From assembly GCA_027482185.1 (NCBI GenBank), contig JAIXWF010000013.1, forward strand, positions 186,001 through 250,000: 64,000 nucleotides of DNA, written 5' to 3'. Source of the DNA: Opitutaceae bacterium. Lineage in GTDB: Bacteria > Verrucomicrobiota > Verrucomicrobiia > Opitutales > Opitutaceae. Positions 1 to 64,000 of this stretch are shown here, in pieces (within the stretch, counting starts at the first letter, position 1; each line of letters starts with the position of its first letter). Made by a program: the position numbers and the translations under genes. The notes under the pieces were generated by a model. That model did no database searches and was not told where the DNA came from. It saw only the letters and a list, made by a program, of their open reading frames with translations.

Positions 1-773
1 ATGCCGAGGGCCAGCGTGCCCGCGCTGACCGTGGTTCCGCCGGTGTAGGTATTGGCGGCGGCCATGACCAAAGTGCCGGCGCCGGACTTGGTGAAACGGC
101 CGGAGCCGCCGACGACCTCCTGCAGCGTCACGGTGGCGGCGGCGTTGCTCACGCTCCAAGTGCCGCCGCCGGATCCGAGACTGACGACGCCGAAGCGGGA
201 GGAGGAGACCGTGGTCGTGCCGCCGGTGTAGTCGAGGGTGCCGTTGCTGAGCGTCAGGTTGCCGCTGACGCCCGGGAAATAACTCATGCTCGAGGCCCGG
301 ATCGTGCCGCCGTTGACGTTGACCGGGCCGCGGTGCCCGGAGCCCAAGCCGGAAAAGGTCAAGACGCCGGAGCCGGTCTTGGTGAGGGTGCCGCTGCCGT
401 AGAAGCGCAGGTTGACGGTCGCGTTGTAGGCGCCCGTCGCGATCGTGCCGCTGAAGTAAATCGAGGACAGCCCGTCTTGCGACGTCAGGGTGTAATTGTT
501 GGCGGCAAACGTAATGTTGCCGACCGAATAGTAGGACTCGGCGGAGGAGAATGAGACGCTTCCCCCGGTCCCTTCGAAGACGACAGCCGTCCGACTCGTC
601 CACGCGGTTCCGGTGTACGGACCGCCGGTGGCAGTGCCCCAGTTGGCGGTGGTCGAGTCCCAGGTCTTGGAACCGCTGGAATAAAGTTGTCCGTAGAGCG
701 GCCCGGTCGCGGCGAGCGATCCGAGCGCGAACGTCAGAAAGTGCCGAAGGAGGCCGAGGGAGAGGAAGTTGAT
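1..773 (-). CDS. Beta-strand-repeat (autotransporter-associated) surface protein, 5' part, truncated by window edge
   Basis: The frame is open from the window edge to about 773 and encodes an N-terminal hydrophobic stretch ending near ATGPLYGQ, then a WDSTTANWG motif, then glycine/threonine/serine-rich repeats such as SGAGTLVMAAANTYTGGTT. This is the pattern of the TIGR02601-type beta-strand repeat found in very large secreted proteins of Verrucomicrobiota. About 257 codons are visible; the C-terminus (possible PEP-CTERM or autotransporter barrel) lies outside. No ATG, GTG or TTG occurs in frame at the start of the signal peptide. An ATC at 773-771, a few bases after a GAAGGGGGG stretch, would give MNFLSLGLLRHFLTFALGS, a credible signal peptide. 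A CTG at residue 13 of that reading is the other option. The gene lies 31 bases downstream of the symporter on the same strand, so the two may be co-transcribed. Confidence 0.72.
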   Translation of the reverse strand, partial: MNFLSLGLLRHFLTFALGSLAATGPLYGQLYSSGSKTWDSTTANWGTATGGPYTGTAWTSRTAVVFEGTGGSVSFSSAESYYSVGNITFAANNYTLTSQDGLSSIYFSGTIATGAYNATVNLRFYGSGTLTKTGSGVLTFSGLGSGHRGPVNVNGGTIRASSMSYFPGVSGNLTLSNGTLDYTGGTTTVSSSRFGVVSLGSGGGTWSVSNAAATVTLQEVVGGSGRFTKSGAGTLVMAAANTYTGGTTVSAGTLALG

Positions 774-804
774 GCTCCCCCCTTCGGTCCCGCCGAATCG
801 GGCT

Positions 805-2361
805 TTAGCTCTTTTCCGCCGGCACGGCGGCCGGCGGCGGCCAGACCTGCTTCGCCAGCCAGGCGACGCCGAGCGTGACGACGGTGCCGATGAGCGTGAA
901 CCAAGGCCAGAAAACCTCGCCGCCGAACGTGCGCAGCCACCATTCCTTGGTGGCGGGGATATTGGCCGGCCAATAGATCACGTTCATGACGAGCAACGAC
1001 GCCGTCATGCCGATCATCGCCGCCCGCGCGCCGACGCCGCGGCCGAAGAGCGCGAGGATCAGGCCGCCGAGGAGGGCGCCGCTGGTGAGGCCGCGGAGGG
1101 AGAAGGCGGCGTTGAGGACAAAGGTCACTTCGCGCGTGAGCCAGGCGGTGCCGACAAGGACGGCGGCCCAGAAGACGGTGGAGTATTTGCTGAATTGGAG
1201 GAAGTACTCCTCGTCCTTCCCTTTCACCATTTGCCGGATGAAATCCATGGTGGAGACGGAGGCGAGGGACGTGATCGCCGAGCTGATCGACGACATGGCC
1301 GCGGAGAGAATCGCGACGATGAGGAAGCCCTTCAGGATGTGCGGAACCTCCGTCATCATGAAGATCGGGAAAACGAAATCGAAGGACTTGATGCCGGGGC
1401 GGCCCTCGGGGAGCGGAATCTGGAACGGATGGCTCTGGTAGAAGACCCAGAGCAGCACGCCCACGAGCAGGAAGATGAGGAAGAGCGGGAAAATAAGGAC
1501 GGCGCTGAGGGCGAGCGCCTTGCGGCCGTCGGCGACGTTCTTGCAGGCGAGCACGCGCTGGACGATGAGTTGCTCGGCGCCGTGGGTGGAGAGCACCATC
1601 ACGGTGCCGCCGATGACGCCCATCCAGATGTTGATGGGGGCGGAAAACGTGAACGACGTGTTGAGCCAGACCAGTTTCCCGGCTTCGCCGGCCTTGGCCA
1701 TGGCGCCGGCCCAGCCGCCGTCGACCAGCGTGGGAATATAGAACAGGGCGAAGATGCCGCCGGCGAGGAAGAGACCGAACTGGACGGCGTCGGTCCAGAT
1801 CACGGCCTTCACGCCGCCGATGTAGGTGTAGAGCAACGACAGGCCGACGAAGATGAGAATGGCGCCGAGGATGGGATCGACGAGCCCGCCGAGGCTGCAG
1901 ACCTGTTCGCCGAGCATGAGGCGGATGGGAATGCAGGCGACGAAGACGCGCACGCCCGCGGCCATCGTTTCCAGGAAGAGGAAAAAGGCGCCGGCGAGGC
2001 GCCGCGGCCCGCGGCCGAGGTGCGTCTCGAGGAGCTGGTACGGGGAATAGATTTCGCCGCTGAGGTAGTGCGGCACCATGACGACGGCCAAGATGATCCG
2101 GGCGATCACGTAGCCGATGATCATCTGGATGAAGACGATGTTGCCCCCGTAGGCGATGGCGGGGACGCCGATGATGGTGAGGGCGCTGGTCTCGGCGGCG
2201 ACGATCGAGACGCCGATGCCCCACCACGGGATGTTGCGGCTGCCGAGAAAGTAATCGCGGGTGTTGCGCTGGTCTTTGCCGAACCAGACGCCGAGGGCGA
2301 CGATGCCGCCGAGGTAGGCGAGGATGACCAGCCAGTCGCCGATGCTGAAGTAGCCGTTCAT
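805..2361 (-). CDS. Sodium:solute symporter (SSS/SLC5 family)
   Basis: A 518-residue integral membrane protein with about 13 hydrophobic segments, the usual size and topology for the SSS family. These carriers couple Na+ entry to uptake of a sugar, amino acid or organic acid at the inner membrane. Family marks are an early DYFLGSRNIPWWGIGVSI segment (near residues 36-53), a STHGAEQLIVQRVLACKN segment near residues 254-272 (equivalent to the SHGTDQ-VQR block of the family), and a serine-rich SAAMSSISSAITSLASV stretch near 347-365 where the second Na+ site lies in vSGLT-like folds. The substrate cannot be told from sequence. The ATG at 2361 begins just before the first membrane segment. A beta-strand-repeat protein gene follows 31 bases downstream. 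Confidence 0.88.
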   Translation of the reverse strand: MNGYFSIGDWLVILAYLGGIVALGVWFGKDQRNTRDYFLGSRNIPWWGIGVSIVAAETSALTIIGVPAIAYGGNIVFIQMIIGYVIARIILAVVMVPHYLSGEIYSPYQLLETHLGRGPRRLAGAFFLFLETMAAGVRVFVACIPIRLMLGEQVCSLGGLVDPILGAILIFVGLSLLYTYIGGVKAVIWTDAVQFGLFLAGGIFALFYIPTLVDGGWAGAMAKAGEAGKLVWLNTSFTFSAPINIWMGVIGGTVMVLSTHGAEQLIVQRVLACKNVADGRKALALSAVLIFPLFLIFLLVGVLLWVFYQSHPFQIPLPEGRPGIKSFDFVFPIFMMTEVPHILKGFLIVAILSAAMSSISSAITSLASVSTMDFIRQMVKGKDEEYFLQFSKYSTVFWAAVLVGTAWLTREVTFVLNAAFSLRGLTSGALLGGLILALFGRGVGARAAMIGMTASLLVMNVIYWPANIPATKEWWLRTFGGEVFWPWFTLIGTVVTLGVAWLAKQVWPPPAAVPAEKS

Positions 2362-2550
2362 GGGGTGGGTGGGATCGAGCGAAATGGCGCGGGCCTTGGC
2401 GAGGAGATAGTGCGGCGCCGGGGCGGGGCAGGGGCGCGGCTTGCCCTCGTCCTCGGGCGCGCGCGCGGCGCGCCCCTACCGGCGGGAGCGCCGCCGGCGG
2501 CGGCCGACTTGGGCATTGGATTCCGGAGGGTTCGCGTGTAGGGCCCGGGC

Positions 2551-4857
2551 ATGCGGAACCGATTTTTCTGGGTGGGGATGGCGTTGGTGCTGGCGCTGGG
2601 GTGGGCCGCGGCGGGAGTGCGGGGAGCGGAACCGGCGCCGGCGCGCCAGCTGCGGGTCGGCCCGGCGGTCGTGACGCTGCCCGCGGCGTGGCGCGAACAC
2701 GGACCGGCGGTGCCGGTCTGGCTGCACCTGCACGGGGCGCCCGAGACGACGGCGGCGGCCTTCGCCGGACTCGGGTCGCCCGGTATCCTGATCACGGTGA
2801 CGCTGCCCGGCCTCTCCAAGGTGTACGCCGATTTCTTCGCCGAGCCGGGCCGCCTCGGGCGGCTGTTGGCGGAGACCGCGGCGGCGATCCGCGCGGAGGC
2901 GCCGGGGGCGGACTGGAGCTACGGCGAGTTGACGGTCTCGGCGTTCAGCGCCGGCTTCGGCGGCGTGCGGGCCTTGCTCAAGGACCCCGCGGATTTCGAC
3001 CGCATCGGGACGCTGGTCATGGCCGATTCGATCTACTGCGGGTACGCGGGCGAGCCGGCGGCGAAGCAGGTCGATCCCACCCTGATGGCGGGCTTCCTGC
3101 GCTATGCGGAGGCGGCGGCCGAGGGAAAGAAACGGTTTTTGCTTACGCACAGCGAACAGGTGCCGGAAGGGTACGCGAGCACCACGGAGACCGCGGATTA
3201 CCTGCTGGCGAAGCTGGGCGGAACCCGCGTCGCGGAGACGCAGGAATGGAACCACGGGCTGCGGCAGCGGAATGTTTTCTCGCGCGGCCGGCTCGACATC
3301 ATGGGCTTCGCGGGGGCGGCGCCGGAGGACCATCTGCGGCACCTGCGCGGGATCGGGGATTTCTGGGAGCGGGCGCGGCCGGTCGTGCCGGCCGGCGCAG
3401 CGGCGACGATCGCCGAACTGCAGCGGCAGCTGGCGGCGCACACGGGACATCCGCGCTATGCCCGTTCGCTTTGGGGCGTGAAGGTGGTGTCGCTCGAGAC
3501 GGGCGCGGTGATCTTCGAGCGCGGGGCGGAGCAACTGCTGAGCCCGGCCTCGAACAGCAAACTCTACGCGGGTGCGCTGGCGCTCGACCGCCTGGGCGGG
3601 GATTACCGGATCACGACGCCGATTTTGGCCACGGCGGCGCCGGATGCCGCGGGCCGGATCGCCGGGGACGTGATCGTGGCCGGCCGCGGCGACCCGAGTT
3701 GGAAATCGGGGCCGAAGCGCGACCGTTTCGAGACGATCTTCGAGCCCTTCGTGGCGCAGCTGCGGCGGGCCGGGGTGCGGCGCATCGACGGCGACGTGGT
3801 CGCGGACGCGACGTACTTCCGCGGGCCGGCGCAAGGCGCGGGATGGACGGCGGACGACCTCACCTATTATTACGGCGCGGAGATTTCGGCGATCACGCTG
3901 GAGGAAAACTACGTCGATGTGAAACTCGCGCCCGGCACGGCGGCCGGGGAGCCGGCGGCGGTGACGCTGCTGCAGCCCGATTCGGGGCTGACGCTGGACA
4001 ACCGGACCGTCACGACGCCCGCGGGCTCGACGCGGCGCTTCGAGGTCTTCCGGTTGATCGGCGAGGACACGGTGCGCGTGTTCGGCGAGATTCCGCTGGG
4101 GACGGCGCCGGTCACGGAAGAGGTTTCGGTGCCGGTGCCGGCCCGCTGGTTCGCGCGCGGTTTGAAGGCGGCGCTTGCTCGGGCGGGGATCGAAGTGGGG
4201 GGCACGGCGCGCGCGGTCACGTGGCCGGCGGCTTCGCCGGTGTCCGCGGCCGCGGTGCGGCTCGGGGAGATCAAATCGCCGCCGCTGCGCGAGCTGGTGA
4301 CCGCGCTGATGAAGCCGTCGCAGAACCTGGAGACGGACCTGCTGTTCGGCTACGTGGGCGAGGCGGCGCGGCCGGCGGACGCGCCGGCGTGGCGCACCTC
4401 GGAGCAGCTGGGCGTGGCGGAGCTGCGGGCGTTCACGGCGCGGCTCGGGTTGCCGGCGGGGGACGTGCGGTTCGAGGAAGGCTCGGGCCTTTCGCGCAAC
4501 AACCTGACGACGGCGCGGGCCACCGCGGCGCTGCTGGCCGCGATGGCGAAGCACCGCGAGGCGGAGGCGTTCCGCGCCTCGCTGCCGGTGGCGGGCGTGG
4601 ACGGGTCGCTGCGGCGCCGGATGCGCGGCACGGAGGCGGAGGGCAACGTGCAGGCGAAGACGGGCACGCTGCGCTGGGCGAATTCATTGTCCGGATACGT
4701 GACGACGGCGGCCGGCGAAAAGCTGGCGTTCGCCGTGATGCTCAACCGGCACGTGGTGCCGCCGGGCCGGTCGGCGCGGGACGACGTGGACGCGATCCCG
4801 GTGCTGCTGGCGCGGTGCGTGGGCCGGACAGAGGCGCCGCCGGCCTCCGGCCGATGA
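2551..4857 (+). CDS. Alpha/beta-hydrolase-like domain fused to PBP4-type D-alanyl-D-alanine carboxypeptidase/endopeptidase (peptidase S13)
   Basis: A 768-residue secreted protein with a signal peptide (MRNRFFWVGMALVLALGW..). Residues about 290-768 carry all three penicillin-binding motifs of the DacB/PBP4 family: SNSK at 334-337 (catalytic serine and lysine), SRN at 648-650 and KTG at 703-705. This predicts periplasmic cleavage of D-Ala-D-Ala or of peptide cross-links in peptidoglycan. The first ~270 residues are an extra domain that looks like an alpha/beta hydrolase: a LHLHG strand, a nucleophile elbow AFSAG (Ser133) and a late NHG (His235). E. coli PBP4 is about 477 residues and has no such domain. 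The downstream ATG at 2578 would shorten the positively charged n-region of the signal, so 2551 is preferred. It stands alone on the plus strand, divergent from the symporter. The peptidase call is firm; the activity of the first domain is inference. Confidence 0.87.
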   Translation: MRNRFFWVGMALVLALGWAAAGVRGAEPAPARQLRVGPAVVTLPAAWREHGPAVPVWLHLHGAPETTAAAFAGLGSPGILITVTLPGLSKVYADFFAEPGRLGRLLAETAAAIRAEAPGADWSYGELTVSAFSAGFGGVRALLKDPADFDRIGTLVMADSIYCGYAGEPAAKQVDPTLMAGFLRYAEAAAEGKKRFLLTHSEQVPEGYASTTETADYLLAKLGGTRVAETQEWNHGLRQRNVFSRGRLDIMGFAGAAPEDHLRHLRGIGDFWERARPVVPAGAAATIAELQRQLAAHTGHPRYARSLWGVKVVSLETGAVIFERGAEQLLSPASNSKLYAGALALDRLGGDYRITTPILATAAPDAAGRIAGDVIVAGRGDPSWKSGPKRDRFETIFEPFVAQLRRAGVRRIDGDVVADATYFRGPAQGAGWTADDLTYYYGAEISAITLEENYVDVKLAPGTAAGEPAAVTLLQPDSGLTLDNRTVTTPAGSTRRFEVFRLIGEDTVRVFGEIPLGTAPVTEEVSVPVPARWFARGLKAALARAGIEVGGTARAVTWPAASPVSAAAVRLGEIKSPPLRELVTALMKPSQNLETDLLFGYVGEAARPADAPAWRTSEQLGVAELRAFTARLGLPAGDVRFEEGSGLSRNNLTTARATAALLAAMAKHREAEAFRASLPVAGVDGSLRRRMRGTEAEGNVQAKTGTLRWANSLSGYVTTAAGEKLAFAVMLNRHVVPPGRSARDDVDAIPVLLARCVGRTEAPPASGR

Positions 4858-5171
4858 AGGGCGAAAGCCGTAGGTTGAAAGCCCGCACGGCGAGTCGAGT
4901 TTGCCTGCCTTGAATCCGGATTTCGCCGTGGCGTTCAGTCACGGAGATCACCGAGCGCGGCCCGGAGTTCACGGAGAACGCATGGCCGGAGCGGTGGCCG
5001 TTTCTGCGGTTGGTACCGCAAGGGTTCACGCCGGCGATTCCTGATTTTCTGCCGGCCCCTCGGTGCTCCTCCGGCTTGTCTCCGTGGACTCCGTGACCAA
5101 CCGAGGCCTCCGGGACGCAACGGAGGGACGACTCCCCCGTATTCCCGGCGAGTTCCAATCCGGCGGCCGAC
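4858..5171. other. Intergenic region without a gene
   Basis: A 314-base gap between two genes that converge (peptidase on plus, giant repeat protein on minus). No convincing coding frame is seen on either strand. Its main content is a long imperfect inverted repeat, listed separately; the rest shows no recognisable promoter. Confidence 0.7.
4937..5098. repeat. Long imperfect inverted repeat built from CACGGAG-type units
   Basis: The arm at 4937-4976 (starts AGTCACGGAGATCACCGAG) and the reverse complement of 5059-5098 (starts GGTCACGGAGTCCACGGAG) align over about 40 bases with roughly 70 percent identity, separated by about 82 bases. Each arm itself contains two copies of a GTTCACGGAG-like unit. 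It lies between convergent genes, so it could act as a bidirectional transcription stop. It could also be a dispersed repeat of the REP/BIME kind, which would need other copies in the genome to confirm. Confidence 0.55.
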
Positions 5172-8100
5172 TTACTTTTGGGCGGCGGGGCGGGCGGCGC
5201 GCCAGCGGCGGTAGCCGAGGAGGCCGAGGGCGCCGGCGACCATGATCGCGCCGTAGGTCGAGGGCTCGGGGGCGGGCGTGATCTGCTTGTCCCAGGATTG
5301 CCAGACGGTGTGGTCGGGCAGGTTGCCGGTGAAGATGATCTGGTTTTGCGGCGACGTGCCGCGGGTGTCGAAGGCCGCGGAGCTCACGCCGGTGAAGGAG
5401 CCGGTGGCGTAGAAGTAATCCTGCATGTGGACCCAGTTGTTGATCGTGAGGGTCGCGCCGGGTTCGACGATCACGTGGGTGGCGGTGAGGATGGAGGCGG
5501 CGCTGTTGCCGAAATCGAGGATGGTGTTGCCGGTGATGCGGAGGGTGCCGACGGTGAGATTGATGCCGGCGAGGGTGATTTCGCCGCCGCTAAGCCGGAG
5601 CTCGCCGGCGTAGTTCATGTTCGTGTTGAACGTGAGGTCGCCGCTGCCGACCTTCTCGATGATGCCGGTGCCGGCGAGGGTGCCGCCGAAAGTGGTGCTG
5701 GTGTTGTCGCCGCCGGCGATGAGCGTGCCGCCCGCGCCGGTGTCGATGGTGCCGGTGCCGGCGAACGAACCGATCGTCTCGGTGAGGCCGTTGAGGTTGA
5801 ATTTGCCGTCGCCGTAGACGGTGACCCGGGAGCCGTTGTTGATCTGGTTGGAACCGAGGAGGGTGAGAACGGCGGAGTTGGCGGCGCCGACGCCGTCGCC
5901 GACGCTGATGTTGCCGGTACCGGTGGCGTTGACGCCGGCGGTTTTGTTGAGATTGACCGTGCCGTCGCTGACCTGGAAAGCGCCGGAGAAGGTGTTGGCG
6001 GAGGTGCCCGAAAGTTCGAGGGTGCCGAGGTCCGTTTTGTTCAGGCCGGCGGTGCCGGAGATGGCGCCGGAGACGGTGAGATCGGTGTCGCCGTTGACGC
6101 CGTTGTTGCCGACCTGGATGACGCGCGTGCCGGTGCTGCCGAGATTGAGATTGGCGGAGACGGTGGCGGTGGCGGAGCCGACGCCGTTGAACGTGAGATT
6201 GTTGCCGAGCGTAAGGGTGCCGCTGCCTTGGATATTGCCGCCGGCCATGGTGACGGCGCCGACGGTGTCGTTGAAGGACTGGAGATCGAGGCGGCCGTCG
6301 GTCTGGACCGTGACGGTCGAGGTGTCGTTGATCTGGTTGGAGGCGTTGAGCTGGAGGATGGCGGAGGCGGCGGCGCCGATGCCGTCGCCGATGTTGACAT
6401 TGCCGGCGCCGGTGGCGTCGCCGGCGGTCTTGGCGGCGATGACGCGGCCGTCGTTGACGGTGAAGCCGCCGGTGAAGGTGTTGCCCGCGGAGCCGCCGAG
6501 GGTGAGGTCGGCGGAGCCGGTCTTGACGAGGTAGTTGGGGCTGCCGGCCTGGGAGATGGCGCCGTTGAGGGTGAGGGAGCCGGTGTTGGAATCGATGGCG
6601 ACGCCGGTGCCGATGGTGCCGCTGAGGAGGATATTGCCGGCGAGGGTGTTGGTGTCGGCGATGTTCTTGATGCTCGGGGCGGAAGGCGGGGCGACGGTGC
6701 CGTAGAGCGTGTAGGTTTCGCCGGAAGCAACCGTGACGTTGTTCTGGACGCCGAGGGTAGCCCCGACCTGGACGGCGGTCGCGCCGGCGGTGGTGCCGAG
6801 GGCGGCGTTGTTGGCGACGACGAGGGTACCGGCGGTGACGTTGGTGAGGCCGGTGTAGGTGTTGGCACCGGAGAGGACGAGGGTGCCGGTGCCGGACTTG
6901 GCGAGGACGGCGGCGTTGGCGCCCTGGCCGATGGCGCCGGAAAGCGTGAGCTGTGAGCCGCCGGCGACATCGACGCGGACGGCATCGTTGGCGGTGGCGG
7001 CGGTGAGGGTGACGGTGCCGGTGGAGATATTGTTGCCGGAGAGGTTGGAGAGGGCGGCGGTGGCGGGGGCGCTGTTGTTGGTGTTCAGCGTCAGCGTCTC
7101 GCCGGTGACAGTGATGCCGCCCTGGAAGGCGAGGGTCGCGCCGGCGGTGACCGAGGTCGAGCCCGTGGCGGAGCCGAGGGCGGTGTTGTTGGCGGCGACG
7201 AGGGTGCCGGCGGTGACGGCGGTGGCGCCGTCGTAGGTATTGGCGCCGGTGAGGGTCATCGTGCCGGTGCCGGACTTCGTCAGGGCCAAGGTGCCGGCGC
7301 CGTCGGAAACGATGCCGGAGAACACGGTGGAGGCGTTGTTGCCGCCCGTATTCAGAGTTATGGTACCGGAGGTGCCGGTGACGTTGCCGGAGCCGGCGAG
7401 GGAGCCGATGGTTTCGCCGAAGCCGTTGAGATCGAGCGTGGCGCCGGTGGCGATCGTGACGGCGGTGGCGTTGGGCAGGACATTGGCGGCGCCGAGGCGG
7501 AGAGTGCCGGCGTTGATGGCGGTGGCGCCGTCGTAGGCGTTGCCGGTGTTGGAGAGAATCACGGTGCCGGCGCCGGTCTTGGTGACGTTGGCAGAAGCGG
7601 CGCCGTCGGTGAGGGCGCCGGAGAACGTGATGGCGGAGGTGCCGGCCGCGGTGAGGTCGACGTTTTTGGCGAGAGAGATCGCGCCGGTGAAGGAGCCGGT
7701 GCCGGAGGCGATATTGCCGCCGAGGGTGGTGGTGGCGCCCTGGGCGCCGACCGTGATGCTGCGGTTGACGGAAACGCCGGTGGCGCCGATGAGCAGCGCG
7801 GTGTTCATCGTGCCGGTGGTGGACGCGTCGTTGACGATGACGGCGGAGGTGGCGTTGCCGAGCGTGCCGTTGCTGCCGGAGGCGGCGTTGCCCTCGAGGA
7901 CGAGGGTGCCGTTGCGGACGGTGGTGGTGCCGGTGTAGGCGTTGCCGGTATTGGAGAGGACGAGGGTGCCGGAGCCGGTCTTGAGCAGATCGTTGCCGGT
8001 GGTGCCGTTGATGGTAATGGCGCCGTCGATCCGGGTGGTGCCGGTGCCGTTGACGATCAGGTCGCTGTTGTTGGTGCGGAATTGCAGGCCCGAGTTTATA

Positions 8101-11100
8101 TCGAGGCCGACGGCGGCGTCGGAGTTGTTCGTGACGAGCAAGGTGTCGTTGACGCGGCTGCCGGCGGTGTTGATCACGTGGGAGCCGTTGTCGTTGACGA
8201 TGATCTGGGCCTGGCCGCTGGTGACGTCGAAATCGAGGCGGCTGCCGCCGCTGACGGTGTAGTTCCGGTTGGCGGAGTTCTCGAAGATGAGTTTTCCGAC
8301 GGTGGCGTTGGCGGCGACGTTGATGGTGGGGTCGACGGTGAGGGGCGCCTGGACGGTGGGGCTGACGGAGGTGACGGTGTCGCCGAGGATGGCGATGGTG
8401 TTGGCGGCGTTGGCGATGGTGACGCCGGAGGCGGTGCTGTTGTTCGCCCAATTGCCGGCGGCCCAGTTGCCGTTGCCGTTGACGTCCCAGTAGGTGCCGG
8501 CGATGAGCGGGACAATTTCGTAGAAGCCGGTGCCGAGATCGGGGCGGGAGACGGTGGTGGCGGCGCCCCAGTCGGTGAACGTGATGTTCGTGACGGTCGG
8601 CGCGCCGGCGTTGCTGTAGACAACGAGCTGTTCGGTACCGCCGCCGTCGAGGGAACCGGCCCAATTGTTGATCGACATCGTGCCGGTGACGGTGCCGAGG
8701 CCGCTGACGGAACCGGTGACGCCGTTGAAACGGAGGACGGAGCCGTCGTTGAGATAGTCGATCGCGGAGGCGGTGGTTTGCGAGAGCTGGCGCATCGTCT
8801 CGCTGAAGCTGCCGACATTGAGGGTGCCGCCGGAGAGCGTGAGGTTGGCGCTGTCGTTGATCTGGTTGGCGGCGCCGAGGGCGAGCGTGGCGCCGGTGTT
8901 GATCGTGAGGCCGGAGATGGAGCCGAAGACTTGGCCGCCGGAATTGGCAAGGGTGGTGGTGCCGGTGCCGCCGATGGTGACGGCGCCGGTGAGGCCGGAG
9001 GCGGCGGTGAGGGTGAGGTTGCCGGCGCCGACGGTGGTCAGGTTGCGGCTGCCGCCGGATTGGCCGATCGCGCCGGAAACGGTGAGGTTGCCGGCGGCGG
9101 CGCCGATGGTGGTGTCGGCGGCGAGGGTGACGGCGCCGGCGACGGTGTTGTCGCCGGAGAGATTGCGGAGGGCGCCGTTGCCGCTGACGCCGGTGCCGGC
9201 GAGGGTGAGGGCTTCGGCGGCCGGGAGGGTGATGCCGCCCTGGAGGCCGAGGGTGCCGCCGGAGTTCACGGTGGTGCCGGCGGCGGTGGTGCCGAGGGCG
9301 TTGCTGTTGGCGGCGACGAGCGTGGCGCCGGAATTGACGGTGGCGGCGCCGGAGAGGGCGTTGCTGCCGGAGAGAACGACGGTGCCGGTGCCGTTGGCGG
9401 TGATGGCGCCGCTGCCGGTGAGGGCGCCGGAGAAGACGACGGTGCCGCCGGCGGCGGACGTCAGGTTCGTGTCGCGGGCGAGGCCGATGTTGCCGGCGAA
9501 GGTGTTGGTGCCGGAGGTGTTGGTGCCGCCGAGGGCGGCGGTGCCGGAGGCGTTGAGATTGTTGACGCTGACGGCGCGGCCGACGGTGACGCCGCCCGTG
9601 GCGTTGCCGATGAGCAGGCCGAGGTTGTCGGCGGCGGCGGTGCCGCTGTCGCCGATCTGGACGGTGGAGCCGGAGTTGCCGAGGGCGCCGTTGGCGGCGA
9701 CGGGGGCGTTGCCGGTGACGGTGAGGGTGCCGTTGCGGACGGTGGTGTTGCCGGTGTAGGCATTGGCGGCGCCGGAGAGCGTGAGGTTGCCGGCGCCGGA
9801 TTTGATGACGGAGAAGTTGCCGGTGATGTTGCCGGTGCTGACGAGGGTGCCGGCGCTGACGCCGATGACGGTGTCGCTGTTGGCGGTGATGTTGCCGGAG
9901 AGGGTGTTGGTGCCGGCGATGCTTTGGATGGCGCCGAGGCCGCCGACGCCGGCGCCGTTGACGGTGATGTTTTCCGCGCTGGTGGCGCCCAGATTGCTGA
10001 AGGCAAGGGTGGCGCCGCTCGCGATCGTGGTCGGGTTGGCGGTGGAGCCGAGCGTGCCGCTGCCGGAGACGAGCAAGGTGCCGGCGTTGACGGCGGTCGT
10101 GCCGGTGTAGGAATTGGCAGCGGAGAGGACGAGGGTGCCGGTGTCGGTCGTGACGTTGCCGCCCTTGACGAGACCGAAGCCGCCGGAAATGGCGCCGGAG
10201 GCGGTGAGCGTGGTGCCGGCGGCGACGCCGACGGTGGTCTCGGCGGTGAGGGCGATGTTGCCGGAGAGGGTGTGGTCCGCGCCGGTGTTGCGGAGGGCGC
10301 CGAGGCCGCCGACGCCGCTGCCGGCGAGGGTGAGGCCTTCGTTGCTGGTGTAGGCGGCGCCGTCGAAAGCGAGGGTGGCGCCGTTGGCGACGGTGGTGCC
10401 GGCGGCGTTGGTGCCGAGGCCGGCGGCGTTCTGCACGACGACGGTGCCGGAATTGACGGCGGTAGCCCCGGTATAGGTGTTGGCGCCGGCGAGGGTGAGG
10501 ATGCCGTTGCCGGCTTTCGTGACGGTGCCGGAGCCGGTGGTGATGGCGCCGGAGATGGTGGTGTTGCCGGCGCCGTTGACGGCGAGGTTCTGGTTCGTGC
10601 CGGTGATGCCGCCGGTGGAAAGCGTCAGCGTATCGGCGACGCTGGTAATGGTGGTGGCGCCGGCGAGCGTGACGGCGCCGGTGAAGGTGTTGTTGCCGGA
10701 AACGTTGCGGAGGGCGCCGCCGGAGGAAACGCCGGTGCCGGAGAGGGAGAGGGCTTCGCCGGCGACGGTGATGCCGCCTTGGATCTCGAGGGCGCCGCCC
10801 GAATTGACGGTCGTGCCGCCGGCGGTGGAGCCGAGGGCGGAGGCCTTCTGGATATTCAGAGCGCCGCCGGAGTTGATGGTAACAGTGCCGTCGAAGGTGT
10901 TGGCGCCGGCGCCGGACAGGACCGTCGTGCCGGAGCCGGTTTTGACGAGGCTGAGGGTGGAGGCGGCGCCGTCGGTGATGTTGCCGGAGAACGTGGTCGC
11001 GGTGTTGAGGCCGCCGAAGGTGAGCGTGAGGGCGCCGGTGCCGGTGGCGTTGATATTGCCGGCGCCGGCGATGGAGCCGACGGTGTCGGAAAATTGGACG

Positions 11101-14100
11101 AGGTCGATGGCGGCGCCGGCGGCGACGGTGACCGCGGAAGAATCGGAGATCCGGTTGGTGCCGTTGTAGACGACGGTGCCGGCGTCGACATTGGTGGCGC
11201 CGGTATAGGTGTTGACGGCGCCGAGCGTAAGATTGCCGGTGCCGGTCTTGGTCAAGGAGCCGGTGCCGGCGATGACGTTGGCGATGGAGAGATCGGTGAC
11301 GGTCTCGAAGGTGCCGCCGGCGGCACCGAGGGTGAAGCCGCGGTTGTCGGCGGCGAAGGCAACGGCGGAGCCGGCGGAGCGCAGGGTGCCGCCGTTGAGC
11401 GTGATCTGGTCGGCGACGGCGGCGCCGGGAGCGTCGCCGAGCTGGTTGGCGTTGGAGATGGAGACGGTGCCGGCGTTGATGATCGTCTTGCCGGTGTAGG
11501 TGTTGTCGGCGCCGAGGGTGAGGACTCCGGTACCGTTCATCGTGAGGCTGCCGGTGCCGGTGGTGATGGTGCCCGAGATGGTGGTGTCGCCGGAGCCGCC
11601 GACGGTGACGTTGCGGTTGGTGCCGGTGATGGCGTTGGCGGCGTTGAGCGTGAGCGTGCCGGTCGAGTTCTGGTTGATGGTGAGGCCGTCGTTCAGCGTG
11701 AGGCCGGCGGAGATGGTCGCGGAGCCGGTGTTGCTGAGAGAGATCGTCGCATTGCCGGCGGAGACATCCATCGTGATCCGCTGCGTGGCGGACGGGGCGA
11801 TGGTGTAGCTGTTGTTGTCGTTGAAGACGAGGTAGCCGGCGGTGCGGTTGGCATCGAGGGTGACGGTGCGGTCGGCGGTGATGGCGCTGCCGAAGACGGT
11901 CGAGGTGCCGACGCCGCCGGGGTTGGTGACGCCGCCGTTCCAGTTGTTGCCGGTCCAGGTGCCGCCGGAGTCGACTCCCCACGTGTAGGCGGCGCCGGTG
12001 ATGGGAACGATTTCGAAGAGGCCGCCGACGTTGATGATCTGGGCGCCGGTGCCGTAGCCGGCGAAGGTGATGTTGCTGAGGAACGTGGAATTGAAGGCGG
12101 TAAGGGAATTGACGAGGAGCTGGCTGGCGCCGCCGCCGGTGGGGCTGCCGGCCCAGTTGTCGATCGTGAGGGCGCCGGCGGTGTAGGATCCGGTGCCGAG
12201 ACCGAGGATGCCGCCCATCGAATTGAAATTGATCGCGGAGGAGGCGAGCAGCGAGAGGCTGCCGAAGGTGTCGCTGTAGCCGTTGGTGGCGAAGGTGCCG
12301 CCGTTGAGGACGAGGTTCGAAGCGAAGACGTTGTCGGCCCCGAGGGCGACGGTGCCTTGGTTGATCTGGAGGTTGCCGGCGAAGGTGTTGGTGCCGGAGA
12401 AGGTCGTGGTGCCGGTGCCGGTCTTGAGAATGTTGCCGGTGCCGGTAGCGGCGCCGGAGTAGACGGTGTTGGCGTTGTTGGCGCCGAGGGTGAGGGAGCC
12501 GCCGCTGAGGGAAACGCCGCCGGCGCCGGCGAGGGAGCCGATGGTATCGGTGCGGCTGTTGACGTCGAAGGTGGCGCCGCCGGCGACGGTGACGGCGGTG
12601 GTGTCGGCGAGGACGTTGTTGGCGGTGAGGCGGAGGGTGCCGGCGTTGATGTTGGTGGCGCCGGTGTAGGTGTTGGCGCCGCCGAGGGCGAGGGTGCCGG
12701 TGCCGGTTTTCGTCAGGTTGCCGGAGCCGGAGGCGACGCCGTTGTAGGTGAGGGTCGTGCCGCTGTCGGTGCTGACGGTGCCGCCGCCGGTGCCGAGGGT
12801 AACGCCGCGGGTGTCTGCGAGCGTGAAGGTGGACGTGGTCTGCAGCGTGCCGCCGTCGAGGGTGAGGGTTCCCGAGGTGGCGCCGAGGCCCGAATCGGCG
12901 GCGATGGCGACGGTGCCGGCGTTGACGGTGGTGTTGCCGGCGTAGGTGTTGATGCCGGAGAGGGTGAGGGTGCCGCCGCCGGTTTTGACGAGATCGCTGC
13001 CGGAGGCGCCGCTGATCACGCCGGAGATGTTGAGGCTGCCGCCGTCGACGCCGACGGAATTGGCGCCGGCGGCGCCGAGGGCGACGGTGCCGGTCCAGAC
13101 ATTTGCGCCCGCGGTGTTGAGCAGGGCGCCGTTGCCGGCGGCGCCGGTGCCGCTGATCGTCAGGCTTTCGGCGGCGAAGGTCGTGCCGGAACCGGCGAGG
13201 GCGAGGGTGCCGCCGCTGTTGACCGTGGTGCCGGCGGCGGTGGACCCGAGGGCGGTCGCCTTGCTGATCTCGAGCGTGCCGCCGTTGACGGTGGTGGTGC
13301 CGGTGTAGGTGTTGGCGTCGGAGCCGGAAAGACGGGCGGTGCCGGAGTCGCTCTTGACGAGGTTGCCGGCGCCGGAAATCGCGCCGGAGAGGACGGTGGT
13401 GCCGGTGCCTTTGAGGCCGAGGGTGTTGCCGCCGGTGTCGATGGCCCCGCTGATGGTGAAGACGGGGGCGATGTTGTTGTTGATGTCGAGCGTCCGGTTC
13501 ATCTGGACGTCGAGCCCGAGCGTGTGGCTGGCGTTGCCGCCGGCGTCGTTGGTGAGGTTGATCGACGTGAGGCCGCCGGCGGTGACGGAGTCGAAGATGA
13601 GCTTGCGCGATTCGGAGGTCGTCAGCGAGTAGCCGTTGGTGCCGGAGAAGTAGAGGTTGGTGATGACCTTGTCGCTGCCGGCGACGTCGATGTTCTGGGC
13701 GGTGCTGACGTAGGTGCTGTTGAAGATGACGTTGGACTTGAGGGTGGGGTTGGTCTGGCCGACCCAATTGAGGGGATCGCTGGCGCCGGTGCCCCAGACG
13801 CTGTTGCCGCCGCCGCTGTCGCCGGGGCCGTTGCGGTTGTCCCAGATGAAATTGCCGCTGCCGGCGGTGGCTTGGATCTGGAGCAGGCCGCCGACCTCGG
13901 TGATCAGCGTGCCCGAGCCGGTACCGGCGCTGAAGCCCATCTTGAGCTGCTCGGGGCGGACGAAGGAGCTGAGGTCGACGTTGAGCAGATTGTACCAGAG
14001 ACCGTCCTCGCCGAACTGCATGCTGACGGAGAGCTGGCTGGTTTCGTCGAGGGTGATGGAGACGTTGCGGTACTGGGTGCTTTGGTTGGGCCGGCCGGTG

Positions 14101-14825
14101 GCGGTCGGGAACGCCATGACGTAGGGCAGGCCGGGGTCGGTTGTGCCGGTGGTATTGGCGGCGCCGCGGCCGGCGGTTCCGGCGAGGTAATCGTAGCCGG
14201 TCTGGTCCTGGCCGGGACCGCGGACGGCAACGCTGTTGTACTGCAGGGTATTGGTGCCGCCGGAGCGGCCCTCGGCGGCGACGGAGAAGTTGCCGTAGGC
14301 GTCGAGCGCGACGGAGACGAAGCCGCCGTTCAGGCCATCGACCCCGGTCTTCTGGGCGTAGCCGAGGGAGCCACCGTCGGCGCCGACCTGGAAACTCTTG
14401 CTCGCGTCGTAGAGGAAAAAGGTGAGGCCGTCGGCGCCGGTGCCGGCGAAGTTGTTGCCGCCCCAGAGATTGACGCCGAACTGGATGTTGACGCTGTTGC
14501 CGGCGGAGGGGACGGGGGTGTCGAAGTAGACGGCGTTGTGGGTGTTCGTCGTGTTGTTCGTCAACCGGAGCCAGCCGGAGCCGGAAGGATCGATAATGCC
14601 GCCGGTTTCAGGGTCGCCGGTCCGCGTGGCGGCGCCGGAAGTCAGAATCGCATTGGGGGTGGAATTTCCGGCCGGATTCAGCACCCAGCCGGCGGCCGTC
14701 GAGTTCTTGAAGTCTTCCGAATACGTGAATTGGCCGCGCGCGGAACCAAGCGCGGCGAGCGCCAAGAGGGCGAGGGCGGCGAAGCGCAGAGACCTGCGAA
14801 CGGGGTGCTGGACGAGAATGGACAT
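5172..14825 (-). CDS. Giant PEP-CTERM protein with lectin-like domain and about 19 autotransporter-type beta-strand repeats
   Basis: About 3217 residues. Order of parts: signal peptide (MSILVQHPVRRSLRFAAL.., cleavage near SARGQ); a legume-lectin-like beta-sandwich over roughly the first 330 residues (DGLTFFLYD, GGSLGY); then about 19 copies of a repeat of the form LTKTGTGTLALGGANTYTG followed by NAGTL, the TIGR02601 beta-strand repeat. The C-terminus is PAPEPSTYGAIMVAGALGL followed by GYRRWRA, a PEP-CTERM signal: PEP motif, membrane segment, basic tail. PEP-CTERM proteins are cut by an exosortase and placed on the outer surface or in the polysaccharide matrix; no exosortase gene was recognised here. 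A TTG at 14867 also opens the frame, but it lies within 8 bases of an operator-like palindrome, so the ATG at 14825 is preferred. The stop is TAA. Base composition is low-complexity, so alternative frames stay open by chance. Confidence 0.88.
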   Translation of the reverse strand: MSILVQHPVRRSLRFAALALLALAALGSARGQFTYSEDFKNSTAAGWVLNPAGNSTPNAILTSGAATRTGDPETGGIIDPSGSGWLRLTNNTTNTHNAVYFDTPVPSAGNSVNIQFGVNLWGGNNFAGTGADGLTFFLYDASKSFQVGADGGSLGYAQKTGVDGLNGGFVSVALDAYGNFSVAAEGRSGGTNTLQYNSVAVRGPGQDQTGYDYLAGTAGRGAANTTGTTDPGLPYVMAFPTATGRPNQSTQYRNVSITLDETSQLSVSMQFGEDGLWYNLLNVDLSSFVRPEQLKMGFSAGTGSGTLITEVGGLLQIQATAGSGNFIWDNRNGPGDSGGGNSVWGTGASDPLNWVGQTNPTLKSNVIFNSTYVSTAQNIDVAGSDKVITNLYFSGTNGYSLTTSESRKLIFDSVTAGGLTSINLTNDAGGNASHTLGLDVQMNRTLDINNNIAPVFTISGAIDTGGNTLGLKGTGTTVLSGAISGAGNLVKSDSGTARLSGSDANTYTGTTTVNGGTLEISKATALGSTAAGTTVNSGGTLALAGSGTTFAAESLTISGTGAAGNGALLNTAGANVWTGTVALGAAGANSVGVDGGSLNISGVISGASGSDLVKTGGGTLTLSGINTYAGNTTVNAGTVAIAADSGLGATSGTLTLDGGTLQTTSTFTLADTRGVTLGTGGGTVSTDSGTTLTYNGVASGSGNLTKTGTGTLALGGANTYTGATNINAGTLRLTANNVLADTTAVTVAGGATFDVNSRTDTIGSLAGAGGVSLSGGSLTLGANNANTVYSGAATGTGNILKTGTGTTTFSGTNTFAGNLQINQGTVALGADNVFASNLVLNGGTFATNGYSDTFGSLSLLASSAINFNSMGGILGLGTGSYTAGALTIDNWAGSPTGGGASQLLVNSLTAFNSTFLSNITFAGYGTGAQIINVGGLFEIVPITGAAYTWGVDSGGTWTGNNWNGGVTNPGGVGTSTVFGSAITADRTVTLDANRTAGYLVFNDNNSYTIAPSATQRITMDVSAGNATISLSNTGSATISAGLTLNDGLTINQNSTGTLTLNAANAITGTNRNVTVGGSGDTTISGTITTGTGSLTMNGTGVLTLGADNTYTGKTIINAGTVSISNANQLGDAPGAAVADQITLNGGTLRSAGSAVAFAADNRGFTLGAAGGTFETVTDLSIANVIAGTGSLTKTGTGNLTLGAVNTYTGATNVDAGTVVYNGTNRISDSSAVTVAAGAAIDLVQFSDTVGSIAGAGNINATGTGALTLTFGGLNTATTFSGNITDGAASTLSLVKTGSGTTVLSGAGANTFDGTVTINSGGALNIQKASALGSTAGGTTVNSGGALEIQGGITVAGEALSLSGTGVSSGGALRNVSGNNTFTGAVTLAGATTITSVADTLTLSTGGITGTNQNLAVNGAGNTTISGAITTGSGTVTKAGNGILTLAGANTYTGATAVNSGTVVVQNAAGLGTNAAGTTVANGATLAFDGAAYTSNEGLTLAGSGVGGLGALRNTGADHTLSGNIALTAETTVGVAAGTTLTASGAISGGFGLVKGGNVTTDTGTLVLSAANSYTGTTAVNAGTLLVSGSGTLGSTANPTTIASGATLAFSNLGATSAENITVNGAGVGGLGAIQSIAGTNTLSGNITANSDTVIGVSAGTLVSTGNITGNFSVIKSGAGNLTLSGAANAYTGNTTVRNGTLTVTGNAPVAANGALGNSGSTVQIGDSGTAAADNLGLLIGNATGGVTVGRAVSVNNLNASGTAALGGTNTSGTNTFAGNIGLARDTNLTSAAGGTVVFSGALTGSGAITANGTGTVVLSGSNALSGAATVNSGATLVAANSNALGTTAAGTTVNSGGTLGLQGGITLPAAEALTLAGTGVSGNGALRNLSGDNTVAGAVTLAADTTIGAAAGNLTVSGAIGQSGGSRNLTTVGAGNLTLTAASGLTGAVTIGGTGTTTLANSGGQVFGSISGLTINTGATLALGAANQINDSANLTLSGGTLNVGSFSETMRQLSQTTASAIDYLNDGSVLRFNGVTGSVSGLGTVTGTMSINNWAGSLDGGGTEQLVVYSNAGAPTVTNITFTDWGAATTVSRPDLGTGFYEIVPLIAGTYWDVNGNGNWAAGNWANNSTASGVTIANAANTIAILGDTVTSVSPTVQAPLTVDPTINVAANATVGKLIFENSANRNYTVSGGSRLDFDVTSGQAQIIVNDNGSHVINTAGSRVNDTLLVTNNSDAAVGLDINSGLQFRTNNSDLIVNGTGTTRIDGAITINGTTGNDLLKTGSGTLVLSNTGNAYTGTTTVRNGTLVLEGNAASGSNGTLGNATSAVIVNDASTTGTMNTALLIGATGVSVNRSITVGAQGATTTLGGNIASGTGSFTGAISLAKNVDLTAAGTSAITFSGALTDGAASANVTKTGAGTVILSNTGNAYDGATAINAGTLRLGAANVLPNATAVTIATGATLDLNGFGETIGSLAGSGNVTGTSGTITLNTGGNNASTVFSGIVSDGAGTLALTKSGTGTMTLTGANTYDGATAVTAGTLVAANNTALGSATGSTSVTAGATLAFQGGITVTGETLTLNTNNSAPATAALSNLSGNNISTGTVTLTAATANDAVRVDVAGGSQLTLSGAIGQGANAAVLAKSGTGTLVLSGANTYTGLTNVTAGTLVVANNAALGTTAGATAVQVGATLGVQNNVTVASGETYTLYGTVAPPSAPSIKNIADTNTLAGNILLSGTIGTGVAIDSNTGSLTLNGAISQAGSPNYLVKTGSADLTLGGSAGNTFTGGFTVNDGRVIAAKTAGDATGAGNVNIGDGIGAAASAILQLNASNQINDTSTVTVQTDGRLDLQSFNDTVGAVTMAGGNIQGSGTLTLGNNLTFNGVGSATATVSANLNLGSTGTRVIQVGNNGVNGDTDLTVSGAISGTAGLNKTDLGTLELSGTSANTFSGAFQVSDGTVNLNKTAGVNATGTGNISVGDGVGAANSAVLTLLGSNQINNGSRVTVYGDGKFNLNGLTETIGSFAGTGTIDTGAGGTLIAGGDNTSTTFGGTLAGTGIIEKVGSGDLTFNTNMNYAGELRLSGGEITLAGINLTVGTLRITGNTILDFGNSAASILTATHVIVEPGATLTINNWVHMQDYFYATGSFTGVSSAAFDTRGTSPQNQIIFTGNLPDHTVWQSWDKQITPAPEPSTYGAIMVAGALGLLGYRRWRAARPAAQK

Positions 14826-14875
14826 TCCGGCTGACCAACGTATCGGCCGGAACGACAAAAACTTCAATCCGTTAA

Positions 14876-14891
14876 TAGGGTGTATACCCTA
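14876..14891 (-). promoter_or_regulatory. Operator-like palindrome TAGGGT-N4-ACCCTA upstream of the giant PEP-CTERM gene
   Basis: A 16-base perfect 6-bp-arm palindrome, TAGGGTGTATACCCTA, lies 50 bases upstream of the preferred ATG. It sits in an AT-rich island (about 14868-14931, which also contains TTACGTAA and CTGGACTCCAG) that contrasts with the GC-rich surroundings. It matches 12 of 16 bases with TAGGGTGAGTCCCTTA at 63625-63640 in front of the polysaccharide operon. Symmetry, position and recurrence suggest a binding site for a dimeric regulator. The regulator is unknown, and no clear -35/-10 pair could be assigned. Confidence 0.5.
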
Positions 14892-14931
14892 CGGAATTTA
14901 CGTAAGTTTTAAAAATCTGGACTCCAGGACC

Positions 14932-16185
14932 TTAAACAAAGCCGAGCGGTGCGAATGGACCTGGAACTACAGCTGCGGACGGACACTGCATCCACTGTTC
15001 CATCGCGGTGGCGTAAACTTGGCGAAAGTCGGTCGAAAACGTGAGGTCCTGGTTGCGCTTGAGGTCGAGGTCGGGGGCGGTGCCGTGGAGGCCGGCTTTG
15101 ACCTTGGAGCCCATCACAAACAGCGGCGCGGCGGTGCCGTGGTCGGTGCCGCGGCTCTCGTTTTCGCTGGGGCGCCGGCCGAACTCGGAAAACGTCATGG
15201 TCAATACTTGGTCCGCCAGACGGAGCGCCTCGAGGTCTTTTTGAAAGGCAGCCAGCCCTTCCGAGAGTTGCGTGAGCAGGTTCGCATGTTGCGGACCTTG
15301 ACCGCTGTGCGTGTCGAAGCCGCTCAGGGTCGCGTAGTAGACGCGCGTCGGCAGCCGGGCGGCAATGAGGGCGGCGATGCTGCGCAGCGAAGAGGCGAAG
15401 GTGGAGCCGGGGTAAGGCGAGGACGGCCGGTAGTCGCCAATGACGCGCTGGACCTTCTTTTCGGTGACGAGGGTATCCATCAGCGTCTGGCTGAGGAAGG
15501 TGGCGTTGCCGGAAGCGTCGGCGGGGGCGTTGCCGGCCATGGCTTCGAGCAAGCGGCGATTTTCCTCGTTCTCGCGGCGGTTGGCGAGTCCGCCGCCGAG
15601 ACCGAAAATCGGGTGCGACTTTTCGGCCATGAACGACTGGGGCACGCCGGTACCGGTGAGATGGATGGCAAGCGGATCGTGCGCATCGGCGGGCTGGCCG
15701 GCGCAGGCGTGGTCGAGGAAACGTCCGACCCAGCCGGTGGGCGCGAACTCGTCGCTGGAACTCCCCGTTTCCCAGATTTCGGTCGAACGAAAGTGGCTGC
15801 GGTTGGGATTCGGGTAGCCGACGTTCTGGACGATGGCGAGTTTGCCGTCCTGCAGCAGGCGGTGGAGCGCGGTGCACGCCGGATGGAGGCCGTGGGTATC
15901 GCCGGCGCGGAGCACTTTGTCTTTGGCGAGCGCGAGCGTGGGACGCAGCCGGTAGTAGTTGGCGTCCTCGAACGGCACGAGGGTGTTGAGGCCGTCGTTG
16001 CCGCCGGCGAGCTGGATCACGACGAGGATGCGGCGGTCGGTTTCCGGCGCGGGCGCGCCGAGGGTGGAGCGGACGAGAAACTCAGGGGCGAAGCCGCTGA
16101 AGGCGAGCAGGCCGATGCCCTTGGCGGTGCGGCCGAGAAATTCGCGGCGGGTGGCGGGCAGGCCGGAAGCGTGGGGAGCGTTCAT
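14932..16185 (-). CDS. DUF1501 family secreted protein (alkaline-phosphatase/sulfatase-like fold)
   Basis: A 417-residue protein starting with a twin-arginine export signal (PATRREFLGRTAKGIGLLAF), then VVIQLAGGNDGLNTLVP, the typical DUF1501 opening, and later GFDTHSGQ and FSEFGRRPSEN blocks also typical of the family. DUF1501 proteins are common in Planctomycetes and Verrucomicrobiota, are related to the alkaline phosphatase superfamily, and have no settled substrate. The ATG at 16185 is 5 bases after the stop of the DUF1800 gene, so the two form an operon. This pairing is a well-known arrangement. A role in processing an external polymer is only a guess. Confidence 0.85.
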   Translation of the reverse strand: MNAPHASGLPATRREFLGRTAKGIGLLAFSGFAPEFLVRSTLGAPAPETDRRILVVIQLAGGNDGLNTLVPFEDANYYRLRPTLALAKDKVLRAGDTHGLHPACTALHRLLQDGKLAIVQNVGYPNPNRSHFRSTEIWETGSSSDEFAPTGWVGRFLDHACAGQPADAHDPLAIHLTGTGVPQSFMAEKSHPIFGLGGGLANRRENEENRRLLEAMAGNAPADASGNATFLSQTLMDTLVTEKKVQRVIGDYRPSSPYPGSTFASSLRSIAALIAARLPTRVYYATLSGFDTHSGQGPQHANLLTQLSEGLAAFQKDLEALRLADQVLTMTFSEFGRRPSENESRGTDHGTAAPLFVMGSKVKAGLHGTAPDLDLKRNQDLTFSTDFRQVYATAMEQWMQCPSAAVVPGPFAPLGFV

Positions 16186-16190
16186 GGGGA

Positions 16191-17684
16191 TCAGCAGAGC
16201 TGGTAGGCCGGGGATTGGGCGAGGGTGACGGCGGCGCGGCGGAGACGGCGGAGGCGCTGGCCGGGATCGGGGCCGCCGGCTGCGACGTATTGGGAAAGCT
16301 GTGACACCGTGGCGGGCGCGACGGGACCCGGGAGCAGGTCCGCGGCGAGGGCGGCGACGGCGGCGTCGGGCGCGAGCGAGCGGAAGCGCGCGAAGGCGTC
16401 GTCGGGCACGGTGAAGGCGCCGGCGCCGTTGGTGCGGGCGGCGACGAGGTCGAGGAGTTCGTCGGCGTTGAGCGAGTTCTCGTCGAGCGGAGCGAAGAGC
16501 GTTTCGGCGAGTTGCCGGCGCGCGGCGATCGTGGCGGAGTTGATCCATTGGCGGCCGCCGACCCAGCCGCGGACGTTCGGCGGCTGGAAAGGCACCTGGC
16601 CCATCTGGCGCAGCGGCGTGAGCGTGAGCCGGGGCAGCGGGGCGACGGCCAGCGACCAATCCTGCACGAGACCGAGCAGATACTGGACGGGGCACTTGAT
16701 GAGGTTGCCGCGGAATTCCGGGGCGAAGAAGAGCCGGCTGCCGAAGAAGCGGCGCTGCAGGGCGCGCAGATCGAGGGCGTCGGCGCGCCATGCGTCGCCG
16801 AGCGCGGCGAGGTGCGCGGCGGGCAGCGGGGTCTCGCAGAGATAGAATTTCGCGAGCTCGCGCGGCAGATAGGTGGCGGCGGCGGGTTGGTTGAAGGCGA
16901 GGTCGATGACGTCGTCGCCGGTGAACGCGCCCGAGGTGCCGAAGACCGTCTTGACCGACTTGTCGTGCTGGCGGTCGTCGAAGCGGAAGCCGCCTTCGGG
17001 GCGCACGCGGTAGCCGGTGAAGGCGCGCGCAGCTTCCTTGATATCGGCTTCGGTGTAGTTGCCCTCGCCGAGGACGAAGAGCTCGAACAATTCGCGGGCG
17101 AAGTTCTCGTTCGGGGCCTTGAGTTGGCTCTGCGCGAGGTCGAGGTACACGACCATTGCCGGAGAACGGGAAACGGCTTTGGCGAGGGCCGGGGCGGGCC
17201 CGAAACCGAATTCGCCGAGGATCTCGAAATGCCGGTGGACGACGGCGGGATTGCGGACTTTTTCCGCCGAGACCACGTAGACATCGCTGAGAAAGAGCAC
17301 CCACTTCGCGGCCGCGGCCGATTCCGGCTGCGCGGCGTACTCGAGCCAGCGCAGGCTCAGTTCCTGGAGGCCGACGCGGCTGCGGTCCTGGAGTTCGCGC
17401 TGCGCGCGCTGCCGTTCTTCGGTCGAGCCCTTGCCGGCGTTGCGTTGCATGTCCGGAGCGGTCGCTTCGTAGCGGGCAACGAGACGCGGTTTGGGCAGGG
17501 CCGGAGCGGGATCGGGAAACAGACGTGCGAGGGTCGCGGGCAGACCGGCGGAAACGGCTCGGGCGACGTCGTCGGGCCGCGCGGTCCAACCGGCGCGACG
17601 CAGCAGATGGCGGGCGGTCTCGGCGTTCCAATCGGACGCGGGCAGCGGAGCCCACGCTTCCTGCGGGGCGAGGGAGGGGTTCAT
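16191..17684 (-). CDS. DUF1800 family protein
   Basis: About 497 residues. Typical DUF1800 features are HLLRRAGWTARPDDV near the N-terminus, SQLKAPNENFARELFELF followed by GEGNYTE in the middle, and PPNVRGWVGGRQWIN in the C-terminal half. The family is of unknown function and is almost always found next to DUF1501, as here: the DUF1501 gene starts 5 bases after this stop. The ATG at 17684 (MNPSLAPQ) is chosen; an in-frame TTG nine bases upstream is possible. No clear signal peptide is visible, which leaves its location uncertain. Confidence 0.85.
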   Translation of the reverse strand: MNPSLAPQEAWAPLPASDWNAETARHLLRRAGWTARPDDVARAVSAGLPATLARLFPDPAPALPKPRLVARYEATAPDMQRNAGKGSTEERQRAQRELQDRSRVGLQELSLRWLEYAAQPESAAAAKWVLFLSDVYVVSAEKVRNPAVVHRHFEILGEFGFGPAPALAKAVSRSPAMVVYLDLAQSQLKAPNENFARELFELFVLGEGNYTEADIKEAARAFTGYRVRPEGGFRFDDRQHDKSVKTVFGTSGAFTGDDVIDLAFNQPAAATYLPRELAKFYLCETPLPAAHLAALGDAWRADALDLRALQRRFFGSRLFFAPEFRGNLIKCPVQYLLGLVQDWSLAVAPLPRLTLTPLRQMGQVPFQPPNVRGWVGGRQWINSATIAARRQLAETLFAPLDENSLNADELLDLVAARTNGAGAFTVPDDAFARFRSLAPDAAVAALAADLLPGPVAPATVSQLSQYVAAGGPDPGQRLRRLRRAAVTLAQSPAYQLC

Positions 17685-17763
17685 CGGCGGCAATGACGGC
17701 GGCGCGGGGCCGCGGTTTCAAACGCTATCCTGCCGCGCGGGCGGAAAGTTCGCGGTGCGTTGC

Positions 17764-18402
17764 TTAAGGCGCGCCGGGCGCGCGATGGATCTGCGGCGTC
17801 CACGTCGCGTAGCTCGGTTCCTCGTGGAGAAAGGCATCGGCGCTTGCGGTGGTGGCAAACAGATCGGTCTCCGCCGTGGCGGCAAACAACTGCGGCACGT
17901 CGTAGGGCAAGGTGACGGCGTCGGCCGGCAACGTCGACCAGGCGCGGAAGCCCGCGGGCGTCGCCGGCGCCGGCGGCAGCGCGGCCGGGGCGAGGCGGCG
18001 GAGACCATGGTTGCGGTCGTAGCAATGCCAGGAGTCGCGGCGCGCATCGGCGATGACGCTGAGATCGCGCCGTTCGGAGCCATGGGCGACGAGGGCGAGG
18101 CTGCCGTAGCGGTAGACCGGGCGCGGCGCGAGCAGCGTCCAGGTACGGATCGCCATGGCGGCGGTACGGATGCCGAGGATCGAGCCCGGGCCTTCGCAAA
18201 AGACAAAGGCGCCGGCGGATTCGAGGGCGGCGGCGGGCAGGCGTTCGACGGCGCGGAAAAGGGCGACGTTGGCTTCGTCGTCGCCGGAGGTCCATTGCGG
18301 CGCCGTGTCCGGACCGAACCAGCCGACGTGGATGCGCGTGGAGGCGGCATCGAGCACCAGCAGCGAGCGGTGCGCGGCAAGCAGGGCGTTCAGGCTCGGC
18401 AT
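17764..18402 (-). CDS. tsaB: TsaB-like protein (tRNA threonylcarbamoyladenosine modification), divergent
   Basis: A 212-residue protein with an actin-like ATPase N-terminus (LLVLDAASTRIHVGWFG) and an EGPGSILGIRTAAMAIRTW block near residues 70-88. That block corresponds to the GPGSFTGLRIG signature of TsaB (YeaZ). TsaB scaffolds TsaD and TsaE in making the t6A base of tRNAs that read ANN codons. The length fits the family (about 220). Sequence drift at several signature positions lowers certainty; another member of the ASKHA/glycoprotease superfamily is the alternative. It is transcribed divergently from tig, with 177 bases between the starts. Confidence 0.62.
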   Translation of the reverse strand: MPSLNALLAAHRSLLVLDAASTRIHVGWFGPDTAPQWTSGDDEANVALFRAVERLPAAALESAGAFVFCEGPGSILGIRTAAMAIRTWTLLAPRPVYRYGSLALVAHGSERRDLSVIADARRDSWHCYDRNHGLRRLAPAALPPAPATPAGFRAWSTLPADAVTLPYDVPQLFAATAETDLFATTASADAFLHEEPSYATWTPQIHRAPGAP

Positions 18403-18511
18403 GGCGGCGACGAAACGGCGCGGGCCGGAGCGGCGCAAGCGCGCAGACGGCGGGAGACGTTTCCGCGCGGACCGGCGGCGCGAAGGCCGGGCGCCGGGGC
18501 AGAATCCGTCA

Positions 18512-18539
18512 TTGACCGGTACCCCGTGCGGCCTAGCGT
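18512..18539 (+). promoter_or_regulatory. Candidate sigma-70 promoter for tig
   Basis: TTGACC at 18512-18517, a 16-base spacer and TAGCGT at 18534-18539, followed by an AT-richer leader to the GTG start at 18580. The -35 box differs from consensus at one base; the -10 box is weak. If right, transcription starts near 18546, which excludes the upstream in-frame GTG at 18538 as the start codon of tig. Confidence 0.4.
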
Positions 18540-18579
18540 GGACAATTCTTTCAACACAAAACCCGTCCTCGAATCCGCC

Positions 18580-19902
18580 GTGAACGTCCAACTGAATAAC
18601 GTCTCCGCCACCCGCAAGAGCCTCGTCGTCACGCTCGACGCGAGCGAAGTCGACGCCGAGCACCAGGCGGTGGTCGGGGAGATCGCCAAGATGGCTCGGA
18701 TCCCCGGTTTCCGTCCGGGCAAGGCTCCCGCGGCCATGGTCGCGAAGCGTTTTGCGAAGGAGATCGCGGAGGAGTTCAAGCAGAAGGTTGTCGCGAAGGC
18801 CTACCGCAGCGCGCTCGAAAAGGAGAAGCTCGAGGTGCTGAGCATCGTGAACGTCGAGGAAGGCGCGATCGCCGCCGGCACCGCCGCCACTGTCACGATC
18901 ACGCTCGACGTCCGGCCGGAGTTTGCCCTCCCGGATTACACCAATCTCAACACAGAGATCGCGCCGACCGAAGCCAGCGACGACGAAGTCGCCAAGGTGA
19001 TCGAAGGGCTCCGCGGCGAGGCCGCCGATTTCAAGGCCGCCGACCGGCCCGCGCAGAAGGGCGACTATGTGAAGCTTGCCTACGCAGGCAAAGTCGGCGC
19101 GCAGCCGATCGCCGAGATCGTGCCGGACAAGGCTCTTTACGGCCAGGTCCCGCAGACTTGGGAAGAAGTCGAAGGCACCAACGAGGGCGTGATCCCCGGC
19201 CTCGGCAAGCAACTCGCCGGCTTGAAGCCGGGCGACAAGAAGGACGTCACGATCGAATTCCCGGCCGAGTTCGCCGCGGCGCCCGCGCTGGCCGGCAAGT
19301 CCGCCGTGTACACGGTCGACGTGCAGGAAATCCGCGAGCGCGTGCTTCCGGAGCTCAATGCCGAATTCTTCAAGACGCAGCAGGTCGACGACCTCGCCGG
19401 CCTCCAGAGCAAGGTCCGCAACAATCTGAAGGCGCAGAAGGAATACCAGAATCGTTCCGCGCAGCGCCGCCAGGTGACCGAGCAACTGGCCGCCGCGGTC
19501 GATTTTCCGGTGCCGGATTCGATGGTCGAAGCGGAGACGCAGGGCGTGCTCCGCCAGTTCATCGAGGAGAACATGCGCCGCGGCGTGCCGGCGGAGCAGT
19601 TCGAGAAGGACAAGAAAGAGCTCTTCGAGGGCGCCAAGAAGGCCGCTTTCAACCGCGTGAAACTCCAGCTGATCCTCGCCCGCATCGCGGAGCAGGAAAA
19701 GATCGAGGTCACGAACGACGATCTGAACGAATTCCTCTACCGCGAGGCGATGCGCACGGGCCAGAAGCCCGACAAGTTTGCCAAGACGCTGGCGAACGAC
19801 CGCGAGCAGCTCCGCTCGGTGCAGCAGTCGATCATTTTCGACAAGGCGGTTGATTTCCTCGTCGGCAAGGCTAAGGTCGCGACCGTCGAGCCGAAGGCTT
19901 GA
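18580..19902 (+). CDS. tig: Trigger factor (ribosome-associated chaperone, peptidyl-prolyl isomerase)
   Basis: A 440-residue protein with the three-domain layout of trigger factor: an N-terminal ribosome-docking domain with GFRPGKAP at 43-50, exactly where E. coli has its signature loop; a central FKBP-type PPIase domain (about 150-245, with [19 protein letters not shown]); and a long helical C-terminal chaperone domain ([14 protein letters not shown].., [16 protein letters not shown]). It binds the ribosome exit tunnel and shields nascent chains. The GTG at 18580 is chosen because it places the docking loop at the canonical position and lies downstream of the candidate promoter. No strong ribosome binding site is seen. 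clpP follows after 25 bases, the classic tig-clpP-clpX order. Confidence 0.95.
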
Positions 19903-19927
19903 CCGTCCAGCAACCTTCCTTCCTCCC

Positions 19928-20542
19928 GTGAGCTACTACGTTCCCATCGTCCTTGAAAACACCGGCCGCGGCGAGCGGTCGATGGACATCTACTCCCGTC
20001 TGCTGAAGGACCGGATCATTTTCATCGGGACGCCGATCGACGACGTGGTAGCCAACTTGGTCATCGCGCAGATGCTGTTTCTGCAGATGGAGGATTCGAA
20101 GAAGGACATCCACCTGTACATCAATTCCCCCGGCGGCGTCGTCACCGGCGGGATGGCGATCTACGACACGATGAACTTCCTGCAGTGCGACATCGTCACG
20201 TACTGCGTGGGCATGGCCGCGAGCATGAGCACGGTGCTCCTGGCGGCCGGGACCAAGGGCAAACGTTTCGCGCTGCCGAACAGCCGCGTGATGATTCACC
20301 AGCCGAGCGGCGGCGCCGGCGGGCAGACTTCCGACATCGCGATCGCGGCGCGGGAAATCCTGCGTTGGCGCAAGACCCTCAACGAGGCGATCGCCAAGCA
20401 CACCGGCAAGTCGGCCGAGCAGATCGAGAAGGATTCCGACCGCGACTACTATCTCAGCGCCCCCGAGGCGAAGGAGTACGGTATCGTCGACCACGTCGTG
20501 GCTTCGACCCGCGAGGCCGAGAAGGTCGTCAAGGCCGCCTGA
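19928..20542 (+). CDS. clpP: ATP-dependent Clp protease, proteolytic subunit
   Basis: A 204-residue serine protease subunit that forms the double-heptamer chamber fed by ClpX or ClpA. The catalytic triad is Ser99 (GMAASMST), His124 ([10 protein letters not shown]) and Asp173 ([15 protein letters not shown]). Substrate-binding segment [17 protein letters not shown] is intact. The active-site stretch reads GMAASMST instead of the more usual GQAASMGA, a modest variation. The start is a GTG at 19928, giving [20 protein letters not shown], which matches family N-termini (YVPIVVE..GRGER). It sits 25 bases after tig and 107 bases before clpX; co-transcription is likely. Confidence 0.95.
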
Positions 20543-20649
20543 TTTCCGTCGGCGGCAGGTTGAAAATACCGCCCGGCCGGCCAAGCGGCCGCGTGAGTCA
20601 TCCGCCAAACGCATCTCGACACCGGTAACCGGTCGGTCACCTTCGCCCC

Positions 20650-21942
20650 ATGGCTAAATCGGCGCGCATGACTCTCTGCTCGTTCTGCGGGAAGTCGCAG
20701 GCGGAGGTGAAGAAGATCATCGCGGGTCCGGGCGTCTACATTTGCGACTCCTGCGTCAATGTCTGCAAGACGATCATCGACCGCGAGGTGAAGGCGCCGG
20801 CCGCCGACGCGAAACCCGCGTTTCGGCTCGTTAAGCCGTCCGAGATCAAGAAGACGCTCGACGATTACGTCATCGGCCAGGATCACGCCAAGAAGGTGCT
20901 CTCGGTCGCCGTCTACAACCATTACAAGCGGCTGATGTTCGACTCGGGCCAGACAAAGGACTCGGCTGCGATCTCGCCCGAGTTTTCCGACGTCGAGGTC
21001 GAGAAGAGCAACATCCTGCTCGTCGGGCCGACCGGCTCCGGCAAGACGTTGCTCGCCCGCACGCTCGCGAAAATTCTCGATGTGCCGTTCGCGATTTCGG
21101 ATGCGACCACGCTGACAGAGGCCGGCTACGTCGGCGAAGACGTGGAAAACGTCGTCCTGCGTCTGCTCCAATCCGCCAATTACGACGTCAAGAAGGCCGA
21201 GTGCGGCATCATCTACATCGACGAAATCGACAAGATCGGCCGCAAGACGGAGAACGTTTCGATCACGCGCGATGTTTCCGGCGAAGGCGTGCAGCAGGCG
21301 TTGCTGAAGATTCTCGAAGGGACGACGTGCAACGTGCCGCCGCAGGGCGGGCGCAAGCATCCGAACCAGGAATACATCCAGATCAATACGTCGAACATCC
21401 TCTTCGTCTGCGGCGGCGCATTCGTCGGGCTCGATTCGATCGTCCAGCGCCGCAAAGGCTCGCGCAGCCTCGGGTTTTCGTCGATCGCGGCGCAGCATGA
21501 GAACGCGCTCGATCCCGAGCAGATGATGAAGAGCCTCGCGCCCGAGGATCTGATCCGTTTCGGCATGATTCCCGAGTTCATCGGCCGCCTGCCGGTGGTC
21601 TCGGTGCTCGATCAGCTCAGCGTCGCGGATTTGGAGAAGATTTTGCTCCGGACGAAGAACGCGATGGTGAAGCAGTATTCCAAGCTGTTCGCCATGGACG
21701 GCGTCCGCCTCAAGCTCACGCCCGATGCCGTGAAGGCGATCGCGGCGAAGGCGATCGAACTGAAGACGGGCGCCCGCGCGCTGCGTTCGATCATGGAGAA
21801 TCTGATGCTCGAGGTGATGTACGAATTGCCGCAGCGCGACGACGTCGCGGAAGTGGTGATCGACGCCTCGGTGGTCGCGGGCCGGCGCAAGCCGACGCTG
21901 CGGCGCGCGGCGAAGGCCGAGCCGAAGCAGGACGCGGCCTGA
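20650..21942 (+). CDS. clpX: ATP-dependent Clp protease, ATP-binding unfoldase ClpX
   Basis: A 430-residue AAA+ unfoldase that feeds proteins to ClpP. Visible parts: C4 zinc-binding domain (Cys10, Cys13, Cys32, Cys35); Walker A GPTGSGKT at 126-133; pore loop GYVGE at 159-163; Walker B with Asp191-Glu192; ClpP-docking loop with LGF at 274-276 in place of the common IGF; sensor region [21 protein letters not shown] near the C-terminus. Its own ClpP reads GMAASM at the active site, but the docking loop change is conservative. ATG at 20668 (MTLCSFCG) is an alternative start that would still keep the zinc domain. Confidence 0.96.
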
Positions 21943-21960
21943 GTGCCGCGATGGGCGGCG

Positions 21961-21998
21961 GGCAAGTCTGCGGCCACGTGAGCCGCAGCGGAGTTGCC
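21961..21998. terminator. Hairpin between convergent clpX and M42 peptidase genes
   Basis: CTGCGGC at 21968-21974 pairs perfectly with GCCGCAG at 21982-21988 around a 7-base loop, and the stem is extended by GGCAA (21961-21965) against TTGCC (21994-21998). It lies between two convergent stops. There is no T-run on either side, so it is at best a GC-rich, possibly Rho-assisted, bidirectional stop. Confidence 0.5.
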
Positions 21999-22008
21999 TA
22001 GGGCGAAT

Positions 22009-23076
22009 TTACCAGTGGCCGTAGTCGCCCGGCTGGAGACTCTTCGCAAACTCGACGAGCAGCTGCACGCAGCGTTCCACGTCCTCGAGATCGACGACCT
22101 CGCTCGGCGTGTGCATGTAGCGCAGCGGCACGCTCACAAGGCCCGTGGCGATGCCGCCACGGCCCATCTGGATCGCACGGGCGTCGGTGCCGGTGGGGCG
22201 CGGATCGGCCTCGATTTGGAACGGAATCTTCAGTTTGCGCGCGGCCTTGAGCAGCCGGTCGTAGACCTTGGGATTGATGTTGGCGCCGCGGCAAAGGATC
22301 GGGCCGCCACCGAGTTTCGTTTCGCCGAACTTCCGGTTGTCGCAATCCGGGTGGTCGGTGGCGTGGGCGACATCGACCGCGATCGCGAGGTGCGGATTGA
22401 CGAGATAGGCGGCGGTGGTCGCGCCGCGGACGCCGATTTCTTCCTGGGCCGTGGCGACGCTGACGACCTTGGCTGAGAGTTTCTTCCGTTCTTTGGCCAG
22501 GCGGATGAGCGCCTCGCCGACGATGTAGGCGCCGACCTTGTTGTCGAAGGCGCGCGCGGTGCCGATGCTGCCGCGGATCAATTCGAGTTCATGGTCGTAG
22601 GTGGCGACGTCGCCGATGCTCACGCATTCGAGCGCCTCGGCCTTCGAGCGGACGCCGATGTCGATCCAGATCTCGTGCTTCTTCGGCACCTTCTTCCGGT
22701 CCTCTTCATCCATCAGATGGATGGCGCGCTTGCCGGTGACGCCTTTGACGGGGCCGTTGGCGGTGCGGATGATCACGCGGCGGCCGGAGATCACGCTGAG
22801 GTCGTGGCCGCCGATGGTGTCGAAGTAGAGGTAACCGTCCTTGTTGATGTAGGTGATCATCAACCCGAGCTCGTCCATGTGGCCGGCGAACATCAGCACG
22901 GGATCGCCGGAGGGGTTGAGCGTGGCGAGCCGGTTGCCGAGCGCGTCCTTGTCGTAGGCGTCGGCGGCGGGGTTGACGTAGTGGTCGAAGACGGTCTGCG
23001 CTTCGTTTTCGTAGCCCGACGGCGAACGGGCATGGAGCAAATCCGCGAGGAACGGGGGCACGGCGTAGGACGGCAT
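22009..23076 (-). CDS. M42 family metallo-aminopeptidase (FrvX/PepA-glutamyl aminopeptidase type)
   Basis: A 355-residue cytosolic peptidase of the kind that forms tetrahedral 12-subunit particles and trims peptides from the N-terminus, often downstream of proteases such as Clp. All expected di-metal and catalytic residues are present: His66 and Asp68 (GHMDELG), bridging Asp178 (ARAFDNKVG), catalytic Glu212 and Glu213 (AQEEIGVRG), Asp235 (AVDVAHATDHP) and His322 (YMHTPSE). The length is normal. The ATG at 23076 is chosen; a GTG at 23097 would add seven residues. It is divergent from hisA, with only 47 bases between the starts, so the promoters overlap. Confidence 0.9.
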   Translation of the reverse strand: MPSYAVPPFLADLLHARSPSGYENEAQTVFDHYVNPAADAYDKDALGNRLATLNPSGDPVLMFAGHMDELGLMITYINKDGYLYFDTIGGHDLSVISGRRVIIRTANGPVKGVTGKRAIHLMDEEDRKKVPKKHEIWIDIGVRSKAEALECVSIGDVATYDHELELIRGSIGTARAFDNKVGAYIVGEALIRLAKERKKLSAKVVSVATAQEEIGVRGATTAAYLVNPHLAIAVDVAHATDHPDCDNRKFGETKLGGGPILCRGANINPKVYDRLLKAARKLKIPFQIEADPRPTGTDARAIQMGRGGIATGLVSVPLRYMHTPSEVVDLEDVERCVQLLVEFAKSLQPGDYGHW

Positions 23077-23123
23077 GGTTTTAGTCTCGCGCCGCACGCC
23101 GGCGGCGCAAAGCGTTTTTGCGC

Positions 23124-23849
23124 ATGACGATTTATCCAGCGATCGACATCAAGGGTGGCCGGTGCGTGCGTTTGACGCAAGGCCGCGCCGACCAGGAGAC
23201 CGTCTACGCCGAGAATCCGGCGGACGTCGCCGCCGAGTTCAAGGCGGCGGGCAGCGGCTGGGTGCATGTGGTGGATCTCGACGGGGCGTTCGCGGGCGAG
23301 CCGCAGAATCTGGCCGCCGTGCAGGCGATCGCGGCGCTCGGAATGAAGGTGCAGCTCGGCGGAGGGCTGCGCACGCGGGCGGCGGTGGAGCGTGCGCTCG
23401 GCTTCGGCGTGAGCCGCGTGGTGATCGGCACGCGGGCGGCGGAGAGCGAAGCCTTTGTCGGCGAACTGGTGCAGGCCTTCGGGGCCAAAGTCGCCGTCGG
23501 CATCGACGCGAAGGACGGCAAGGTTGCGGTCAAAGGGTGGGTCGACACGACCGGCACCGGGGCCCTCGACCTCGCGAAACGCATGGGCGCCCTCGGCGTC
23601 CGCACGCTCATCTATACCGACATCGGCACCGACGGCATGCTGACGGGACCGAATTTCGCCGCGCAGGAAGCGATGCTCGCCCTGGGTGCGGCCAACGTCA
23701 TCGCGAGCGGCGGCGTGAGCCGGCGCGAGGACGTGGTCGGACTAGCGGACCTGGCGCGCCGCCGGACCAACCTCGACGGCGTGATCGTCGGCAAAGCGCT
23801 TTACGAGAAACGCGTCACGTTGCCCGATCTGCTCGAGCTCGCCCGCTGA
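23124..23849 (+). CDS. hisA: Phosphoribosylformimino-5-aminoimidazole carboxamide ribotide isomerase
   Basis: A 241-residue TIM barrel that catalyses the Amadori rearrangement (ProFAR to PRFAR) in histidine biosynthesis. Hallmarks: YPAIDIKGGRCVRL with catalytic Asp8, VQLGGGLRT, VGIDAKDGK with the second catalytic Asp128, YTDIGTDGMLTGPN, and the two phosphate-binding GG/GK loops (ASGGVSRREDV, IVGKALYE). The ATG at 23124 (MTIYPAID) is chosen; a TTG two codons upstream is unlikely. It is an isolated his gene, not next to hisF or hisH. It converges with the tail of the polysaccharide operon, with 15 bases between the stops. Confidence 0.95.
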   Translation: MTIYPAIDIKGGRCVRLTQGRADQETVYAENPADVAAEFKAAGSGWVHVVDLDGAFAGEPQNLAAVQAIAALGMKVQLGGGLRTRAAVERALGFGVSRVVIGTRAAESEAFVGELVQAFGAKVAVGIDAKDGKVAVKGWVDTTGTGALDLAKRMGALGVRTLIYTDIGTDGMLTGPNFAAQEAMLALGAANVIASGGVSRREDVVGLADLARRRTNLDGVIVGKALYEKRVTLPDLLELAR

Positions 23850-23864
23850 AGCGGCGCCGCGGAC

Positions 23865-24641
23865 TTACGCCGGCTCGAACCAGTAGTCGCCACCGCTGCG
23901 GAGCGGCGGGTTTTTCGCGCCGTCGTCCGCGCCGATTTCGCGCCACCGGTAACCCAAGGGGCCGAGTACGGCCAGCATGCCGTCGGCTTCCTGCGGGCTG
24001 TGGCAGCCGACGACCAAAATCGGTCGGTGGGCGGACAACGTTGCCTGCATCCCGAGCAGGGCGCGGTGGGCGTGGCCCTCGACGTCGATCTTGACGAAAT
24101 GCGGCGGCCGCAGCGTGCCGGCTGCGACGAGGTCGTCGGCCCGGACGATCGCGACCCGGTGCCGGGCGGATCCGGCCGCGGTCACTTCGCCTTCGTAGGC
24201 GAGGTGGGACGTGGTGGAGGCGAAGAGCCCGGTGCCGAGCAGGTCGGCGGAACCGGCGCGGTCGGAAACGGCGACGTTGAACGATTTCAGCCACGGCAGG
24301 CGATTGCGCCGCCGGTGGAGTTCGAGCCGGGCGAAGTTTTCCGGATTCGGCTCGAAGGCGGCGACCTCGCCGCCGGGGCCGACGCGGCGGGCGAGGCCGA
24401 CGCTGTAGAGCCCGAAGTGGGCACCGAGGTCCCAGCAGCACCAGCCGTCGATCCGTCCGCCGCCGAGGGCGGCAAGGGCGGCCTGGGTGGCCGGCTCGTG
24501 GTCGCCCCGCCAGTACGAGGAGTACGGATACAGGGACCAGCGGGCGCCGGCGGCGAAGCCGCGGCGGACGCGGACCGGCCAGCGGTCCAACCGCGTGGCG
24601 CGGAGCACCCGGCCGGCGAGAGCGGACCAGCGCGGGTTCAT
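23865..24641 (-). CDS. FkbM-family methyltransferase (last gene of the polysaccharide operon)
   Basis: A 258-residue SAM-dependent methyltransferase. The SAM-binding motif I is CCWDLGAHFGLYSVGLA, the acidic motif II is VAAFEPNPENFARL, and the FkbM C-terminal signature is HFVKIDVEGHAHRALLGM. Members of this family methylate hydroxyls of sugars and secondary metabolites, so a role in sugar O-methylation fits the neighbourhood. The ATG overlaps the stop of the oxidoreductase gene by 4 bases (ATGA), which argues for translational coupling. It is the 3'-most gene of the 36-gene run. Confidence 0.82.
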   Translation of the reverse strand: MNPRWSALAGRVLRATRLDRWPVRVRRGFAAGARWSLYPYSSYWRGDHEPATQAALAALGGGRIDGWCCWDLGAHFGLYSVGLARRVGPGGEVAAFEPNPENFARLELHRRRNRLPWLKSFNVAVSDRAGSADLLGTGLFASTTSHLAYEGEVTAAGSARHRVAIVRADDLVAAGTLRPPHFVKIDVEGHAHRALLGMQATLSAHRPILVVGCHSPQEADGMLAVLGPLGYRWREIGADDGAKNPPLRSGGDYWFEPA

Positions 24642-26026
24642 GCGGGGCGGATCCGGTCCGCGAGGTCCTCGAGCGGGTAGGTGACGATTTCGGCGAGGGT
24701 CGGATGGTACCACGGCGCCCGGAGCAGATCGAAGACGGTCGCCCGCATGGCCAACGGACCGCTGAAGGCATGGATCAATTCGCCGGCGTCCTTGCCGACG
24801 ATCTCGGCGCCGAGAATCCGGCCGCGCTTGGGTTCGGCAATCACCTTCACGTAACCGTAGTTGGCTTCCATGAGGATCGATTTCCCGTGGTCGTTGAACG
24901 GATAGCTGGCCGCGAGGAACGGCACGCCGTCGGCCGCAAGATCGGCTTCGAGCCGGCCGATGGTCGCGAGTTGCGGATCGGTGAAGACGACGTTGAGCAG
25001 GAGCGAGTAGTCGACGGGCTTGAGCCGCTTCACGCCCGCGGCGTGGCGGGCGGCCAGTTCGCCCTGCTGGATCGCGATGTGGACGATTTCCGCGGGACCG
25101 GCGCAGTCGCCGGCGGCGTAGATGTGCGGAACGTTCGTCTGCTGCCAACGGTTGGTGCCGATGCGGCCGTTGGGCGCGGTGCGGATGCCCGCGGCGGCGA
25201 GATCGAGGCCGCCGGTCGCGGGCTCCCGGCCGAGAGCGTTGAACAGATGGGCGGCGCGGCGGCGGATGACGCGGCCGTTCTGCACGAACGTGACGCCGAA
25301 CCCGCGCGCGTCCCGGGTGACTTCCTGCAATTGGGTGCCGGCGAACAACTCGATGCCCTCGTCGACGAACGCCTGCTGGACGACGGTCGAAGCCGCGGGC
25401 GAATGGTCGCGGAGAATGTTCGGGCTGCGCTGCACCAGCACGACACGGGAACCGATGCGGCGGAGGAATTGGGCCAGTTCGCAAGCGACGATGCCGCCGC
25501 CGAGGACGATGACGCTGGGGGGGACGAAATCGAGGTCGAGGATGTCGTCGCTCGTCCACGCGTTCGCTTCCGCGAGGCCGGGCACGGGCGGGATGCTGAC
25601 TTTGGAGCCGGTGCCGACGAGGATGTGTTTCGCCCGGATGCGGGTGCCGTCGGAGAGCGCGAGCGTGTGCGCGTCGACGAAGCGCGCCCGGGCCCGCAGC
25701 AGGTCGAATTTGCCGGAGGTGAGCGCCTGCAGGCGGTAGTCGGCGAACTCGCCGATGATTTTGCGTTTGCGGGCGTGCATCGCCCGCATGTCCGCGGCGG
25801 CGCGCGGGATTTTCAGGCCGAAGCTTGCGCCCTTCTGCGCGAGGTGCAGGACGTCGGCCATGTAGAGCAAGGTCTTCGACGGCATGCAGCCGCGGAGAAT
25901 GCAAAGGCCGCCGAGTTCCTTGGCGCCATCGACCACGGCGGTCTTCAGGCCGAGCGACACCGCGACGCGGGCGGCGTTGAAGCCGGCGCTGCCGCCGCCG
26001 ATGGCCACAAAATCGTAGGTCTTCAT
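24638..26026 (-). CDS. FAD-dependent pyridine nucleotide-disulfide oxidoreductase (dihydrolipoamide dehydrogenase-like)
   Basis: A 462-residue group I disulfide oxidoreductase. FAD site IGGGSAGFNAA near the N-terminus; redox-active pair Cys42 and Cys47 (GLCILRGCMPSK); NAD(P)H site VIVLGGGIVACELAQFL; second FAD motif YAAGDCAGPAEIV; C-terminal active-site His441 and Glu446 (WYHPTLAE). The CILRGC spacing and the absence of a C-terminal Cys pair resemble mercuric-reductase-like or transhydrogenase-like members without mercury function, or a dihydrolipoamide dehydrogenase not attached to a 2-oxoacid complex. The substrate is unknown. Its place inside a polysaccharide operon, overlapping the next gene by 4 bases, is unexplained. 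Confidence 0.85.
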   Translation of the reverse strand: MKTYDFVAIGGGSAGFNAARVAVSLGLKTAVVDGAKELGGLCILRGCMPSKTLLYMADVLHLAQKGASFGLKIPRAAADMRAMHARKRKIIGEFADYRLQALTSGKFDLLRARARFVDAHTLALSDGTRIRAKHILVGTGSKVSIPPVPGLAEANAWTSDDILDLDFVPPSVIVLGGGIVACELAQFLRRIGSRVVLVQRSPNILRDHSPAASTVVQQAFVDEGIELFAGTQLQEVTRDARGFGVTFVQNGRVIRRRAAHLFNALGREPATGGLDLAAAGIRTAPNGRIGTNRWQQTNVPHIYAAGDCAGPAEIVHIAIQQGELAARHAAGVKRLKPVDYSLLLNVVFTDPQLATIGRLEADLAADGVPFLAASYPFNDHGKSILMEANYGYVKVIAEPKRGRILGAEIVGKDAGELIHAFSGPLAMRATVFDLLRAPWYHPTLAEIVTYPLEDLADRIRPA

Positions 26027-26079
26027 GCGTGCGCTACCGGTACGGCGGACCGGACGGGGGCGCAAGGGCTTCCCCCGGG

Positions 26080-27537
26080 TCAAGGCGGCGGCTCGGCGCG
26101 GCGCACAAAAGCGACGAGCCCTTCGGCCCGACCGCTTGCGGCGAAGCCGGCGAGGGAGGCGCCGTCGTAGGCGCCGTTCGGGCCAGGCTCGAGCAGCAGG
26201 CCGGCGAAGTGGCCGGAGGAAATGAGGCCGCCGATGCCGCCGGCGGCGAAACGTTTGCCCGCGGCGCGGTCGAGCGGGTAGTTGAACGCCGGCATCGCCG
26301 GCGGGGTGCGCGGGTTGAGCCACGGCAGATTGAGGCGCAGATCGGAGCTGAAGCGCGGCTCGGGCAGCGCGCGGAACACCTGCCAGCGGCGGGCGAGTTG
26401 TTCCGCCTGCGGGCGGAGATCGATGCGGCCCGCCGCGCCCGCGAAAAGGCCGAGCTGCAGGGCGCACATGCCGGCGAACGCCGCCGGGGCCAACCGCGGA
26501 AGCGGCCGCACGGCGAGCGACGCGGCCGCGGCGAGCGCGAGCAGGGGGACAAGGGAGAAATAGTAGTTGGTGGCAGCGCCCAATTTGCAGGAACCGGCGA
26601 AGGCGAACAGCGCAAGGACCGGCAGACCGAGGCGGGCCAGACGCAGGGCATCGGCGGCGAGCGGGTTGCCGCCGGGAGCCGGCGGGCGCAGGAGACCCGG
26701 CAACGCGAGCAGCAGGAGCGGCGCAAGTTTCAGGACGGCGCCGGGCAGATGCGCGAGGCCCGGGCCGATGAAGAAGCGGTTGGTGACGGCGGTGCCGAAA
26801 AGCACGAGCCGGTAGCCGGGCCCACCGAGCGCGAGGGTGACGGCCACGGCCGCGGCAAGGACGCCAAGCAGGCCGGCGGCGAAACGGAATCGCCGCTCCG
26901 CGAGCAGGAAGAGGACGAACGCGCCCAAGCCGAGGAAGTAGGTCGGTTTGAAAGCCCACGCCGTGTAGAAGCCGGCCGCGGCGACGGCGAAAGCGAGCGT
27001 CGGCCGGGTGCGCAGCCAGCAGAGCCCGCCGGCCAGCGCGGCGGATTCGGCGGCGAGAGCCCAGACATCGGGCCGGACCGTGTGCGCCCACCAACCGACC
27101 AGCGGCCCGGCAAAGGCAAACGCCGCGAGGGCCGCCACGAGCCAGCGCCGCCCGGGGAGGATCCGGGCCAGGGCCAGGGCGAGCACGGTGGCACCCGCGA
27201 GGGCTCCCGCGGCCGTGACGAGGCGGCCGAACCGCGGCACGGCGGTGCCGTCGGCCAACGGCACCCATGGGCGCAGGGCGAGGCCGTAGGCGCGGTAGAA
27301 GGCCCAGTTGAAGTAGGCGGAGGCGAAGGGCCGCTCGAGCGGGTCGAGGTAAACGGTCTCGCCCCGGGCGGCGCGCCAGACCGCGTAGAAGCTTTCCTCT
27401 TCGTATCCGGACGTCACGGACGTTCCGGGCGCGACGGCCGTGACGGCGTAAGCCGCGGCGGCGCGGCGCGCCGCGAGGCCGGCGCACAGGAGCAAGGCCG
27501 CGGCGGCGAGGCACGAAAGAACGGAGGACGGCTTCAA
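26080..27537 (-). CDS. Polytopic membrane protein, GT-C-like glycosyltransferase
   Basis: A 485-residue protein with roughly 10 to 12 membrane segments. The first outside loop carries an acidic YEEESFYAVWRA stretch followed by Y-L-D-P, similar in place to the catalytic acidic loop of ArnT/PMT-type GT-C transferases that take sugars from polyprenyl-phosphate donors. The C-terminal ~120 residues are soluble, as in GT39 relatives. No close family can be named with certainty. It lies 53 bases upstream of the oxidoreductase (the largest gap in the operon) and 13 bases downstream of the phosphotransferase gene. Confidence 0.6.
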   Translation of the reverse strand: MKPSSVLSCLAAAALLLCAGLAARRAAAAYAVTAVAPGTSVTSGYEEESFYAVWRAARGETVYLDPLERPFASAYFNWAFYRAYGLALRPWVPLADGTAVPRFGRLVTAAGALAGATVLALALARILPGRRWLVAALAAFAFAGPLVGWWAHTVRPDVWALAAESAALAGGLCWLRTRPTLAFAVAAAGFYTAWAFKPTYFLGLGAFVLFLLAERRFRFAAGLLGVLAAAVAVTLALGGPGYRLVLFGTAVTNRFFIGPGLAHLPGAVLKLAPLLLLALPGLLRPPAPGGNPLAADALRLARLGLPVLALFAFAGSCKLGAATNYYFSLVPLLALAAAASLAVRPLPRLAPAAFAGMCALQLGLFAGAAGRIDLRPQAEQLARRWQVFRALPEPRFSSDLRLNLPWLNPRTPPAMPAFNYPLDRAAGKRFAAGGIGGLISSGHFAGLLLEPGPNGAYDGASLAGFAASGRAEGLVAFVRRAEPPP

Positions 27538-27550
27538 GGCGGGACCGCGT

Positions 27551-28927
27551 TCAGCGGCCTTTGCCGAACAGCATGATGTGGATCGTCTTCACTACGATGC
27601 TGGCATCGAGGAGGAACGAAAAATGCCGGATATAGTAGAGGTCGTACTCCAGTTTGCGGAGCGTGTCCTCGAGGTTCGCGCCGTACGGATAATTGACCTG
27701 GGCCCAGCCGGTGATTCCCGGCCGGACGAGATGGCGGAAATGGTAGCAGGGGATTTCCCGCTCGTAATTCTCGACCAGACGGTCCCATTCAGCGCGCGGC
27801 CCGATCAGGCTCATTTCCCCGCGGAGCACGTTCCACAGCTGCGGCAGCTCGTCGATCCGGCTCTGGCGCAGGAAGGCGCCGACCGCGGTGATCCGCGGAT
27901 CCGCAGTCCGCGTGTACAGCTCCCCGGACGTACCGTCGCTCGGCCGCATCGTGCGGATCTTGTGGAGGCGGAATGTGGTATGGTTGCGGCCGATACGCTG
28001 CTGCGAAAAGAAGACGGGCCCACGGTCCCCGAGCCAGACGGCGAGCGCGGCGACGCCGATCACGGGGGCGGCCACGATCAGCCCGCCCAGCGAAAGGACG
28101 ATGTCGGTCGCACGCTTCAGGCGTTCGAACACGGGCTCGCGCGCGATCTCGAAGCCTTCCTGGAAAAGCCAGACCTGGTTGAGGCGATAGAGCGGGATCT
28201 TGCGCCAATAGAGCTGGTGGAAGAGCTCGAGCGTGTAGGTGGGGACGCCGGAAAAATAGAGCCGCACCAGCCGGGGCGGAATCTCGATCGGCAGCTCGCG
28301 GTAGGATTCGCGCAGGACGATCGCCTCGACGGCCATTTTGCCCGATTCGATTTCGTCCAGCACCTCGTTGATCGGCCGCGCCTCGGCGGCGGTGTCGCCG
28401 AACGGGGCCCGGGACGCATCGCGGCTCACGGCAAAGACGAGCGGTTGCGTGGTGCCGAGGCGCGCACACTCCGCCGCAAAATCGCGGCTGCTGGTTTGGT
28501 CGCCGATGAACACGAGGCTGCGCTGCTCCCGGCGCCGCAGCAGGGAGAGATAGAGCGTGCGCCGGTAGAAGAGGGTGAGCGGGGCCAGCGCGAGGAAGCT
28601 CAGGGCGATCACGGCGCGGCTGCCTTGCAACTCGTAGCCCGCCGGAATCAGCGCGTAGGTCACAAGCAGCGTCGTCAGCATCGCCCCGACCACAGCGATC
28701 GCGTGCTGGCTGAGGTAGTCGACGCTGAGCATGTCGGTCTGCGAGCTGTACCCGTCGATCAGGTAGAGGGCGAAGACCAGGGCGGCCATCGGCATGAGCA
28801 GCGGCGCGAAAAAAATCGTGCCGCCGGCGCCGAGGCCGCGCAGCTGGATCACGGCGTTGAAGACGGCCAGCGTCAGCCCCAGGTCGAGGCCGAGCAGGAC
28901 AAACTTCAGGGCGCGGATGCGTTTCAT
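27551..28927 (-). CDS. Polyprenyl-phosphate sugar-1-phosphate transferase (WcaJ/EpsE type)
   Basis: A 458-residue membrane enzyme that starts repeat-unit synthesis by moving a hexose-1-phosphate from a nucleotide sugar to undecaprenyl phosphate. The N-terminal half has four hydrophobic segments and a nucleotide-fold region ([14 protein letters not shown]). The C-terminal half is a complete bacterial sugar transferase domain: [40 protein letters not shown] followed by KIRTM, and [20 protein letters not shown] with PRAE. Size and order fit the PHPT family. The ATG at 28927 overlaps the stop of the upstream GT4 gene (ATGA). As the priming enzyme it is the key evidence that this operon makes a lipid-linked glycan. 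Confidence 0.9.
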
Positions 28928-30144
28928 GCGTCGGGCGGTGGGTAACGTCGGGTTCCCGCACCCGCAAGCTGCAAGGCGGGCAGCCGGCGCCACTGCGCGG
29001 CGGCGGCGGCCAGCGTGTGCGCCGCGGCGAAGGTCCGGGCGGCGCGCCCGAGCCGGCGCGGTTCGTCCGGTTCGGCGGCCAGCCGCGCCACCGCCGCGGC
29101 GATGGCCGCGATGTTTTCCCGGGCAAAGGCCAATCCGAAGCCGTGCCGGCGCACGAGGTCCGCGACCTCGCAGGTTTCCGGCCCGATGAAAAGCACGGGC
29201 CGTCCGGCGGCGGCCGCGCCGTAGAGCTTGCTGGGGAAAACGTAGGCCTCGCAGCCGGGCAGCAGCGTCACGAGGTGGACATCCGCGGCGGCGAGCGACG
29301 CCGCGAGCCGGGCGCGGGGTTGGCGGGGGCGGAAACGGACATTGCCGAGACCGCGGGCCGCGGCCTGGCGGGCCAGCTGATCGGCCTGGGCGCCGCCGCC
29401 GACGAAAAGGAAAACGACCCGCGGGTCGCGCACGGCCGCGGCGACGTCGAGCACGGGCCCGAGGTCGTGCACCCGGCCGAGATTGCCGGAGTAGGCGACG
29501 ACGAACTTGTCCCGTGCGTCCCATTCCGCGCGCACCGCCGCGGTGTCCGCCGCGGCCGGCGCCGGCAGGTCGCCGGGCGCCCAGTTGGGAATGATCTCCA
29601 ACCGGTCGGCCGCCACGCCGGCGCGGCGCAGCACCGCGGCCATGTCGGCCCCGAGCGTCACGCAGCCGTCGGCGCGGCGCCACGCGCGGTCCCGCCACGG
29701 ACTCAGGAGCCGCAGCCACCCTTGGCCGGCCAACGCGATGGCGAGTTCGGGATAGATATCCTGGACCCAATGGACGATCCGCGCCCCGCGCCGTCGCGCC
29801 GCCCAGCCGGCGGCAATGCCGAACAGCGGCGGATCCGTCATCGCGACCACGCAGTCGCCGGCCTGCGTCTCCGCGCGGAGCCGCGCGAACGCGCGCACCT
29901 GGTAGGTCGCGTACGCGAGGGCCTTGCGCGGCAGCGAGGTCTCGCCGCCGCGGGCGGAGCGGACGCGGACGATGCGGACCCCGCGGCGGACCTCGGTCTC
30001 CGGGACCGCGGAGTCGCCCGGGTGGCTGGCGATGACGGTGACGCCCATGCCGTCCGCGGCCAGGGTCTCCGCGAGGTCGAGGAGCAATTGGGCGGTGGCG
30101 GGCTCGTCGGGCCAGTAGAAGCGGTTGACGAAGATCAGCCGCAT
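28924..30144 (-). CDS. Glycosyltransferase family 4 (WcaI/WbuB-like)
   Basis: A 406-residue GT-B fold transferase. N-terminal acceptor domain begins LIFVNRFYWPDEPATAQLL, a form common in WbuB/WcaI-type enzymes. The donor domain has FVVAYSGNLGRVHDLGPVL and FPSKLYGAAAAGRPVLFIG, the latter replacing the classic E-x7-E region. It transfers a nucleotide sugar to a lipid-linked acceptor at the inner leaflet of the membrane. The sugar is not predictable. It starts 2 bases after the stop of the upstream GT2 gene and its stop overlaps the phosphotransferase start. Confidence 0.85.
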   Translation of the reverse strand: MRLIFVNRFYWPDEPATAQLLLDLAETLAADGMGVTVIASHPGDSAVPETEVRRGVRIVRVRSARGGETSLPRKALAYATYQVRAFARLRAETQAGDCVVAMTDPPLFGIAAGWAARRRGARIVHWVQDIYPELAIALAGQGWLRLLSPWRDRAWRRADGCVTLGADMAAVLRRAGVAADRLEIIPNWAPGDLPAPAAADTAAVRAEWDARDKFVVAYSGNLGRVHDLGPVLDVAAAVRDPRVVFLFVGGGAQADQLARQAAARGLGNVRFRPRQPRARLAASLAAADVHLVTLLPGCEAYVFPSKLYGAAAAGRPVLFIGPETCEVADLVRRHGFGLAFARENIAAIAAAVARLAAEPDEPRRLGRAARTFAAAHTLAAAAAQWRRLPALQLAGAGTRRYPPPDA

Positions 30145-30146
30145 TT

Positions 30147-31007
30147 TCAGGGGCGTCCGGTCCGGCGCAGTTCCGCCGCTTTCGCGGTGCTCAGAAATTC
30201 GTAGAAGCCCATGAGCCGGCAGAAAACGAAGCCGCGGTACCCGTCGAGAAACCCGCGGCGCAGCACGTAGTGGTAGAGAAAACGCAGCGTCGGCCGGAAC
30301 GGCAGCCGGCCGGCCAGGTGTTTCAGCCGCCGTTTGCGGGCGAGGGTGGGATCGAGCGCCGCGGCGGTCGCCGCGGTTTGGCCGGCGGGCGAGGCCAACA
30401 GTCGGGCCTCCCAGTTGGCGTAGCGGTTGTGCTTCTCGACCCAGATGTCGATCGTCGGGAAAGCGTAGTGGTCCATGTCGTGCCGGAGGTGGCCGGCCCG
30501 GCCGTCGAGGACGACGTGTTCGTGGACCTCGTTGTCGCCCGAACCCGTGGCATCGACGCCGGCGAATTGCTCGTAGCGGCCGAGCCGGTGGCGGAAGAAA
30601 CGCAGGTTCCAGCTCGGGTAGTAGCCGCAATGTTTCAGCCAGCCGTCGATGAACCAGAAGCGGCGGTTGACGTAGTAGCCGTCGCAGGCCGGGGCCGCGA
30701 CGGTGCGGCGCAGTTCGTCCGCCAGCTCGGGCGTGATGCGTTCGTCTGCGTCGAGAATGAAGACCCATTCGTGCCGCCACGGCACGTGGGCGAGCGCCCA
30801 GTTCTTCTTCTTCGGAAACCGCCCGTCCCATTTGAAATCGACGACCGTCGCGCCGCATTCGCGCGCGATGTCGGGGGTGCCGTCCGAGCTGCCCGAATCG
30901 ATGACGACGACCTCGGCGGCGAACCGGCACGATTCGAGGCAGGCGCGCAGGTTGGCGCGTTCGTTCCGGGCCGGAATCAAGATCGAGATGGGGCAGGGGG
31001 CGGACAT
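30147..31007 (-). CDS. Glycosyltransferase family 2 (WaaE/KdtX-like)
   Basis: A 286-residue GT-A fold enzyme. SILIPARNERANLRACLESC at the N-terminus, VVVIDSGSSDGTPDIA in the nucleotide-binding strand, FPKKKNWALAHV and a DxD metal site in VFILDADERI near residue 86. This pattern, with a positively charged 'KKNWAL' helix, resembles the WaaE/KdtX branch, which adds glucose to inner core sugars, and many EPS transferases. The start at 31007 is 10 bases after the ligase-family gene stop. Confidence 0.85.
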   Translation of the reverse strand: MSAPCPISILIPARNERANLRACLESCRFAAEVVVIDSGSSDGTPDIARECGATVVDFKWDGRFPKKKNWALAHVPWRHEWVFILDADERITPELADELRRTVAAPACDGYYVNRRFWFIDGWLKHCGYYPSWNLRFFRHRLGRYEQFAGVDATGSGDNEVHEHVVLDGRAGHLRHDMDHYAFPTIDIWVEKHNRYANWEARLLASPAGQTAATAAALDPTLARKRRLKHLAGRLPFRPTLRFLYHYVLRRGFLDGYRGFVFCRLMGFYEFLSTAKAAELRRTGRP

Positions 31008-31017
31008 GGCGGACCGT

Positions 31018-32505
31018 TCACTTGGTCGGAGTCGGGGCCTCGCGGTCCTGCAGGCGCGCGTAGTGCAGGGCCGTGAAGAAGCAGAGCCACCAGGCGAGCA
31101 CGACGGCGAGATTGCCGAACGGGAACTCGACCCACGCATACAGCAGCAGGAGCCCGCAGCCGAGCAGCAGGTAGCGCGCGAGGGCGCCGCGCAGGCGCCG
31201 CGGACCGAGATGCAAAACCGGCACCACGGCGCAGAGCGCGAGCAGGGTTGCGCCGACGTAGCCGTGTTCCGCGAAGGCCTGCAGCCAATCGCTGTGGGCG
31301 TCGCGGTAGAAGCTGACGAGCCGGTCGATCTTGGGCGGCTGGGTGTTGAACAGCGTGAAGACGTGCGGGTACGAGGCCATGCCCCAGCCGAAGAAGGGTT
31401 TGGCCTGCGCCATGCGCCAGGTGTCGCCGTAGAGGCGGACGCGGTCGCCGATCCCGCCCTGGTTGATCATGGCCTCGACCTGGGTGCGCGTGAGTTCGGA
31501 GCGCACGAGAATCGTGTCGCGGGCGACCCACCAGATCCCCGCGAGACCGAGCACCACGGCGGCGCCGGCGCCGAGCAACGGCGGGGCGACCGATTCGCGG
31601 AGGCGGCGCCGTTGCCGGACCATCCGGTAGACCCAATGGCCGAGGGCGACGGCAAACAGCAGGCCGGCCAGCAGGGTGCTCGAACGCGAACCGCTCAGCG
31701 GCACCGTGGCGGCAATGAAGAAGATCGCGATCAGGCTGCCGAAGGCCGGCGAGTGGAAGAAATTCCGCGCCTCGTAGCGCCGGCCGTAATGCCAGGCGAG
31801 GCCGATGCAGACCACGAGCATCAGCAACGTGAACGCGCCCCAGTGATTGTGATAGATGAACGTGGAAAAGAAGTACGGCTGCCGCGTTTCGACCGCGCCG
31901 AAATACGGGCCCTTCGCGCCGGCGAGTTTCTGGATGGTGCCGAAAACGGAGAGCGCGAGGGCGTTGCCCGCGGCCAGCAGCAGCAGGCCCCGCAGCGCGC
32001 GGCGTTGCCGGATGAGCAGCGCGAGATTGAAACAGCTGATCCAGAGGGCATCGAACATCCAGAGCGCTTGCAGCGCCGATTCCGGCCGCGCCGAGCTGGG
32101 CAGGCCGGCCCGCGCGCCGCGGTGGACGAAGACGACGTCGTTTTCGAATTTCAGCGCCTGGAAACTGGGGTTGAACGTCGCGAGCACGACATAGGCGTTG
32201 AATGCCGCGAACGGGATCAGCCAGACCAGCGGCTTCATCCAGCCTTCGCGCCAGGCCTCTTTGTCCTGCAGCGCGGTGAGCGTGATCAGGAAACCGAGGC
32301 TGCCCCACCACGCGAGATAGGTGCGCATCCACTCCGCGCCGCCGCCGAAGCCCCAGGTGATCCAGACGAACAGAATCCCGACGTGGGCCAGCGCCACCCA
32401 TTCCAGGGGACGCAGCGGGCGTTGCGAAGGGGGCACCCGCGCCGCGACGCCGCGGGCGTACTTCAGGTCGTCGGACGACGCAGGGGAGGAGTCGCGGTGG
32501 CTCAT
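31018..32505 (-). CDS. O-antigen ligase/polymerase family membrane protein (Wzy_C domain)
   Basis: A 495-residue protein with about 12 membrane segments and a large periplasmic loop holding DAHSDWLQAFAEHGYVG (near 400-416), the H-S-D-x-L-Q-x3-E-x-G block that marks the WaaL/Wzy_C superfamily. Such enzymes join a lipid-linked glycan to an acceptor (lipid A core, protein) or polymerise it. Which of these it does cannot be told. A separate Wzy candidate is present at 36601-38157, so ligation is a reasonable guess. The start overlaps the upstream GT4 stop (ATGA). Confidence 0.82.
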   Translation of the reverse strand: MSHRDSSPASSDDLKYARGVAARVPPSQRPLRPLEWVALAHVGILFVWITWGFGGGAEWMRTYLAWWGSLGFLITLTALQDKEAWREGWMKPLVWLIPFAAFNAYVVLATFNPSFQALKFENDVVFVHRGARAGLPSSARPESALQALWMFDALWISCFNLALLIRQRRALRGLLLLAAGNALALSVFGTIQKLAGAKGPYFGAVETRQPYFFSTFIYHNHWGAFTLLMLVVCIGLAWHYGRRYEARNFFHSPAFGSLIAIFFIAATVPLSGSRSSTLLAGLLFAVALGHWVYRMVRQRRRLRESVAPPLLGAGAAVVLGLAGIWWVARDTILVRSELTRTQVEAMINQGGIGDRVRLYGDTWRMAQAKPFFGWGMASYPHVFTLFNTQPPKIDRLVSFYRDAHSDWLQAFAEHGYVGATLLALCAVVPVLHLGPRRLRGALARYLLLGCGLLLLYAWVEFPFGNLAVVLAWWLCFFTALHYARLQDREAPTPTK

Positions 32506-33635
32506 CGGGGGCCAGTTTGCAGCCGGGCGTAGAAGGCCGACAAGCGTTTGGCGGCGCCATGCCACGAATACTCCCGGAGCACCCAGGCCGCCGCGGCGGC
32601 GCCGCGCGCGGCCAGCGCGGCCGCCGGTTCCGCGGCGGCGGCGGCCAGCGCGGCGGGGAAATCCGGCCACGGCACGCACCAGCCGAGTCCCGTCGAATTG
32701 AGTTCACGCCAAGGCGTGCCGTCGGTCACCAGCGCCGGGACGCCGTGGGCCATGGCTTCGGCGATCACGAGACCGAAATTTTCGCTGTGGGAAGGAAGCA
32801 GGAAAAGCGACGCCACCGCGTACGGCGGCGGACGACCTTGGCCCGAGAACACCGCCACGCGCCCGGAGCCGGATTGCCGGTGAACGTAGTCCCCGAGCGT
32901 GGCGGCGGTGTAGTCCTCGGGAATGCCCACCACGAGGAGCAACCAATCCTGCGGGCCGCGCTCCAGCCAAAGATCGATCAGCTCGAGCACCCGCTTCTTC
33001 CGGTGGAATCGGGAGTAGAAAAGGGCCACCGGCCGGCCGCGGGTCGCCGGGCAGGCGTCGTGCCAATGCGCCTTGGCGGCGGCTTGGTCGGCCGCGGCGG
33101 CGGCGGCGACGCCGTTGGGCGCGACACAGACCGGCTGCGCGAAGCCGAGCGCGCGGATCTCCGCCTCTTCCTCTTTGCTGGTCGCGTGCCACCCGTCCGC
33201 GGCTTCCAGCGCGCCGGGGTGGACGAAGCGGCGGGCGGTCTGCTTCCGCAGCCGGTGATGGTTCCATGCCCAGGCGCTCATCATCCCGCGCGGCGAGACC
33301 ACCAGTTTGGCCCCCGTGCGGCGGGCCGCCCGGTGCGCGTAGTGAAGGGTACGCAGCCAGAGCCCGTGGTGCTGGATTACCTCGGCGTCGACTGCGGCGA
33401 GCGCCCGGTCCAGTCCGGCGGAACGGCAGATGGCCCGTGGCCAGTCGCGGCGGAAGATGCGCACCGGCAGGTTTTCCTCGGACCGGCTCCAACCTTCGGC
33501 CGGGGCGAGTTCGTCCGTACTCAGCAGTTCCACCTCATCGCCGGCGGCGGCGGCCGCCGCGGCCAAGGCGCGGACCGACTTGCTCGGGCCTCCGTGCTGC
33601 TCCTCGAGGCTGGGGACGATGTGGCAGACCTTCAT
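32502..33635 (-). CDS. Glycosyltransferase family 4
   Basis: A 377-residue GT-B transferase. Opening VCHIVPSLEEQHGGPSKSV is the glycine-rich acceptor loop typical of GT4 enzymes in EPS clusters. The donor site HSENFGLVIAEAMAHGVPAL holds the E-x7-E motif, and FYSRFHRKKRVLELIDLW is the conserved K-rich donor strand. Catalyses sugar transfer with retention of configuration; donor unknown. It overlaps both neighbours by 4 bases, the tightest coupling possible for three genes in a row. Confidence 0.87.
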   Translation of the reverse strand: MKVCHIVPSLEEQHGGPSKSVRALAAAAAAAGDEVELLSTDELAPAEGWSRSEENLPVRIFRRDWPRAICRSAGLDRALAAVDAEVIQHHGLWLRTLHYAHRAARRTGAKLVVSPRGMMSAWAWNHHRLRKQTARRFVHPGALEAADGWHATSKEEEAEIRALGFAQPVCVAPNGVAAAAAADQAAAKAHWHDACPATRGRPVALFYSRFHRKKRVLELIDLWLERGPQDWLLLVVGIPEDYTAATLGDYVHRQSGSGRVAVFSGQGRPPPYAVASLFLLPSHSENFGLVIAEAMAHGVPALVTDGTPWRELNSTGLGWCVPWPDFPAALAAAAAEPAAALAARGAAAAAWVLREYSWHGAAKRLSAFYARLQTGPR

Positions 33636-34201
33636 CCGGCCGCAGGCTCGGTGCGATCCTTGACGGGCCGGCAGGGGTGGCCGACGCAAATTTTCCGCGG
33701 CGGCAAGTCGCGGACCACGACGGCGCGGGCGCCGACCACGCAGAGTTCGCCGACGGTCACTCCGGGACCGACGAACACGTCGGCGGCAAGCCAGGCATTT
33801 TCCCCGATCACGATCGGGGCGGTCGTCAGCGGCATGCTCCAGCGGTTGAAATCGTGCGAGCCGGCGCAGAGGTGGCAGTTCTGGCTCAGCGTCGCGCCGC
33901 GGCGCAGCGTTATGCGGTCGAGATTGTAGAGCGTCACGCCCCGGCCGACCATCGAGCGCGGTGCCAGCGTGAGAAACTGCGGAAACGTGATCTTCGCCGT
34001 CGGGAAAATCACGACTTGATCCGGATCGGGAATGTCGGCGCCCCAAAGCCGCAGCAGCCGCGCGCGGAAACCGTGGCAAGGGCGCGGGCTCCAGCGGAAC
34101 AGGGTCGCCTGCACCAGACTCCAGAGTGCGCGCCGGATCACCACCGCGCGCGGGTAGGGAGTGATGCAGTTTTGGCCGAGATACGGCGCCTCTTCGGACA
34201 T
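33632..34201 (-). CDS. WcaF-like O-acetyltransferase (left-handed beta-helix)
   Basis: A 189-residue protein built from hexapeptide repeats. Active region LSQNCHLCAGSHDFNRWSMP contains the catalytic histidine, followed by IVIGENAWLAADVFVGPGVT and AVVVRDLPPRKICVGHPCRP. This arrangement is that of the colanic-acid acetyltransferase WcaF and relatives, acetyl-CoA-dependent trimers that acetylate sugar hydroxyls. It starts 40 bases after the stop of the upstream GT4 gene and overlaps the next by 4 bases. Confidence 0.85.
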   Translation of the reverse strand: MSEEAPYLGQNCITPYPRAVVIRRALWSLVQATLFRWSPRPCHGFRARLLRLWGADIPDPDQVVIFPTAKITFPQFLTLAPRSMVGRGVTLYNLDRITLRRGATLSQNCHLCAGSHDFNRWSMPLTTAPIVIGENAWLAADVFVGPGVTVGELCVVGARAVVVRDLPPRKICVGHPCRPVKDRTEPAAG

Positions 34202-34241
34202 GGTGCGAGCGTGGCCGGCCCTCCGGGCGACGCAATGGCGA

Positions 34242-35399
34242 TCAGATTCCCCGCGGCGCCGGCTCGAGGCAACGCGACAGCGTCGCGAGCACGTCCCGCG
34301 CGCTCGCCGCGTAGTCGTAGCGCGCCACGTGGGCCTGCGCGGCACGGGCGAGCTCGGCCCGCAGCGCGGCGTCCTGCAGCAGCAGGGCGAGGCGGTGCGC
34401 GAGCCGCGTCTCGGCATCCGGTGCCTCGTGGTCGTAGACGAGGCCGGTGACGTCGGGCCGGACCAGTTCCGCGAAACAGGGCAGGCCGGAAACCACCACG
34501 GGAACGCCCGCGGCCATGGCCTCGGCGACGGCGACGCCGAAGGTCTCGCCCCGGTCCCGGCTCGGGTAGCAGAAAACGTCCAGCGCGGCGTAGCGGGCGG
34601 CGAGTTTCGCCGGATCGAATTCCGGGCCGTTGAAACGGAGGCGCGCTCCCAGCGCGGCGCCGAATTCGCGTTCCAGTCCCGCGCGGAACTCCTCGCCGCC
34701 GCCGCCCTCCGGCACGGCCCAGGGGCCGGTCAGCTCCAGCCGCCAGTCCGGCAGGTCCGGGCGCCCGGCCAAAGCGGCGCAGGCGGCGACCAGTTGGCGG
34801 ATGCCTTTGTCCGGATGGATCCGGCCCACGTATCCGATCTTCAAGGTCGGACTCCCCGCCGCGGCGGCCTGCCGCGCGCGGACGTGGAGCCCGTAGTCGA
34901 TCGGGTAGGGAAACGGCGCGAGGCGCGGGGCAAGGGCCGGGTTTTCCGCGCGCAGCTGTTCCGCGACGCGGGCGCTGAGCGCAAGCAGCAGATCCACCCG
35001 GCCGTAGGCGCGGCCGTGGCCCTTCGGCATCCGCGCGAGGACGGCGACGACCTTGCCGGCGGCGGGCTTCGCGGCGCGGAGCCAGATCGGCAGCGTCACC
35101 GTGTTGCAGATCACGGCATCGCCCGGCGGCAGCGCGCGCGCGACCCGCAGGCCCCAGCGCAGGTCGTGCCAGAGGTTGGCCGCGAGGAAGCGGGCATGGT
35201 CCGTACCCGGAATCCGGATATGGGTGACGCCGTCGGCCGTCTCCCGGTCGGGCAGGCCCGGCCAGCGCCGGGAGACAAAAGTCACGGCGTGGCCGGCGCG
35301 CGCGAACTCCGCCGCGAGCCGGTGCCAGATTTTTTCGGTCGATCCGCCGCGCAGCGGGGGCACCGGCAGGAAGAAGCCCGTGACGATGGTGATTCTCAT
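34242..35399 (-). CDS. Glycosyltransferase family 4
   Basis: A 385-residue GT-B transferase. N-terminus ITIVTGFFLPVPPLRGGSTE gives the acceptor loop; LKIGYVGRIHPDKGIRQLV is the donor-domain start; RGETFGVAVAEAMAAGVPVV is the E-x7-E donor motif and FAELVRPDVTGLVYD the following signature. It acts on a lipid-linked glycan in the cytoplasm. It is the first of two adjacent GT4 genes (with 35396-36604) joined by a 4-base ATGA overlap. Confidence 0.87.
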   Translation of the reverse strand: MRITIVTGFFLPVPPLRGGSTEKIWHRLAAEFARAGHAVTFVSRRWPGLPDRETADGVTHIRIPGTDHARFLAANLWHDLRWGLRVARALPPGDAVICNTVTLPIWLRAAKPAAGKVVAVLARMPKGHGRAYGRVDLLLALSARVAEQLRAENPALAPRLAPFPYPIDYGLHVRARQAAAAGSPTLKIGYVGRIHPDKGIRQLVAACAALAGRPDLPDWRLELTGPWAVPEGGGGEEFRAGLEREFGAALGARLRFNGPEFDPAKLAARYAALDVFCYPSRDRGETFGVAVAEAMAAGVPVVVSGLPCFAELVRPDVTGLVYDHEAPDAETRLAHRLALLLQDAALRAELARAAQAHVARYDYAASARDVLATLSRCLEPAPRGI

Positions 35400-36604
35400 C
35401 GGCGAGGCAGCGCGGCGAGCGCGGCGGCGAGGCCGGCCGTGGTCTGCGCGTAGGTGTAGCCGGCGACGCGCGCCCGCGCGGCGGCGCGGAAACGGTCGCG
35501 GCCGCCGGGCGCCGCGAGCGCGGCGAAAGCGCGCGCGAGCGCGGCGGCGAGGCCGTCGGTCTGCGCCGAGGGAAAGACCCAGCCGGTGACGTCGTCCTCG
35601 ACCAGATCCTGCTGGCAGCCGACGCGGTCGCTGACCAGGGCCGGCGTGCCGAGGTGCATCGCCTCGTTCACCGCGAGGCCCCAGGTCTCGTAGAGCCCGC
35701 GCGAGGGCAAAGCGAAGATATCGGCGAGGAGGTAGCGGGCGGGCATCTCGCTTTGGTTGGCGAACGGCAACAGGTGGACCGCGCCGGGCGGGGCGGTGCG
35801 CGCGGTGGCTTCGAGGGCGGGGCGTTCGGGGCCGTCGCCGACGATGACGAGCGCGGAGTCCGGTGGGCGCACGGCGAGGTAGGCCGCGAGCAACTCGCGC
35901 GGTTGCTTCGCCGGCAGCAGCTTGCCGGCGAACAGCACGACGCGCGTCCCGGCGGCGAGGCCGAGCGCGTGGCGCAGGGCGGCGGTTTGGACGAGGTATT
36001 CCGGCTCCGCGGGATCGAAGCGGGCCGCATCCACGGCATGCGGCGCATGGAAGAGCCGGTTTTCCGGGACCCCGAGCGCGGTGAAGTAGGCGCGGTTGGC
36101 GCGGCCGACGCAGAGGAAGGCGGCGAATTGCCGGTAGAGCAGCGCGAGCGGCCAGCGCCGCAGCGGCCCCGGCCGGCCCCGGCCGAGGAAATGCGAGTCC
36201 CCGCGGAAAAGCAGCGGGCGGCCGGTCCGCCGGGCCCAGAGGATCGCGCGCAGATGCGAGTCCCAATTGTAGCCGAACAGGAGCAGCGAATCCGGCCGCC
36301 ATGCCGCGAGCCGGGCCGTGAGCTCCGGGTTGCGCAGGCCGCCGAAACGGTGGGTGCCGGGATCGGCGGCGGTGTTGGGCACGAACTCGTGCTCGTACCC
36401 GGAACGCAGGTCGATGTCCCAGACGAAGGTGCGGCCGAATTGCGGATCCCGGGTCGGCACGACGCCGAAATCCCAGAGATAGAAGACGCGCAACGCCAAG
36501 TCCGGGCGATGCTCCCGCACCCAGCGGAACCACGGGCTGTAGTACTGCGTCGGGTGCGAGAGCACGACGCCGAGCCGATGCGGGGCTGGGACGGGAGCCG
36601 TCAC
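35396..36604 (-). CDS. Glycosyltransferase family 4
   Basis: A 402-residue GT-B transferase. Opening LGVVLSHPTQYYSPWFRWV, a form seen in GT4 members of aquatic bacterial EPS loci; donor part VVLFAGKLLPAKQPRELLAA and SRGLYETWGLAVNEAMHLGT with the E-x7-E pair, then DVTGWVFP. The GTG at 36604 is chosen because it gives a 4-base GTGA overlap with the upstream polymerase gene, the rule in this operon, and leaves the first beta strand complete. No ATG is available near the domain start. Confidence 0.85.
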   Translation of the reverse strand: MTAPVPAPHRLGVVLSHPTQYYSPWFRWVREHRPDLALRVFYLWDFGVVPTRDPQFGRTFVWDIDLRSGYEHEFVPNTAADPGTHRFGGLRNPELTARLAAWRPDSLLLFGYNWDSHLRAILWARRTGRPLLFRGDSHFLGRGRPGPLRRWPLALLYRQFAAFLCVGRANRAYFTALGVPENRLFHAPHAVDAARFDPAEPEYLVQTAALRHALGLAAGTRVVLFAGKLLPAKQPRELLAAYLAVRPPDSALVIVGDGPERPALEATARTAPPGAVHLLPFANQSEMPARYLLADIFALPSRGLYETWGLAVNEAMHLGTPALVSDRVGCQQDLVEDDVTGWVFPSAQTDGLAAALARAFAALAAPGGRDRFRAAARARVAGYTYAQTTAGLAAALAALPRR

Positions 36605-38157
36605 GCTTCGGCGGGTCGGACCAAAGTCTTGCGCTGCACGAACGGCGCGCAGGCGGCGATGACGGGGATCAGCGATTGGAAAATCGCGGTGACGGCGACG
36701 CTCGCCACGGCCTCGTAGGAGTTGGCGAGGCCGAGAAAGATCGCGAAGGCGACGAGTCCTTCCGTCGACATCAGCGGCTTTTTCGAGGTGTACGCTTCGC
36801 CCCAGGCAAAAAAGAGTCCCATGGCGAGGCCGACCAGAAGCGCGCCTTTGATCGAACCGAAGTTGCCGTAGGCTTCCGCGAGCATGCCCCAAGCGATGTA
36901 GGTGGTCAGCGTCGATTGCAGGTCCTGGCGCCCGAAGTGGACGTTGAGCTGGATCTGGCCCTCGTGCGTGCGCGGTTTGCTCGGCCAGAGGATGCGCGGC
37001 ACCAGCAGCGGCGGGATGATCGCGTACGTCTTGCCGTCGAGCGGCGGGACTTTGCCGACCTCGGTGGCGTCGATCACGAAGAGCAGGTTCTGCAGGTTGT
37101 TCAGCCGTTCGAAAATGCTCTGCTCGCCCTTGGCGCCGCGGCCCTGCCGGGCGGCCAGCGTGGCGGCGTCCTCGTTTTCGCCGGCGCCGGTCAGCGACTT
37201 GATGCCGGCCTGCGTCCATTCGACGTAGAACGTCGGGAGCTGGGTCAGGCCCGAGGCGGGCGGAGTTTCCTCGTCCGGAGTTTGCCAGTAGCGGCCGCGC
37301 ATCTCGTATTTGCCCGAATTGAAGAACGAGAGCAGGCACGTCATCACGACGATGAACCGCCACGGCAGCTGGCCGCGGCTCCAGAACAGCCCGATGATCA
37401 CCGAGGCAACGACGACGGCGGCGGACGACAGCAGCAAGCTCGAGGCGCTGATCATGCAGTTCAGCGCCATCAGCGCCCAGAACAGCGTGCGGGAAACGGG
37501 CGGCATGTCGCCCGAGCCCAGAATCATGGAGAGCAGAAAAAATCCCGAGGCGCTGGCGGCCGCGGTCACCGCGCCGACAATCGGGTAGGAGCCGCTCGGC
37601 AGCAGTTCGAAAATGAAGGTCGTCAGGTCGAGACTTTGCAGGACGAGGAACAGCGTCGCTCCGCCCGCGAGACCGAAGCCGAGCCGGCTCAGGCCGGCGA
37701 CGCCGTCGCGATCGATGCCGACCAGCACGTAGGCACGGCCGTCCGCCGGATGGATGACTTGCAGCGCGATCCGCCAACCCCCGATCATGGCGAGGGCAAA
37801 GACGAGCACCTGCAGGCCGGCGGAACTGATGAACTCGGCGGGATATTGCCGGAGAATCTCGTGGTTGTTGAGGATCGGCAGCCCGTTGATCACGAGTTGC
37901 TGGACCACGAGCATCGGCAGCAGGGGCACGCCGATGCCGAGCGCGGCCCACACCCGCAGTGCGACCGCCGAGCCCGCGGCGATGTAGGCGAACGCGAGGG
38001 CGCCCGGATTGCCGGAGAAAAACAGGTAAGCCACACCGGCGCCGAGCAGAACCGTGAATCTCACGAACAGGCGGCGGATCATCGTCTTCACGTTTTCCGT
38101 GAGGTCGCCCATCAGGGTGTAGCGGTCGAGCGACGGAGCGGTGGCGACGGGGGGCAT
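36601..38157 (-). CDS. Wzy-like polysaccharide polymerase, polytopic membrane protein
   Basis: A 518-residue protein with about 12 hydrophobic segments and a large polar loop (about residues 290-400) between membrane parts, including VPRILWPSKPRTHEGQIQLN. The size, topology and the location in an EPS operon suggest a Wzy-type polymerase that joins repeat units in the periplasm; Wzy proteins share little sequence, so this rests on context. The PRILWPSKP form occurs in O-antigen-polymerase-like proteins of EPS loci. Exosortase was considered and rejected. It overlaps the downstream GT4 by GTGA and follows the acyltransferase gene after 27 bases. Confidence 0.65.
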   Translation of the reverse strand: MPPVATAPSLDRYTLMGDLTENVKTMIRRLFVRFTVLLGAGVAYLFFSGNPGALAFAYIAAGSAVALRVWAALGIGVPLLPMLVVQQLVINGLPILNNHEILRQYPAEFISSAGLQVLVFALAMIGGWRIALQVIHPADGRAYVLVGIDRDGVAGLSRLGFGLAGGATLFLVLQSLDLTTFIFELLPSGSYPIVGAVTAAASASGFFLLSMILGSGDMPPVSRTLFWALMALNCMISASSLLLSSAAVVVASVIIGLFWSRGQLPWRFIVVMTCLLSFFNSGKYEMRGRYWQTPDEETPPASGLTQLPTFYVEWTQAGIKSLTGAGENEDAATLAARQGRGAKGEQSIFERLNNLQNLLFVIDATEVGKVPPLDGKTYAIIPPLLVPRILWPSKPRTHEGQIQLNVHFGRQDLQSTLTTYIAWGMLAEAYGNFGSIKGALLVGLAMGLFFAWGEAYTSKKPLMSTEGLVAFAIFLGLANSYEAVASVAVTAIFQSLIPVIAACAPFVQRKTLVRPAEA

Positions 38158-38184
38158 GGCGGTTCGAGGTGCGGGCAGGGCGAG

Positions 38185-39276
38185 TCAGCGCAACGCCGTG
38201 CGGCGGGCAAACCGATTAGCTTCGGCGCGGCGTTCGACCAAGACCCAGAAAACCCAGGCGGCGCCGACCGCGGCGGCGACTCCGCCCAGCCACAGCAAGG
38301 CAAACCACGGCGAGCTCGGAGCCACGAAACGGCTGCCCAAATTCATCACGCGGGTGAGGACCGGCACGTGCACCAGGTACAGGGAGAACGAGAAGACTCC
38401 GATCCAGCCGAGCCAACGCGCCGGCCGCGCGGCGGCGAGCCTCGTCTCCCACGGTTGCAGCACGACGAGCAGCCAGGCGAACGCCAGGGCCGCGAGCCGG
38501 GCGGTGCCGGCGTACGAACCGATCGCGCCGAGGGCCAGCAGCGTCATCGCGGCGAGCAAGCCGAGCGCGAGCCGGCGCCGCGGGCCGTCCGGCGAACCTT
38601 GCAGCGCGGCCGCGACGCACATGCCGGCGAAGAACTCGGGCCAGGCGGTGAGCAGGGCCAGCGGTCCCGCGGCCGCCGCGGCGAGGCCGATTCCGGGCAA
38701 GGCCAGCCCGCCGGCGAGCAGGAGGAAGCCGTCCGGTCCGAACCGGAAGCTCCGCGCGAGGGCCAGAGTTCCGCCGGCAAGGGCGTAGAAGCCCACTTCG
38801 AGCGCGAGCGTCCAGCTGACCAACAGGTACGGCGTCGTGCCGGCAAACAGGTGCGTCAACGTCAGGTCCGCGATGCCCGCGCCGGCATTCGCGGGCAGAA
38901 TCGGGACCGTGGCATTCGGGGAGAAGGTCCGCGTCAGGACGTTCAGCGCCGCCGCGAGGACGAGGGCGGCCCAATACGTCGGAAAGATCCTTCGCGCCCG
39001 GTCCTGCCAGAAGGCCGCGACGCTTTCCCCGGTGCGCAACGCGCGGGTCAGTCTGATCCAAATGCAGACGCCGCTGATCACGAAAAAGAGATGGAGCCCG
39101 AGCCAGCCCCACTCGGCCGCGGAGCGCACCGGCGCCAGCGGTGCCCAGACCGGAGCCGCATAGAAGGCGCCGAAACTGTGAAACAGCGTCACCGCCAGCG
39201 CCGCCAGGCCGCGCCAGGCGCCGAGCAGCGGATATCGTTCCGTCGCGGCGGGAGCCGCCGTAGGCGCGGACCTCAC
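38185..39276 (-). CDS. Acyltransferase family 3 membrane protein (OafA/YrhL type)
   Basis: A 363-residue protein with about 10 membrane segments. YPLLGAWRGLAALAVTLFHS at the N-terminus holds the conserved R and catalytic His; LHLFFVISGVCIWIRL and FWQDRARRIFPTYW follow, the classic OafA/NodX pattern. Such enzymes move acetyl or other acyl groups across the inner membrane onto sugars of O-antigen or EPS. The GTG at 39276 gives a GTGA overlap with the upstream gene; the TTG two codons further upstream is unlikely. Confidence 0.86.
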   Translation of the reverse strand: MRSAPTAAPAATERYPLLGAWRGLAALAVTLFHSFGAFYAAPVWAPLAPVRSAAEWGWLGLHLFFVISGVCIWIRLTRALRTGESVAAFWQDRARRIFPTYWAALVLAAALNVLTRTFSPNATVPILPANAGAGIADLTLTHLFAGTTPYLLVSWTLALEVGFYALAGGTLALARSFRFGPDGFLLLAGGLALPGIGLAAAAAGPLALLTAWPEFFAGMCVAAALQGSPDGPRRRLALGLLAAMTLLALGAIGSYAGTARLAALAFAWLLVVLQPWETRLAAARPARWLGWIGVFSFSLYLVHVPVLTRVMNLGSRFVAPSSPWFALLWLGGVAAAVGAAWVFWVLVERRAEANRFARRTALR

Positions 39277-39734
39277 GGCCAATGGATCTCCCCCCGGGTG
39301 AAGTCGCGGTATGACCGAACGCCCAGGTCGCCGGCGCCGAGCCGAAACACCCCGAGGCCGGGCACGGCGCGGATCCGCGCGAGATTGCCCGCCGGATCGC
39401 CCATGCTGCTGAAGCTGTGCGGGTGGAACTCGACCACGGTCGCTGAACCCGGCGGCAACGCCAGCGTCATCACGCCGACATTCGCGCCGAGATCGGGAAA
39501 CCGCCTCCGGCTCGCCGTCCGTTCAAGCAGCCGGTCTTGGATTTGCCGGTCGATGGTTTTGTAGCTGCGGCCGCCGGTCCGAGCCCGGGCGTGCGTCACG
39601 GCGTTGAAGGCGATCCGCCCGCCGTGAAACGGCTGCGTGAGGACGAGGTTGCGCGCGCAGCGCTTGGCGATTCGCCTCAGCCGGGCAATCGAGTGGAGCC
39701 GGTCGGTGACGGCGCGGAAAAGCGAATCGGCCAT
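39273..39734 (-). pseudogene. Truncated FkbM-type methyltransferase, probable remnant
   Basis: 153 residues. The N-terminal part fits other FkbM proteins: SYKTIDRQIQDRLLE followed by FPDLGANVGVMTLALPPGS, the SAM motif I, and VVEFHPHSFSS in the place of motif II. After about residue 110 the likeness stops, and the protein ends without the K-I-D-V-E-G signature found in the other FkbM genes here (normal length 245-285). The frame is intact and keeps 4-base coupling to the acyltransferase gene, so it may survive only to pass ribosomes on. A short functional protein cannot be excluded. Confidence 0.6.
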
Positions 39735-39738
39735 GCGG

Positions 39739-40782
39739 TCAGGCGCCGGCGAGGGCGATCCGTTCGCGGTACAGCGCGAGATATTGGCCGGCGCAAACCT
39801 GCACGTCGTAGTGCGTTTCCGCCCGGCGGCGGCATGCCGCCCGGTCCAAGGCGCCGAGCCCGGCGACGGCGGCGACGCCTTCCTCCACCGTGGCGAAGAA
39901 CAGGCCGGTTTTCCCCGGTTCGACGATCTCCGGCGCGGCGCCGCGCGCGCAGGTCAAAATCGGCGTGCCGCAGGCGAGCGCCTCGGCGTAAACGATGCCG
40001 AAAGGTTCGTCCCATTGGATCGGCAGCAGCAACGCCGCGGCCTGGCCGAGCAGCGCGTTTTTTCGGACGTCGTTCACTTCGCCGATCCACTCGATGCCGG
40101 GCTGCCCGAGATGGGGCGCGACCTCGCGGTCGAAGTACGCGGCGTCCGGTCCGGCGACGGGCCGGTTGCCGGCGAGGATGAGGCGGCGGCCGCTCGCCCG
40201 CGCGATCGCGATCGCGAGGTGCGGGCCTTTGATCGCGTCCATCCGGCTGAGGAAAACCAGCGGGGCGTCCGGCGCGACCCGCGGGGAAAACGTGTAGGTG
40301 CGGACGTCGACGAAATTCGGCACGGCCGCCCAGTCGCCGCCGCACGGGGCGCCGAGGTCGCGGATGTAGCCGCTGCAGCCCGTGAATTGCAGCGTGCCGC
40401 GGCGCGCCAACCGCAGCGCCAGACCGACCGTCGAGGGGCCGACATGCCGCTGGTACGACATGAGCTTGGGCAGGCGGCGCGGCTGCAGCGGGGTCAGGTA
40501 GGCGAGCCGGGCGAAACTGTGGAGCACGTCGGGCCGGAACCGCGCGGCCGCCCGGTGCAGCGCGAGGGCGTTGCGCAGGGTGTCGAGCCGGCCGGCGACG
40601 TTTTCCCCGGGCCACGGGAAAAACGCGTCCACCGGCGCCGGCGAGCCGGCTTTGCCGACCAAGCCGACCGTGTGGCCGCGGGCGCGAAACTCCGCGATCA
40701 GGCTGGCGACGATGCGCTCGATGCCGCCGTACCCGGCGGGCGGCACGGGCAAAATCGGGTCGGCGGCGAGCAGGATGCGCAT
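39739..40782 (-). CDS. Glycosyltransferase family 4
   Basis: A 347-residue GT-B transferase. ILLAADPILPVPPAGYGGIE is the acceptor-domain start with the G-G-I-E loop; PLVFLSRMDAIKGPHLAIAI begins the donor domain; DEPFGIVYAEALACGTPILT has the E-x7-E motif, followed by GAAPEIVEPGKTGLF. This AviGT4-like pattern is common in EPS loci. The ATG at 40782 is chosen because the first strand begins there; a GTG at 40803 would add seven residues and create a GTGA overlap with the upstream gene, as is usual in this operon. Confidence 0.87.
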   Translation of the reverse strand: MRILLAADPILPVPPAGYGGIERIVASLIAEFRARGHTVGLVGKAGSPAPVDAFFPWPGENVAGRLDTLRNALALHRAAARFRPDVLHSFARLAYLTPLQPRRLPKLMSYQRHVGPSTVGLALRLARRGTLQFTGCSGYIRDLGAPCGGDWAAVPNFVDVRTYTFSPRVAPDAPLVFLSRMDAIKGPHLAIAIARASGRRLILAGNRPVAGPDAAYFDREVAPHLGQPGIEWIGEVNDVRKNALLGQAAALLLPIQWDEPFGIVYAEALACGTPILTCARGAAPEIVEPGKTGLFFATVEEGVAAVAGLGALDRAACRRRAETHYDVQVCAGQYLALYRERIALAGA

Positions 40783-40799
40783 GGCGTCCGGCGAAGCTG

Positions 40800-42458
40800 T
40801 CACGGCTGCCGGGCGCTTGGCGAGGGCGCCATGGTCGCACTCCAGAGCACCAGACCCTCCGGCAACGGTGCCGCATGCCAGGCCCCGGCGCCGCGCAGCC
40901 CCGCGGTCCAGGCCGGCGGAGCCGCGGGATCGCGTCCCAGGGTGCGGACGTGCACCGCGCGGCCCGTCGCCCAAGCCGCGACCGATCCGGGCGGGCGGTA
41001 GATGTTGGCCATATCCTCGGCCACGGAGCGGCCGGCGTTGCGGTCGAGGACCCGGCCCCGCAGCCCGAGGGCGAGTTCCGGGTTGTCCACCACCCAGACG
41101 GTATCCGGCCCGGCATGACGGTCGAGTTCCCGGAGCACCGCGGCCTGGTCCTTGGCTCCGAGGGCGGGCAACGCGATGCCGTTGGGCCCGGCCGCGACGC
41201 CGGCCCCGCGGCAGGTCTTCAGGGCGGCCAGCGCGACGCCGGCCGCGGCAGGCAGCACGAGGTAGGCGAGCAGGCCCGCCGCCAAAGCCAGGCGGACGAG
41301 CTTGCCGGCCGCCGGCCGGATCGCCGCAGCGACCTGAACCACGGCCGGGAGCGCGGCCAGCCCGGGGACCACGAAGAAGCGGGTGTCGCGGGCGACGTTC
41401 GACGTCAGCCAAAGTCCCGCCATCAGGAGCGTGAAGCAGGCGAGGGCGCCCGCGGCGACCAGCGCCGGCAAGGGCAGCGGCGGTTGCCCGCGGGCGAGCC
41501 GCGGCAGGCAAAGCAGCAGCACCGCCCCGGGAATTCCGACGAGCGCCACCGCGGCGGAACCGAAATGGCCGGGTCCGAAAATCCCCGGGTAGACCAGCAG
41601 CGCGAACCAGGCACCGCCGGCGTCCGCCAGGCCCAGCGCCGGATTCCCGAATCCGAAGAGCAGCAGATCGACCCCCGAGGCGCCGCCGTCCGGTCCGCCG
41701 GTCGGATCCGCGGCCCCGAGCGAGGCGTGGTAGAGCCGCAGCGCGGCGGGCACAACCGCGAGGCCGAGCGCGCACGGCACCGCGGCGCGCAGCCCGGGAC
41801 CGAATCCCGCCAGCCGGCGCCGCCAGACCGCGAAGGCCGCGCCCGCGACGACGGCGAGCACCACCACGAACAGGGAGTATTTGAAAAGGTAGGACGCTCC
41901 CGCGACGGCGCCCGCCGCCAAGGCGAGCCAGCCGACGGACTTGGCGTGAATCCGCGCCAGCAAGGCGACCGCGCCGAGATAGAGCCAAGGCGCGAGGCCG
42001 AAAACGAAGGCCTCGGCGGAAAAGCGGAACAGCGGGCCGGCCGCATAGGGGAGCCAAGGCAGCGCCGCGGCGGCCGGCGCCAGCCAGGGGTCGCCCCATC
42101 CGCATCGCCGCCACCACCATAGCCAGCCAAGGCAGCCGGCGGCGCTGCATGCCAACGCGAGGCATCGCAACGCCGCCCCGTAACCTAGGCCCAATTCGCC
42201 GAGGCCGGCGACAAGCACGGGAAGGGCCGGCGGCCACCAGCCGATCGGTTCGGGCAAATCGCGGGCGAGGTCGGTCGGATCGACGCGGAGGCGGATGTTC
42301 CACGCCGGCGATTCGCCCCGTGAATACTGGTCCAGGGCCTGGAGTTGCACCACCGGGTCGTAGTAGTGCAGGCCCTGCGGGATCCAGCCGGCGAGACCGG
42401 CCAAAATCAACCAGGAGCATAGGCCGATCAGATGGGCCCGTGGCATGGAGCGGGTCAT
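40800..42458 (-). CDS. Polytopic membrane protein, GT-C-like
   Basis: A 552-residue protein with about 11 to 13 membrane segments and a soluble C-terminal part (about 440-552, with TVWVVDNPELALGLRGRVLD). The first loop, GLHYYDPVVQLQALDQYSRG then WNIRLRVDPTDLARDLPEP, has acidic residues in the place expected for a GT-C catalytic loop. No named family fits clearly. GT-C enzymes use polyprenyl-phosphate sugars on the periplasmic side, which would mean late decoration of the polymer. It overlaps the upstream gene by ATGA. Confidence 0.55.
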   Translation of the reverse strand: MTRSMPRAHLIGLCSWLILAGLAGWIPQGLHYYDPVVQLQALDQYSRGESPAWNIRLRVDPTDLARDLPEPIGWWPPALPVLVAGLGELGLGYGAALRCLALACSAAGCLGWLWWWRRCGWGDPWLAPAAAALPWLPYAAGPLFRFSAEAFVFGLAPWLYLGAVALLARIHAKSVGWLALAAGAVAGASYLFKYSLFVVVLAVVAGAAFAVWRRRLAGFGPGLRAAVPCALGLAVVPAALRLYHASLGAADPTGGPDGGASGVDLLLFGFGNPALGLADAGGAWFALLVYPGIFGPGHFGSAAVALVGIPGAVLLLCLPRLARGQPPLPLPALVAAGALACFTLLMAGLWLTSNVARDTRFFVVPGLAALPAVVQVAAAIRPAAGKLVRLALAAGLLAYLVLPAAAGVALAALKTCRGAGVAAGPNGIALPALGAKDQAAVLRELDRHAGPDTVWVVDNPELALGLRGRVLDRNAGRSVAEDMANIYRPPGSVAAWATGRAVHVRTLGRDPAAPPAWTAGLRGAGAWHAAPLPEGLVLWSATMAPSPSARQP

Positions 42459-43438
42459 GGCCGCTGCTCCGCCTCGAACCATCGCTCCCACTGCGGCAGG
42501 TCGAAATCGCTCAGGCCGCGTTGCCCCTCGGGCACGCGACCCGCGGCGACGGCGGCCAGCAGGCGCGGCAGCAGGGTGAGATAAGTTTCGTTCTTGGTCG
42601 TCGGGTGCAACAGCCAGGCCCGCTCGTCCGCGAGGTTCAGTCGCCGCGCGCCCCGCGGACCGAGCACGAGGTGCAGCAGGGTCTCGGGCCCGGGCGGATA
42701 GCCGCGGTCGATCAGCCGGCGCAACCGGTACTGCAACGCCCGGGCCGGTCCGACCAGCGGCAGGTGCGGGGCAAGCCGTTCGCGGTCGACCAGCAGACAC
42801 CGGGTGCTGAACCAATCGTTGAGCCAACCGGCCGGGACCCGCTCGGCGGGCCGCGCCTCGTGGCGCGATGGCGCGTCCTCGCCGGCGTGCCGGGCAAAAC
42901 CCGGCGGAGAAATCCGCGGCGTGGCCATCACCGCCGTCGGCACGCCCGGCCAGGCCGCCAGCGCGTGGGCGACCCAGCTGAATCCGGGCTCCTGATACAG
43001 GCAGAGATCGGCGTCGTAGTGCACGACGTAGCGCGTGGCGGGCAGGTCCAGCGCGGCCCAGTAGGCCATGAACGCGCAGCCGCCGTAGTCGTGGGTTTCG
43101 CGCATCCAGGGCCGCGCGTAGCGGCGCGCCCAGATTCCGAAACGGGCATCGCCGGGTTCGAGGTACTCGACCCGGTCGAACCAGCCGGCGGTCCGCAACG
43201 CTTCGGCGATCGCCCGGATGTGCGCGAGCCGCGGGGCGAAGGCGGCCGTCGGCAGGCGCCGTTCCGGGTCGAAGATCCGCGTGCGTTGCGGCCGGCAGCA
43301 ATCGACGACGGCGAGTCGCTCCGCGGCGTCGGGATGGGCGCGGACGAGCGCCGGCACGGTCAGCTCCGCGTAGGCGGCGTCGCCGGCGCAGAGGTTGATC
43401 TGGAGCGTGTAGCGCCCGGACTCGTCCCGCGTGGTCAT
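42455..43438 (-). CDS. Putative GT-A-fold glycosyltransferase, family unassigned
   Basis: A 327-residue soluble protein. A YVVHYDADLCLYQEP stretch in the middle has a DxD (D-A-D) in a hydrophobic strand context, as in GT-A transferases; it begins LQINLCAGDAAYAELTVPAL, a strand-helix unit that could bind a nucleotide sugar. Otherwise it is unlike GT2 and GT8. Its position between two glycosyltransferase-type genes, with 4-base overlaps on both sides, supports a sugar-transfer role, but this is inference. Confidence 0.5.
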   Translation of the reverse strand: MTTRDESGRYTLQINLCAGDAAYAELTVPALVRAHPDAAERLAVVDCCRPQRTRIFDPERRLPTAAFAPRLAHIRAIAEALRTAGWFDRVEYLEPGDARFGIWARRYARPWMRETHDYGGCAFMAYWAALDLPATRYVVHYDADLCLYQEPGFSWVAHALAAWPGVPTAVMATPRISPPGFARHAGEDAPSRHEARPAERVPAGWLNDWFSTRCLLVDRERLAPHLPLVGPARALQYRLRRLIDRGYPPGPETLLHLVLGPRGARRLNLADERAWLLHPTTKNETYLTLLPRLLAAVAAGRVPEGQRGLSDFDLPQWERWFEAEQRP

Positions 43439-44688
43439 GCGCGTGCGGCGGGCCCCGGTCCGATTTCCGCCACGGCGGCGAGCAGGGCCTTTTGCTCAAG
43501 GTCCCAGCAGTAACGCCGCCGGCCGAGGTCCCACGCCGTTTCCCGGGCCGCCGCCATGCCGGCCGCATCGCCGAACCAACGGTCGAGGAGCGCCGCCGTT
43601 TCCGCGGTGGACTCCGGCCGGGCCAACAGGGCGGCGCAGCCCAGGTCCGGGGCGAGGGCCGCTTGGGCCGCGGTCGGGGAGAGCAGCTGCGGCACGCCGG
43701 CGAGCAGGTAGGCGAAAACCTTGTTGGTCAGGCAGAGATCCCGGTTCGGCGGCGTGCTTTGCTCCAGCGCGAGCCCGAGGTCCATGCCGGCGGCGAGGCG
43801 GACCATCTCGCGGGGAGGGCCGGGCGGCAGGAAGACCACGCGCCCCGGGCAGCCCGCGGCCCGGGACCGCGTTTGCAGGTCGTGGCGGTAGGCGTCCGAG
43901 ACGAAGCCGCGCAGGTGCAATTCGGCCGGCGTGCGCATCCGGCCGAGGACGGCGACCATGTCCTCGAGGCCGCGGCCGGGACCGATCGTTTGGGAAAACC
44001 AATAGAGCCGCGCCGGCTGCCCGGTACCTGTACGCGCAGCGGGGACCGGCGCCGCAGGCGACTCCGCGAGCGGAAACGTATTCAGCAGCACCATCGGCCG
44101 CCGGCCGTAGTCGGCCGCGTAGCGTTCGGCCATCAGCGGCGCGGCGGTGGTGAACAACGCGCAGCCGGGCAGTTCGTGGGTTTGCACCAGCCGGCGGGCC
44201 CGGCGTTCGGCGGGCGGAAAATCGCCCTCGAGGTCGTGGAAATCCTCCGCGTCGAAGCCGTAGCGCACGCCCCGCGCCGCGGCAGCGGCGGCGGCCGCGG
44301 GCAGGCCGGCGAGGCAATGGCCGAAATAGAAGTCGGCGCCGACGCCGGCGGCGATCCGGCCCAGATGCAGCGCGTCCGCGTGCAGGGCGCGGGCGGCGGC
44401 GGCGGCGCTCACAGTATTCGAATGCAGGATACGGCGGCGGCTGAGTTCCCGGAGCAGCTTCCGGAACAGCCCCGGCCCGGAGCGGCCGAGATCGACCCGG
44501 GTGCACGGCCAGGCCGCGCCGGCCAGCAGCGTGGCGTCGAGCGCGTCGGCCGGCGGGAAATGCCGGCCCGCGACGACGTGCACCTCGTAGCCCGCGGCCG
44601 CGAGCGCGTCGGCGTTCTTGACCAGCCGCGGCGTCGAAGCCACGTGGCCGGGCGTGATCAGGCAGATCCGGCGGACGGCGGCGGTCAC
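43435..44688 (-). CDS. Glycosyltransferase family 4-like
   Basis: A 417-residue GT-B-type protein. Begins RICLITPGHVASTPRLVKNA, the acceptor loop of a GT4 branch often found in O-antigen loci; FDAEDFHDLEGDFP is a second mark of this branch; donor region ARLYWFSQTIGPGRGLEDMV and EQSTPPNRDLCLTNKVFAYL replace the standard E-x7-E motif. The GTG at 44688 gives a GTGA overlap with the upstream gene and starts just before the first strand. The donor sugar is unknown. Confidence 0.75.
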   Translation of the reverse strand: MTAAVRRICLITPGHVASTPRLVKNADALAAAGYEVHVVAGRHFPPADALDATLLAGAAWPCTRVDLGRSGPGLFRKLLRELSRRRILHSNTVSAAAAARALHADALHLGRIAAGVGADFYFGHCLAGLPAAAAAAAARGVRYGFDAEDFHDLEGDFPPAERRARRLVQTHELPGCALFTTAAPLMAERYAADYGRRPMVLLNTFPLAESPAAPVPAARTGTGQPARLYWFSQTIGPGRGLEDMVAVLGRMRTPAELHLRGFVSDAYRHDLQTRSRAAGCPGRVVFLPPGPPREMVRLAAGMDLGLALEQSTPPNRDLCLTNKVFAYLLAGVPQLLSPTAAQAALAPDLGCAALLARPESTAETAALLDRWFGDAAGMAAARETAWDLGRRRYCWDLEQKALLAAVAEIGPGPAARA

Positions 44689-45953
44689 GGCGAGACGGGG
44701 CGGGCGAAGAAGCCCGCTTGGTCGAGCACGCCGGCGAGGGCGCGGCGGTAGTCGGCCCATTGCCAGCCGGCGGCGGTGGCGCGGGCCCCGGTCCGCATGG
44801 CGGCGAGCTGCCCGCGGTGGGAAAGGCACCAGGCCACGGCTTCGGCGATCGCGTCGCTGCTCCCCGCCGGAATCACCAGCCCGTTTTCATCCGCGCGCAG
44901 CAGATCGGCCGCGCCGGCGCGGTCGGTCGTGATGACCGGCACACCTTGCGACCAAGCTTCCGTGACCACCATGCCGAATCCGTCGCACAGCGTGGGAAAC
45001 AGCAGCGCGTCGGCGCGGCCGTATTCCGGCATCAGGGCCGCGCGCGGGATCGAGCCCCGGAGCTCGATGCCTTCGGGCAGCGGCCGCAGGACGCGGTCGG
45101 GCAGCGTCACGGCGCCGAAGACACGGAGGGTGGCGTGCCGGCCGAGCCCGGACCGCCGCCAGGCCTCGACGACGTAGTGCGCGCCTTTCCGGATACTGAA
45201 AGTCCCCGCCCAGATCAGGTTGAGTTTCCCGTCGCCCGTTCCGGAGGCGGGCGCGGGGGCGGCGGGCGGCGGGGCACCGTACGGCACGACGCGGGCCTTC
45301 GCGGGATCGAGCCCGGCGCGAATGTAGCTGTCGCGGGTGAAGCGCGAGGCCGCGATCACGAGATCGGCGGTGCGCAATTCCTCGCGCCGCCGCTCCAGGC
45401 GGCGCGCCTCGCGGTTCGCGGTATGGCGCTGATAGGCGGTCTGCAGCTCCGGAAACAGCGCCGTTTCCCGGGCCAGCAACCCGTGGACGAAGGCCGACTC
45501 GGGAGCCGGCACGTCGTAGGCCGATTTCAGGCCGAGTTCGCGCGCCCGGCGAAACGTGAACAGCGAACTGTGTTCGAAACCGTAGACGCCGCTGAGTCCG
45601 GAAGTGAGCCCGCGGCTCACGCGGCGGTCGAAACCGCGTTCGCTCCATTCCCAGACCAGATCGGTGGCCCGCCCGCCGCGGTCGACCGCACCCACGGCCA
45701 GCCGGAGCAGCTCGCCGTACGGATAGGTGCGGACCTTGCCGGCGGGCAGTTCGGTGACGGCGCGGCGCCGGAACTGCGCGGCGAGGTCTTTGCCCGCGAG
45801 GCGGGCCAGGGTGCCGGCGCCGCGCTGGTACCAGCGGTCCGGATCGTCGCAGACGGTCGTCGCGAAGTGATCAAGCCGGCCGGCTTCGTGCACGGCGCGG
45901 GCGGCCTGTTGCACGAACGGCGCCACGCTGGGATGGAACACCACCAGGCTCAT
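44685..45953 (-). CDS. Glycosyltransferase family 4
   Basis: A 422-residue GT-B transferase. The N-terminal domain is longer than usual (HPSVAPFVQQAARAVHEAG..); the donor domain has LNLIWAGTFSIRKGAHYVVE, LPTLCDGFGMVVTEAWSQGV with the E-x7-E-type motif in a variant form, and ITTDRAGAADLLRADENGLV. It resembles the GT4 branch with the R-K-G-A-H-Y block. Overlaps both neighbouring genes by 4 bases. Confidence 0.85.
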   Translation of the reverse strand: MSLVVFHPSVAPFVQQAARAVHEAGRLDHFATTVCDDPDRWYQRGAGTLARLAGKDLAAQFRRRAVTELPAGKVRTYPYGELLRLAVGAVDRGGRATDLVWEWSERGFDRRVSRGLTSGLSGVYGFEHSSLFTFRRARELGLKSAYDVPAPESAFVHGLLARETALFPELQTAYQRHTANREARRLERRREELRTADLVIAASRFTRDSYIRAGLDPAKARVVPYGAPPPAAPAPASGTGDGKLNLIWAGTFSIRKGAHYVVEAWRRSGLGRHATLRVFGAVTLPDRVLRPLPEGIELRGSIPRAALMPEYGRADALLFPTLCDGFGMVVTEAWSQGVPVITTDRAGAADLLRADENGLVIPAGSSDAIAEAVAWCLSHRGQLAAMRTGARATAAGWQWADYRRALAGVLDQAGFFARPVSP

Positions 45954-46900
45954 CGGCGCAGGGCCCGCTGCAGGCGGCGGGCAAGTTTCCAGCCCGTGAA
46001 CCGGGCGAGCCGCTCGAAGGCGGGGCCGGACGGCGGCCGCCGCACGCCGGGATCGAGTTCGCGGGCGCGCCGGAGGGCGAGGGCGGTGACGTCGCGGCTA
46101 TCCGGATACGCGGCAAACGCGAGCCGCTGCCAGTAGAGGGCGCAGGCCCGGCGGGCGCGCGGCGAAGTCTCGAGGGCGAGGAGCGTCCCGGTGCTGCGGC
46201 GGCAGACCTCGGCGGCCGATTGCCACGCGGCGGGACTGCGCCGGCCGCTCAGACTGCCGCCGAGATTGGACCGGTACCACGCGAGGGCGTCGGGACAGAA
46301 GCGGACGCCCGCGCTCGCGGCGACGGCGCGGGCAAAGTACTCGCCGTCGTCGTCGAGCGAAAGCGTTTCCAGCCAGGGGCCGGCCCGATCCGCGACCGCG
46401 CGCGGCAGGAGCCAGGCGGCCGGGTGCATCATGCCGCCGGCGGCGAAGGTGGCGACGAGGTAGTCGGCCGGCGCGAAGTCGCCCCAGTTGGGTTCGGGCG
46501 CGGCGCGGAAGGCGGCGGCTTCGTCGCGCGCGCCGGAGAACCGGACCCAGCGGGCCGAGGCGATGTGACGGTCGCCGTCGGCGCGGAGACGCGCGACCTG
46601 GCGGGCGATCTTCTCCGGGTGCAGCAGATCGTCGGCGTCCAGATACTGGAGGTAGGCGCCGCGGGCGACTTCCAGGGCGCGCTGCCGCGCGGCGGCGGCA
46701 CCGCGGTTTGCCTGCCGGATCACGGTCAGGTCCGGGCCGGCCTGCGCTTCGAGGATCGCGCCGCTGCCGTCGGTGGACCCGTCGTCGACGACGATCATTT
46801 CGCACCGCGGCCAGGTTTGGGCGCGCACCGAGGCCAGCGTTGCCGCGAGCCAGGGCGCGGCGTTGTGGCAGGGGATCAGGACTGAAACGAGGTCGGTCAT
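45950..46900 (-). CDS. Glycosyltransferase family 2
   Basis: A 316-residue GT-A fold enzyme: VSVLIPCHNAAPWLAATLAS at the start, MIVVDDGSTDGSGAILEAQA, and LQYLDADDLLHPEKIARQV with the DxDD metal site near residue 88. The stretch LETLSLDDDGEYFARAV is the second acidic motif. It transfers sugars with inversion; the substrate is unknown. The frame is embedded in the overlapping cluster, with ATGA overlaps at both ends. Confidence 0.88.
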   Translation of the reverse strand: MTDLVSVLIPCHNAAPWLAATLASVRAQTWPRCEMIVVDDGSTDGSGAILEAQAGPDLTVIRQANRGAAAARQRALEVARGAYLQYLDADDLLHPEKIARQVARLRADGDRHIASARWVRFSGARDEAAAFRAAPEPNWGDFAPADYLVATFAAGGMMHPAAWLLPRAVADRAGPWLETLSLDDDGEYFARAVAASAGVRFCPDALAWYRSNLGGSLSGRRSPAAWQSAAEVCRRSTGTLLALETSPRARRACALYWQRLAFAAYPDSRDVTALALRRARELDPGVRRPPSGPAFERLARFTGWKLARRLQRALRR

Positions 46901-47709
46901 GCCGGAGTGCACCACCAGTGTTCCTCGTGATCCGTGGCGATCCATTCGCTGCGGTAACCGGCTTCGCGGAGGTAGGCATGCAGCTCCTCCGGACTGGTAC
47001 CGAGCCGGGCGTGGAACTGCGGGTGCGCGCTCAGCAGAACGGCGGGACGCAACTGCCTGAGCACTGCGGCGGCGCCGCGCAGGACCGAAAGCTCGAAACC
47101 TTCGACGTCGATTTTCAGCAGGCGGGCACGGCGCGGATCCGCCGCGGCAAGCAGTCCGTCGAGGCTGTGGCGCGGCACGGCGGCGAAACTCGGGTCGGTG
47201 GTTTCGCGGTAGCCGATCGCATCCGTCACTGCTGGAACGGCCGGGTCGTCCAGCGCCTCGGCTGTCGCGGCCGCCGCGGCGGCGAGGGACGCGGCGCTGC
47301 GGTGCAAGGGGTCGAGAAAGCCATGGATCAACCGGAGCCGTTCCGGCGCAGGGACGAGGGCACACAGCCGGCGGGTGCACTTCAGGCTTACGAGATCGGG
47401 ATCGATACCGAGTGCGGCGGAGGCGGGAAAAAGCGACAGGGCGATCAAGCTGTAGACGGACAGCGAGCAGCCGCAGTCCACCAATTCGCCGTCGGGATGC
47501 TCCCCGAACCAACGGACCATGCGCGCCGCGGCGGGGTTCTCGTAGTCGGCGCGGCCGCCGCCGCGGAAGTAGGCCGGCACGCGCACTGTCTGCCCGCTGA
47601 TCACCGCCTTGGTTCCGACTTCGAACGGGTCAAGCAGCCGGGCGCGGAGTTCCCGGTACATGATTCTGGCCCGGGCAGGAACCTGCAGATGAAACGGAGG
47701 CCGGCTCAT
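46897..47709 (-). CDS. FkbM-family methyltransferase
   Basis: A 270-residue SAM-dependent methyltransferase. Motif I is ELVDCGCSLSVYSLIALSLF (with Cys instead of Ala-Asn, unusual), motif II is LGIDPDLVSLKCTRRL, and the FkbM signature is RLLKIDVEGFELSVLRGAA. The altered motif I may change SAM binding or only reflect drift. A sugar hydroxyl is the likely target. It overlaps the GT2 gene and the upstream transferase-like gene by 4 bases. Confidence 0.78.
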   Translation of the reverse strand: MSRPPFHLQVPARARIMYRELRARLLDPFEVGTKAVISGQTVRVPAYFRGGGRADYENPAAARMVRWFGEHPDGELVDCGCSLSVYSLIALSLFPASAALGIDPDLVSLKCTRRLCALVPAPERLRLIHGFLDPLHRSAASLAAAAAATAEALDDPAVPAVTDAIGYRETTDPSFAAVPRHSLDGLLAAADPRRARLLKIDVEGFELSVLRGAAAVLRQLRPAVLLSAHPQFHARLGTSPEELHAYLREAGYRSEWIATDHEEHWWCTPA

Positions 47710-48725
47710 GCGCGTTTGGGCAAACCCGCGAGGACTTGGCGCCAGCCGTAGCGCATCATCGTCAGTTGCGAACGGTCGACGTAGTGGAGGGCGGTGTGTT
47801 CGGCGCGGCGGGCCTGTTCGGGCGTCGGATAGACGAGGTAGTCGGAGCCGAGCGCTTTGGCGCCGAAGCGGCCCATCAGCACGGCCATGAGCGCCTGTTC
47901 CAAATAGTAGGAAAAGCCGTGGCGGAAAAGCAGGACGCGGGCGCAGTGTTCGACAAAGTCCCAATCGATCATTTCGGCCCGGACGTGGCAGAGGCCGACG
48001 TTGATCTGCGGATGCACAGGGGCGCCGGCGAGGGTGGCGAGCGTTTCCAGCGGGGCGCCGTAGGACTGCATGCAGTCCTCCATGAAGCACCACTCGCCGG
48101 CGGCGATGAATTCGAGGAGCTGCGTCGGCGGCCGGAAAAAGAACACGTCCGAATCGAGGACGAGGCGCCAACCGGGGCCGGCGGTCTGGATGTCGGTCAG
48201 CTTGCGCAGGTGGATGTAGCCGAGGCGGATTTTCCTCAGAAAAGGGAAGCGGTCCTCCGGCAGGTGCGTCTCGAGATTGGCTGCCACGGCCGCCTTCGGG
48301 ATCACCGTGGCGCCGGGAAAGATCCGGTGCAGGGTGGCGAGATCGTCCGCCCCGAGGGAACCGTCGTCGCACAGCACGGGTTGCACAGGCCGGCCCGCCT
48401 GCGTCTGCAGCGACAGCGCGGACATCAGGGTGAGCGGAAGGTAGCGTTTCCCTGTCAGGTAGTGGACCGGCAGGGCCGCGCCGGCCGGCGCCGGCGGGGC
48501 AGTCAGGCCGGCGACCGCCTCGGCCATGCCTTTCCGGCCGCGCCACAGGTGCCAGTGCCAGACGGCGCCGTCGCGCGCGACCTGGCGCGGGTAGTGCCAA
48601 AGCAAATACACGATGCGCCCGGGGGTCAGGGGCGGGCGGCGGCGTTTCGGCGCCGGGATCCGGGCGGCCGCGGCGGCGACGTCCGCGGCGGACAGGGGCA
48701 GGGGGAAGGGCGCGATTCGGTTCAC
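47706..48725 (-). CDS. Putative GT-A glycosyltransferase, family unassigned
   Basis: A 339-residue soluble protein. VHYLTGKRYLPLTLMSALSL, PVLCDDGSLGADDLATLHRI and WRLVLDSDVFFFRPPTQLL form a GT-A-like fold with a DxD (D-S-D). The pattern is close in kind to GT8 or nucleotide-diphospho-sugar transferases but not a clear member. It starts with GTG at 48725 (VNRIAPFPLPL), overlapping the FkbM gene upstream by GTGA. Homologs would be sought in other EPS loci. Confidence 0.6.
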   Translation of the reverse strand: MNRIAPFPLPLSAADVAAAAARIPAPKRRRPPLTPGRIVYLLWHYPRQVARDGAVWHWHLWRGRKGMAEAVAGLTAPPAPAGAALPVHYLTGKRYLPLTLMSALSLQTQAGRPVQPVLCDDGSLGADDLATLHRIFPGATVIPKAAVAANLETHLPEDRFPFLRKIRLGYIHLRKLTDIQTAGPGWRLVLDSDVFFFRPPTQLLEFIAAGEWCFMEDCMQSYGAPLETLATLAGAPVHPQINVGLCHVRAEMIDWDFVEHCARVLLFRHGFSYYLEQALMAVLMGRFGAKALGSDYLVYPTPEQARRAEHTALHYVDRSQLTMMRYGWRQVLAGLPKRA

Positions 48726-49516
48726 GGAGGCGGGTGGCGGAGCGCGAGCAGCGCGTAGGGGATGCCTGCGGCGGGCAGCAGCGTGCGGGCGTCGTAGAAC
48801 GCGAAGCCGTGCCCGCGGAGGAAGGCGGCGACTTGCTCGCTGTCGGCGGCGCCGTCGAGGAAGACGGCCCGGACCCGGCCCGCCGCGAAGAGGCCGGCGG
48901 CACCGTGCAGGACGGCCAGCTCCTGGCCTTCGACGTCGATCTTCAGGACGAGGTTGCGGCCGACGAGACCGACGGCGTCGAGCGGCCGGCAGCGCACCTT
49001 GAACGTATCGTCCAATTGGTAGCGCGTCACGAGATCGCGGCGCGTGGAAACGTGCGACACGGCGCCGCGGGCGAATTCGAGTTCGGTTTCGCGGTCGCCG
49101 ACGGCATGGGCGAAGACCTCGACCTTCGTGCCGGCGAGGGTCGCCGCGAGGCGCCGCGCCGTGTCCGGGTCGGCTTCGAAAGCGTAGAACCGGAGTTCGG
49201 GGCGGAGGACCGAGAAGCGATGGAGAATCTTGGCGTAGATGCCGACGTTGGCGCCGACGTCGACGAAGGCGTCGGCCTCCGGCAGCAGGCCGGCGAGGGC
49301 GAGAAGGGCGGCGACCTCGTCGTTGAGAAACGAACTGCGCGCGATCATGCGCGAGGCGCGCAGGTAGCCGTGTTCGCGGACGGTGTTCACGCGCACCGGC
49401 GTGTGCAGGAGCAGGACGTCGGTGTCGCGGTCGCCCTCGAGCAGCCGGGTGAGCCAGCGCCGCACCCGCGGTTGCTTGAGCAGCAGCCGGTCGACCAGCC
49501 AGCCGCGGAGGCTCAT
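48722..49516 (-). CDS. FkbM-family methyltransferase
   Basis: A 264-residue enzyme. Motif I is AFVDVGANVGIYAKILHRFS, motif II is FYAFEADPDTARRLAATL, and the C-terminal signature is LVLKIDVEGQELAVLHGAAG. All catalytic landmarks are intact. It is expected to methylate a sugar hydroxyl. The ATG at 49516 (MSLRGWLVD) is chosen; the frame is open further upstream, to a start at 49585 that would overlap the stop of the upstream GT2 gene. The 40-base spacing to that gene is among the larger gaps in the operon. Confidence 0.84.
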   Translation of the reverse strand: MSLRGWLVDRLLLKQPRVRRWLTRLLEGDRDTDVLLLHTPVRVNTVREHGYLRASRMIARSSFLNDEVAALLALAGLLPEADAFVDVGANVGIYAKILHRFSVLRPELRFYAFEADPDTARRLAATLAGTKVEVFAHAVGDRETELEFARGAVSHVSTRRDLVTRYQLDDTFKVRCRPLDAVGLVGRNLVLKIDVEGQELAVLHGAAGLFAAGRVRAVFLDGAADSEQVAAFLRGHGFAFYDARTLLPAAGIPYALLALRHPPP

Positions 49517-49556
49517 GCGATGACGCACGGCGGCGTCGGAGGCTGGACGGGGTGTT

Positions 49557-50570
49557 TCATCGGAGTTTGGCAACGAAGGCCGCATACGCGGTTTCGTCGA
49601 AGGTGCGGCAGGAGGCGTAGCGGTGCCCGCGCCAGAACCGGAGGAGCCGGGCGGCGGACTCCGCGCCGAGCAACCCGGCGAGGCGGGCGAAGTTGCGCTC
49701 GCCGAGCCGCGCGACCGGCCCGCGCGGGGTCTGCCGCCAGAGCGCGAGGAGGCGGGCGCCGAAGCGCGGCGCGAAATCCCGCGGCAGTTTGCGCCAGCTT
49801 ACGAAAGCGCATTCGCCCACGGCGGTGCGGGCCGCGGCGGTCGCGGGATTCGCCGGGCAGGCGGCGAGAAAATCCTCCATCAGGCGGAGGGAGGCGTAAC
49901 CCAGATTTTCCCAGTGGCCGCTGTAGCGGCCTTCGTCGTGGAGGCCGATGGCGGTGAGCGGCGCGTCGACTTTGACGACCCGCGCGGGATGCAGGAGCAG
50001 ATTGAAGTAGATCCACACGTCGCCGACGGGATCGTAGTCGCGGCGCATCGGGACGAGCGGCGCCTTCAGGTGGCGGAGCAGGTAGTCGCGGCGGTAGACC
50101 GGATTGTGCGGCGCCGGCTGCACCCGCAGGAAAAAATCGACGGCGTCCGGGGCCGCGGCCATGGCGGCGCCGGGGGCAAAGACGGGTTCGCCGTCGGGCC
50201 CGAGGCGATAGACTGCCATGTCCGAATACGAAATGTCGGCGCCGGCGGCGCGCATGGCTGCCGTCTGGCGGACAAGTTTTTCGGGATGGATGATGTCGTC
50301 CGAATCGAGGAACAGCACGAACTCGCCCTTCGCGGCGAGGAGGCCGGTGTGGCGTGCGACCATGGAGCCGGCATTGGTTTGCCGGAGCCAGACGACGGGA
50401 AACGCGAGTTCCGGCGCGAGGAGATCCTGCAAGGGCGGACTTGAACCGTCGTCGACGAGCAAGATCTCCGCGGGCAAAGCCGCGGCGGCCCGGGCGGCGG
50501 TCCGGAGCGTGAGCCGGAGCGGCTCGATCCGGTTGTACGCCGGGATCACGATGGAAACGACCGGGCTCAT
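49557..50570 (-). CDS. Glycosyltransferase family 2
   Basis: A 337-residue GT-A fold enzyme: VSIVIPAYNRIEPLRLTLRT, ILLVDDGSSPPLQDLLAP, and EFVLFLDSDDIIHPEKLVR with the DxDD site near residue 90. The later stretch YRRDYLLRHLKAP and DPVGDVWIYFN complete the pattern. It transfers a sugar from a nucleotide donor; the acceptor is unknown. ATGA overlap with the upstream GT2 gene. Confidence 0.88.
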   Translation of the reverse strand: MSPVVSIVIPAYNRIEPLRLTLRTAARAAAALPAEILLVDDGSSPPLQDLLAPELAFPVVWLRQTNAGSMVARHTGLLAAKGEFVLFLDSDDIIHPEKLVRQTAAMRAAGADISYSDMAVYRLGPDGEPVFAPGAAMAAAPDAVDFFLRVQPAPHNPVYRRDYLLRHLKAPLVPMRRDYDPVGDVWIYFNLLLHPARVVKVDAPLTAIGLHDEGRYSGHWENLGYASLRLMEDFLAACPANPATAAARTAVGECAFVSWRKLPRDFAPRFGARLLALWRQTPRGPVARLGERNFARLAGLLGAESAARLLRFWRGHRYASCRTFDETAYAAFVAKLR

Positions 50571-51490
50571 GCGGCGACGCGGCCTTCGAAATGGCCGCAG
50601 GCCCCTTGCCAACGGATCCGTGCGGCGGGGGAGGACCAGGCGCGATGCGTGACCCACGCCTTGGCTTGGCGCAGCGGGACCGTCCAGGCGGCGATCGGCG
50701 GCCAAGGGTTGGCGCGGTGCCGGCGGAGGACCTGCATCCACGATTTCTGGATGCCGCGGTTCAGGCGCGCGAGGTAATCCGGGACGAGGCGTTCCGCCGG
50801 GATGAGATGGGTCAGGCGCAGGGTCGGGACATAGGCGACGCTCCAGCCCGTGCCGAGCAGCGTCAGGACGATGTCGTTGTCCCCGCCGGACGTGAGTTCC
50901 GTGCCGCGGCGGTCGGACAGGCCCGGAGCGGATTCGTCCAGCCAAGTCCGGGCCGCCGCCAGCCGGAGCACCATGCCGGCGCCGACCGGGGCCGCGGCGG
51001 CGGGATAGTGCCGGAGATCGTCGCCGGCGGAGAACGGCGGCGCGACCACCTGGGTTGCGCCCGGATCGCGGAGGGCCAGGAGCGGCAGGAACTCAGATTG
51101 CCAGGCTGCCGGCGGCGATTCGAATTCCGGCAAACAGCGGCCGCCGGCCGCCCCGACGCGGGGGTGGGCGCGCATGAACTCCACGGCCTGCGCGAGGTAG
51201 TCGGGGGCGAGGACATTGTCGTCGTCGACGAGCACCGCGAAGTCGCCCGCGGCAATTCCGAGTCCGCGCCGGCGGGCGGACGTCAATCCCGGTTCCGGGG
51301 CGGCAACGAGGCGGGTGGCCGCCGGGCGCACCGGCGGGAGATCGGAGAGGCGGAGTGCCGGGACGGAGGCGTTGTCGACCACGACCGTTTCCCAAAGCTC
51401 GGCCGGCAGCGTTTGCGCGGCGAGGCCCGCGAGCGTGCGCCGCAACCGTTCGGGATGCGGGTTCAGCGTCGGAATCAGGACGGTCAGCAC
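50567..51490 (-). CDS. Glycosyltransferase family 2
   Basis: A 307-residue GT-A fold enzyme: LTVLIPTLNPHPERLRRTLA, TVVVDNASVPALRLSDLP, DFAVLVDDDNVLAPDYLA with a D-D-D metal site near residue 88, and SGGDNDIVLTLLGTGWSVAY as a second acidic block. The acceptor region is LIPAERLVPDYLARLN. Start GTG at 51490 chosen (VLTVLIPTLNP). The upstream membrane protein gene ends 16 bases before. Confidence 0.87.
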   Translation of the reverse strand: MLTVLIPTLNPHPERLRRTLAGLAAQTLPAELWETVVVDNASVPALRLSDLPPVRPAATRLVAAPEPGLTSARRRGLGIAAGDFAVLVDDDNVLAPDYLAQAVEFMRAHPRVGAAGGRCLPEFESPPAAWQSEFLPLLALRDPGATQVVAPPFSAGDDLRHYPAAAAPVGAGMVLRLAAARTWLDESAPGLSDRRGTELTSGGDNDIVLTLLGTGWSVAYVPTLRLTHLIPAERLVPDYLARLNRGIQKSWMQVLRRHRANPWPPIAAWTVPLRQAKAWVTHRAWSSPAARIRWQGACGHFEGRVAA

Positions 51491-51506
51491 GGGCGGCGGA
51501 GAAGGT

Positions 51507-52787
51507 TCACGAATTGTACCAGCTGCGCAGCAGCCCGAGGCTCGCGGTGTTCGAGACCTTGGCGGACGCGAAGAGCAGGCTCCAGGCGCCGGCCAGAACG
51601 AGGCGCAGGGTGGGATTGGCGCGGCCGGAAAAATACCGCACCGTGGCGAAAATCAGCAAGGCGAGGAGACTGGCGTAAACATAGAAACCGTAGAGATACG
51701 GCCAGGTGCGGTGCCACGACCAGATTTGGTACTTCACGGTCACGCTGATCATGAGATTGGGCAGCAGACAAACGGCGAAGGTGCAGGCAAGGAGCGGCCA
51801 GGTCACGGCCGCGGCCGCGCGGGAGCGGACCAGATGCAGCAGGAAGACGGCGGCCTGGGCCGCGGCGAGCAGGTAGGCGTGCCACGCCGTGGCAGCAGCG
51901 GCTTGGCCGAGAGCGGCGGCGGATTTGTGCCAGGAACCGACGGCGTCGGGGTAGGTCCGGTTGATCGCCAGTTCGAAACCCGGAAAGGCGGCGGCGGTTT
52001 GCCGGAACAGGCAATTGAGGGCTTCGAGGATATCCGGAGAGAAACTCGTCCCGCCGTATTCGGATTTCTGCCACAGCGCGAAGAACACATAGACGGCGGT
52101 GTAGCCCATTGCCGCGGTCGCAGGCGCGAGCAGGCTGCGCCACGCTTTCGGCCATGTCCGGCCCTCGTGCCGCGCGAGACCGAGGAAAACCGGCAGGTAG
52201 CAGAGGAACGCTTCCGAGGTCAGGCAGGCGGCCAGGAACAGGATGCCGGCAACGGCGGCCGCGGCGGCCCGCCCGCGCCGCAGGTAGGAAAGGTGCAGGT
52301 GCAAGCCGCCGAGGAGCGCGCTGAAACCGATCCATTTGTCGGGGTAGGAAAGGACAGCGTAGTGCGTGGTCGGCAGATGCAGGGCGGCCAGCAGCGCGAC
52401 CACCAGGGCGGAGCCGACCGCGGAGTCGCGCATCAGCCGGCGGACGAGGGCCGCGCAGAGCACGACCTGCAGCAGCAAGGCGGCCGTCCGGATCAGGCTG
52501 AACGTGAAGGCGTCCGTGATTTCGTAGAGATGTCCGCCGGCGAGATAGACAGGCGTGAGCAGGTAGAACCGCGCCTCGGAATCGGCGTGGTGGAGCCCGT
52601 ACGCGATCGGGTCGCCGGACGTGGCCAGGATTTGGCTGATGACGTCGTCGACGTTCGCGAGGCGCACGGGCATCGTGACGGCCAGAAACTGGGCCGCCGA
52701 CCAAATGACTACGAGCCAGGTCAGGAGGCGGAGCAGCGCGCTGGAAACCGGCGGGACCGGGGCAGCGGAGGCAGGCGCGGGCGGCAT
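51507..52787 (-). CDS. Polytopic membrane protein, possible GT-C glycosyltransferase
   Basis: A 426-residue protein with about 10 membrane segments. The first outside loop, LANVDDVISQILATSGDP followed by AYGLHHADSEARFYLLTP, has several acidic residues, as in GT-C transferases, but no family is clear. It could equally be a Wzx/Wzy-type or hypothetical EPS protein. The ATG at 52787 shares its A with the TGA of the upstream acetyltransferase; a GTG directly before it (52790) would make the usual 4-base overlap. Confidence 0.5.
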   Translation of the reverse strand: MPPAPASAAPVPPVSSALLRLLTWLVVIWSAAQFLAVTMPVRLANVDDVISQILATSGDPIAYGLHHADSEARFYLLTPVYLAGGHLYEITDAFTFSLIRTAALLLQVVLCAALVRRLMRDSAVGSALVVALLAALHLPTTHYAVLSYPDKWIGFSALLGGLHLHLSYLRRGRAAAAAVAGILFLAACLTSEAFLCYLPVFLGLARHEGRTWPKAWRSLLAPATAAMGYTAVYVFFALWQKSEYGGTSFSPDILEALNCLFRQTAAAFPGFELAINRTYPDAVGSWHKSAAALGQAAAATAWHAYLLAAAQAAVFLLHLVRSRAAAAVTWPLLACTFAVCLLPNLMISVTVKYQIWSWHRTWPYLYGFYVYASLLALLIFATVRYFSGRANPTLRLVLAGAWSLLFASAKVSNTASLGLLRSWYNS

Positions 52788-53356
52788 CACGGCGTGGGTT
52801 TCGCGCCCGCGGGCGGTCGGGTCCCGACGACCCGCGCCGGCACACCGACCGCAATGGCGCCGGGCGGCAAGTCCCGGCTGACGACGGCCCCCGCGCCGAC
52901 GACGCAACCGTCGCCGACCGTGACGCCGCCAAGGATCGTCGCGTGGGCGCCGATCCAGACATCCCGGCCGATCCGGGTCGGCCGCAATTCGTCCGGTTCA
53001 AATTGGATCGGGCGATCCAACGGCGGCAACGCGTGGTTGGAGGACACGATTACCGCATGCATCGCGATGAGACAGTTGTCGCCGACGGTGACGCCGCCGT
53101 GTCCGTAGATGACGGCATAGGGACCGAGAAACACATTGGTCCCGAGGACGACGTCGCCGCCCCACGATTCGATCACGACGCCGGGCGAGATCATGGCGCG
53201 CGGACCGATGGCCACCCGGCCGGCGGCGGAGCGCGAACGAACGAGCCGGATGCTCGTCCCGTGCAGGATATAGAGCGGCGGCGAGAGTTCGATTCCGGAG
53301 CGCCGGAGCCAGGCGGCGCGGACCCGGGTGGCCCAGCGATTCAGCAGCGAGCGCAT
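52787..53356 (-). CDS. Hexapeptide-repeat O-acetyltransferase (left-handed beta-helix)
   Basis: A 189-residue LbH acyltransferase. Repeats run from VAIGPRAMISPGVVIES through VVLGTNVFLGPYAVIYGHGG to VWIGAHATILGGVTVGDGCV and AVVSRDLPPGAIAVGVPARV. Catalytic His lies in SSNHALPPLDRPIQ, typical of maltose/galactoside/WbbJ-type acetyltransferases. It probably acetylates a sugar using acetyl-CoA. It starts 3 bases after the methyltransferase gene stop. Confidence 0.88.
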   Translation of the reverse strand: MRSLLNRWATRVRAAWLRRSGIELSPPLYILHGTSIRLVRSRSAAGRVAIGPRAMISPGVVIESWGGDVVLGTNVFLGPYAVIYGHGGVTVGDNCLIAMHAVIVSSNHALPPLDRPIQFEPDELRPTRIGRDVWIGAHATILGGVTVGDGCVVGAGAVVSRDLPPGAIAVGVPARVVGTRPPAGAKPTP

Positions 53357-53359
53357 CGG

Positions 53360-54079
53360 TCAGAAGCGGGCGTAGAAGTCGTGGGCGGGTTCCCACGCTT
53401 CGAGTTTCCGGAAGTAGCGGTCCTGCCGCTGCAGGAAGTATTCGCCGACGCGGCCGTGACGGATCGCACTCAGCAGGGAACGCAGGCCGTGGGGCCGCGC
53501 GTACGCCTTGGGCAAGCCGACACCGAACTCGGCGTAGCGGCGATGGGAAAGCACGAAGTCGATCGCCTTGGCGACGGCCGGCCAACCGCAGTCGTTGAAG
53601 GCGACGACGCCGTCCTTCGGAGTCATTTTGTCGAGATACCAGAAGTCGACGAGCGCGTAGTCGAAGGTGTGCCAACCGTCGATGTACGATAGATCGACCT
53701 TGGTCCCGGCTTCGAGCAGACGGGGCAGCGCGAGGTAGTCGGGTTCCTCCATCACTGTGTGCCGGTGCGCGAGGCCGGCCCGTTTCACCGCCGTGCGGCC
53801 GGAGTCCCGCCACTGGGTGCTTTGGTTCGGGTCGACGGAGATGAGCCGGCCGGCGCCGTTTGCCTCGAGAGCGGAAAGGATGGCCAAGGTCGAGATGCCG
53901 TTGGCCATGCCGACTTCGACCACGACGGCAGGCCGGAGCGAGGTGACTTGGCGGAAAAGGGCCTCGGCCGAAGTGCCGTCGAGGAAGGAACTCAGCGCGA
54001 TGGACTCGCCGTTGCCGGCAACTGTCCGGCCGGTGGCCAGCATTTCGCGGAGGGTGGGGTTGCGTTCGATCAGGTTCAC
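53360..54079 (-). CDS. Class I SAM-dependent methyltransferase (Methyltransf_24 type)
   Basis: A 239-residue methyltransferase. SAM motif I is VVVEVGMANGISTLAILSAL, motif II is RLISVDPNQSTQWRD, and KVDLSYIDGWHTFDYALVDF then DGVVAFNDCGWPAV give the D-G-x-H and post-motif blocks of the Methyltransf_24 group, which is frequent in EPS and cephalosporin-hydroxylase-like loci. The GTG at 54079 is 5 bases after the GT4 stop; no ATG is available there. Substrate unknown, presumably a sugar. Confidence 0.8.
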   Translation of the reverse strand: MNLIERNPTLREMLATGRTVAGNGESIALSSFLDGTSAEALFRQVTSLRPAVVVEVGMANGISTLAILSALEANGAGRLISVDPNQSTQWRDSGRTAVKRAGLAHRHTVMEEPDYLALPRLLEAGTKVDLSYIDGWHTFDYALVDFWYLDKMTPKDGVVAFNDCGWPAVAKAIDFVLSHRRYAEFGVGLPKAYARPHGLRSLLSAIRHGRVGEYFLQRQDRYFRKLEAWEPAHDFYARF

Positions 54080-54084
54080 CGAAG

Positions 54085-55197
54085 TCAGGAGATCAGCTGC
54101 CGGTAGTCGTCCGCCCGGTAGCGCTGCGACGCCGCTGCGGCCGCGGCGAGTCCCATTTCCGGCCAGCGGCCGTGGACGGCGAACGCCTCGCGCAGACCGG
54201 CGGCGAGCAACGGCACCGTCGGCGCCGGCACGAGAAAGCCGGTCCGGCCCGGTTCGATCCAGTCCTCGGCGCCGCCGACGCAGGTCGCAAGGACCGGGCG
54301 GCCGCAGAGCATCGCCTCCGGGATGGTCATGGGCACGCCGTCGTCGATCGCCGGCGAACAGAGCATCTGGCCCCGGGCCCAAATTTCCCGCAGCGAAGGC
54401 ACATAGCCGGCGAACTCCACGCGTTCGGCCAAGCCGAGATGGGCGACCGCGGCCCGCAACGCGGGCTCGTGCTCGCCTTGGCCGTGGATCCGCAGCGACC
54501 AAGCTTCGCCGCGCAACTCCGCGAGCGCGTGGAGCAGAATCTGGATGCCCTTGCCGAAATCTAGCCGCGAGACGGTCGCGAGACGCGGAACGTCCGCCGC
54601 GGGCCACGGCGTTGCGTCGGCCGGTTGCCAGCGCAGCGGATTGTGGACGACGGTCGCGTTCGGCAAGGCGTGCAGCAGATGGCGGCGGGTGGCCGCGAGA
54701 TTGCGCCGGGAAACGAAGAAGATCCGCTCCGCTGCCGCGAGGCAGCCGGCCATGGCGGCGACGTCGGCGGGCACGAGCCGGGGATGTTCGGCCTGCCAGT
54801 TGGCGACGATGCGGAAGCGCGGGCGCCGCGCGGCCAGCCAAAGCCGCCAGGCGGGCTCGAGTACGAGATCGTAGGTGCCGCTGAAACTGAAGACGACGAG
54901 GTCGGGGGCGAAGGATTCGAGCGCCGCCAGCAGCGGATCGCGCCGGCCGGCGAGGCCGCCGATTTTTCGCCAAGCGCGGGCGGGAAGGCCGACGGCGGGG
55001 GCGGGCGGCGTGCGTAGGACGATCCGGGCGCCGCGAGCCGCGAGGGCGGCGACTCGCGGATGGGCGGCGACAGCCGGGGAAACCGACAGCAGCAGGGAAT
55101 CTCCCCGGTCGGCAGCCGCCTCGGCCGCCTTGGTCCAGAGCGTATCCGCTCCGCCCCAGGGGAAATTCAGAATCGTCGAGATGAACGCGATTTTGAT
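54085..55197 (-). CDS. Glycosyltransferase family 4, apparent ATC start
   Basis: A 370-residue GT-B transferase. The first strand and acceptor loop read KIAFISTILNFPWGGADTLW, the donor domain PRLATVSRLDFGKGIQILLH, and SPAIDDGVPMTIPEAMLCGR with GGAEDWIEPGRTGFL the donor motif. There is no ATG, GTG or TTG in frame upstream of 54774, which would delete 141 residues including the whole first part of the fold. The expected start position holds ATC (55197-55195; I-K-I instead of M-K-I), 13 bases after the FkbM stop. Possible reasons: genuine ATC initiation, translational coupling, or a sequence error. The gene call rests on the intact domain, the start on inference. Confidence 0.78.
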   Translation of the reverse strand: MKIAFISTILNFPWGGADTLWTKAAEAAADRGDSLLLSVSPAVAAHPRVAALAARGARIVLRTPPAPAVGLPARAWRKIGGLAGRRDPLLAALESFAPDLVVFSFSGTYDLVLEPAWRLWLAARRPRFRIVANWQAEHPRLVPADVAAMAGCLAAAERIFFVSRRNLAATRRHLLHALPNATVVHNPLRWQPADATPWPAADVPRLATVSRLDFGKGIQILLHALAELRGEAWSLRIHGQGEHEPALRAAVAHLGLAERVEFAGYVPSLREIWARGQMLCSPAIDDGVPMTIPEAMLCGRPVLATCVGGAEDWIEPGRTGFLVPAPTVPLLAAGLREAFAVHGRWPEMGLAAAAAASQRYRADDYRQLIS

Positions 55198-55210
55198 GGC
55201 GGAACGGGGT

Positions 55211-55951
55211 TCAGGGTGCGGCCGGCGCGGGGCGCCAGGCGGTGGTGTCGGGGCCTTCGGTGGCGATCTCGTAGCCGAGGCGGCGGAGGTCGCGGTGCAT
55301 CGCGGCCTGTTCGGGTTCGGGGGCGCAGGCGTGTTCGAAATGGATCACGCGCGGGGCAAATTCACCGAGGTTGGCGGAGCGCAGCAGCGGCAGATCGAAA
55401 CCCTCGGTGTCGAGCACGAGCAGGTCGCAGGTCCCGGGCCCGAGGCGGTCGCGGACTTCGCGCCACGTCACCGTGGCGATGGTTTGGCTCGCGATGGCGG
55501 CATCCGGCAGGCCGAGTTCGCGGGCGGCTTCGGCGAGACGGCTGCGGTCGAGACTGGCGAGTCCGTGCGTCCAATCCGGCAGGCCGGCGCAGTCGGCCAA
55601 GTGGTAGATCGGGCGGGTGCCGGCGGCCTCGTCGAGGGCGGCCTGAAGGAGCGTCAGGCCGGGCTGCGTCCCATAGCGGCGCTGCAACGCGGCGAAATAG
55701 GCGGGCATCGGTTCCAGCATGACGCCCTGCCAGGCGTGCCGTCCGATAAAGGCGGAGAGCGGATCGTAACGTTGGCCGTCGTTGGCGCCGACCTGGATGA
55801 AACGCAGGCCGCGGAGTTCGGCGAAGCAACGGAGCAGAACGACGTCGAACATCGAACGCGGCGGATGGTCGAGGTAACGGGCGGCGATGTTGTCGGCCGC
55901 GACCGCGCGGACCCCGAGCCGCGCCAGCATGTGTTTTGCCAGAGTCTTCAT
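55211..55951 (-). CDS. FkbM-family methyltransferase
   Basis: A 246-residue methyltransferase. Motif I is LRFIQVGANDGQRYDPLSAF, motif II is GVMLEPMPAYFAALQRRY, and the C-terminal signature is LLVLDTEGFDLPLLRSANL (D-T-E-G replaces D-V-E-G). The ATG at 55951 (MKTLAKHM) is 6 bases after the fucosyltransferase stop. It is likely to methylate a sugar, perhaps the fucose added by its neighbour; the pairing is suggestive only. Confidence 0.83.
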   Translation of the reverse strand: MKTLAKHMLARLGVRAVAADNIAARYLDHPPRSMFDVVLLRCFAELRGLRFIQVGANDGQRYDPLSAFIGRHAWQGVMLEPMPAYFAALQRRYGTQPGLTLLQAALDEAAGTRPIYHLADCAGLPDWTHGLASLDRSRLAEAARELGLPDAAIASQTIATVTWREVRDRLGPGTCDLLVLDTEGFDLPLLRSANLGEFAPRVIHFEHACAPEPEQAAMHRDLRRLGYEIATEGPDTTAWRPAPAAP

Positions 55952-55957
55952 GTCGGC

Positions 55958-56884
55958 TCAGGAGCGGAGGGCCGGCAGGCGTGTCCACCCGGCGGGAACA
56001 AGATCCCGGGAATCATGCGGGCTGCGGGCGAACCACGGGTCGGGCGCGAGGACGAGTTTGTCCGGCGCCGGATTGAGCCAGGCGGCCCACCAGGAGAATG
56101 TGCTGTTGGCGATCGCGAGGTGATCGCAGAGCGACATGAGCCGGATCTTGTCGAACGCATGCCACGGCCGCACGCAGCGGACGAACTCGTGCGGACCTTC
56201 GGGCCGGAACTCCTGCGCGACGGCCTCGATGTCGTCCGAGAAAATGTAGAGCTTGGCCGCCGGACTTTTCGCCCGCAGGGCCCGGACCGCCTGCGCGTAG
56301 TAGCCGGGGCCGAGCACGCCGATCTCGGCCGCGAATTGGGGATTGCGGGTGTAGTCGCCGCGCCGGAAATGGACGGCGGCCGAAGGGCCGGAGCGGATGC
56401 GGGCCGCGACGTCTTCGACCTCGGGTTGAGGCGGATAGCGGAACGAGAAATGCAGCCGCAGCAGATCGGACACCGGGGCGAAGAACTTTTCGGATTGGAA
56501 CATGCCGTCGAGGCAGGTGCCGTCGGGCTGGGCGAAAAATTCCGGGTAGAACGCGAAGGTCGGCGGCCGGTGGAAATTGGCGGCGGGGCCGTGCCGGTGG
56601 GCGTAGCGGTAGAATCGCAGGGCCCGCGCGACGGCGACGGACCAACGTTCGGCGGCGGTGAGGGCGAGGCCGCGGGCGCGCGCGACCTCCTCCTCATCGG
56701 CGAACTGCTCCGTGACGTTGAAGCAGGAGAGCGCGTAGCGGTTGTGCGACTCGTACTCCGCGTATTCGCGGAACCACGACACGTCGAGTTTGAGCACGGT
56801 GCGCCGGGCTTCGGCGAGCGCGAGGCCGGCCGCGTACTGGAACATCTGGTTGCCGAGACCGCCGGTGAGCCGGGTGATGATCAT
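55958..56884 (-). CDS. Alpha-1,2-fucosyltransferase (GT11)
   Basis: A 308-residue enzyme. The start IITRLTGGLGNQMFQYAAGL is the GT11 hallmark, and AAVHFRRGDYTRNPQF carries the H-x-R-R-G-D motif (near 172-178) that binds GDP-fucose. Later blocks KLYIFSDDIEAVAQEF and LAIANSTFSWWAAWLNP are also typical. It adds L-fucose (or another GDP-sugar with a similar pocket) in alpha-1,2 linkage. No GDP-fucose synthesis genes are in the window. ATGA overlap with the upstream FkbM gene. Confidence 0.92.
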   Translation of the reverse strand: MIITRLTGGLGNQMFQYAAGLALAEARRTVLKLDVSWFREYAEYESHNRYALSCFNVTEQFADEEEVARARGLALTAAERWSVAVARALRFYRYAHRHGPAANFHRPPTFAFYPEFFAQPDGTCLDGMFQSEKFFAPVSDLLRLHFSFRYPPQPEVEDVAARIRSGPSAAVHFRRGDYTRNPQFAAEIGVLGPGYYAQAVRALRAKSPAAKLYIFSDDIEAVAQEFRPEGPHEFVRCVRPWHAFDKIRLMSLCDHLAIANSTFSWWAAWLNPAPDKLVLAPDPWFARSPHDSRDLVPAGWTRLPALRS

Positions 56885-57729
56885 GGGGCGGAGGGGGAGC
56901 GGGGACCGAGGAGGCGGCTTTTCCAGCGCCCGGCGGCCATGCGGGCGCGGCGGGCGGCGTCGGCCGCGCGGCGGCGGGCGAGATAGAGCCAGGCGCGCGG
57001 GTGCCGCAGGTTGACGTAGAAGTGGTCGCCTTCGCCGGTGTCGCCGCCGAGGCTGACGGTGTGGCCGAGGGCGAAGCCCTGCGCGCGCATGAAGCGGATC
57101 AGATCGCGGTCGAGAGCCTGGCCGCGGTAGAGTTCGACCGCGGCGACTTCGAGCCAGACTCCGGCGGTGCGCGGCAACATGCGGGTCGCACCGTTGAGCA
57201 CCAGTTGCTCGGCGCCCTGCACGTCGAGATGGATCAGGTCGATGCGGCCGATGCCGCGCCGGGCGCAGAACGCGTCGAGCGTGTCGGTGGCCACGGCGAT
57301 CTCTTCCTTGAATTCGATCCAGCCGTGCATCGGACCGTTGCCCGCGGCGGGCAGCAGCGAGCTGGATTTGTTGCCGTAGTTCCAATCCCGACCGGCGAAG
57401 AGCTCCGGCGGGCGGCCCGAGGAGACGTGAAAGGCCGCGGTCCCGGCGCGATCGGAAAGGGCGAGGGGCACGAGCTCCGCGTTGGCGGCGGCGTAGCGGG
57501 AAAAGTTGGCCCGCACGAGGGCTTGGTTCGACGGCAGCGGTTCGAAGGCGAAGACCTGGGCGCAGGGGAAGCAGCGGGCGAAGCGCACCGAATCCTCGCC
57601 CTCGCAGGCGCCGATATCGAAAACGGTGCGCACCGCATCGACCCGGAAAAGCCGCCGGAACTCGGTTTCGGCCGGCGTGGGCGCGGCGAGGTAGGCGGTG
57701 ATATCGGCGGGGCGGGGAGCGGCGGCCAT
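56881..57729 (-). CDS. FkbM-family methyltransferase
   Basis: A 282-residue methyltransferase. Motif I is TVFDIGACEGEDSVRFAR, motif II is VFAFEPLPSNQALVRANFS, and the signature is DLIHLDVQGAEQLVLNGAT (D-V-Q-G replaces D-V-E-G). A basic C-terminal tail (ARRRAADAARRARMAAGRWK) is unusual and may touch membrane or nucleic acid. The ATG at 57729 is chosen; a GTG two codons upstream would give the 4-base GTGA overlap found elsewhere in the operon. Confidence 0.83.
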   Translation of the reverse strand: MAAAPRPADITAYLAAPTPAETEFRRLFRVDAVRTVFDIGACEGEDSVRFARCFPCAQVFAFEPLPSNQALVRANFSRYAAANAELVPLALSDRAGTAAFHVSSGRPPELFAGRDWNYGNKSSSLLPAAGNGPMHGWIEFKEEIAVATDTLDAFCARRGIGRIDLIHLDVQGAEQLVLNGATRMLPRTAGVWLEVAAVELYRGQALDRDLIRFMRAQGFALGHTVSLGGDTGEGDHFYVNLRHPRAWLYLARRRAADAARRARMAAGRWKSRLLGPRSPSAP

Positions 57730-57731
57730 GG

Positions 57732-58397
57732 TCACACGGGTGCGATGCGGATGATATCGAGTGCGACCTCGAAAGTGGCTTGCGGGCGCAGACGGGAAAC
57801 AAACCCACGGATCTCTGCCAAGGTCGGGTAACCGTCGCGGCCGTCGAAAAGACGGGCGTCGTCGATCAGCACGACATCGCCGCCGGCCGGCCGGCGGAGC
57901 AAGTGATCGAGTTCGGTGCCGATCGGCGGATCGGAGACGGCGCGCGCCGAGGGGCCGGCGCAATAGTGGCCGTCGAGCCAGAACAAAGCCGGGGCCGGAA
58001 TCCGCGGCAGGATCCGCGGCAGGACTTCGGCACTGTCGCCGAAGTGAAGATAAATGTGCCGCAGGTGGCCGAGTTCCCGCCGGTTCTGTTCGTAGAGCGC
58101 GGGAGCGAGTTCGATGGAGTGCAGTTCGCGGAAATCCCGTCGCAGCGTGAACAGGGCGTTGCCGTAGAGCGTGCCGGTTTCGACGAGGATGGAGATTCCG
58201 CAGCGCTGCGCGCACTCGCGGATCGCCGCGTACTTCAGGAGGTCGGGGGCGGGGGCCGGCCGGCCGGCTTTTTCCCAGGCGGCAATCTTGGCCGCGCTAT
58301 CCCGCCGGAACCGGCGTTCCCGCCGAAGATCGTGCAGCGGGTGGTAAAGACCGATCGTGCGGGCGAATTTGACGGCGGTGGCGCGGAGTGGGAGCAC
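57732..58397 (-). CDS. Putative class I SAM-dependent methyltransferase
   Basis: A 221-residue protein. SILVETGTLYGNALFTLRRD looks like SAM motif I, ELHSIELAPALYEQNRRELG motif II, and PALFWLDGHYCAGPSAR with DVVLIDDARLF the D-G-H and D-D blocks of the Methyltransf_24/TylF neighbourhood. It is a shorter, divergent member. The start is GTG at 58397 (VLPLRATAVKF), 5 bases after the wzt stop. Substrate unknown. Confidence 0.65.
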   Translation of the reverse strand: MLPLRATAVKFARTIGLYHPLHDLRRERRFRRDSAAKIAAWEKAGRPAPAPDLLKYAAIRECAQRCGISILVETGTLYGNALFTLRRDFRELHSIELAPALYEQNRRELGHLRHIYLHFGDSAEVLPRILPRIPAPALFWLDGHYCAGPSARAVSDPPIGTELDHLLRRPAGGDVVLIDDARLFDGRDGYPTLAEIRGFVSRLRPQATFEVALDIIRIAPV

Positions 58398-58402
58398 GGC
58401 AA

Positions 58403-59638
58403 TCAGACGCGGGTGAGGCGGCTTTGCATCGAGTTCAGCACGATCCCGACGCCGGAGGTGGCGGGGAATTCCTCGCCGGCATTCTCGCCGGTGAGGTCGA
58501 AGCGGGCGGCTTCGAATTGCTGGAGCTGGCGGTCGTTTTCCGTCAGTCCCACGAGCAGCGAATAGGAGCCGCCTTCGAGGTTCACGCGGTCCTGGGTGAA
58601 GACGGCTTCGTAGTCGCCGGCGGCGAGATCCTGCGGGGGCAACCACGCCGTCTGCACGGCGATGCCGTCGGCGGACTTGATGCCCACGGCGGCAACGAAG
58701 CGGCGCTGCGGCTGGCGCACCCGGATCGCGAGGCGGATCCGCCACGGCACGCCGACGGGAATGACGGCGGGTTGGCGGCCGTCGAGGGTCTCGAGGACGA
58801 CCGCGGTCACGTAGGCGCGTTCGGCGAGATCGGGGCCGGGTTTCGGCACGGTGACGGGGGCGCCCGCGGTCAGGCCGCGCTGGTACTGTTCGAGGACTTG
58901 GCCGCAACCGCCGGCCGCCTCGAGCCGTCCGCCCGACAGCAGCAGGGCGGAGCGGCAGAGTTGCCGGATCGACGGCAGGTTGTGGCTGACGAAGAGGACG
59001 GTGCGGCCCTCGCTGCGGGCGACGTCCTGCATCTTGCCCAGGCACTTTTTTTGGAAGGCGGCGTCGCCGACGGCGAGGACCTCGTCGACGATGAGGATCT
59101 CGGGTTCGAGGTGGGCCGCGACGGCGAAGGCGAGGCGCACGTACATACCGCTCGAGTAGTGCTTCACCCGCATGTCGAGGAAGCGTTCCACTTCCGCGAA
59201 GGCGACGATCTCGTCGAACTTCCGCCGGATCTCCGCGCGGGACATGCCGAGGATGGCGCCGTTGAGGTAGATGTTGTCCCGGCCGGTGAGCTCGGGATGG
59301 AAGCCGGTGCCGACCTCGAGCAGGCTCGCGACGCGGCCGCGGATCCGGATTTCGCCGGCGGTCGGATCGGTGATGCGCGAAAGGATTTTCAGCAGCGTCG
59401 ATTTGCCGGCGCCGTTGCGGCCGATGATGCCCACGACATCGCCGCGCGCGATTTCGAAGGACAAATCGCGGAGGGCCCAGAACTCCTCTTCCGCGCCGTG
59501 GGATTCCCGGCCGGCCAAGCGCGCGCCGAGGGCGCGGAGCTTCGCGGTGACGGCGTCGCGGAGCGTGTCCGAACGCGACCGCTGGCTCAGCCAGTAGCGT
59601 TTGCCCAGCCCGGTGACGGAGATCGCGGCGTCGCTCAT
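58403..59638 (-). CDS. wzt: Polysaccharide ABC exporter ATP-binding protein with C-terminal glycan-binding domain (Wzt type)
   Basis: A 411-residue ATPase. Walker A is GRNGAGKST at 73-81, the signature is HYSSGMYVRLAFA, Walker B LEPEILIVDEVLAVGD. Residues about 265-411 form an extra beta-rich domain (PVTVPKPGPDLAERAY through AGEEFPATSGVGIVLN), as in Wzt of E. coli O8/O9a, where it binds the capped end of the glycan and couples termination to export. With Wzm it moves lipid-linked polysaccharide across the inner membrane. Its ATG lies 1 base after the stop of wzm. Confidence 0.93.
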   Translation of the reverse strand: MSDAAISVTGLGKRYWLSQRSRSDTLRDAVTAKLRALGARLAGRESHGAEEEFWALRDLSFEIARGDVVGIIGRNGAGKSTLLKILSRITDPTAGEIRIRGRVASLLEVGTGFHPELTGRDNIYLNGAILGMSRAEIRRKFDEIVAFAEVERFLDMRVKHYSSGMYVRLAFAVAAHLEPEILIVDEVLAVGDAAFQKKCLGKMQDVARSEGRTVLFVSHNLPSIRQLCRSALLLSGGRLEAAGGCGQVLEQYQRGLTAGAPVTVPKPGPDLAERAYVTAVVLETLDGRQPAVIPVGVPWRIRLAIRVRQPQRRFVAAVGIKSADGIAVQTAWLPPQDLAAGDYEAVFTQDRVNLEGGSYSLLVGLTENDRQLQQFEAARFDLTGENAGEEFPATSGVGIVLNSMQSRLTRV

Positions 59639-59639
59639 G

Positions 59640-60491
59640 TCAGATGATGTCGGCGAACGAACGTTCGGTCCGGCGGAAATACCAGATGCCGGTCGCGAGC
59701 AGCAGGACGCTGACGACGGTGCCGTTGACCAGGCTGGGGAGGTGCAGGGGATGGGCGGAACCGAGCAGGCACCAGCGGAAGCCGTCGATCACGCCGACCA
59801 TGGGATTGAGCGCGAAGATTTCCCGCCAATTGGGGACGTTGCCGGAGCTGAATCCGACGGGAGTGAGGAAGAGCCCGACCTGCAGGAGGAACGGCACGAT
59901 GAAGCGGAAATCGCGGTACCGCACCGTCAGGGCGGAAAGCCAGAGGCCGCCGCCGAAGGCCGCGAGCAGCGCGAGCAGGACGAAGAGCGGAAGGAACACG
60001 ATCTCGGGCCCGGGCAACACGCCGTACCACGCGAACATGGCGGCGGTGAGCACGGCGACGATGGCGAAGTCGACGAGCGCGACCGCGACCGACGACAGGG
60101 GCACCAGCAGGCGGGGGAAATAGACTTTGGAGATCAGGTGGGTGTTGCTGACCAAACTGCTGCCCGTGCCGGAGAGGGTGTTGGCAAACAACTGCCACGG
60201 GAGCAGGCCGGCCATGACGAGCAGCGGATAGGGCACGTCGCCGGACGGCATCTGGGCGAGTTTGCCGTAGATGAACGTGAAGACCGCGAGCGTCACCGCG
60301 GGCTGAAAAACCGCCCAGCCGGCGCCGAGCACGGATTGCTTGTAGCGCACGGCGACGTCGCGCCACGCCAGAAATCCCATGAGCTCGCGGTAGCGCCACA
60401 AGTCGCGCCAGTAGTTCGCCTCCGCGCGGCCGGCGGCGATGTACAGGATGCCGGGCTCGGGGGCGGAGACGTTTTCGGAGGCGGCGGGCAT
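59640..60491 (-). CDS. wzm: Polysaccharide ABC exporter permease (Wzm type)
   Basis: A 283-residue ABC-2 membrane protein with six hydrophobic segments. It opens with LMGFLAWRDVAVRYKQSVLG, the amphipathic coupling region of the family, and shows GAGWAVFQPAVTLAVFTFIY, LLPWQLFANTLSGTGSSLV and PVGFSSGNVPNWREIFALNP as further hallmarks. It forms the channel for Wzt. The start at 60491 leaves 20 bases to the fusion gene upstream. wzm-wzt order is standard. Confidence 0.92.
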   Translation of the reverse strand: MPAASENVSAPEPGILYIAAGRAEANYWRDLWRYRELMGFLAWRDVAVRYKQSVLGAGWAVFQPAVTLAVFTFIYGKLAQMPSGDVPYPLLVMAGLLPWQLFANTLSGTGSSLVSNTHLISKVYFPRLLVPLSSVAVALVDFAIVAVLTAAMFAWYGVLPGPEIVFLPLFVLLALLAAFGGGLWLSALTVRYRDFRFIVPFLLQVGLFLTPVGFSSGNVPNWREIFALNPMVGVIDGFRWCLLGSAHPLHLPSLVNGTVVSVLLLATGIWYFRRTERSFADII

Positions 60492-60511
60492 GGTCGGATG
60501 TCTGAGAGGAG

Positions 60512-63500
60512 TCAGACGCAGTCGGGAGCGCGCGACAAGGCCTCCCCGAGGCGCTCCTGAAAGCGGGCGAAAGAGAAATGGTCCGCGCGGGCGAGGATGG
60601 CGTCTTCGTCCCACTCCGCGCGCAGGGCCGCGACCGCCGCGGCCGCGATGCCGGGGATATCGCCGTAGCGCACGAGGACGCCCGAGGCCGCGTCGATGAC
60701 TTCGGGGACTCCGCCGGCGTCCGCTCCGAGGCAAGGCCGGCTGCTGGCCATCGCTTCGAGGAACACGAGCCCGAAGCCTTCCTTCTTGCTCGGCAGCGCG
60801 AAGAGGCGGCAGCGGCGGATTTCCTCGCGGAGCGCGGTGTCGTCGACAAAGCCGAGAAACGTGACCGCGGGTCCGCAGCCGGCCGCGGCCGCCAGACCGC
60901 GGAGGCGTTCGGTGTCGTCGCCGCGACCGATGATCCGGAGGGTGGCTCCGGGCACCTCGCGGCGGATCGCGGGCAAGGCGGCGATGAGGTCCTCGATGCC
61001 CTTGTAGCGGTCGGCAAACGTGAGCCGGGTCACGGTCAGAATGACCGGCGCGCATGCCGCAAGCGGCAGGCCGTGGCCGATCGGAAAACCGGGATCGAGC
61101 GCGTTGGGCAGAACGACGGCGCGGCCGGCGGGCAAGGGGCAGTGCCGCAGGAGTTCGCGGCGGGTGTAGTCGCTGACGCAGAGGACGCGCTCCGCGCCGC
61201 GGAGTGCGAGACGTTCCGCGGCCGTGAACGGCCGCCACACCTCGATCCCATGGGCGACGAGGTGGTAGCGGAGCCGGGGATTCAGGCGACGCGCGAGCCA
61301 GGCCACGGGCAACTGCGCGACATGGCCGCAGACGATGTCGGTGCAGCCGCGGCTGAGCCGGAGGGCCGCGCGGACGAAGTCGGCCTTGCGCCGGCCGCAG
61401 CCGGCCGCCTGCCGCGTGCCCGGGCTGCCGTGGCGCGCGAGATCGGCGGGATCGATCGCGGCGTCGTTCAGGGAAACGAGCCGGACTTCCGCCTGGGTCG
61501 CCGCCAGCGCCCGGAGATAACTCTGCAGGATGCGCGGGATGCCGCCTTCGGAGGAAAAAATCTCGGGCGCGAGCAGCAGGACCTTGCCGCTGCCGCGGGG
61601 CGGAGCGGAAGCAAGGACCACCGGCGCTGGGCGCGGCGGCGGCGGGGTCGGTTGGCGGTTGGCGAACTGGACCAGCATGGCGATGCTCCAGACCCGGGAC
61701 CATTTGCGGGTGTCGTTCCCGGCCATGAAATCGCGCCAGAGCTGCTGGACGGCGGCGCGGCGGAAAAGTCCGCTGCGGTCCACGCTGTCGTCGGCGAACG
61801 TCGCGTCGAGGAACGGCCGCAATTCGCGTTTCATCCACACCGCCAGCGGCAGGGTGAAGCCCCGCTTGCGGCGGTGCGCGAGGCCGGGCGGAACGAGATC
61901 GCGGACCGCGGCGAGCAGCGAGGCCTTCGGGTCGCCGCGGCCGGCCTTCCATGCGGCCGGCTGTTGCCAAAGCCATTCGAGGAGCACGCGGTCGACGAAC
62001 GGCACGCGCAGTTCGAGCGAGTGGCGCATGCTCATGACGTCGCTGTCGCGCAGCAGCACATCGGTCATGTACGTGCGGAGCTCCCAGGCACTGGAAATTT
62101 CGAAAAGCGCGTCGGGCGGCACTTCCGCGGCGAGCGCGGCGAGGGCGGGATGGAAGGGGCCGGACGAACCCGCGGCGGCCGCCGGCACGAGCAGCGAACC
62201 GGCGGCGGCGGAAGGGAAGACGCGGCGCTGGAGGGCGCCGATCTGGTGGGCGGTGCGCGCGGAGCCGAGCAGCTCGGCGAGTTTGCGGCGGCGGGTGTCG
62301 CCGTGCTCGAGCCAGCCGACGGCGCGGCTTCGCAGACCCTCGGGCAGGCTGCGCCAGAGCGGGAGCAGACGCGCGAGCCGCGGAAGGTCGCGGAACGACG
62401 GATAGCCGCCGAACAATTCGTCGCCGCCGAGACCCGAGAGCGCGACCGTCACGCCGCCGGCCCGGGCCGCGGCGCTGGCGTACCAGGTATTGATGCCGTC
62501 GCCGGTGGGCTGGTCGAACGCCGCGCAGATCGGGCCGATGTCGGCGGCGAGCCGCGCGCCGGTGAGTTCGAATTCCGTGTGCAGGGTGCCGAAATGGCGG
62601 GCGGCTTCGGCGGCCTCCGGCGCCTCGGAGTAGCCGGCGTCGGGAAACGTGACCGCAAACGTGCGCAGTTGCGTCGCTCCGGTGTGCCGCATCAGGCCGA
62701 CGATGGACGACGAATCGAGCCCGCCGGACAGGAAGGCACCGACGGGGACGTCGGCCACGCGATGGGCCCGGATCGTGTCCTCGAGTTTGACGCGCAGCGC
62801 GGCGGTGAACTCCGGTTCGCTGCAGCACACGGCGGCGGGATCGGCCGACGGGAAACGCCACGCCCGCCGCAGACTCAGGGTGCCGTCCTTGAACGTTGCG
62901 CACTCGCCCGGCTGGAGACTGAGGATGCCGCGGTAGATCGAGCGCGGCGCCGGGACGGCGAGCCAGCCGAGGTAGTCGGCCGCCGCTCCCGGATCGATGG
63001 CCGTCGGGCAAACGCCGGATGCGGCCAAGGCATTGAGCTCGGAAGCGAAGAGCAGGGTCCCGCCGGAAGAACGGTAATACAGCGGCTTGATGCCGAACGG
63101 ATCGCGCGCGAGGAAGAGCGAGCGTTCGCTTTGGTCCCAGACCGCGAAGGCGAACATGCCGCGGAAGCGGGAGACGCAGGCTTCGCCCCAGTGCATGTAC
63201 GCGGTCAGCAGAACCTCGGTGTCGCACTGGGTCCGGAACGTCCAACCGAACGACTGCAGCTCGGCCCGGAGGACCGCGAAGTTGTATAGGGCGCCGTTGA
63301 AGACGACGACGTAACGTCCGTCCGCCGAACGCATCGGTTGCCGGCCGTTTGCAGGATCGAAAATCGCCAGTCGTCGCATGCCCAAGGCCCCGCCGGGGAT
63401 AGGCTGGATCCCTTCGTCGTCGGGTCCCCGATGCACCATTGCATCGCACATCCGTTGCACTGCGACCCGGACTACGTCCGGATGGGCCTGCGGATCAAGC

Positions 63501-63520
63501 CACCCGGCGATGCCGCACAT
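60512..63520 (-). CDS. Fusion of class II glutamine amidotransferase/asparagine synthetase with a GT4 glycosyltransferase
   Basis: A 1002-residue protein, first gene of the operon. Residues 1-190 are a class II glutaminase with Cys2 as nucleophile (MCGIAGWLDP) and HRGPDDEG; about 200-620 the synthetase domain with the ATP pyrophosphatase loop SGGLDSSS at 265-272 and GLGGDELFGGYPSF. From about 645 a GT4 domain begins (KVLLLAPEIFSSEGGIPRIL), with CAPVILTVTRLTFADRYKGI and KEGFGLVFLEAMASSRPCLG (E-x7-E near 913-921). AsnB-type amidotransferases in EPS loci are thought to amidate uronic-acid sugars; fusion to a transferase suggests that amidation and transfer are linked. E. coli AsnB is 554 residues and has no such extension. 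Start ATG 63520 gives the required N-terminal Cys. Confidence 0.88.
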   Translation of the reverse strand: MCGIAGWLDPQAHPDVVRVAVQRMCDAMVHRGPDDEGIQPIPGGALGMRRLAIFDPANGRQPMRSADGRYVVVFNGALYNFAVLRAELQSFGWTFRTQCDTEVLLTAYMHWGEACVSRFRGMFAFAVWDQSERSLFLARDPFGIKPLYYRSSGGTLLFASELNALAASGVCPTAIDPGAAADYLGWLAVPAPRSIYRGILSLQPGECATFKDGTLSLRRAWRFPSADPAAVCCSEPEFTAALRVKLEDTIRAHRVADVPVGAFLSGGLDSSSIVGLMRHTGATQLRTFAVTFPDAGYSEAPEAAEAARHFGTLHTEFELTGARLAADIGPICAAFDQPTGDGINTWYASAAARAGGVTVALSGLGGDELFGGYPSFRDLPRLARLLPLWRSLPEGLRSRAVGWLEHGDTRRRKLAELLGSARTAHQIGALQRRVFPSAAAGSLLVPAAAAGSSGPFHPALAALAAEVPPDALFEISSAWELRTYMTDVLLRDSDVMSMRHSLELRVPFVDRVLLEWLWQQPAAWKAGRGDPKASLLAAVRDLVPPGLAHRRKRGFTLPLAVWMKRELRPFLDATFADDSVDRSGLFRRAAVQQLWRDFMAGNDTRKWSRVWSIAMLVQFANRQPTPPPPRPAPVVLASAPPRGSGKVLLLAPEIFSSEGGIPRILQSYLRALAATQAEVRLVSLNDAAIDPADLARHGSPGTRQAAGCGRRKADFVRAALRLSRGCTDIVCGHVAQLPVAWLARRLNPRLRYHLVAHGIEVWRPFTAAERLALRGAERVLCVSDYTRRELLRHCPLPAGRAVVLPNALDPGFPIGHGLPLAACAPVILTVTRLTFADRYKGIEDLIAALPAIRREVPGATLRIIGRGDDTERLRGLAAAAGCGPAVTFLGFVDDTALREEIRRCRLFALPSKKEGFGLVFLEAMASSRPCLGADAGGVPEVIDAASGVLVRYGDIPGIAAAAVAALRAEWDEDAILARADHFSFARFQERLGEALSRAPDCV

Positions 63521-63694
63521 ACGGAGTTCGTCGGTCCGACGGGACCGGACATGGCTTCGCCCCGTCGCTTCCGAAAATGCGACCGGGCCGTTGTCGTTGG
63601 GGATACACGCTGACCGAAAAACCCTAGGGTGAGTCCCTTAGGTAACGGAAGCTAATTCCCGGACTTGAGCCCGGATCGGCCGGGGCCGCGAACG
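63521..63694. promoter_or_regulatory. Leader of the polysaccharide operon
   Basis: A 174-base gap between the DJ-1-family gene and the operon, both read on the minus strand, so it must hold the start of the 39.7-kb operon and any stop signal for the former. The tandem operator-like element is listed separately. TGTATC on the minus strand (about 63600-63605) might be part of a -10 box, about 30 bases downstream of the element centre; no good -35 is visible, which would fit an activator-dependent promoter. Confidence 0.4.
63621..63643 (-). promoter_or_regulatory. Tandem CCCTAGGG/CCCTTAGG operator-like element upstream of the polysaccharide operon
   Basis: ACCCTAGGGT (63621-63630) is a perfect 10-bp palindrome, followed after four bases by CCCTTAGGT (63635-63643). 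The inner part, TAGGGTGAGTCCCTTA (63625-63640), matches 12 of 16 bases of the palindrome in front of the giant PEP-CTERM gene. It lies about 105 bases upstream of the first start codon. This is the arrangement expected for a dimeric activator with two sites. Confidence 0.5.
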
Positions 63695-64000
63695 CTACCA
63701 GCCGATGGATCGGGCGATCTCGGCCGACTTTTCCGGACCGAAGAGGCGCTTCACCAGGGCCAGTCCGAATTCCAACGCCGTGCCCGCGCCGCGCGACGTC
63801 ACGAGGTGGCCGTCCACGACGACGCGTTCGGTGGCGAGAATGTGGGGCAACTCGCCGGCGACGGACGGGTGGGCCGTGTAACGCCGGCCCGCCAGCAGGC
63901 CGGCATCAAGCAGCACGGTCGGGGCCGCACAGATGGCGGCCAACCAACGGCCGGCCGCGGCTTGGCGTTGCAAGGCGGCGCGGAGGGCCGGATCGGCGCG
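63695..64000 (-). CDS. DJ-1/PfpI family protein, 3' part, truncated by window edge
   Basis: About 101 C-terminal codons are visible. WLAAICAAPTVLLDAGLLAG carries the nucleophile-elbow Cys of the family (A-I-C-A-A-P), followed by RYTAHPSVAGELP, VVVDGHLVTSRGAGTALEF and a C-terminal helix (ALVKRLFGPEKSAEIARSI). This is the YajL/DJ-1 branch, with roles in protection from oxidative or carbonyl damage. It lies upstream of the polysaccharide operon on the same strand, 174 bases away, and is not clearly linked to it. Confidence 0.85.
   Translation of the reverse strand, partial: RADPALRAALQRQAAAGRWLAAICAAPTVLLDAGLLAGRRYTAHPSVAGELPHILATERVVVDGHLVTSRGAGTALEFGLALVKRLFGPEKSAEIARSIGW

Follow-up and report, generated by a model that had tools for sequence, protein, structure and literature searches.

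The window analyzed here, a stretch of 64,000 nucleotides from an Opitutaceae bacterium, contains an open frame that appears to join an asparagine synthetase-type amidotransferase (AsnB) to a GT4 glycosyltransferase, which raises the questions of whether this is one gene or two and what such a joined protein would do. A sequence-only reading had proposed either a bifunctional enzyme that amidates a sugar acid and transfers the product, or a scaffold working with the export proteins encoded next to it. We found the gene to be a single ATG-to-stop frame of 1002 codons on the minus strand (60512 to 63520, stop included), a strand that the earlier reading had not given. Its amidotransferase part (residues 1 to 622; 61655 to 63520, minus strand) comprises a Cys2 glutaminase domain, matched by the glutamine amidotransferase families PF13522/PF13537 at residues 33 to 166, and an Asn_synthase domain (PF00733, residues 242 to 616, 268.5 bits). 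It has the hallmarks of a class II (Ntn) AsnB-type enzyme, i.e., a Cys directly after the initiator Met, the GATase domain, an SGGxDS PP-loop (SGGLDSS), a GDE motif (within GLGGDELFGG), and a catalytic Lys. A Pro- and Ala-rich linker of 22 residues (623 to 644; 61589 to 61654, minus strand) leads to the GT4 part (residues 645 to 1002; 60515 to 61588, minus strand), which was complete as the sequence-only reading had stated, with PF13439 (659 to 810), a PF00534/PF13692-type domain (PF13692, 825 to 966), and an EX7E motif at E914/E922.

In the window assembly, the DNA between the two domains has no in-frame stop. In one draft genome of the fused clade (G050), a stop codon does interrupt the linker in frame, as might be expected if the frame were an assembly artefact in which a lost stop or a frameshift had merged what are really two genes. 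However, the same single frame occurs, with differing linkers, in 26 genomes of one Opitutaceae-like family, the window included, so it does not reflect a missing stop, and we give the artefact practically no credence. The fusion is genuine and belongs to the family, and the 1002-residue frame of the sequence-only reading stands. Among the first 12 fused loci, the linkers range from 22 to 128 residues, are rich in Pro (21%), Ala (16%), and Ser (13%), and have no conserved sequence discernible by eye. They also lack the codon-position GC pattern of the gene, with GC at the three positions of 0.72/0.71/0.70 versus 0.72/0.54/0.86 for the whole window gene. Four of the 12 have no ATG, GTG, or TTG in the linker or within five codons of it, leaving no separate start for the glycosyltransferase, and a Shine-Dalgarno-like site precedes such a codon in only one of the 12. 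The window linker contains one GTG, without a Shine-Dalgarno-like site.

The fusion was then traced in other genomes. Some match to the fusion protein was obtained in 86 of the 95 genomes searched, and direct reading of the frames in the best regions gave 12 loci (window included) with both domains in one open frame; fusion was also found in 14 of 20 further family loci, making up the total of 26. The nearest homologue, 82% identical (G006), has a frame open across its junction, and one of the first 12 (G055) has a shortened GT4 that is complete in a genome of the same genus (G427). Across the family, 132 of 252 genomes matched the fusion protein at E values up to 1e-90, the junction having been read in part of these. 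Relatives do not always carry two genes, the pattern named beforehand as counting against a fusion: of the 56 loci placed in the tree, 26 are fused, window included. Two-gene pairs do exist alongside them, and in 16 of the 24 split loci examined a candidate start codon for the GT4 shares a four-base overlap with the stop of AsnB. Coupled arrangements of this sort are common, suggesting that production of the two proteins may already be coupled in split relatives. Two loci (G201 and G552) proved to be split on direct frame reading, although the search had reported open frames of 1119 and 1272 residues.

To place these loci in a phylogeny, we took 46 AsnB rows, of which 36 entered a first concatenated tree, and added 20 for a total of 56. 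Left out of the 36-locus tree were those with no glycosyltransferase in hand (L048, L050, L053, L065, L118, L129, and L130) and long or distant ones (L062, L119, and L131); partial or broken AsnB, lone glycosyltransferases, and distant AsnB had been excluded beforehand (e.g., L056-L061, L063, L064, L066-L070, L098, L120-L128, and L132). All 12 fused rows of the 36-locus tree grouped in a 14-member clade (support 100/100), and a clade of fused rows alone was rejected (AU p = 2.85e-05) because of the two unfused members inside it. In the 56-locus quick tree, 25 of the 26 fused rows fell in a clade of 29 (SH-aLRT 98) together with four unfused rows, one with overlapping genes (G023) and three with a single in-frame stop each (G050, G522, and G530). 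Fused rows surround G023 and G050 in well-supported positions, indicating that the fusion was lost there, whereas G522 and G530 sit at the unresolved base of the clade and represent perhaps a third loss, or lineages that were never fused. The 26th fused row (G432) falls in the sister group, and the tree requires a minimum of five changes. By this placement of fused and unfused rows, the fusion is of old origin and has been retained in most lineages but lost in some. The linker stops of G050, G530, and G522 (loci L034, L150, and L151) are TAG, TGA, and TAG, respectively. The GT4 remains in frame beyond them, and the stretch examined contains no Met; gene fission, error, and readthrough are all possible.

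Another lineage of AsnB-GT4 fusions, with about 35% identity, is represented by a single 1115-residue frame (G017, locus L062) and by a locus cut by a contig end, whose GT4 match is under Pfam's cutoff (G015, locus L065). Beyond the family, eight loci for which the search reported long frames (L120-L127), among the matches listed from 337 evenly drawn genomes of the phylum, had no glycosyltransferase of this family in the AsnB frame, which continued for at most 18 residues after AsnB. None of the 349 matching plasmid records had one place covering 80% of the query; in three Bradyrhizobium plasmids, an asnB and a GT4 gene lay under one match at 37% identity. The titles and abstract openings of the literature matching our search named no AsnB-GT4 fusion of this kind.

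The gene neighborhood points to a glycan that is assembled and exported. Directly downstream of the fusion lie a Wzm-like ABC-2 glycan export permease (59640 to 60491, minus strand; the ATG at 60491 was read from the frame, and 59640 to 60473 was used in searches) and a Wzt-like ABC ATPase with a Wzt_C domain (58403 to 59638, minus strand), matching PF01061 and PF00005 with Wzt_C, as in an ABC transporter-dependent glycan locus. These are followed in the window by FkbM methyltransferases, GT11, GT2, and GT4 enzymes, an acyltransferase, an O-antigen ligase/polymerase-type protein, and a bacterial sugar transferase. Upstream is a gene that runs off the window (63695 to 64000, minus strand), which we take from its sequence to be DJ-1/PfpI-like. 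In 39 neighborhood loci, picked by hand with short contigs excluded, a homologue of this gene was found upstream of the pair in 33, Wzm after it in 32, and Wzt in 30, giving a common gene order of DJ-1/AsnB/GT4/Wzm/Wzt. AsnB and GT4, fused or split, are thus a module. Wzm and Wzt follow fused and split pairs alike, so this order is independent of the fusion; the proposed scaffold with the export proteins is thereby supported at most indirectly. One locus lacking both (L048) and two lacking Wzt (L035 and L049) are at contig ends, whereas six with about 20 kb in hand, one of them fused, have neither Wzm nor Wzt (L043, L053, L108, L115, L116, and L118). The C-terminal part of the window-type Wzt was recognized in 5 of the 39 loci, versus 30 for the ATPase part, which makes AsnB-GT4 look like the constant part of these loci and export specificity the variable part.

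Several other frames were observed. Beyond the window end, in locus L071, a frame presumed from its sequence to be DXS-like is located some 4.5 kb upstream of the fusion. Counting the window, 17 of the 39 loci have a homologue upstream; the glycan locus thus seems to occupy a fixed chromosomal place. In the window, an 893-residue frame (39739 to 42420, minus strand) has a GT4 domain at residues 564 to 852 only and no Pfam match at E values up to 1e-5 in its first 560 residues, and is possibly another fused transferase. A 3231-residue frame occupies 5172 to 14867 (minus strand), and a partial Gly/Ser/Thr-rich frame at 1 to 603 (minus strand) gives us the impression of autotransporter repeats.

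The amidotransferase half had been called a full AsnB, which applies to its motifs; two canonical Glu positions are, however, replaced almost family-wide. Cys2, Arg50, Asp100, Asp367, Glu368, and Lys552 are invariant in all 56 loci, as are the S, G, G, D, and S of SGGxDS in 41 loci. Compared with E. coli AsnB (1CT9), the window protein has SGLGGDE in place of SGEGSDE and NGA in place of NGE, the latter replacement in the glutamine pocket being present in 55 of the 56 loci. This Glu is probably missing from other glutamine amidotransferases as well. The position of Glu364 of human asparagine synthetase (ASNS), which we placed by the alignment to 1CT9 and the E-x-x-D-E spacing rather than by the human protein, is Leu in 55 loci and Ile in one, so none has the residue expected of a functional asparagine synthetase; according to passages of PMC6748925, the human variants E364A and E364Q have no activity. 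The family is not alone in having a hydrophobic residue here, since three AsnB proteins of greater distance have V, L, and V. The second fusion lineage has Asp at this position and an intact NGE. By sequence, the closest structure to the AsnB half is the hydroxyamidotransferase 7ylz, followed by 1CT9.

These residues bear on whether the protein is simply the cell's asparagine synthetase, fused by chance to a neighboring GT4. It is the only full-length PF00733 protein in the host genome, AsnA was found in none of the 57 genomes searched, AsnRS is present in the host, and the score against the asparagine synthase model TIGR01536 (421 bits) is above the cutoff of 267.1. However, the Leu or Ile at the Glu364 position in all 56 loci, the host GatB, which offers a tRNA-dependent route, and the glycan locus around the window copy, with Wzm following in 32 of 39 loci, all speak against it. 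Moreover, two genomes of the same genus (G007 and G008, 95 and 93% complete) have AsnRS but gave matches to neither PF00733 nor PF03590; asparagine there thus does not generally come from AsnB, and may instead come from uptake or the GatCAB route. On the residue and the same-genus genomes, we rejected asparagine synthesis as the main role; it is an unlikely role of the fusion, and a chance-fused synthetase seems very improbable. Scarcely better are the odds of the AsnB half being a dead scaffold that anchors GT4 beside Wzm/Wzt: the loss of two canonical Glu residues and the position of Wzm/Wzt in most loci would suit this, but the six residues invariant in 56 of 56 loci would not, nor would the split pairs that are also followed by Wzm/Wzt.

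The EX7E motif is conserved in the GT4 half. A structure model built from eight sequences had a mean pLDDT of 61.8 and a pTM of 0.41; its GT4 half was confident (blocks mostly 80 to 96), linker residues 625 to 643 were below 50, and the AsnB half was weak, so we drew no domain interface from it. Its Foldseek matches were GT-B enzymes, among them GlgM, PimB', BshA, and HepE, with identities of about 20%.

As for the substrate, AsnB-type proteins of glycan loci suggest a uronic acid. In passages of PMC7468200, the P. gingivalis homologue PGN_1234 is needed for uronamides, by deletion, as is WbqG of E. coli O121 in work cited there; WbpS of P. aeruginosa is proposed to make uronamides too, and WbpS and WbqG are assigned to the TIGR03108 group. 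Parts of other reports describe WbpS-like genes adjoining group 1 glycosyltransferases in Rubrivivax (PMC3684757) and a Bordetella locus that has a putative asparagine synthase and makes a glycan with two uronamides (PMC12407052). In the H. pullorum wbpS mutant, the glycan is truncated to a disaccharide, and passages of that report consider a sugar left unamidated, onto which the following transferase presumably cannot build, the mutant residue being given as an amide in one passage and as an acid in another (PMC6025236). This truncation would provide a reason to tether the amidotransferase to a transferase. Uronate supply proved uninformative as a test. No sugar-nucleotide dehydrogenase was recognized among the 30 window open reading frames scanned (27551 to 59045), and the host genome has two uronate-forming dehydrogenases, elsewhere than the locus; with one of them as the query, homologues were found in just two fetched loci, clearly and close to the AsnB-GT4 pair in L108, and weakly and on the other strand in L118. 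Such dehydrogenases are nearly universal, occurring in 238 of 252 family genomes (235 over the cutoff), so their presence says nothing on uronate supply. Among genomes matching the fusion protein, none was found in five, all of them drafts (G016, G466, G472, G525, and G451), and only weak matches in two more (G457 and G582).

With a real fusion, apparently intact active sites in both halves, and a locus that makes and exports a glycan, the protein is most naturally read as a bifunctional amidotransferase/glycosyltransferase. That much of the original proposal holds, while the sugar-acid acceptor and the transfer of the amidated product, as opposed to its extension, are still presumed. We put the probability at about 0.6 that a WbpS-like amidotransferase makes a sugar carboxamide, probably a uronamide, of the ABC-exported glycan and is tethered to the GT4 that uses it; its substrate, the activities of both domains, the step order, and the importance of tethering are what we infer. 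The N-terminal domain would hydrolyze glutamine, channel the ammonia, and adenylate a carboxyl group to give the carboxamide, the carboxyl most likely belonging to a hexuronic acid found in the surface glycan, on a nucleotide sugar or a lipid-linked chain. The tethered GT4 would then transfer the uronamide or add the next sugar onto it, so that amidation and chain growth might take place within one protein ahead of export by Wzm/Wzt. Points against this explanation are the lack of a linked dehydrogenase in the scanned frames of the window and the few found in fetched loci, the genomes that match the fusion protein but gave no dehydrogenase or weak matches to one, the six of 39 loci without Wzm/Wzt, the TIGR01536 score, NGA for NGE, and the roughly 20% identity to the nearest solved GT4s (BshA, PimB, and GlgM types).

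An alternative, less probable and still to be taken seriously, is that the chemistry may be the same and the fusion neutral, fixing only a 1:1 ratio of enzymes that act just as they do when separate and cotranslated. The four-base overlap in split relatives, the variable linkers, the low-confidence prediction of that of the window, and the loss of the fusion at least twice within the main clade (perhaps three times) would all fit, but neutrality less readily accounts for a frame kept in 25 of 29 clade rows across linkers of 22 to 128 residues, or for the existence of the second fusion. It is conceivable, though we consider it doubtful, that the fusion is a checkpoint in which AsnB would amidate a lipid-linked chain and the tethered GT4 extend amidated chains only. 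The pair would then build the inner, unvarying portion of an ABC-exported glycan common to the family, and divergent Wzt C-terminal domains would recognize its outer, variable portion. If so, the loss of Glu from both the glutamine pocket and the acceptor pocket would be the sign of a separate class of acceptor.

Whichever holds, the fusion joins a known kind of gene pair and marks a conserved module in the surface-glycan loci of a little-studied bacterial family; its role in an amidated, ABC-exported glycan is presumptive and well motivated. The passages on WbpS-type enzymes consulted leave unsettled whether the nucleotide sugar or the growing chain is amidated, and by which transferase the amide is recognized. 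A fusion occurring in nature indicates a partner transferase for a WbpS-type amidotransferase, and the split, fused, and apparently rebroken relatives make the question of step and partner testable.

The protein resembles the GT4 enzymes BshA, PimB', GlgM, and HepE in the EX7E motif and the GT-B fold predicted by the model, and differs in its N-terminal amidotransferase and an identity of about 20%, which leaves its sugar ambiguous. With asparagine synthetase B (1CT9 and human ASNS), it shares both domains, the Cys nucleophile, the PP-loop, and the catalytic Lys; unlike these, it has Leu for Glu in the aspartate pocket and NGA for NGE, almost family-wide, and a C-terminal GT4. Its best NCBIfam score was with the XrtA/PEP-CTERM amidotransferase (TIGR03108; 428.8 bits), which is, however, far under the cutoff of 816.9, and no exosortase was recognized among the window frames scanned (27551 to 59045). 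Compared with WbpS, WbqG, and PGN_1234, it is fused to a GT4, lies beside Wzm/Wzt, falls under the TIGR03108 cutoff, and would act on a uronic acid only by presumption. It nevertheless has in common with them, as far as they are described in the passages cited above, the AsnB architecture, a place in a glycan locus beside glycosyltransferases, and a best NCBIfam score in the TIGR03108 group.
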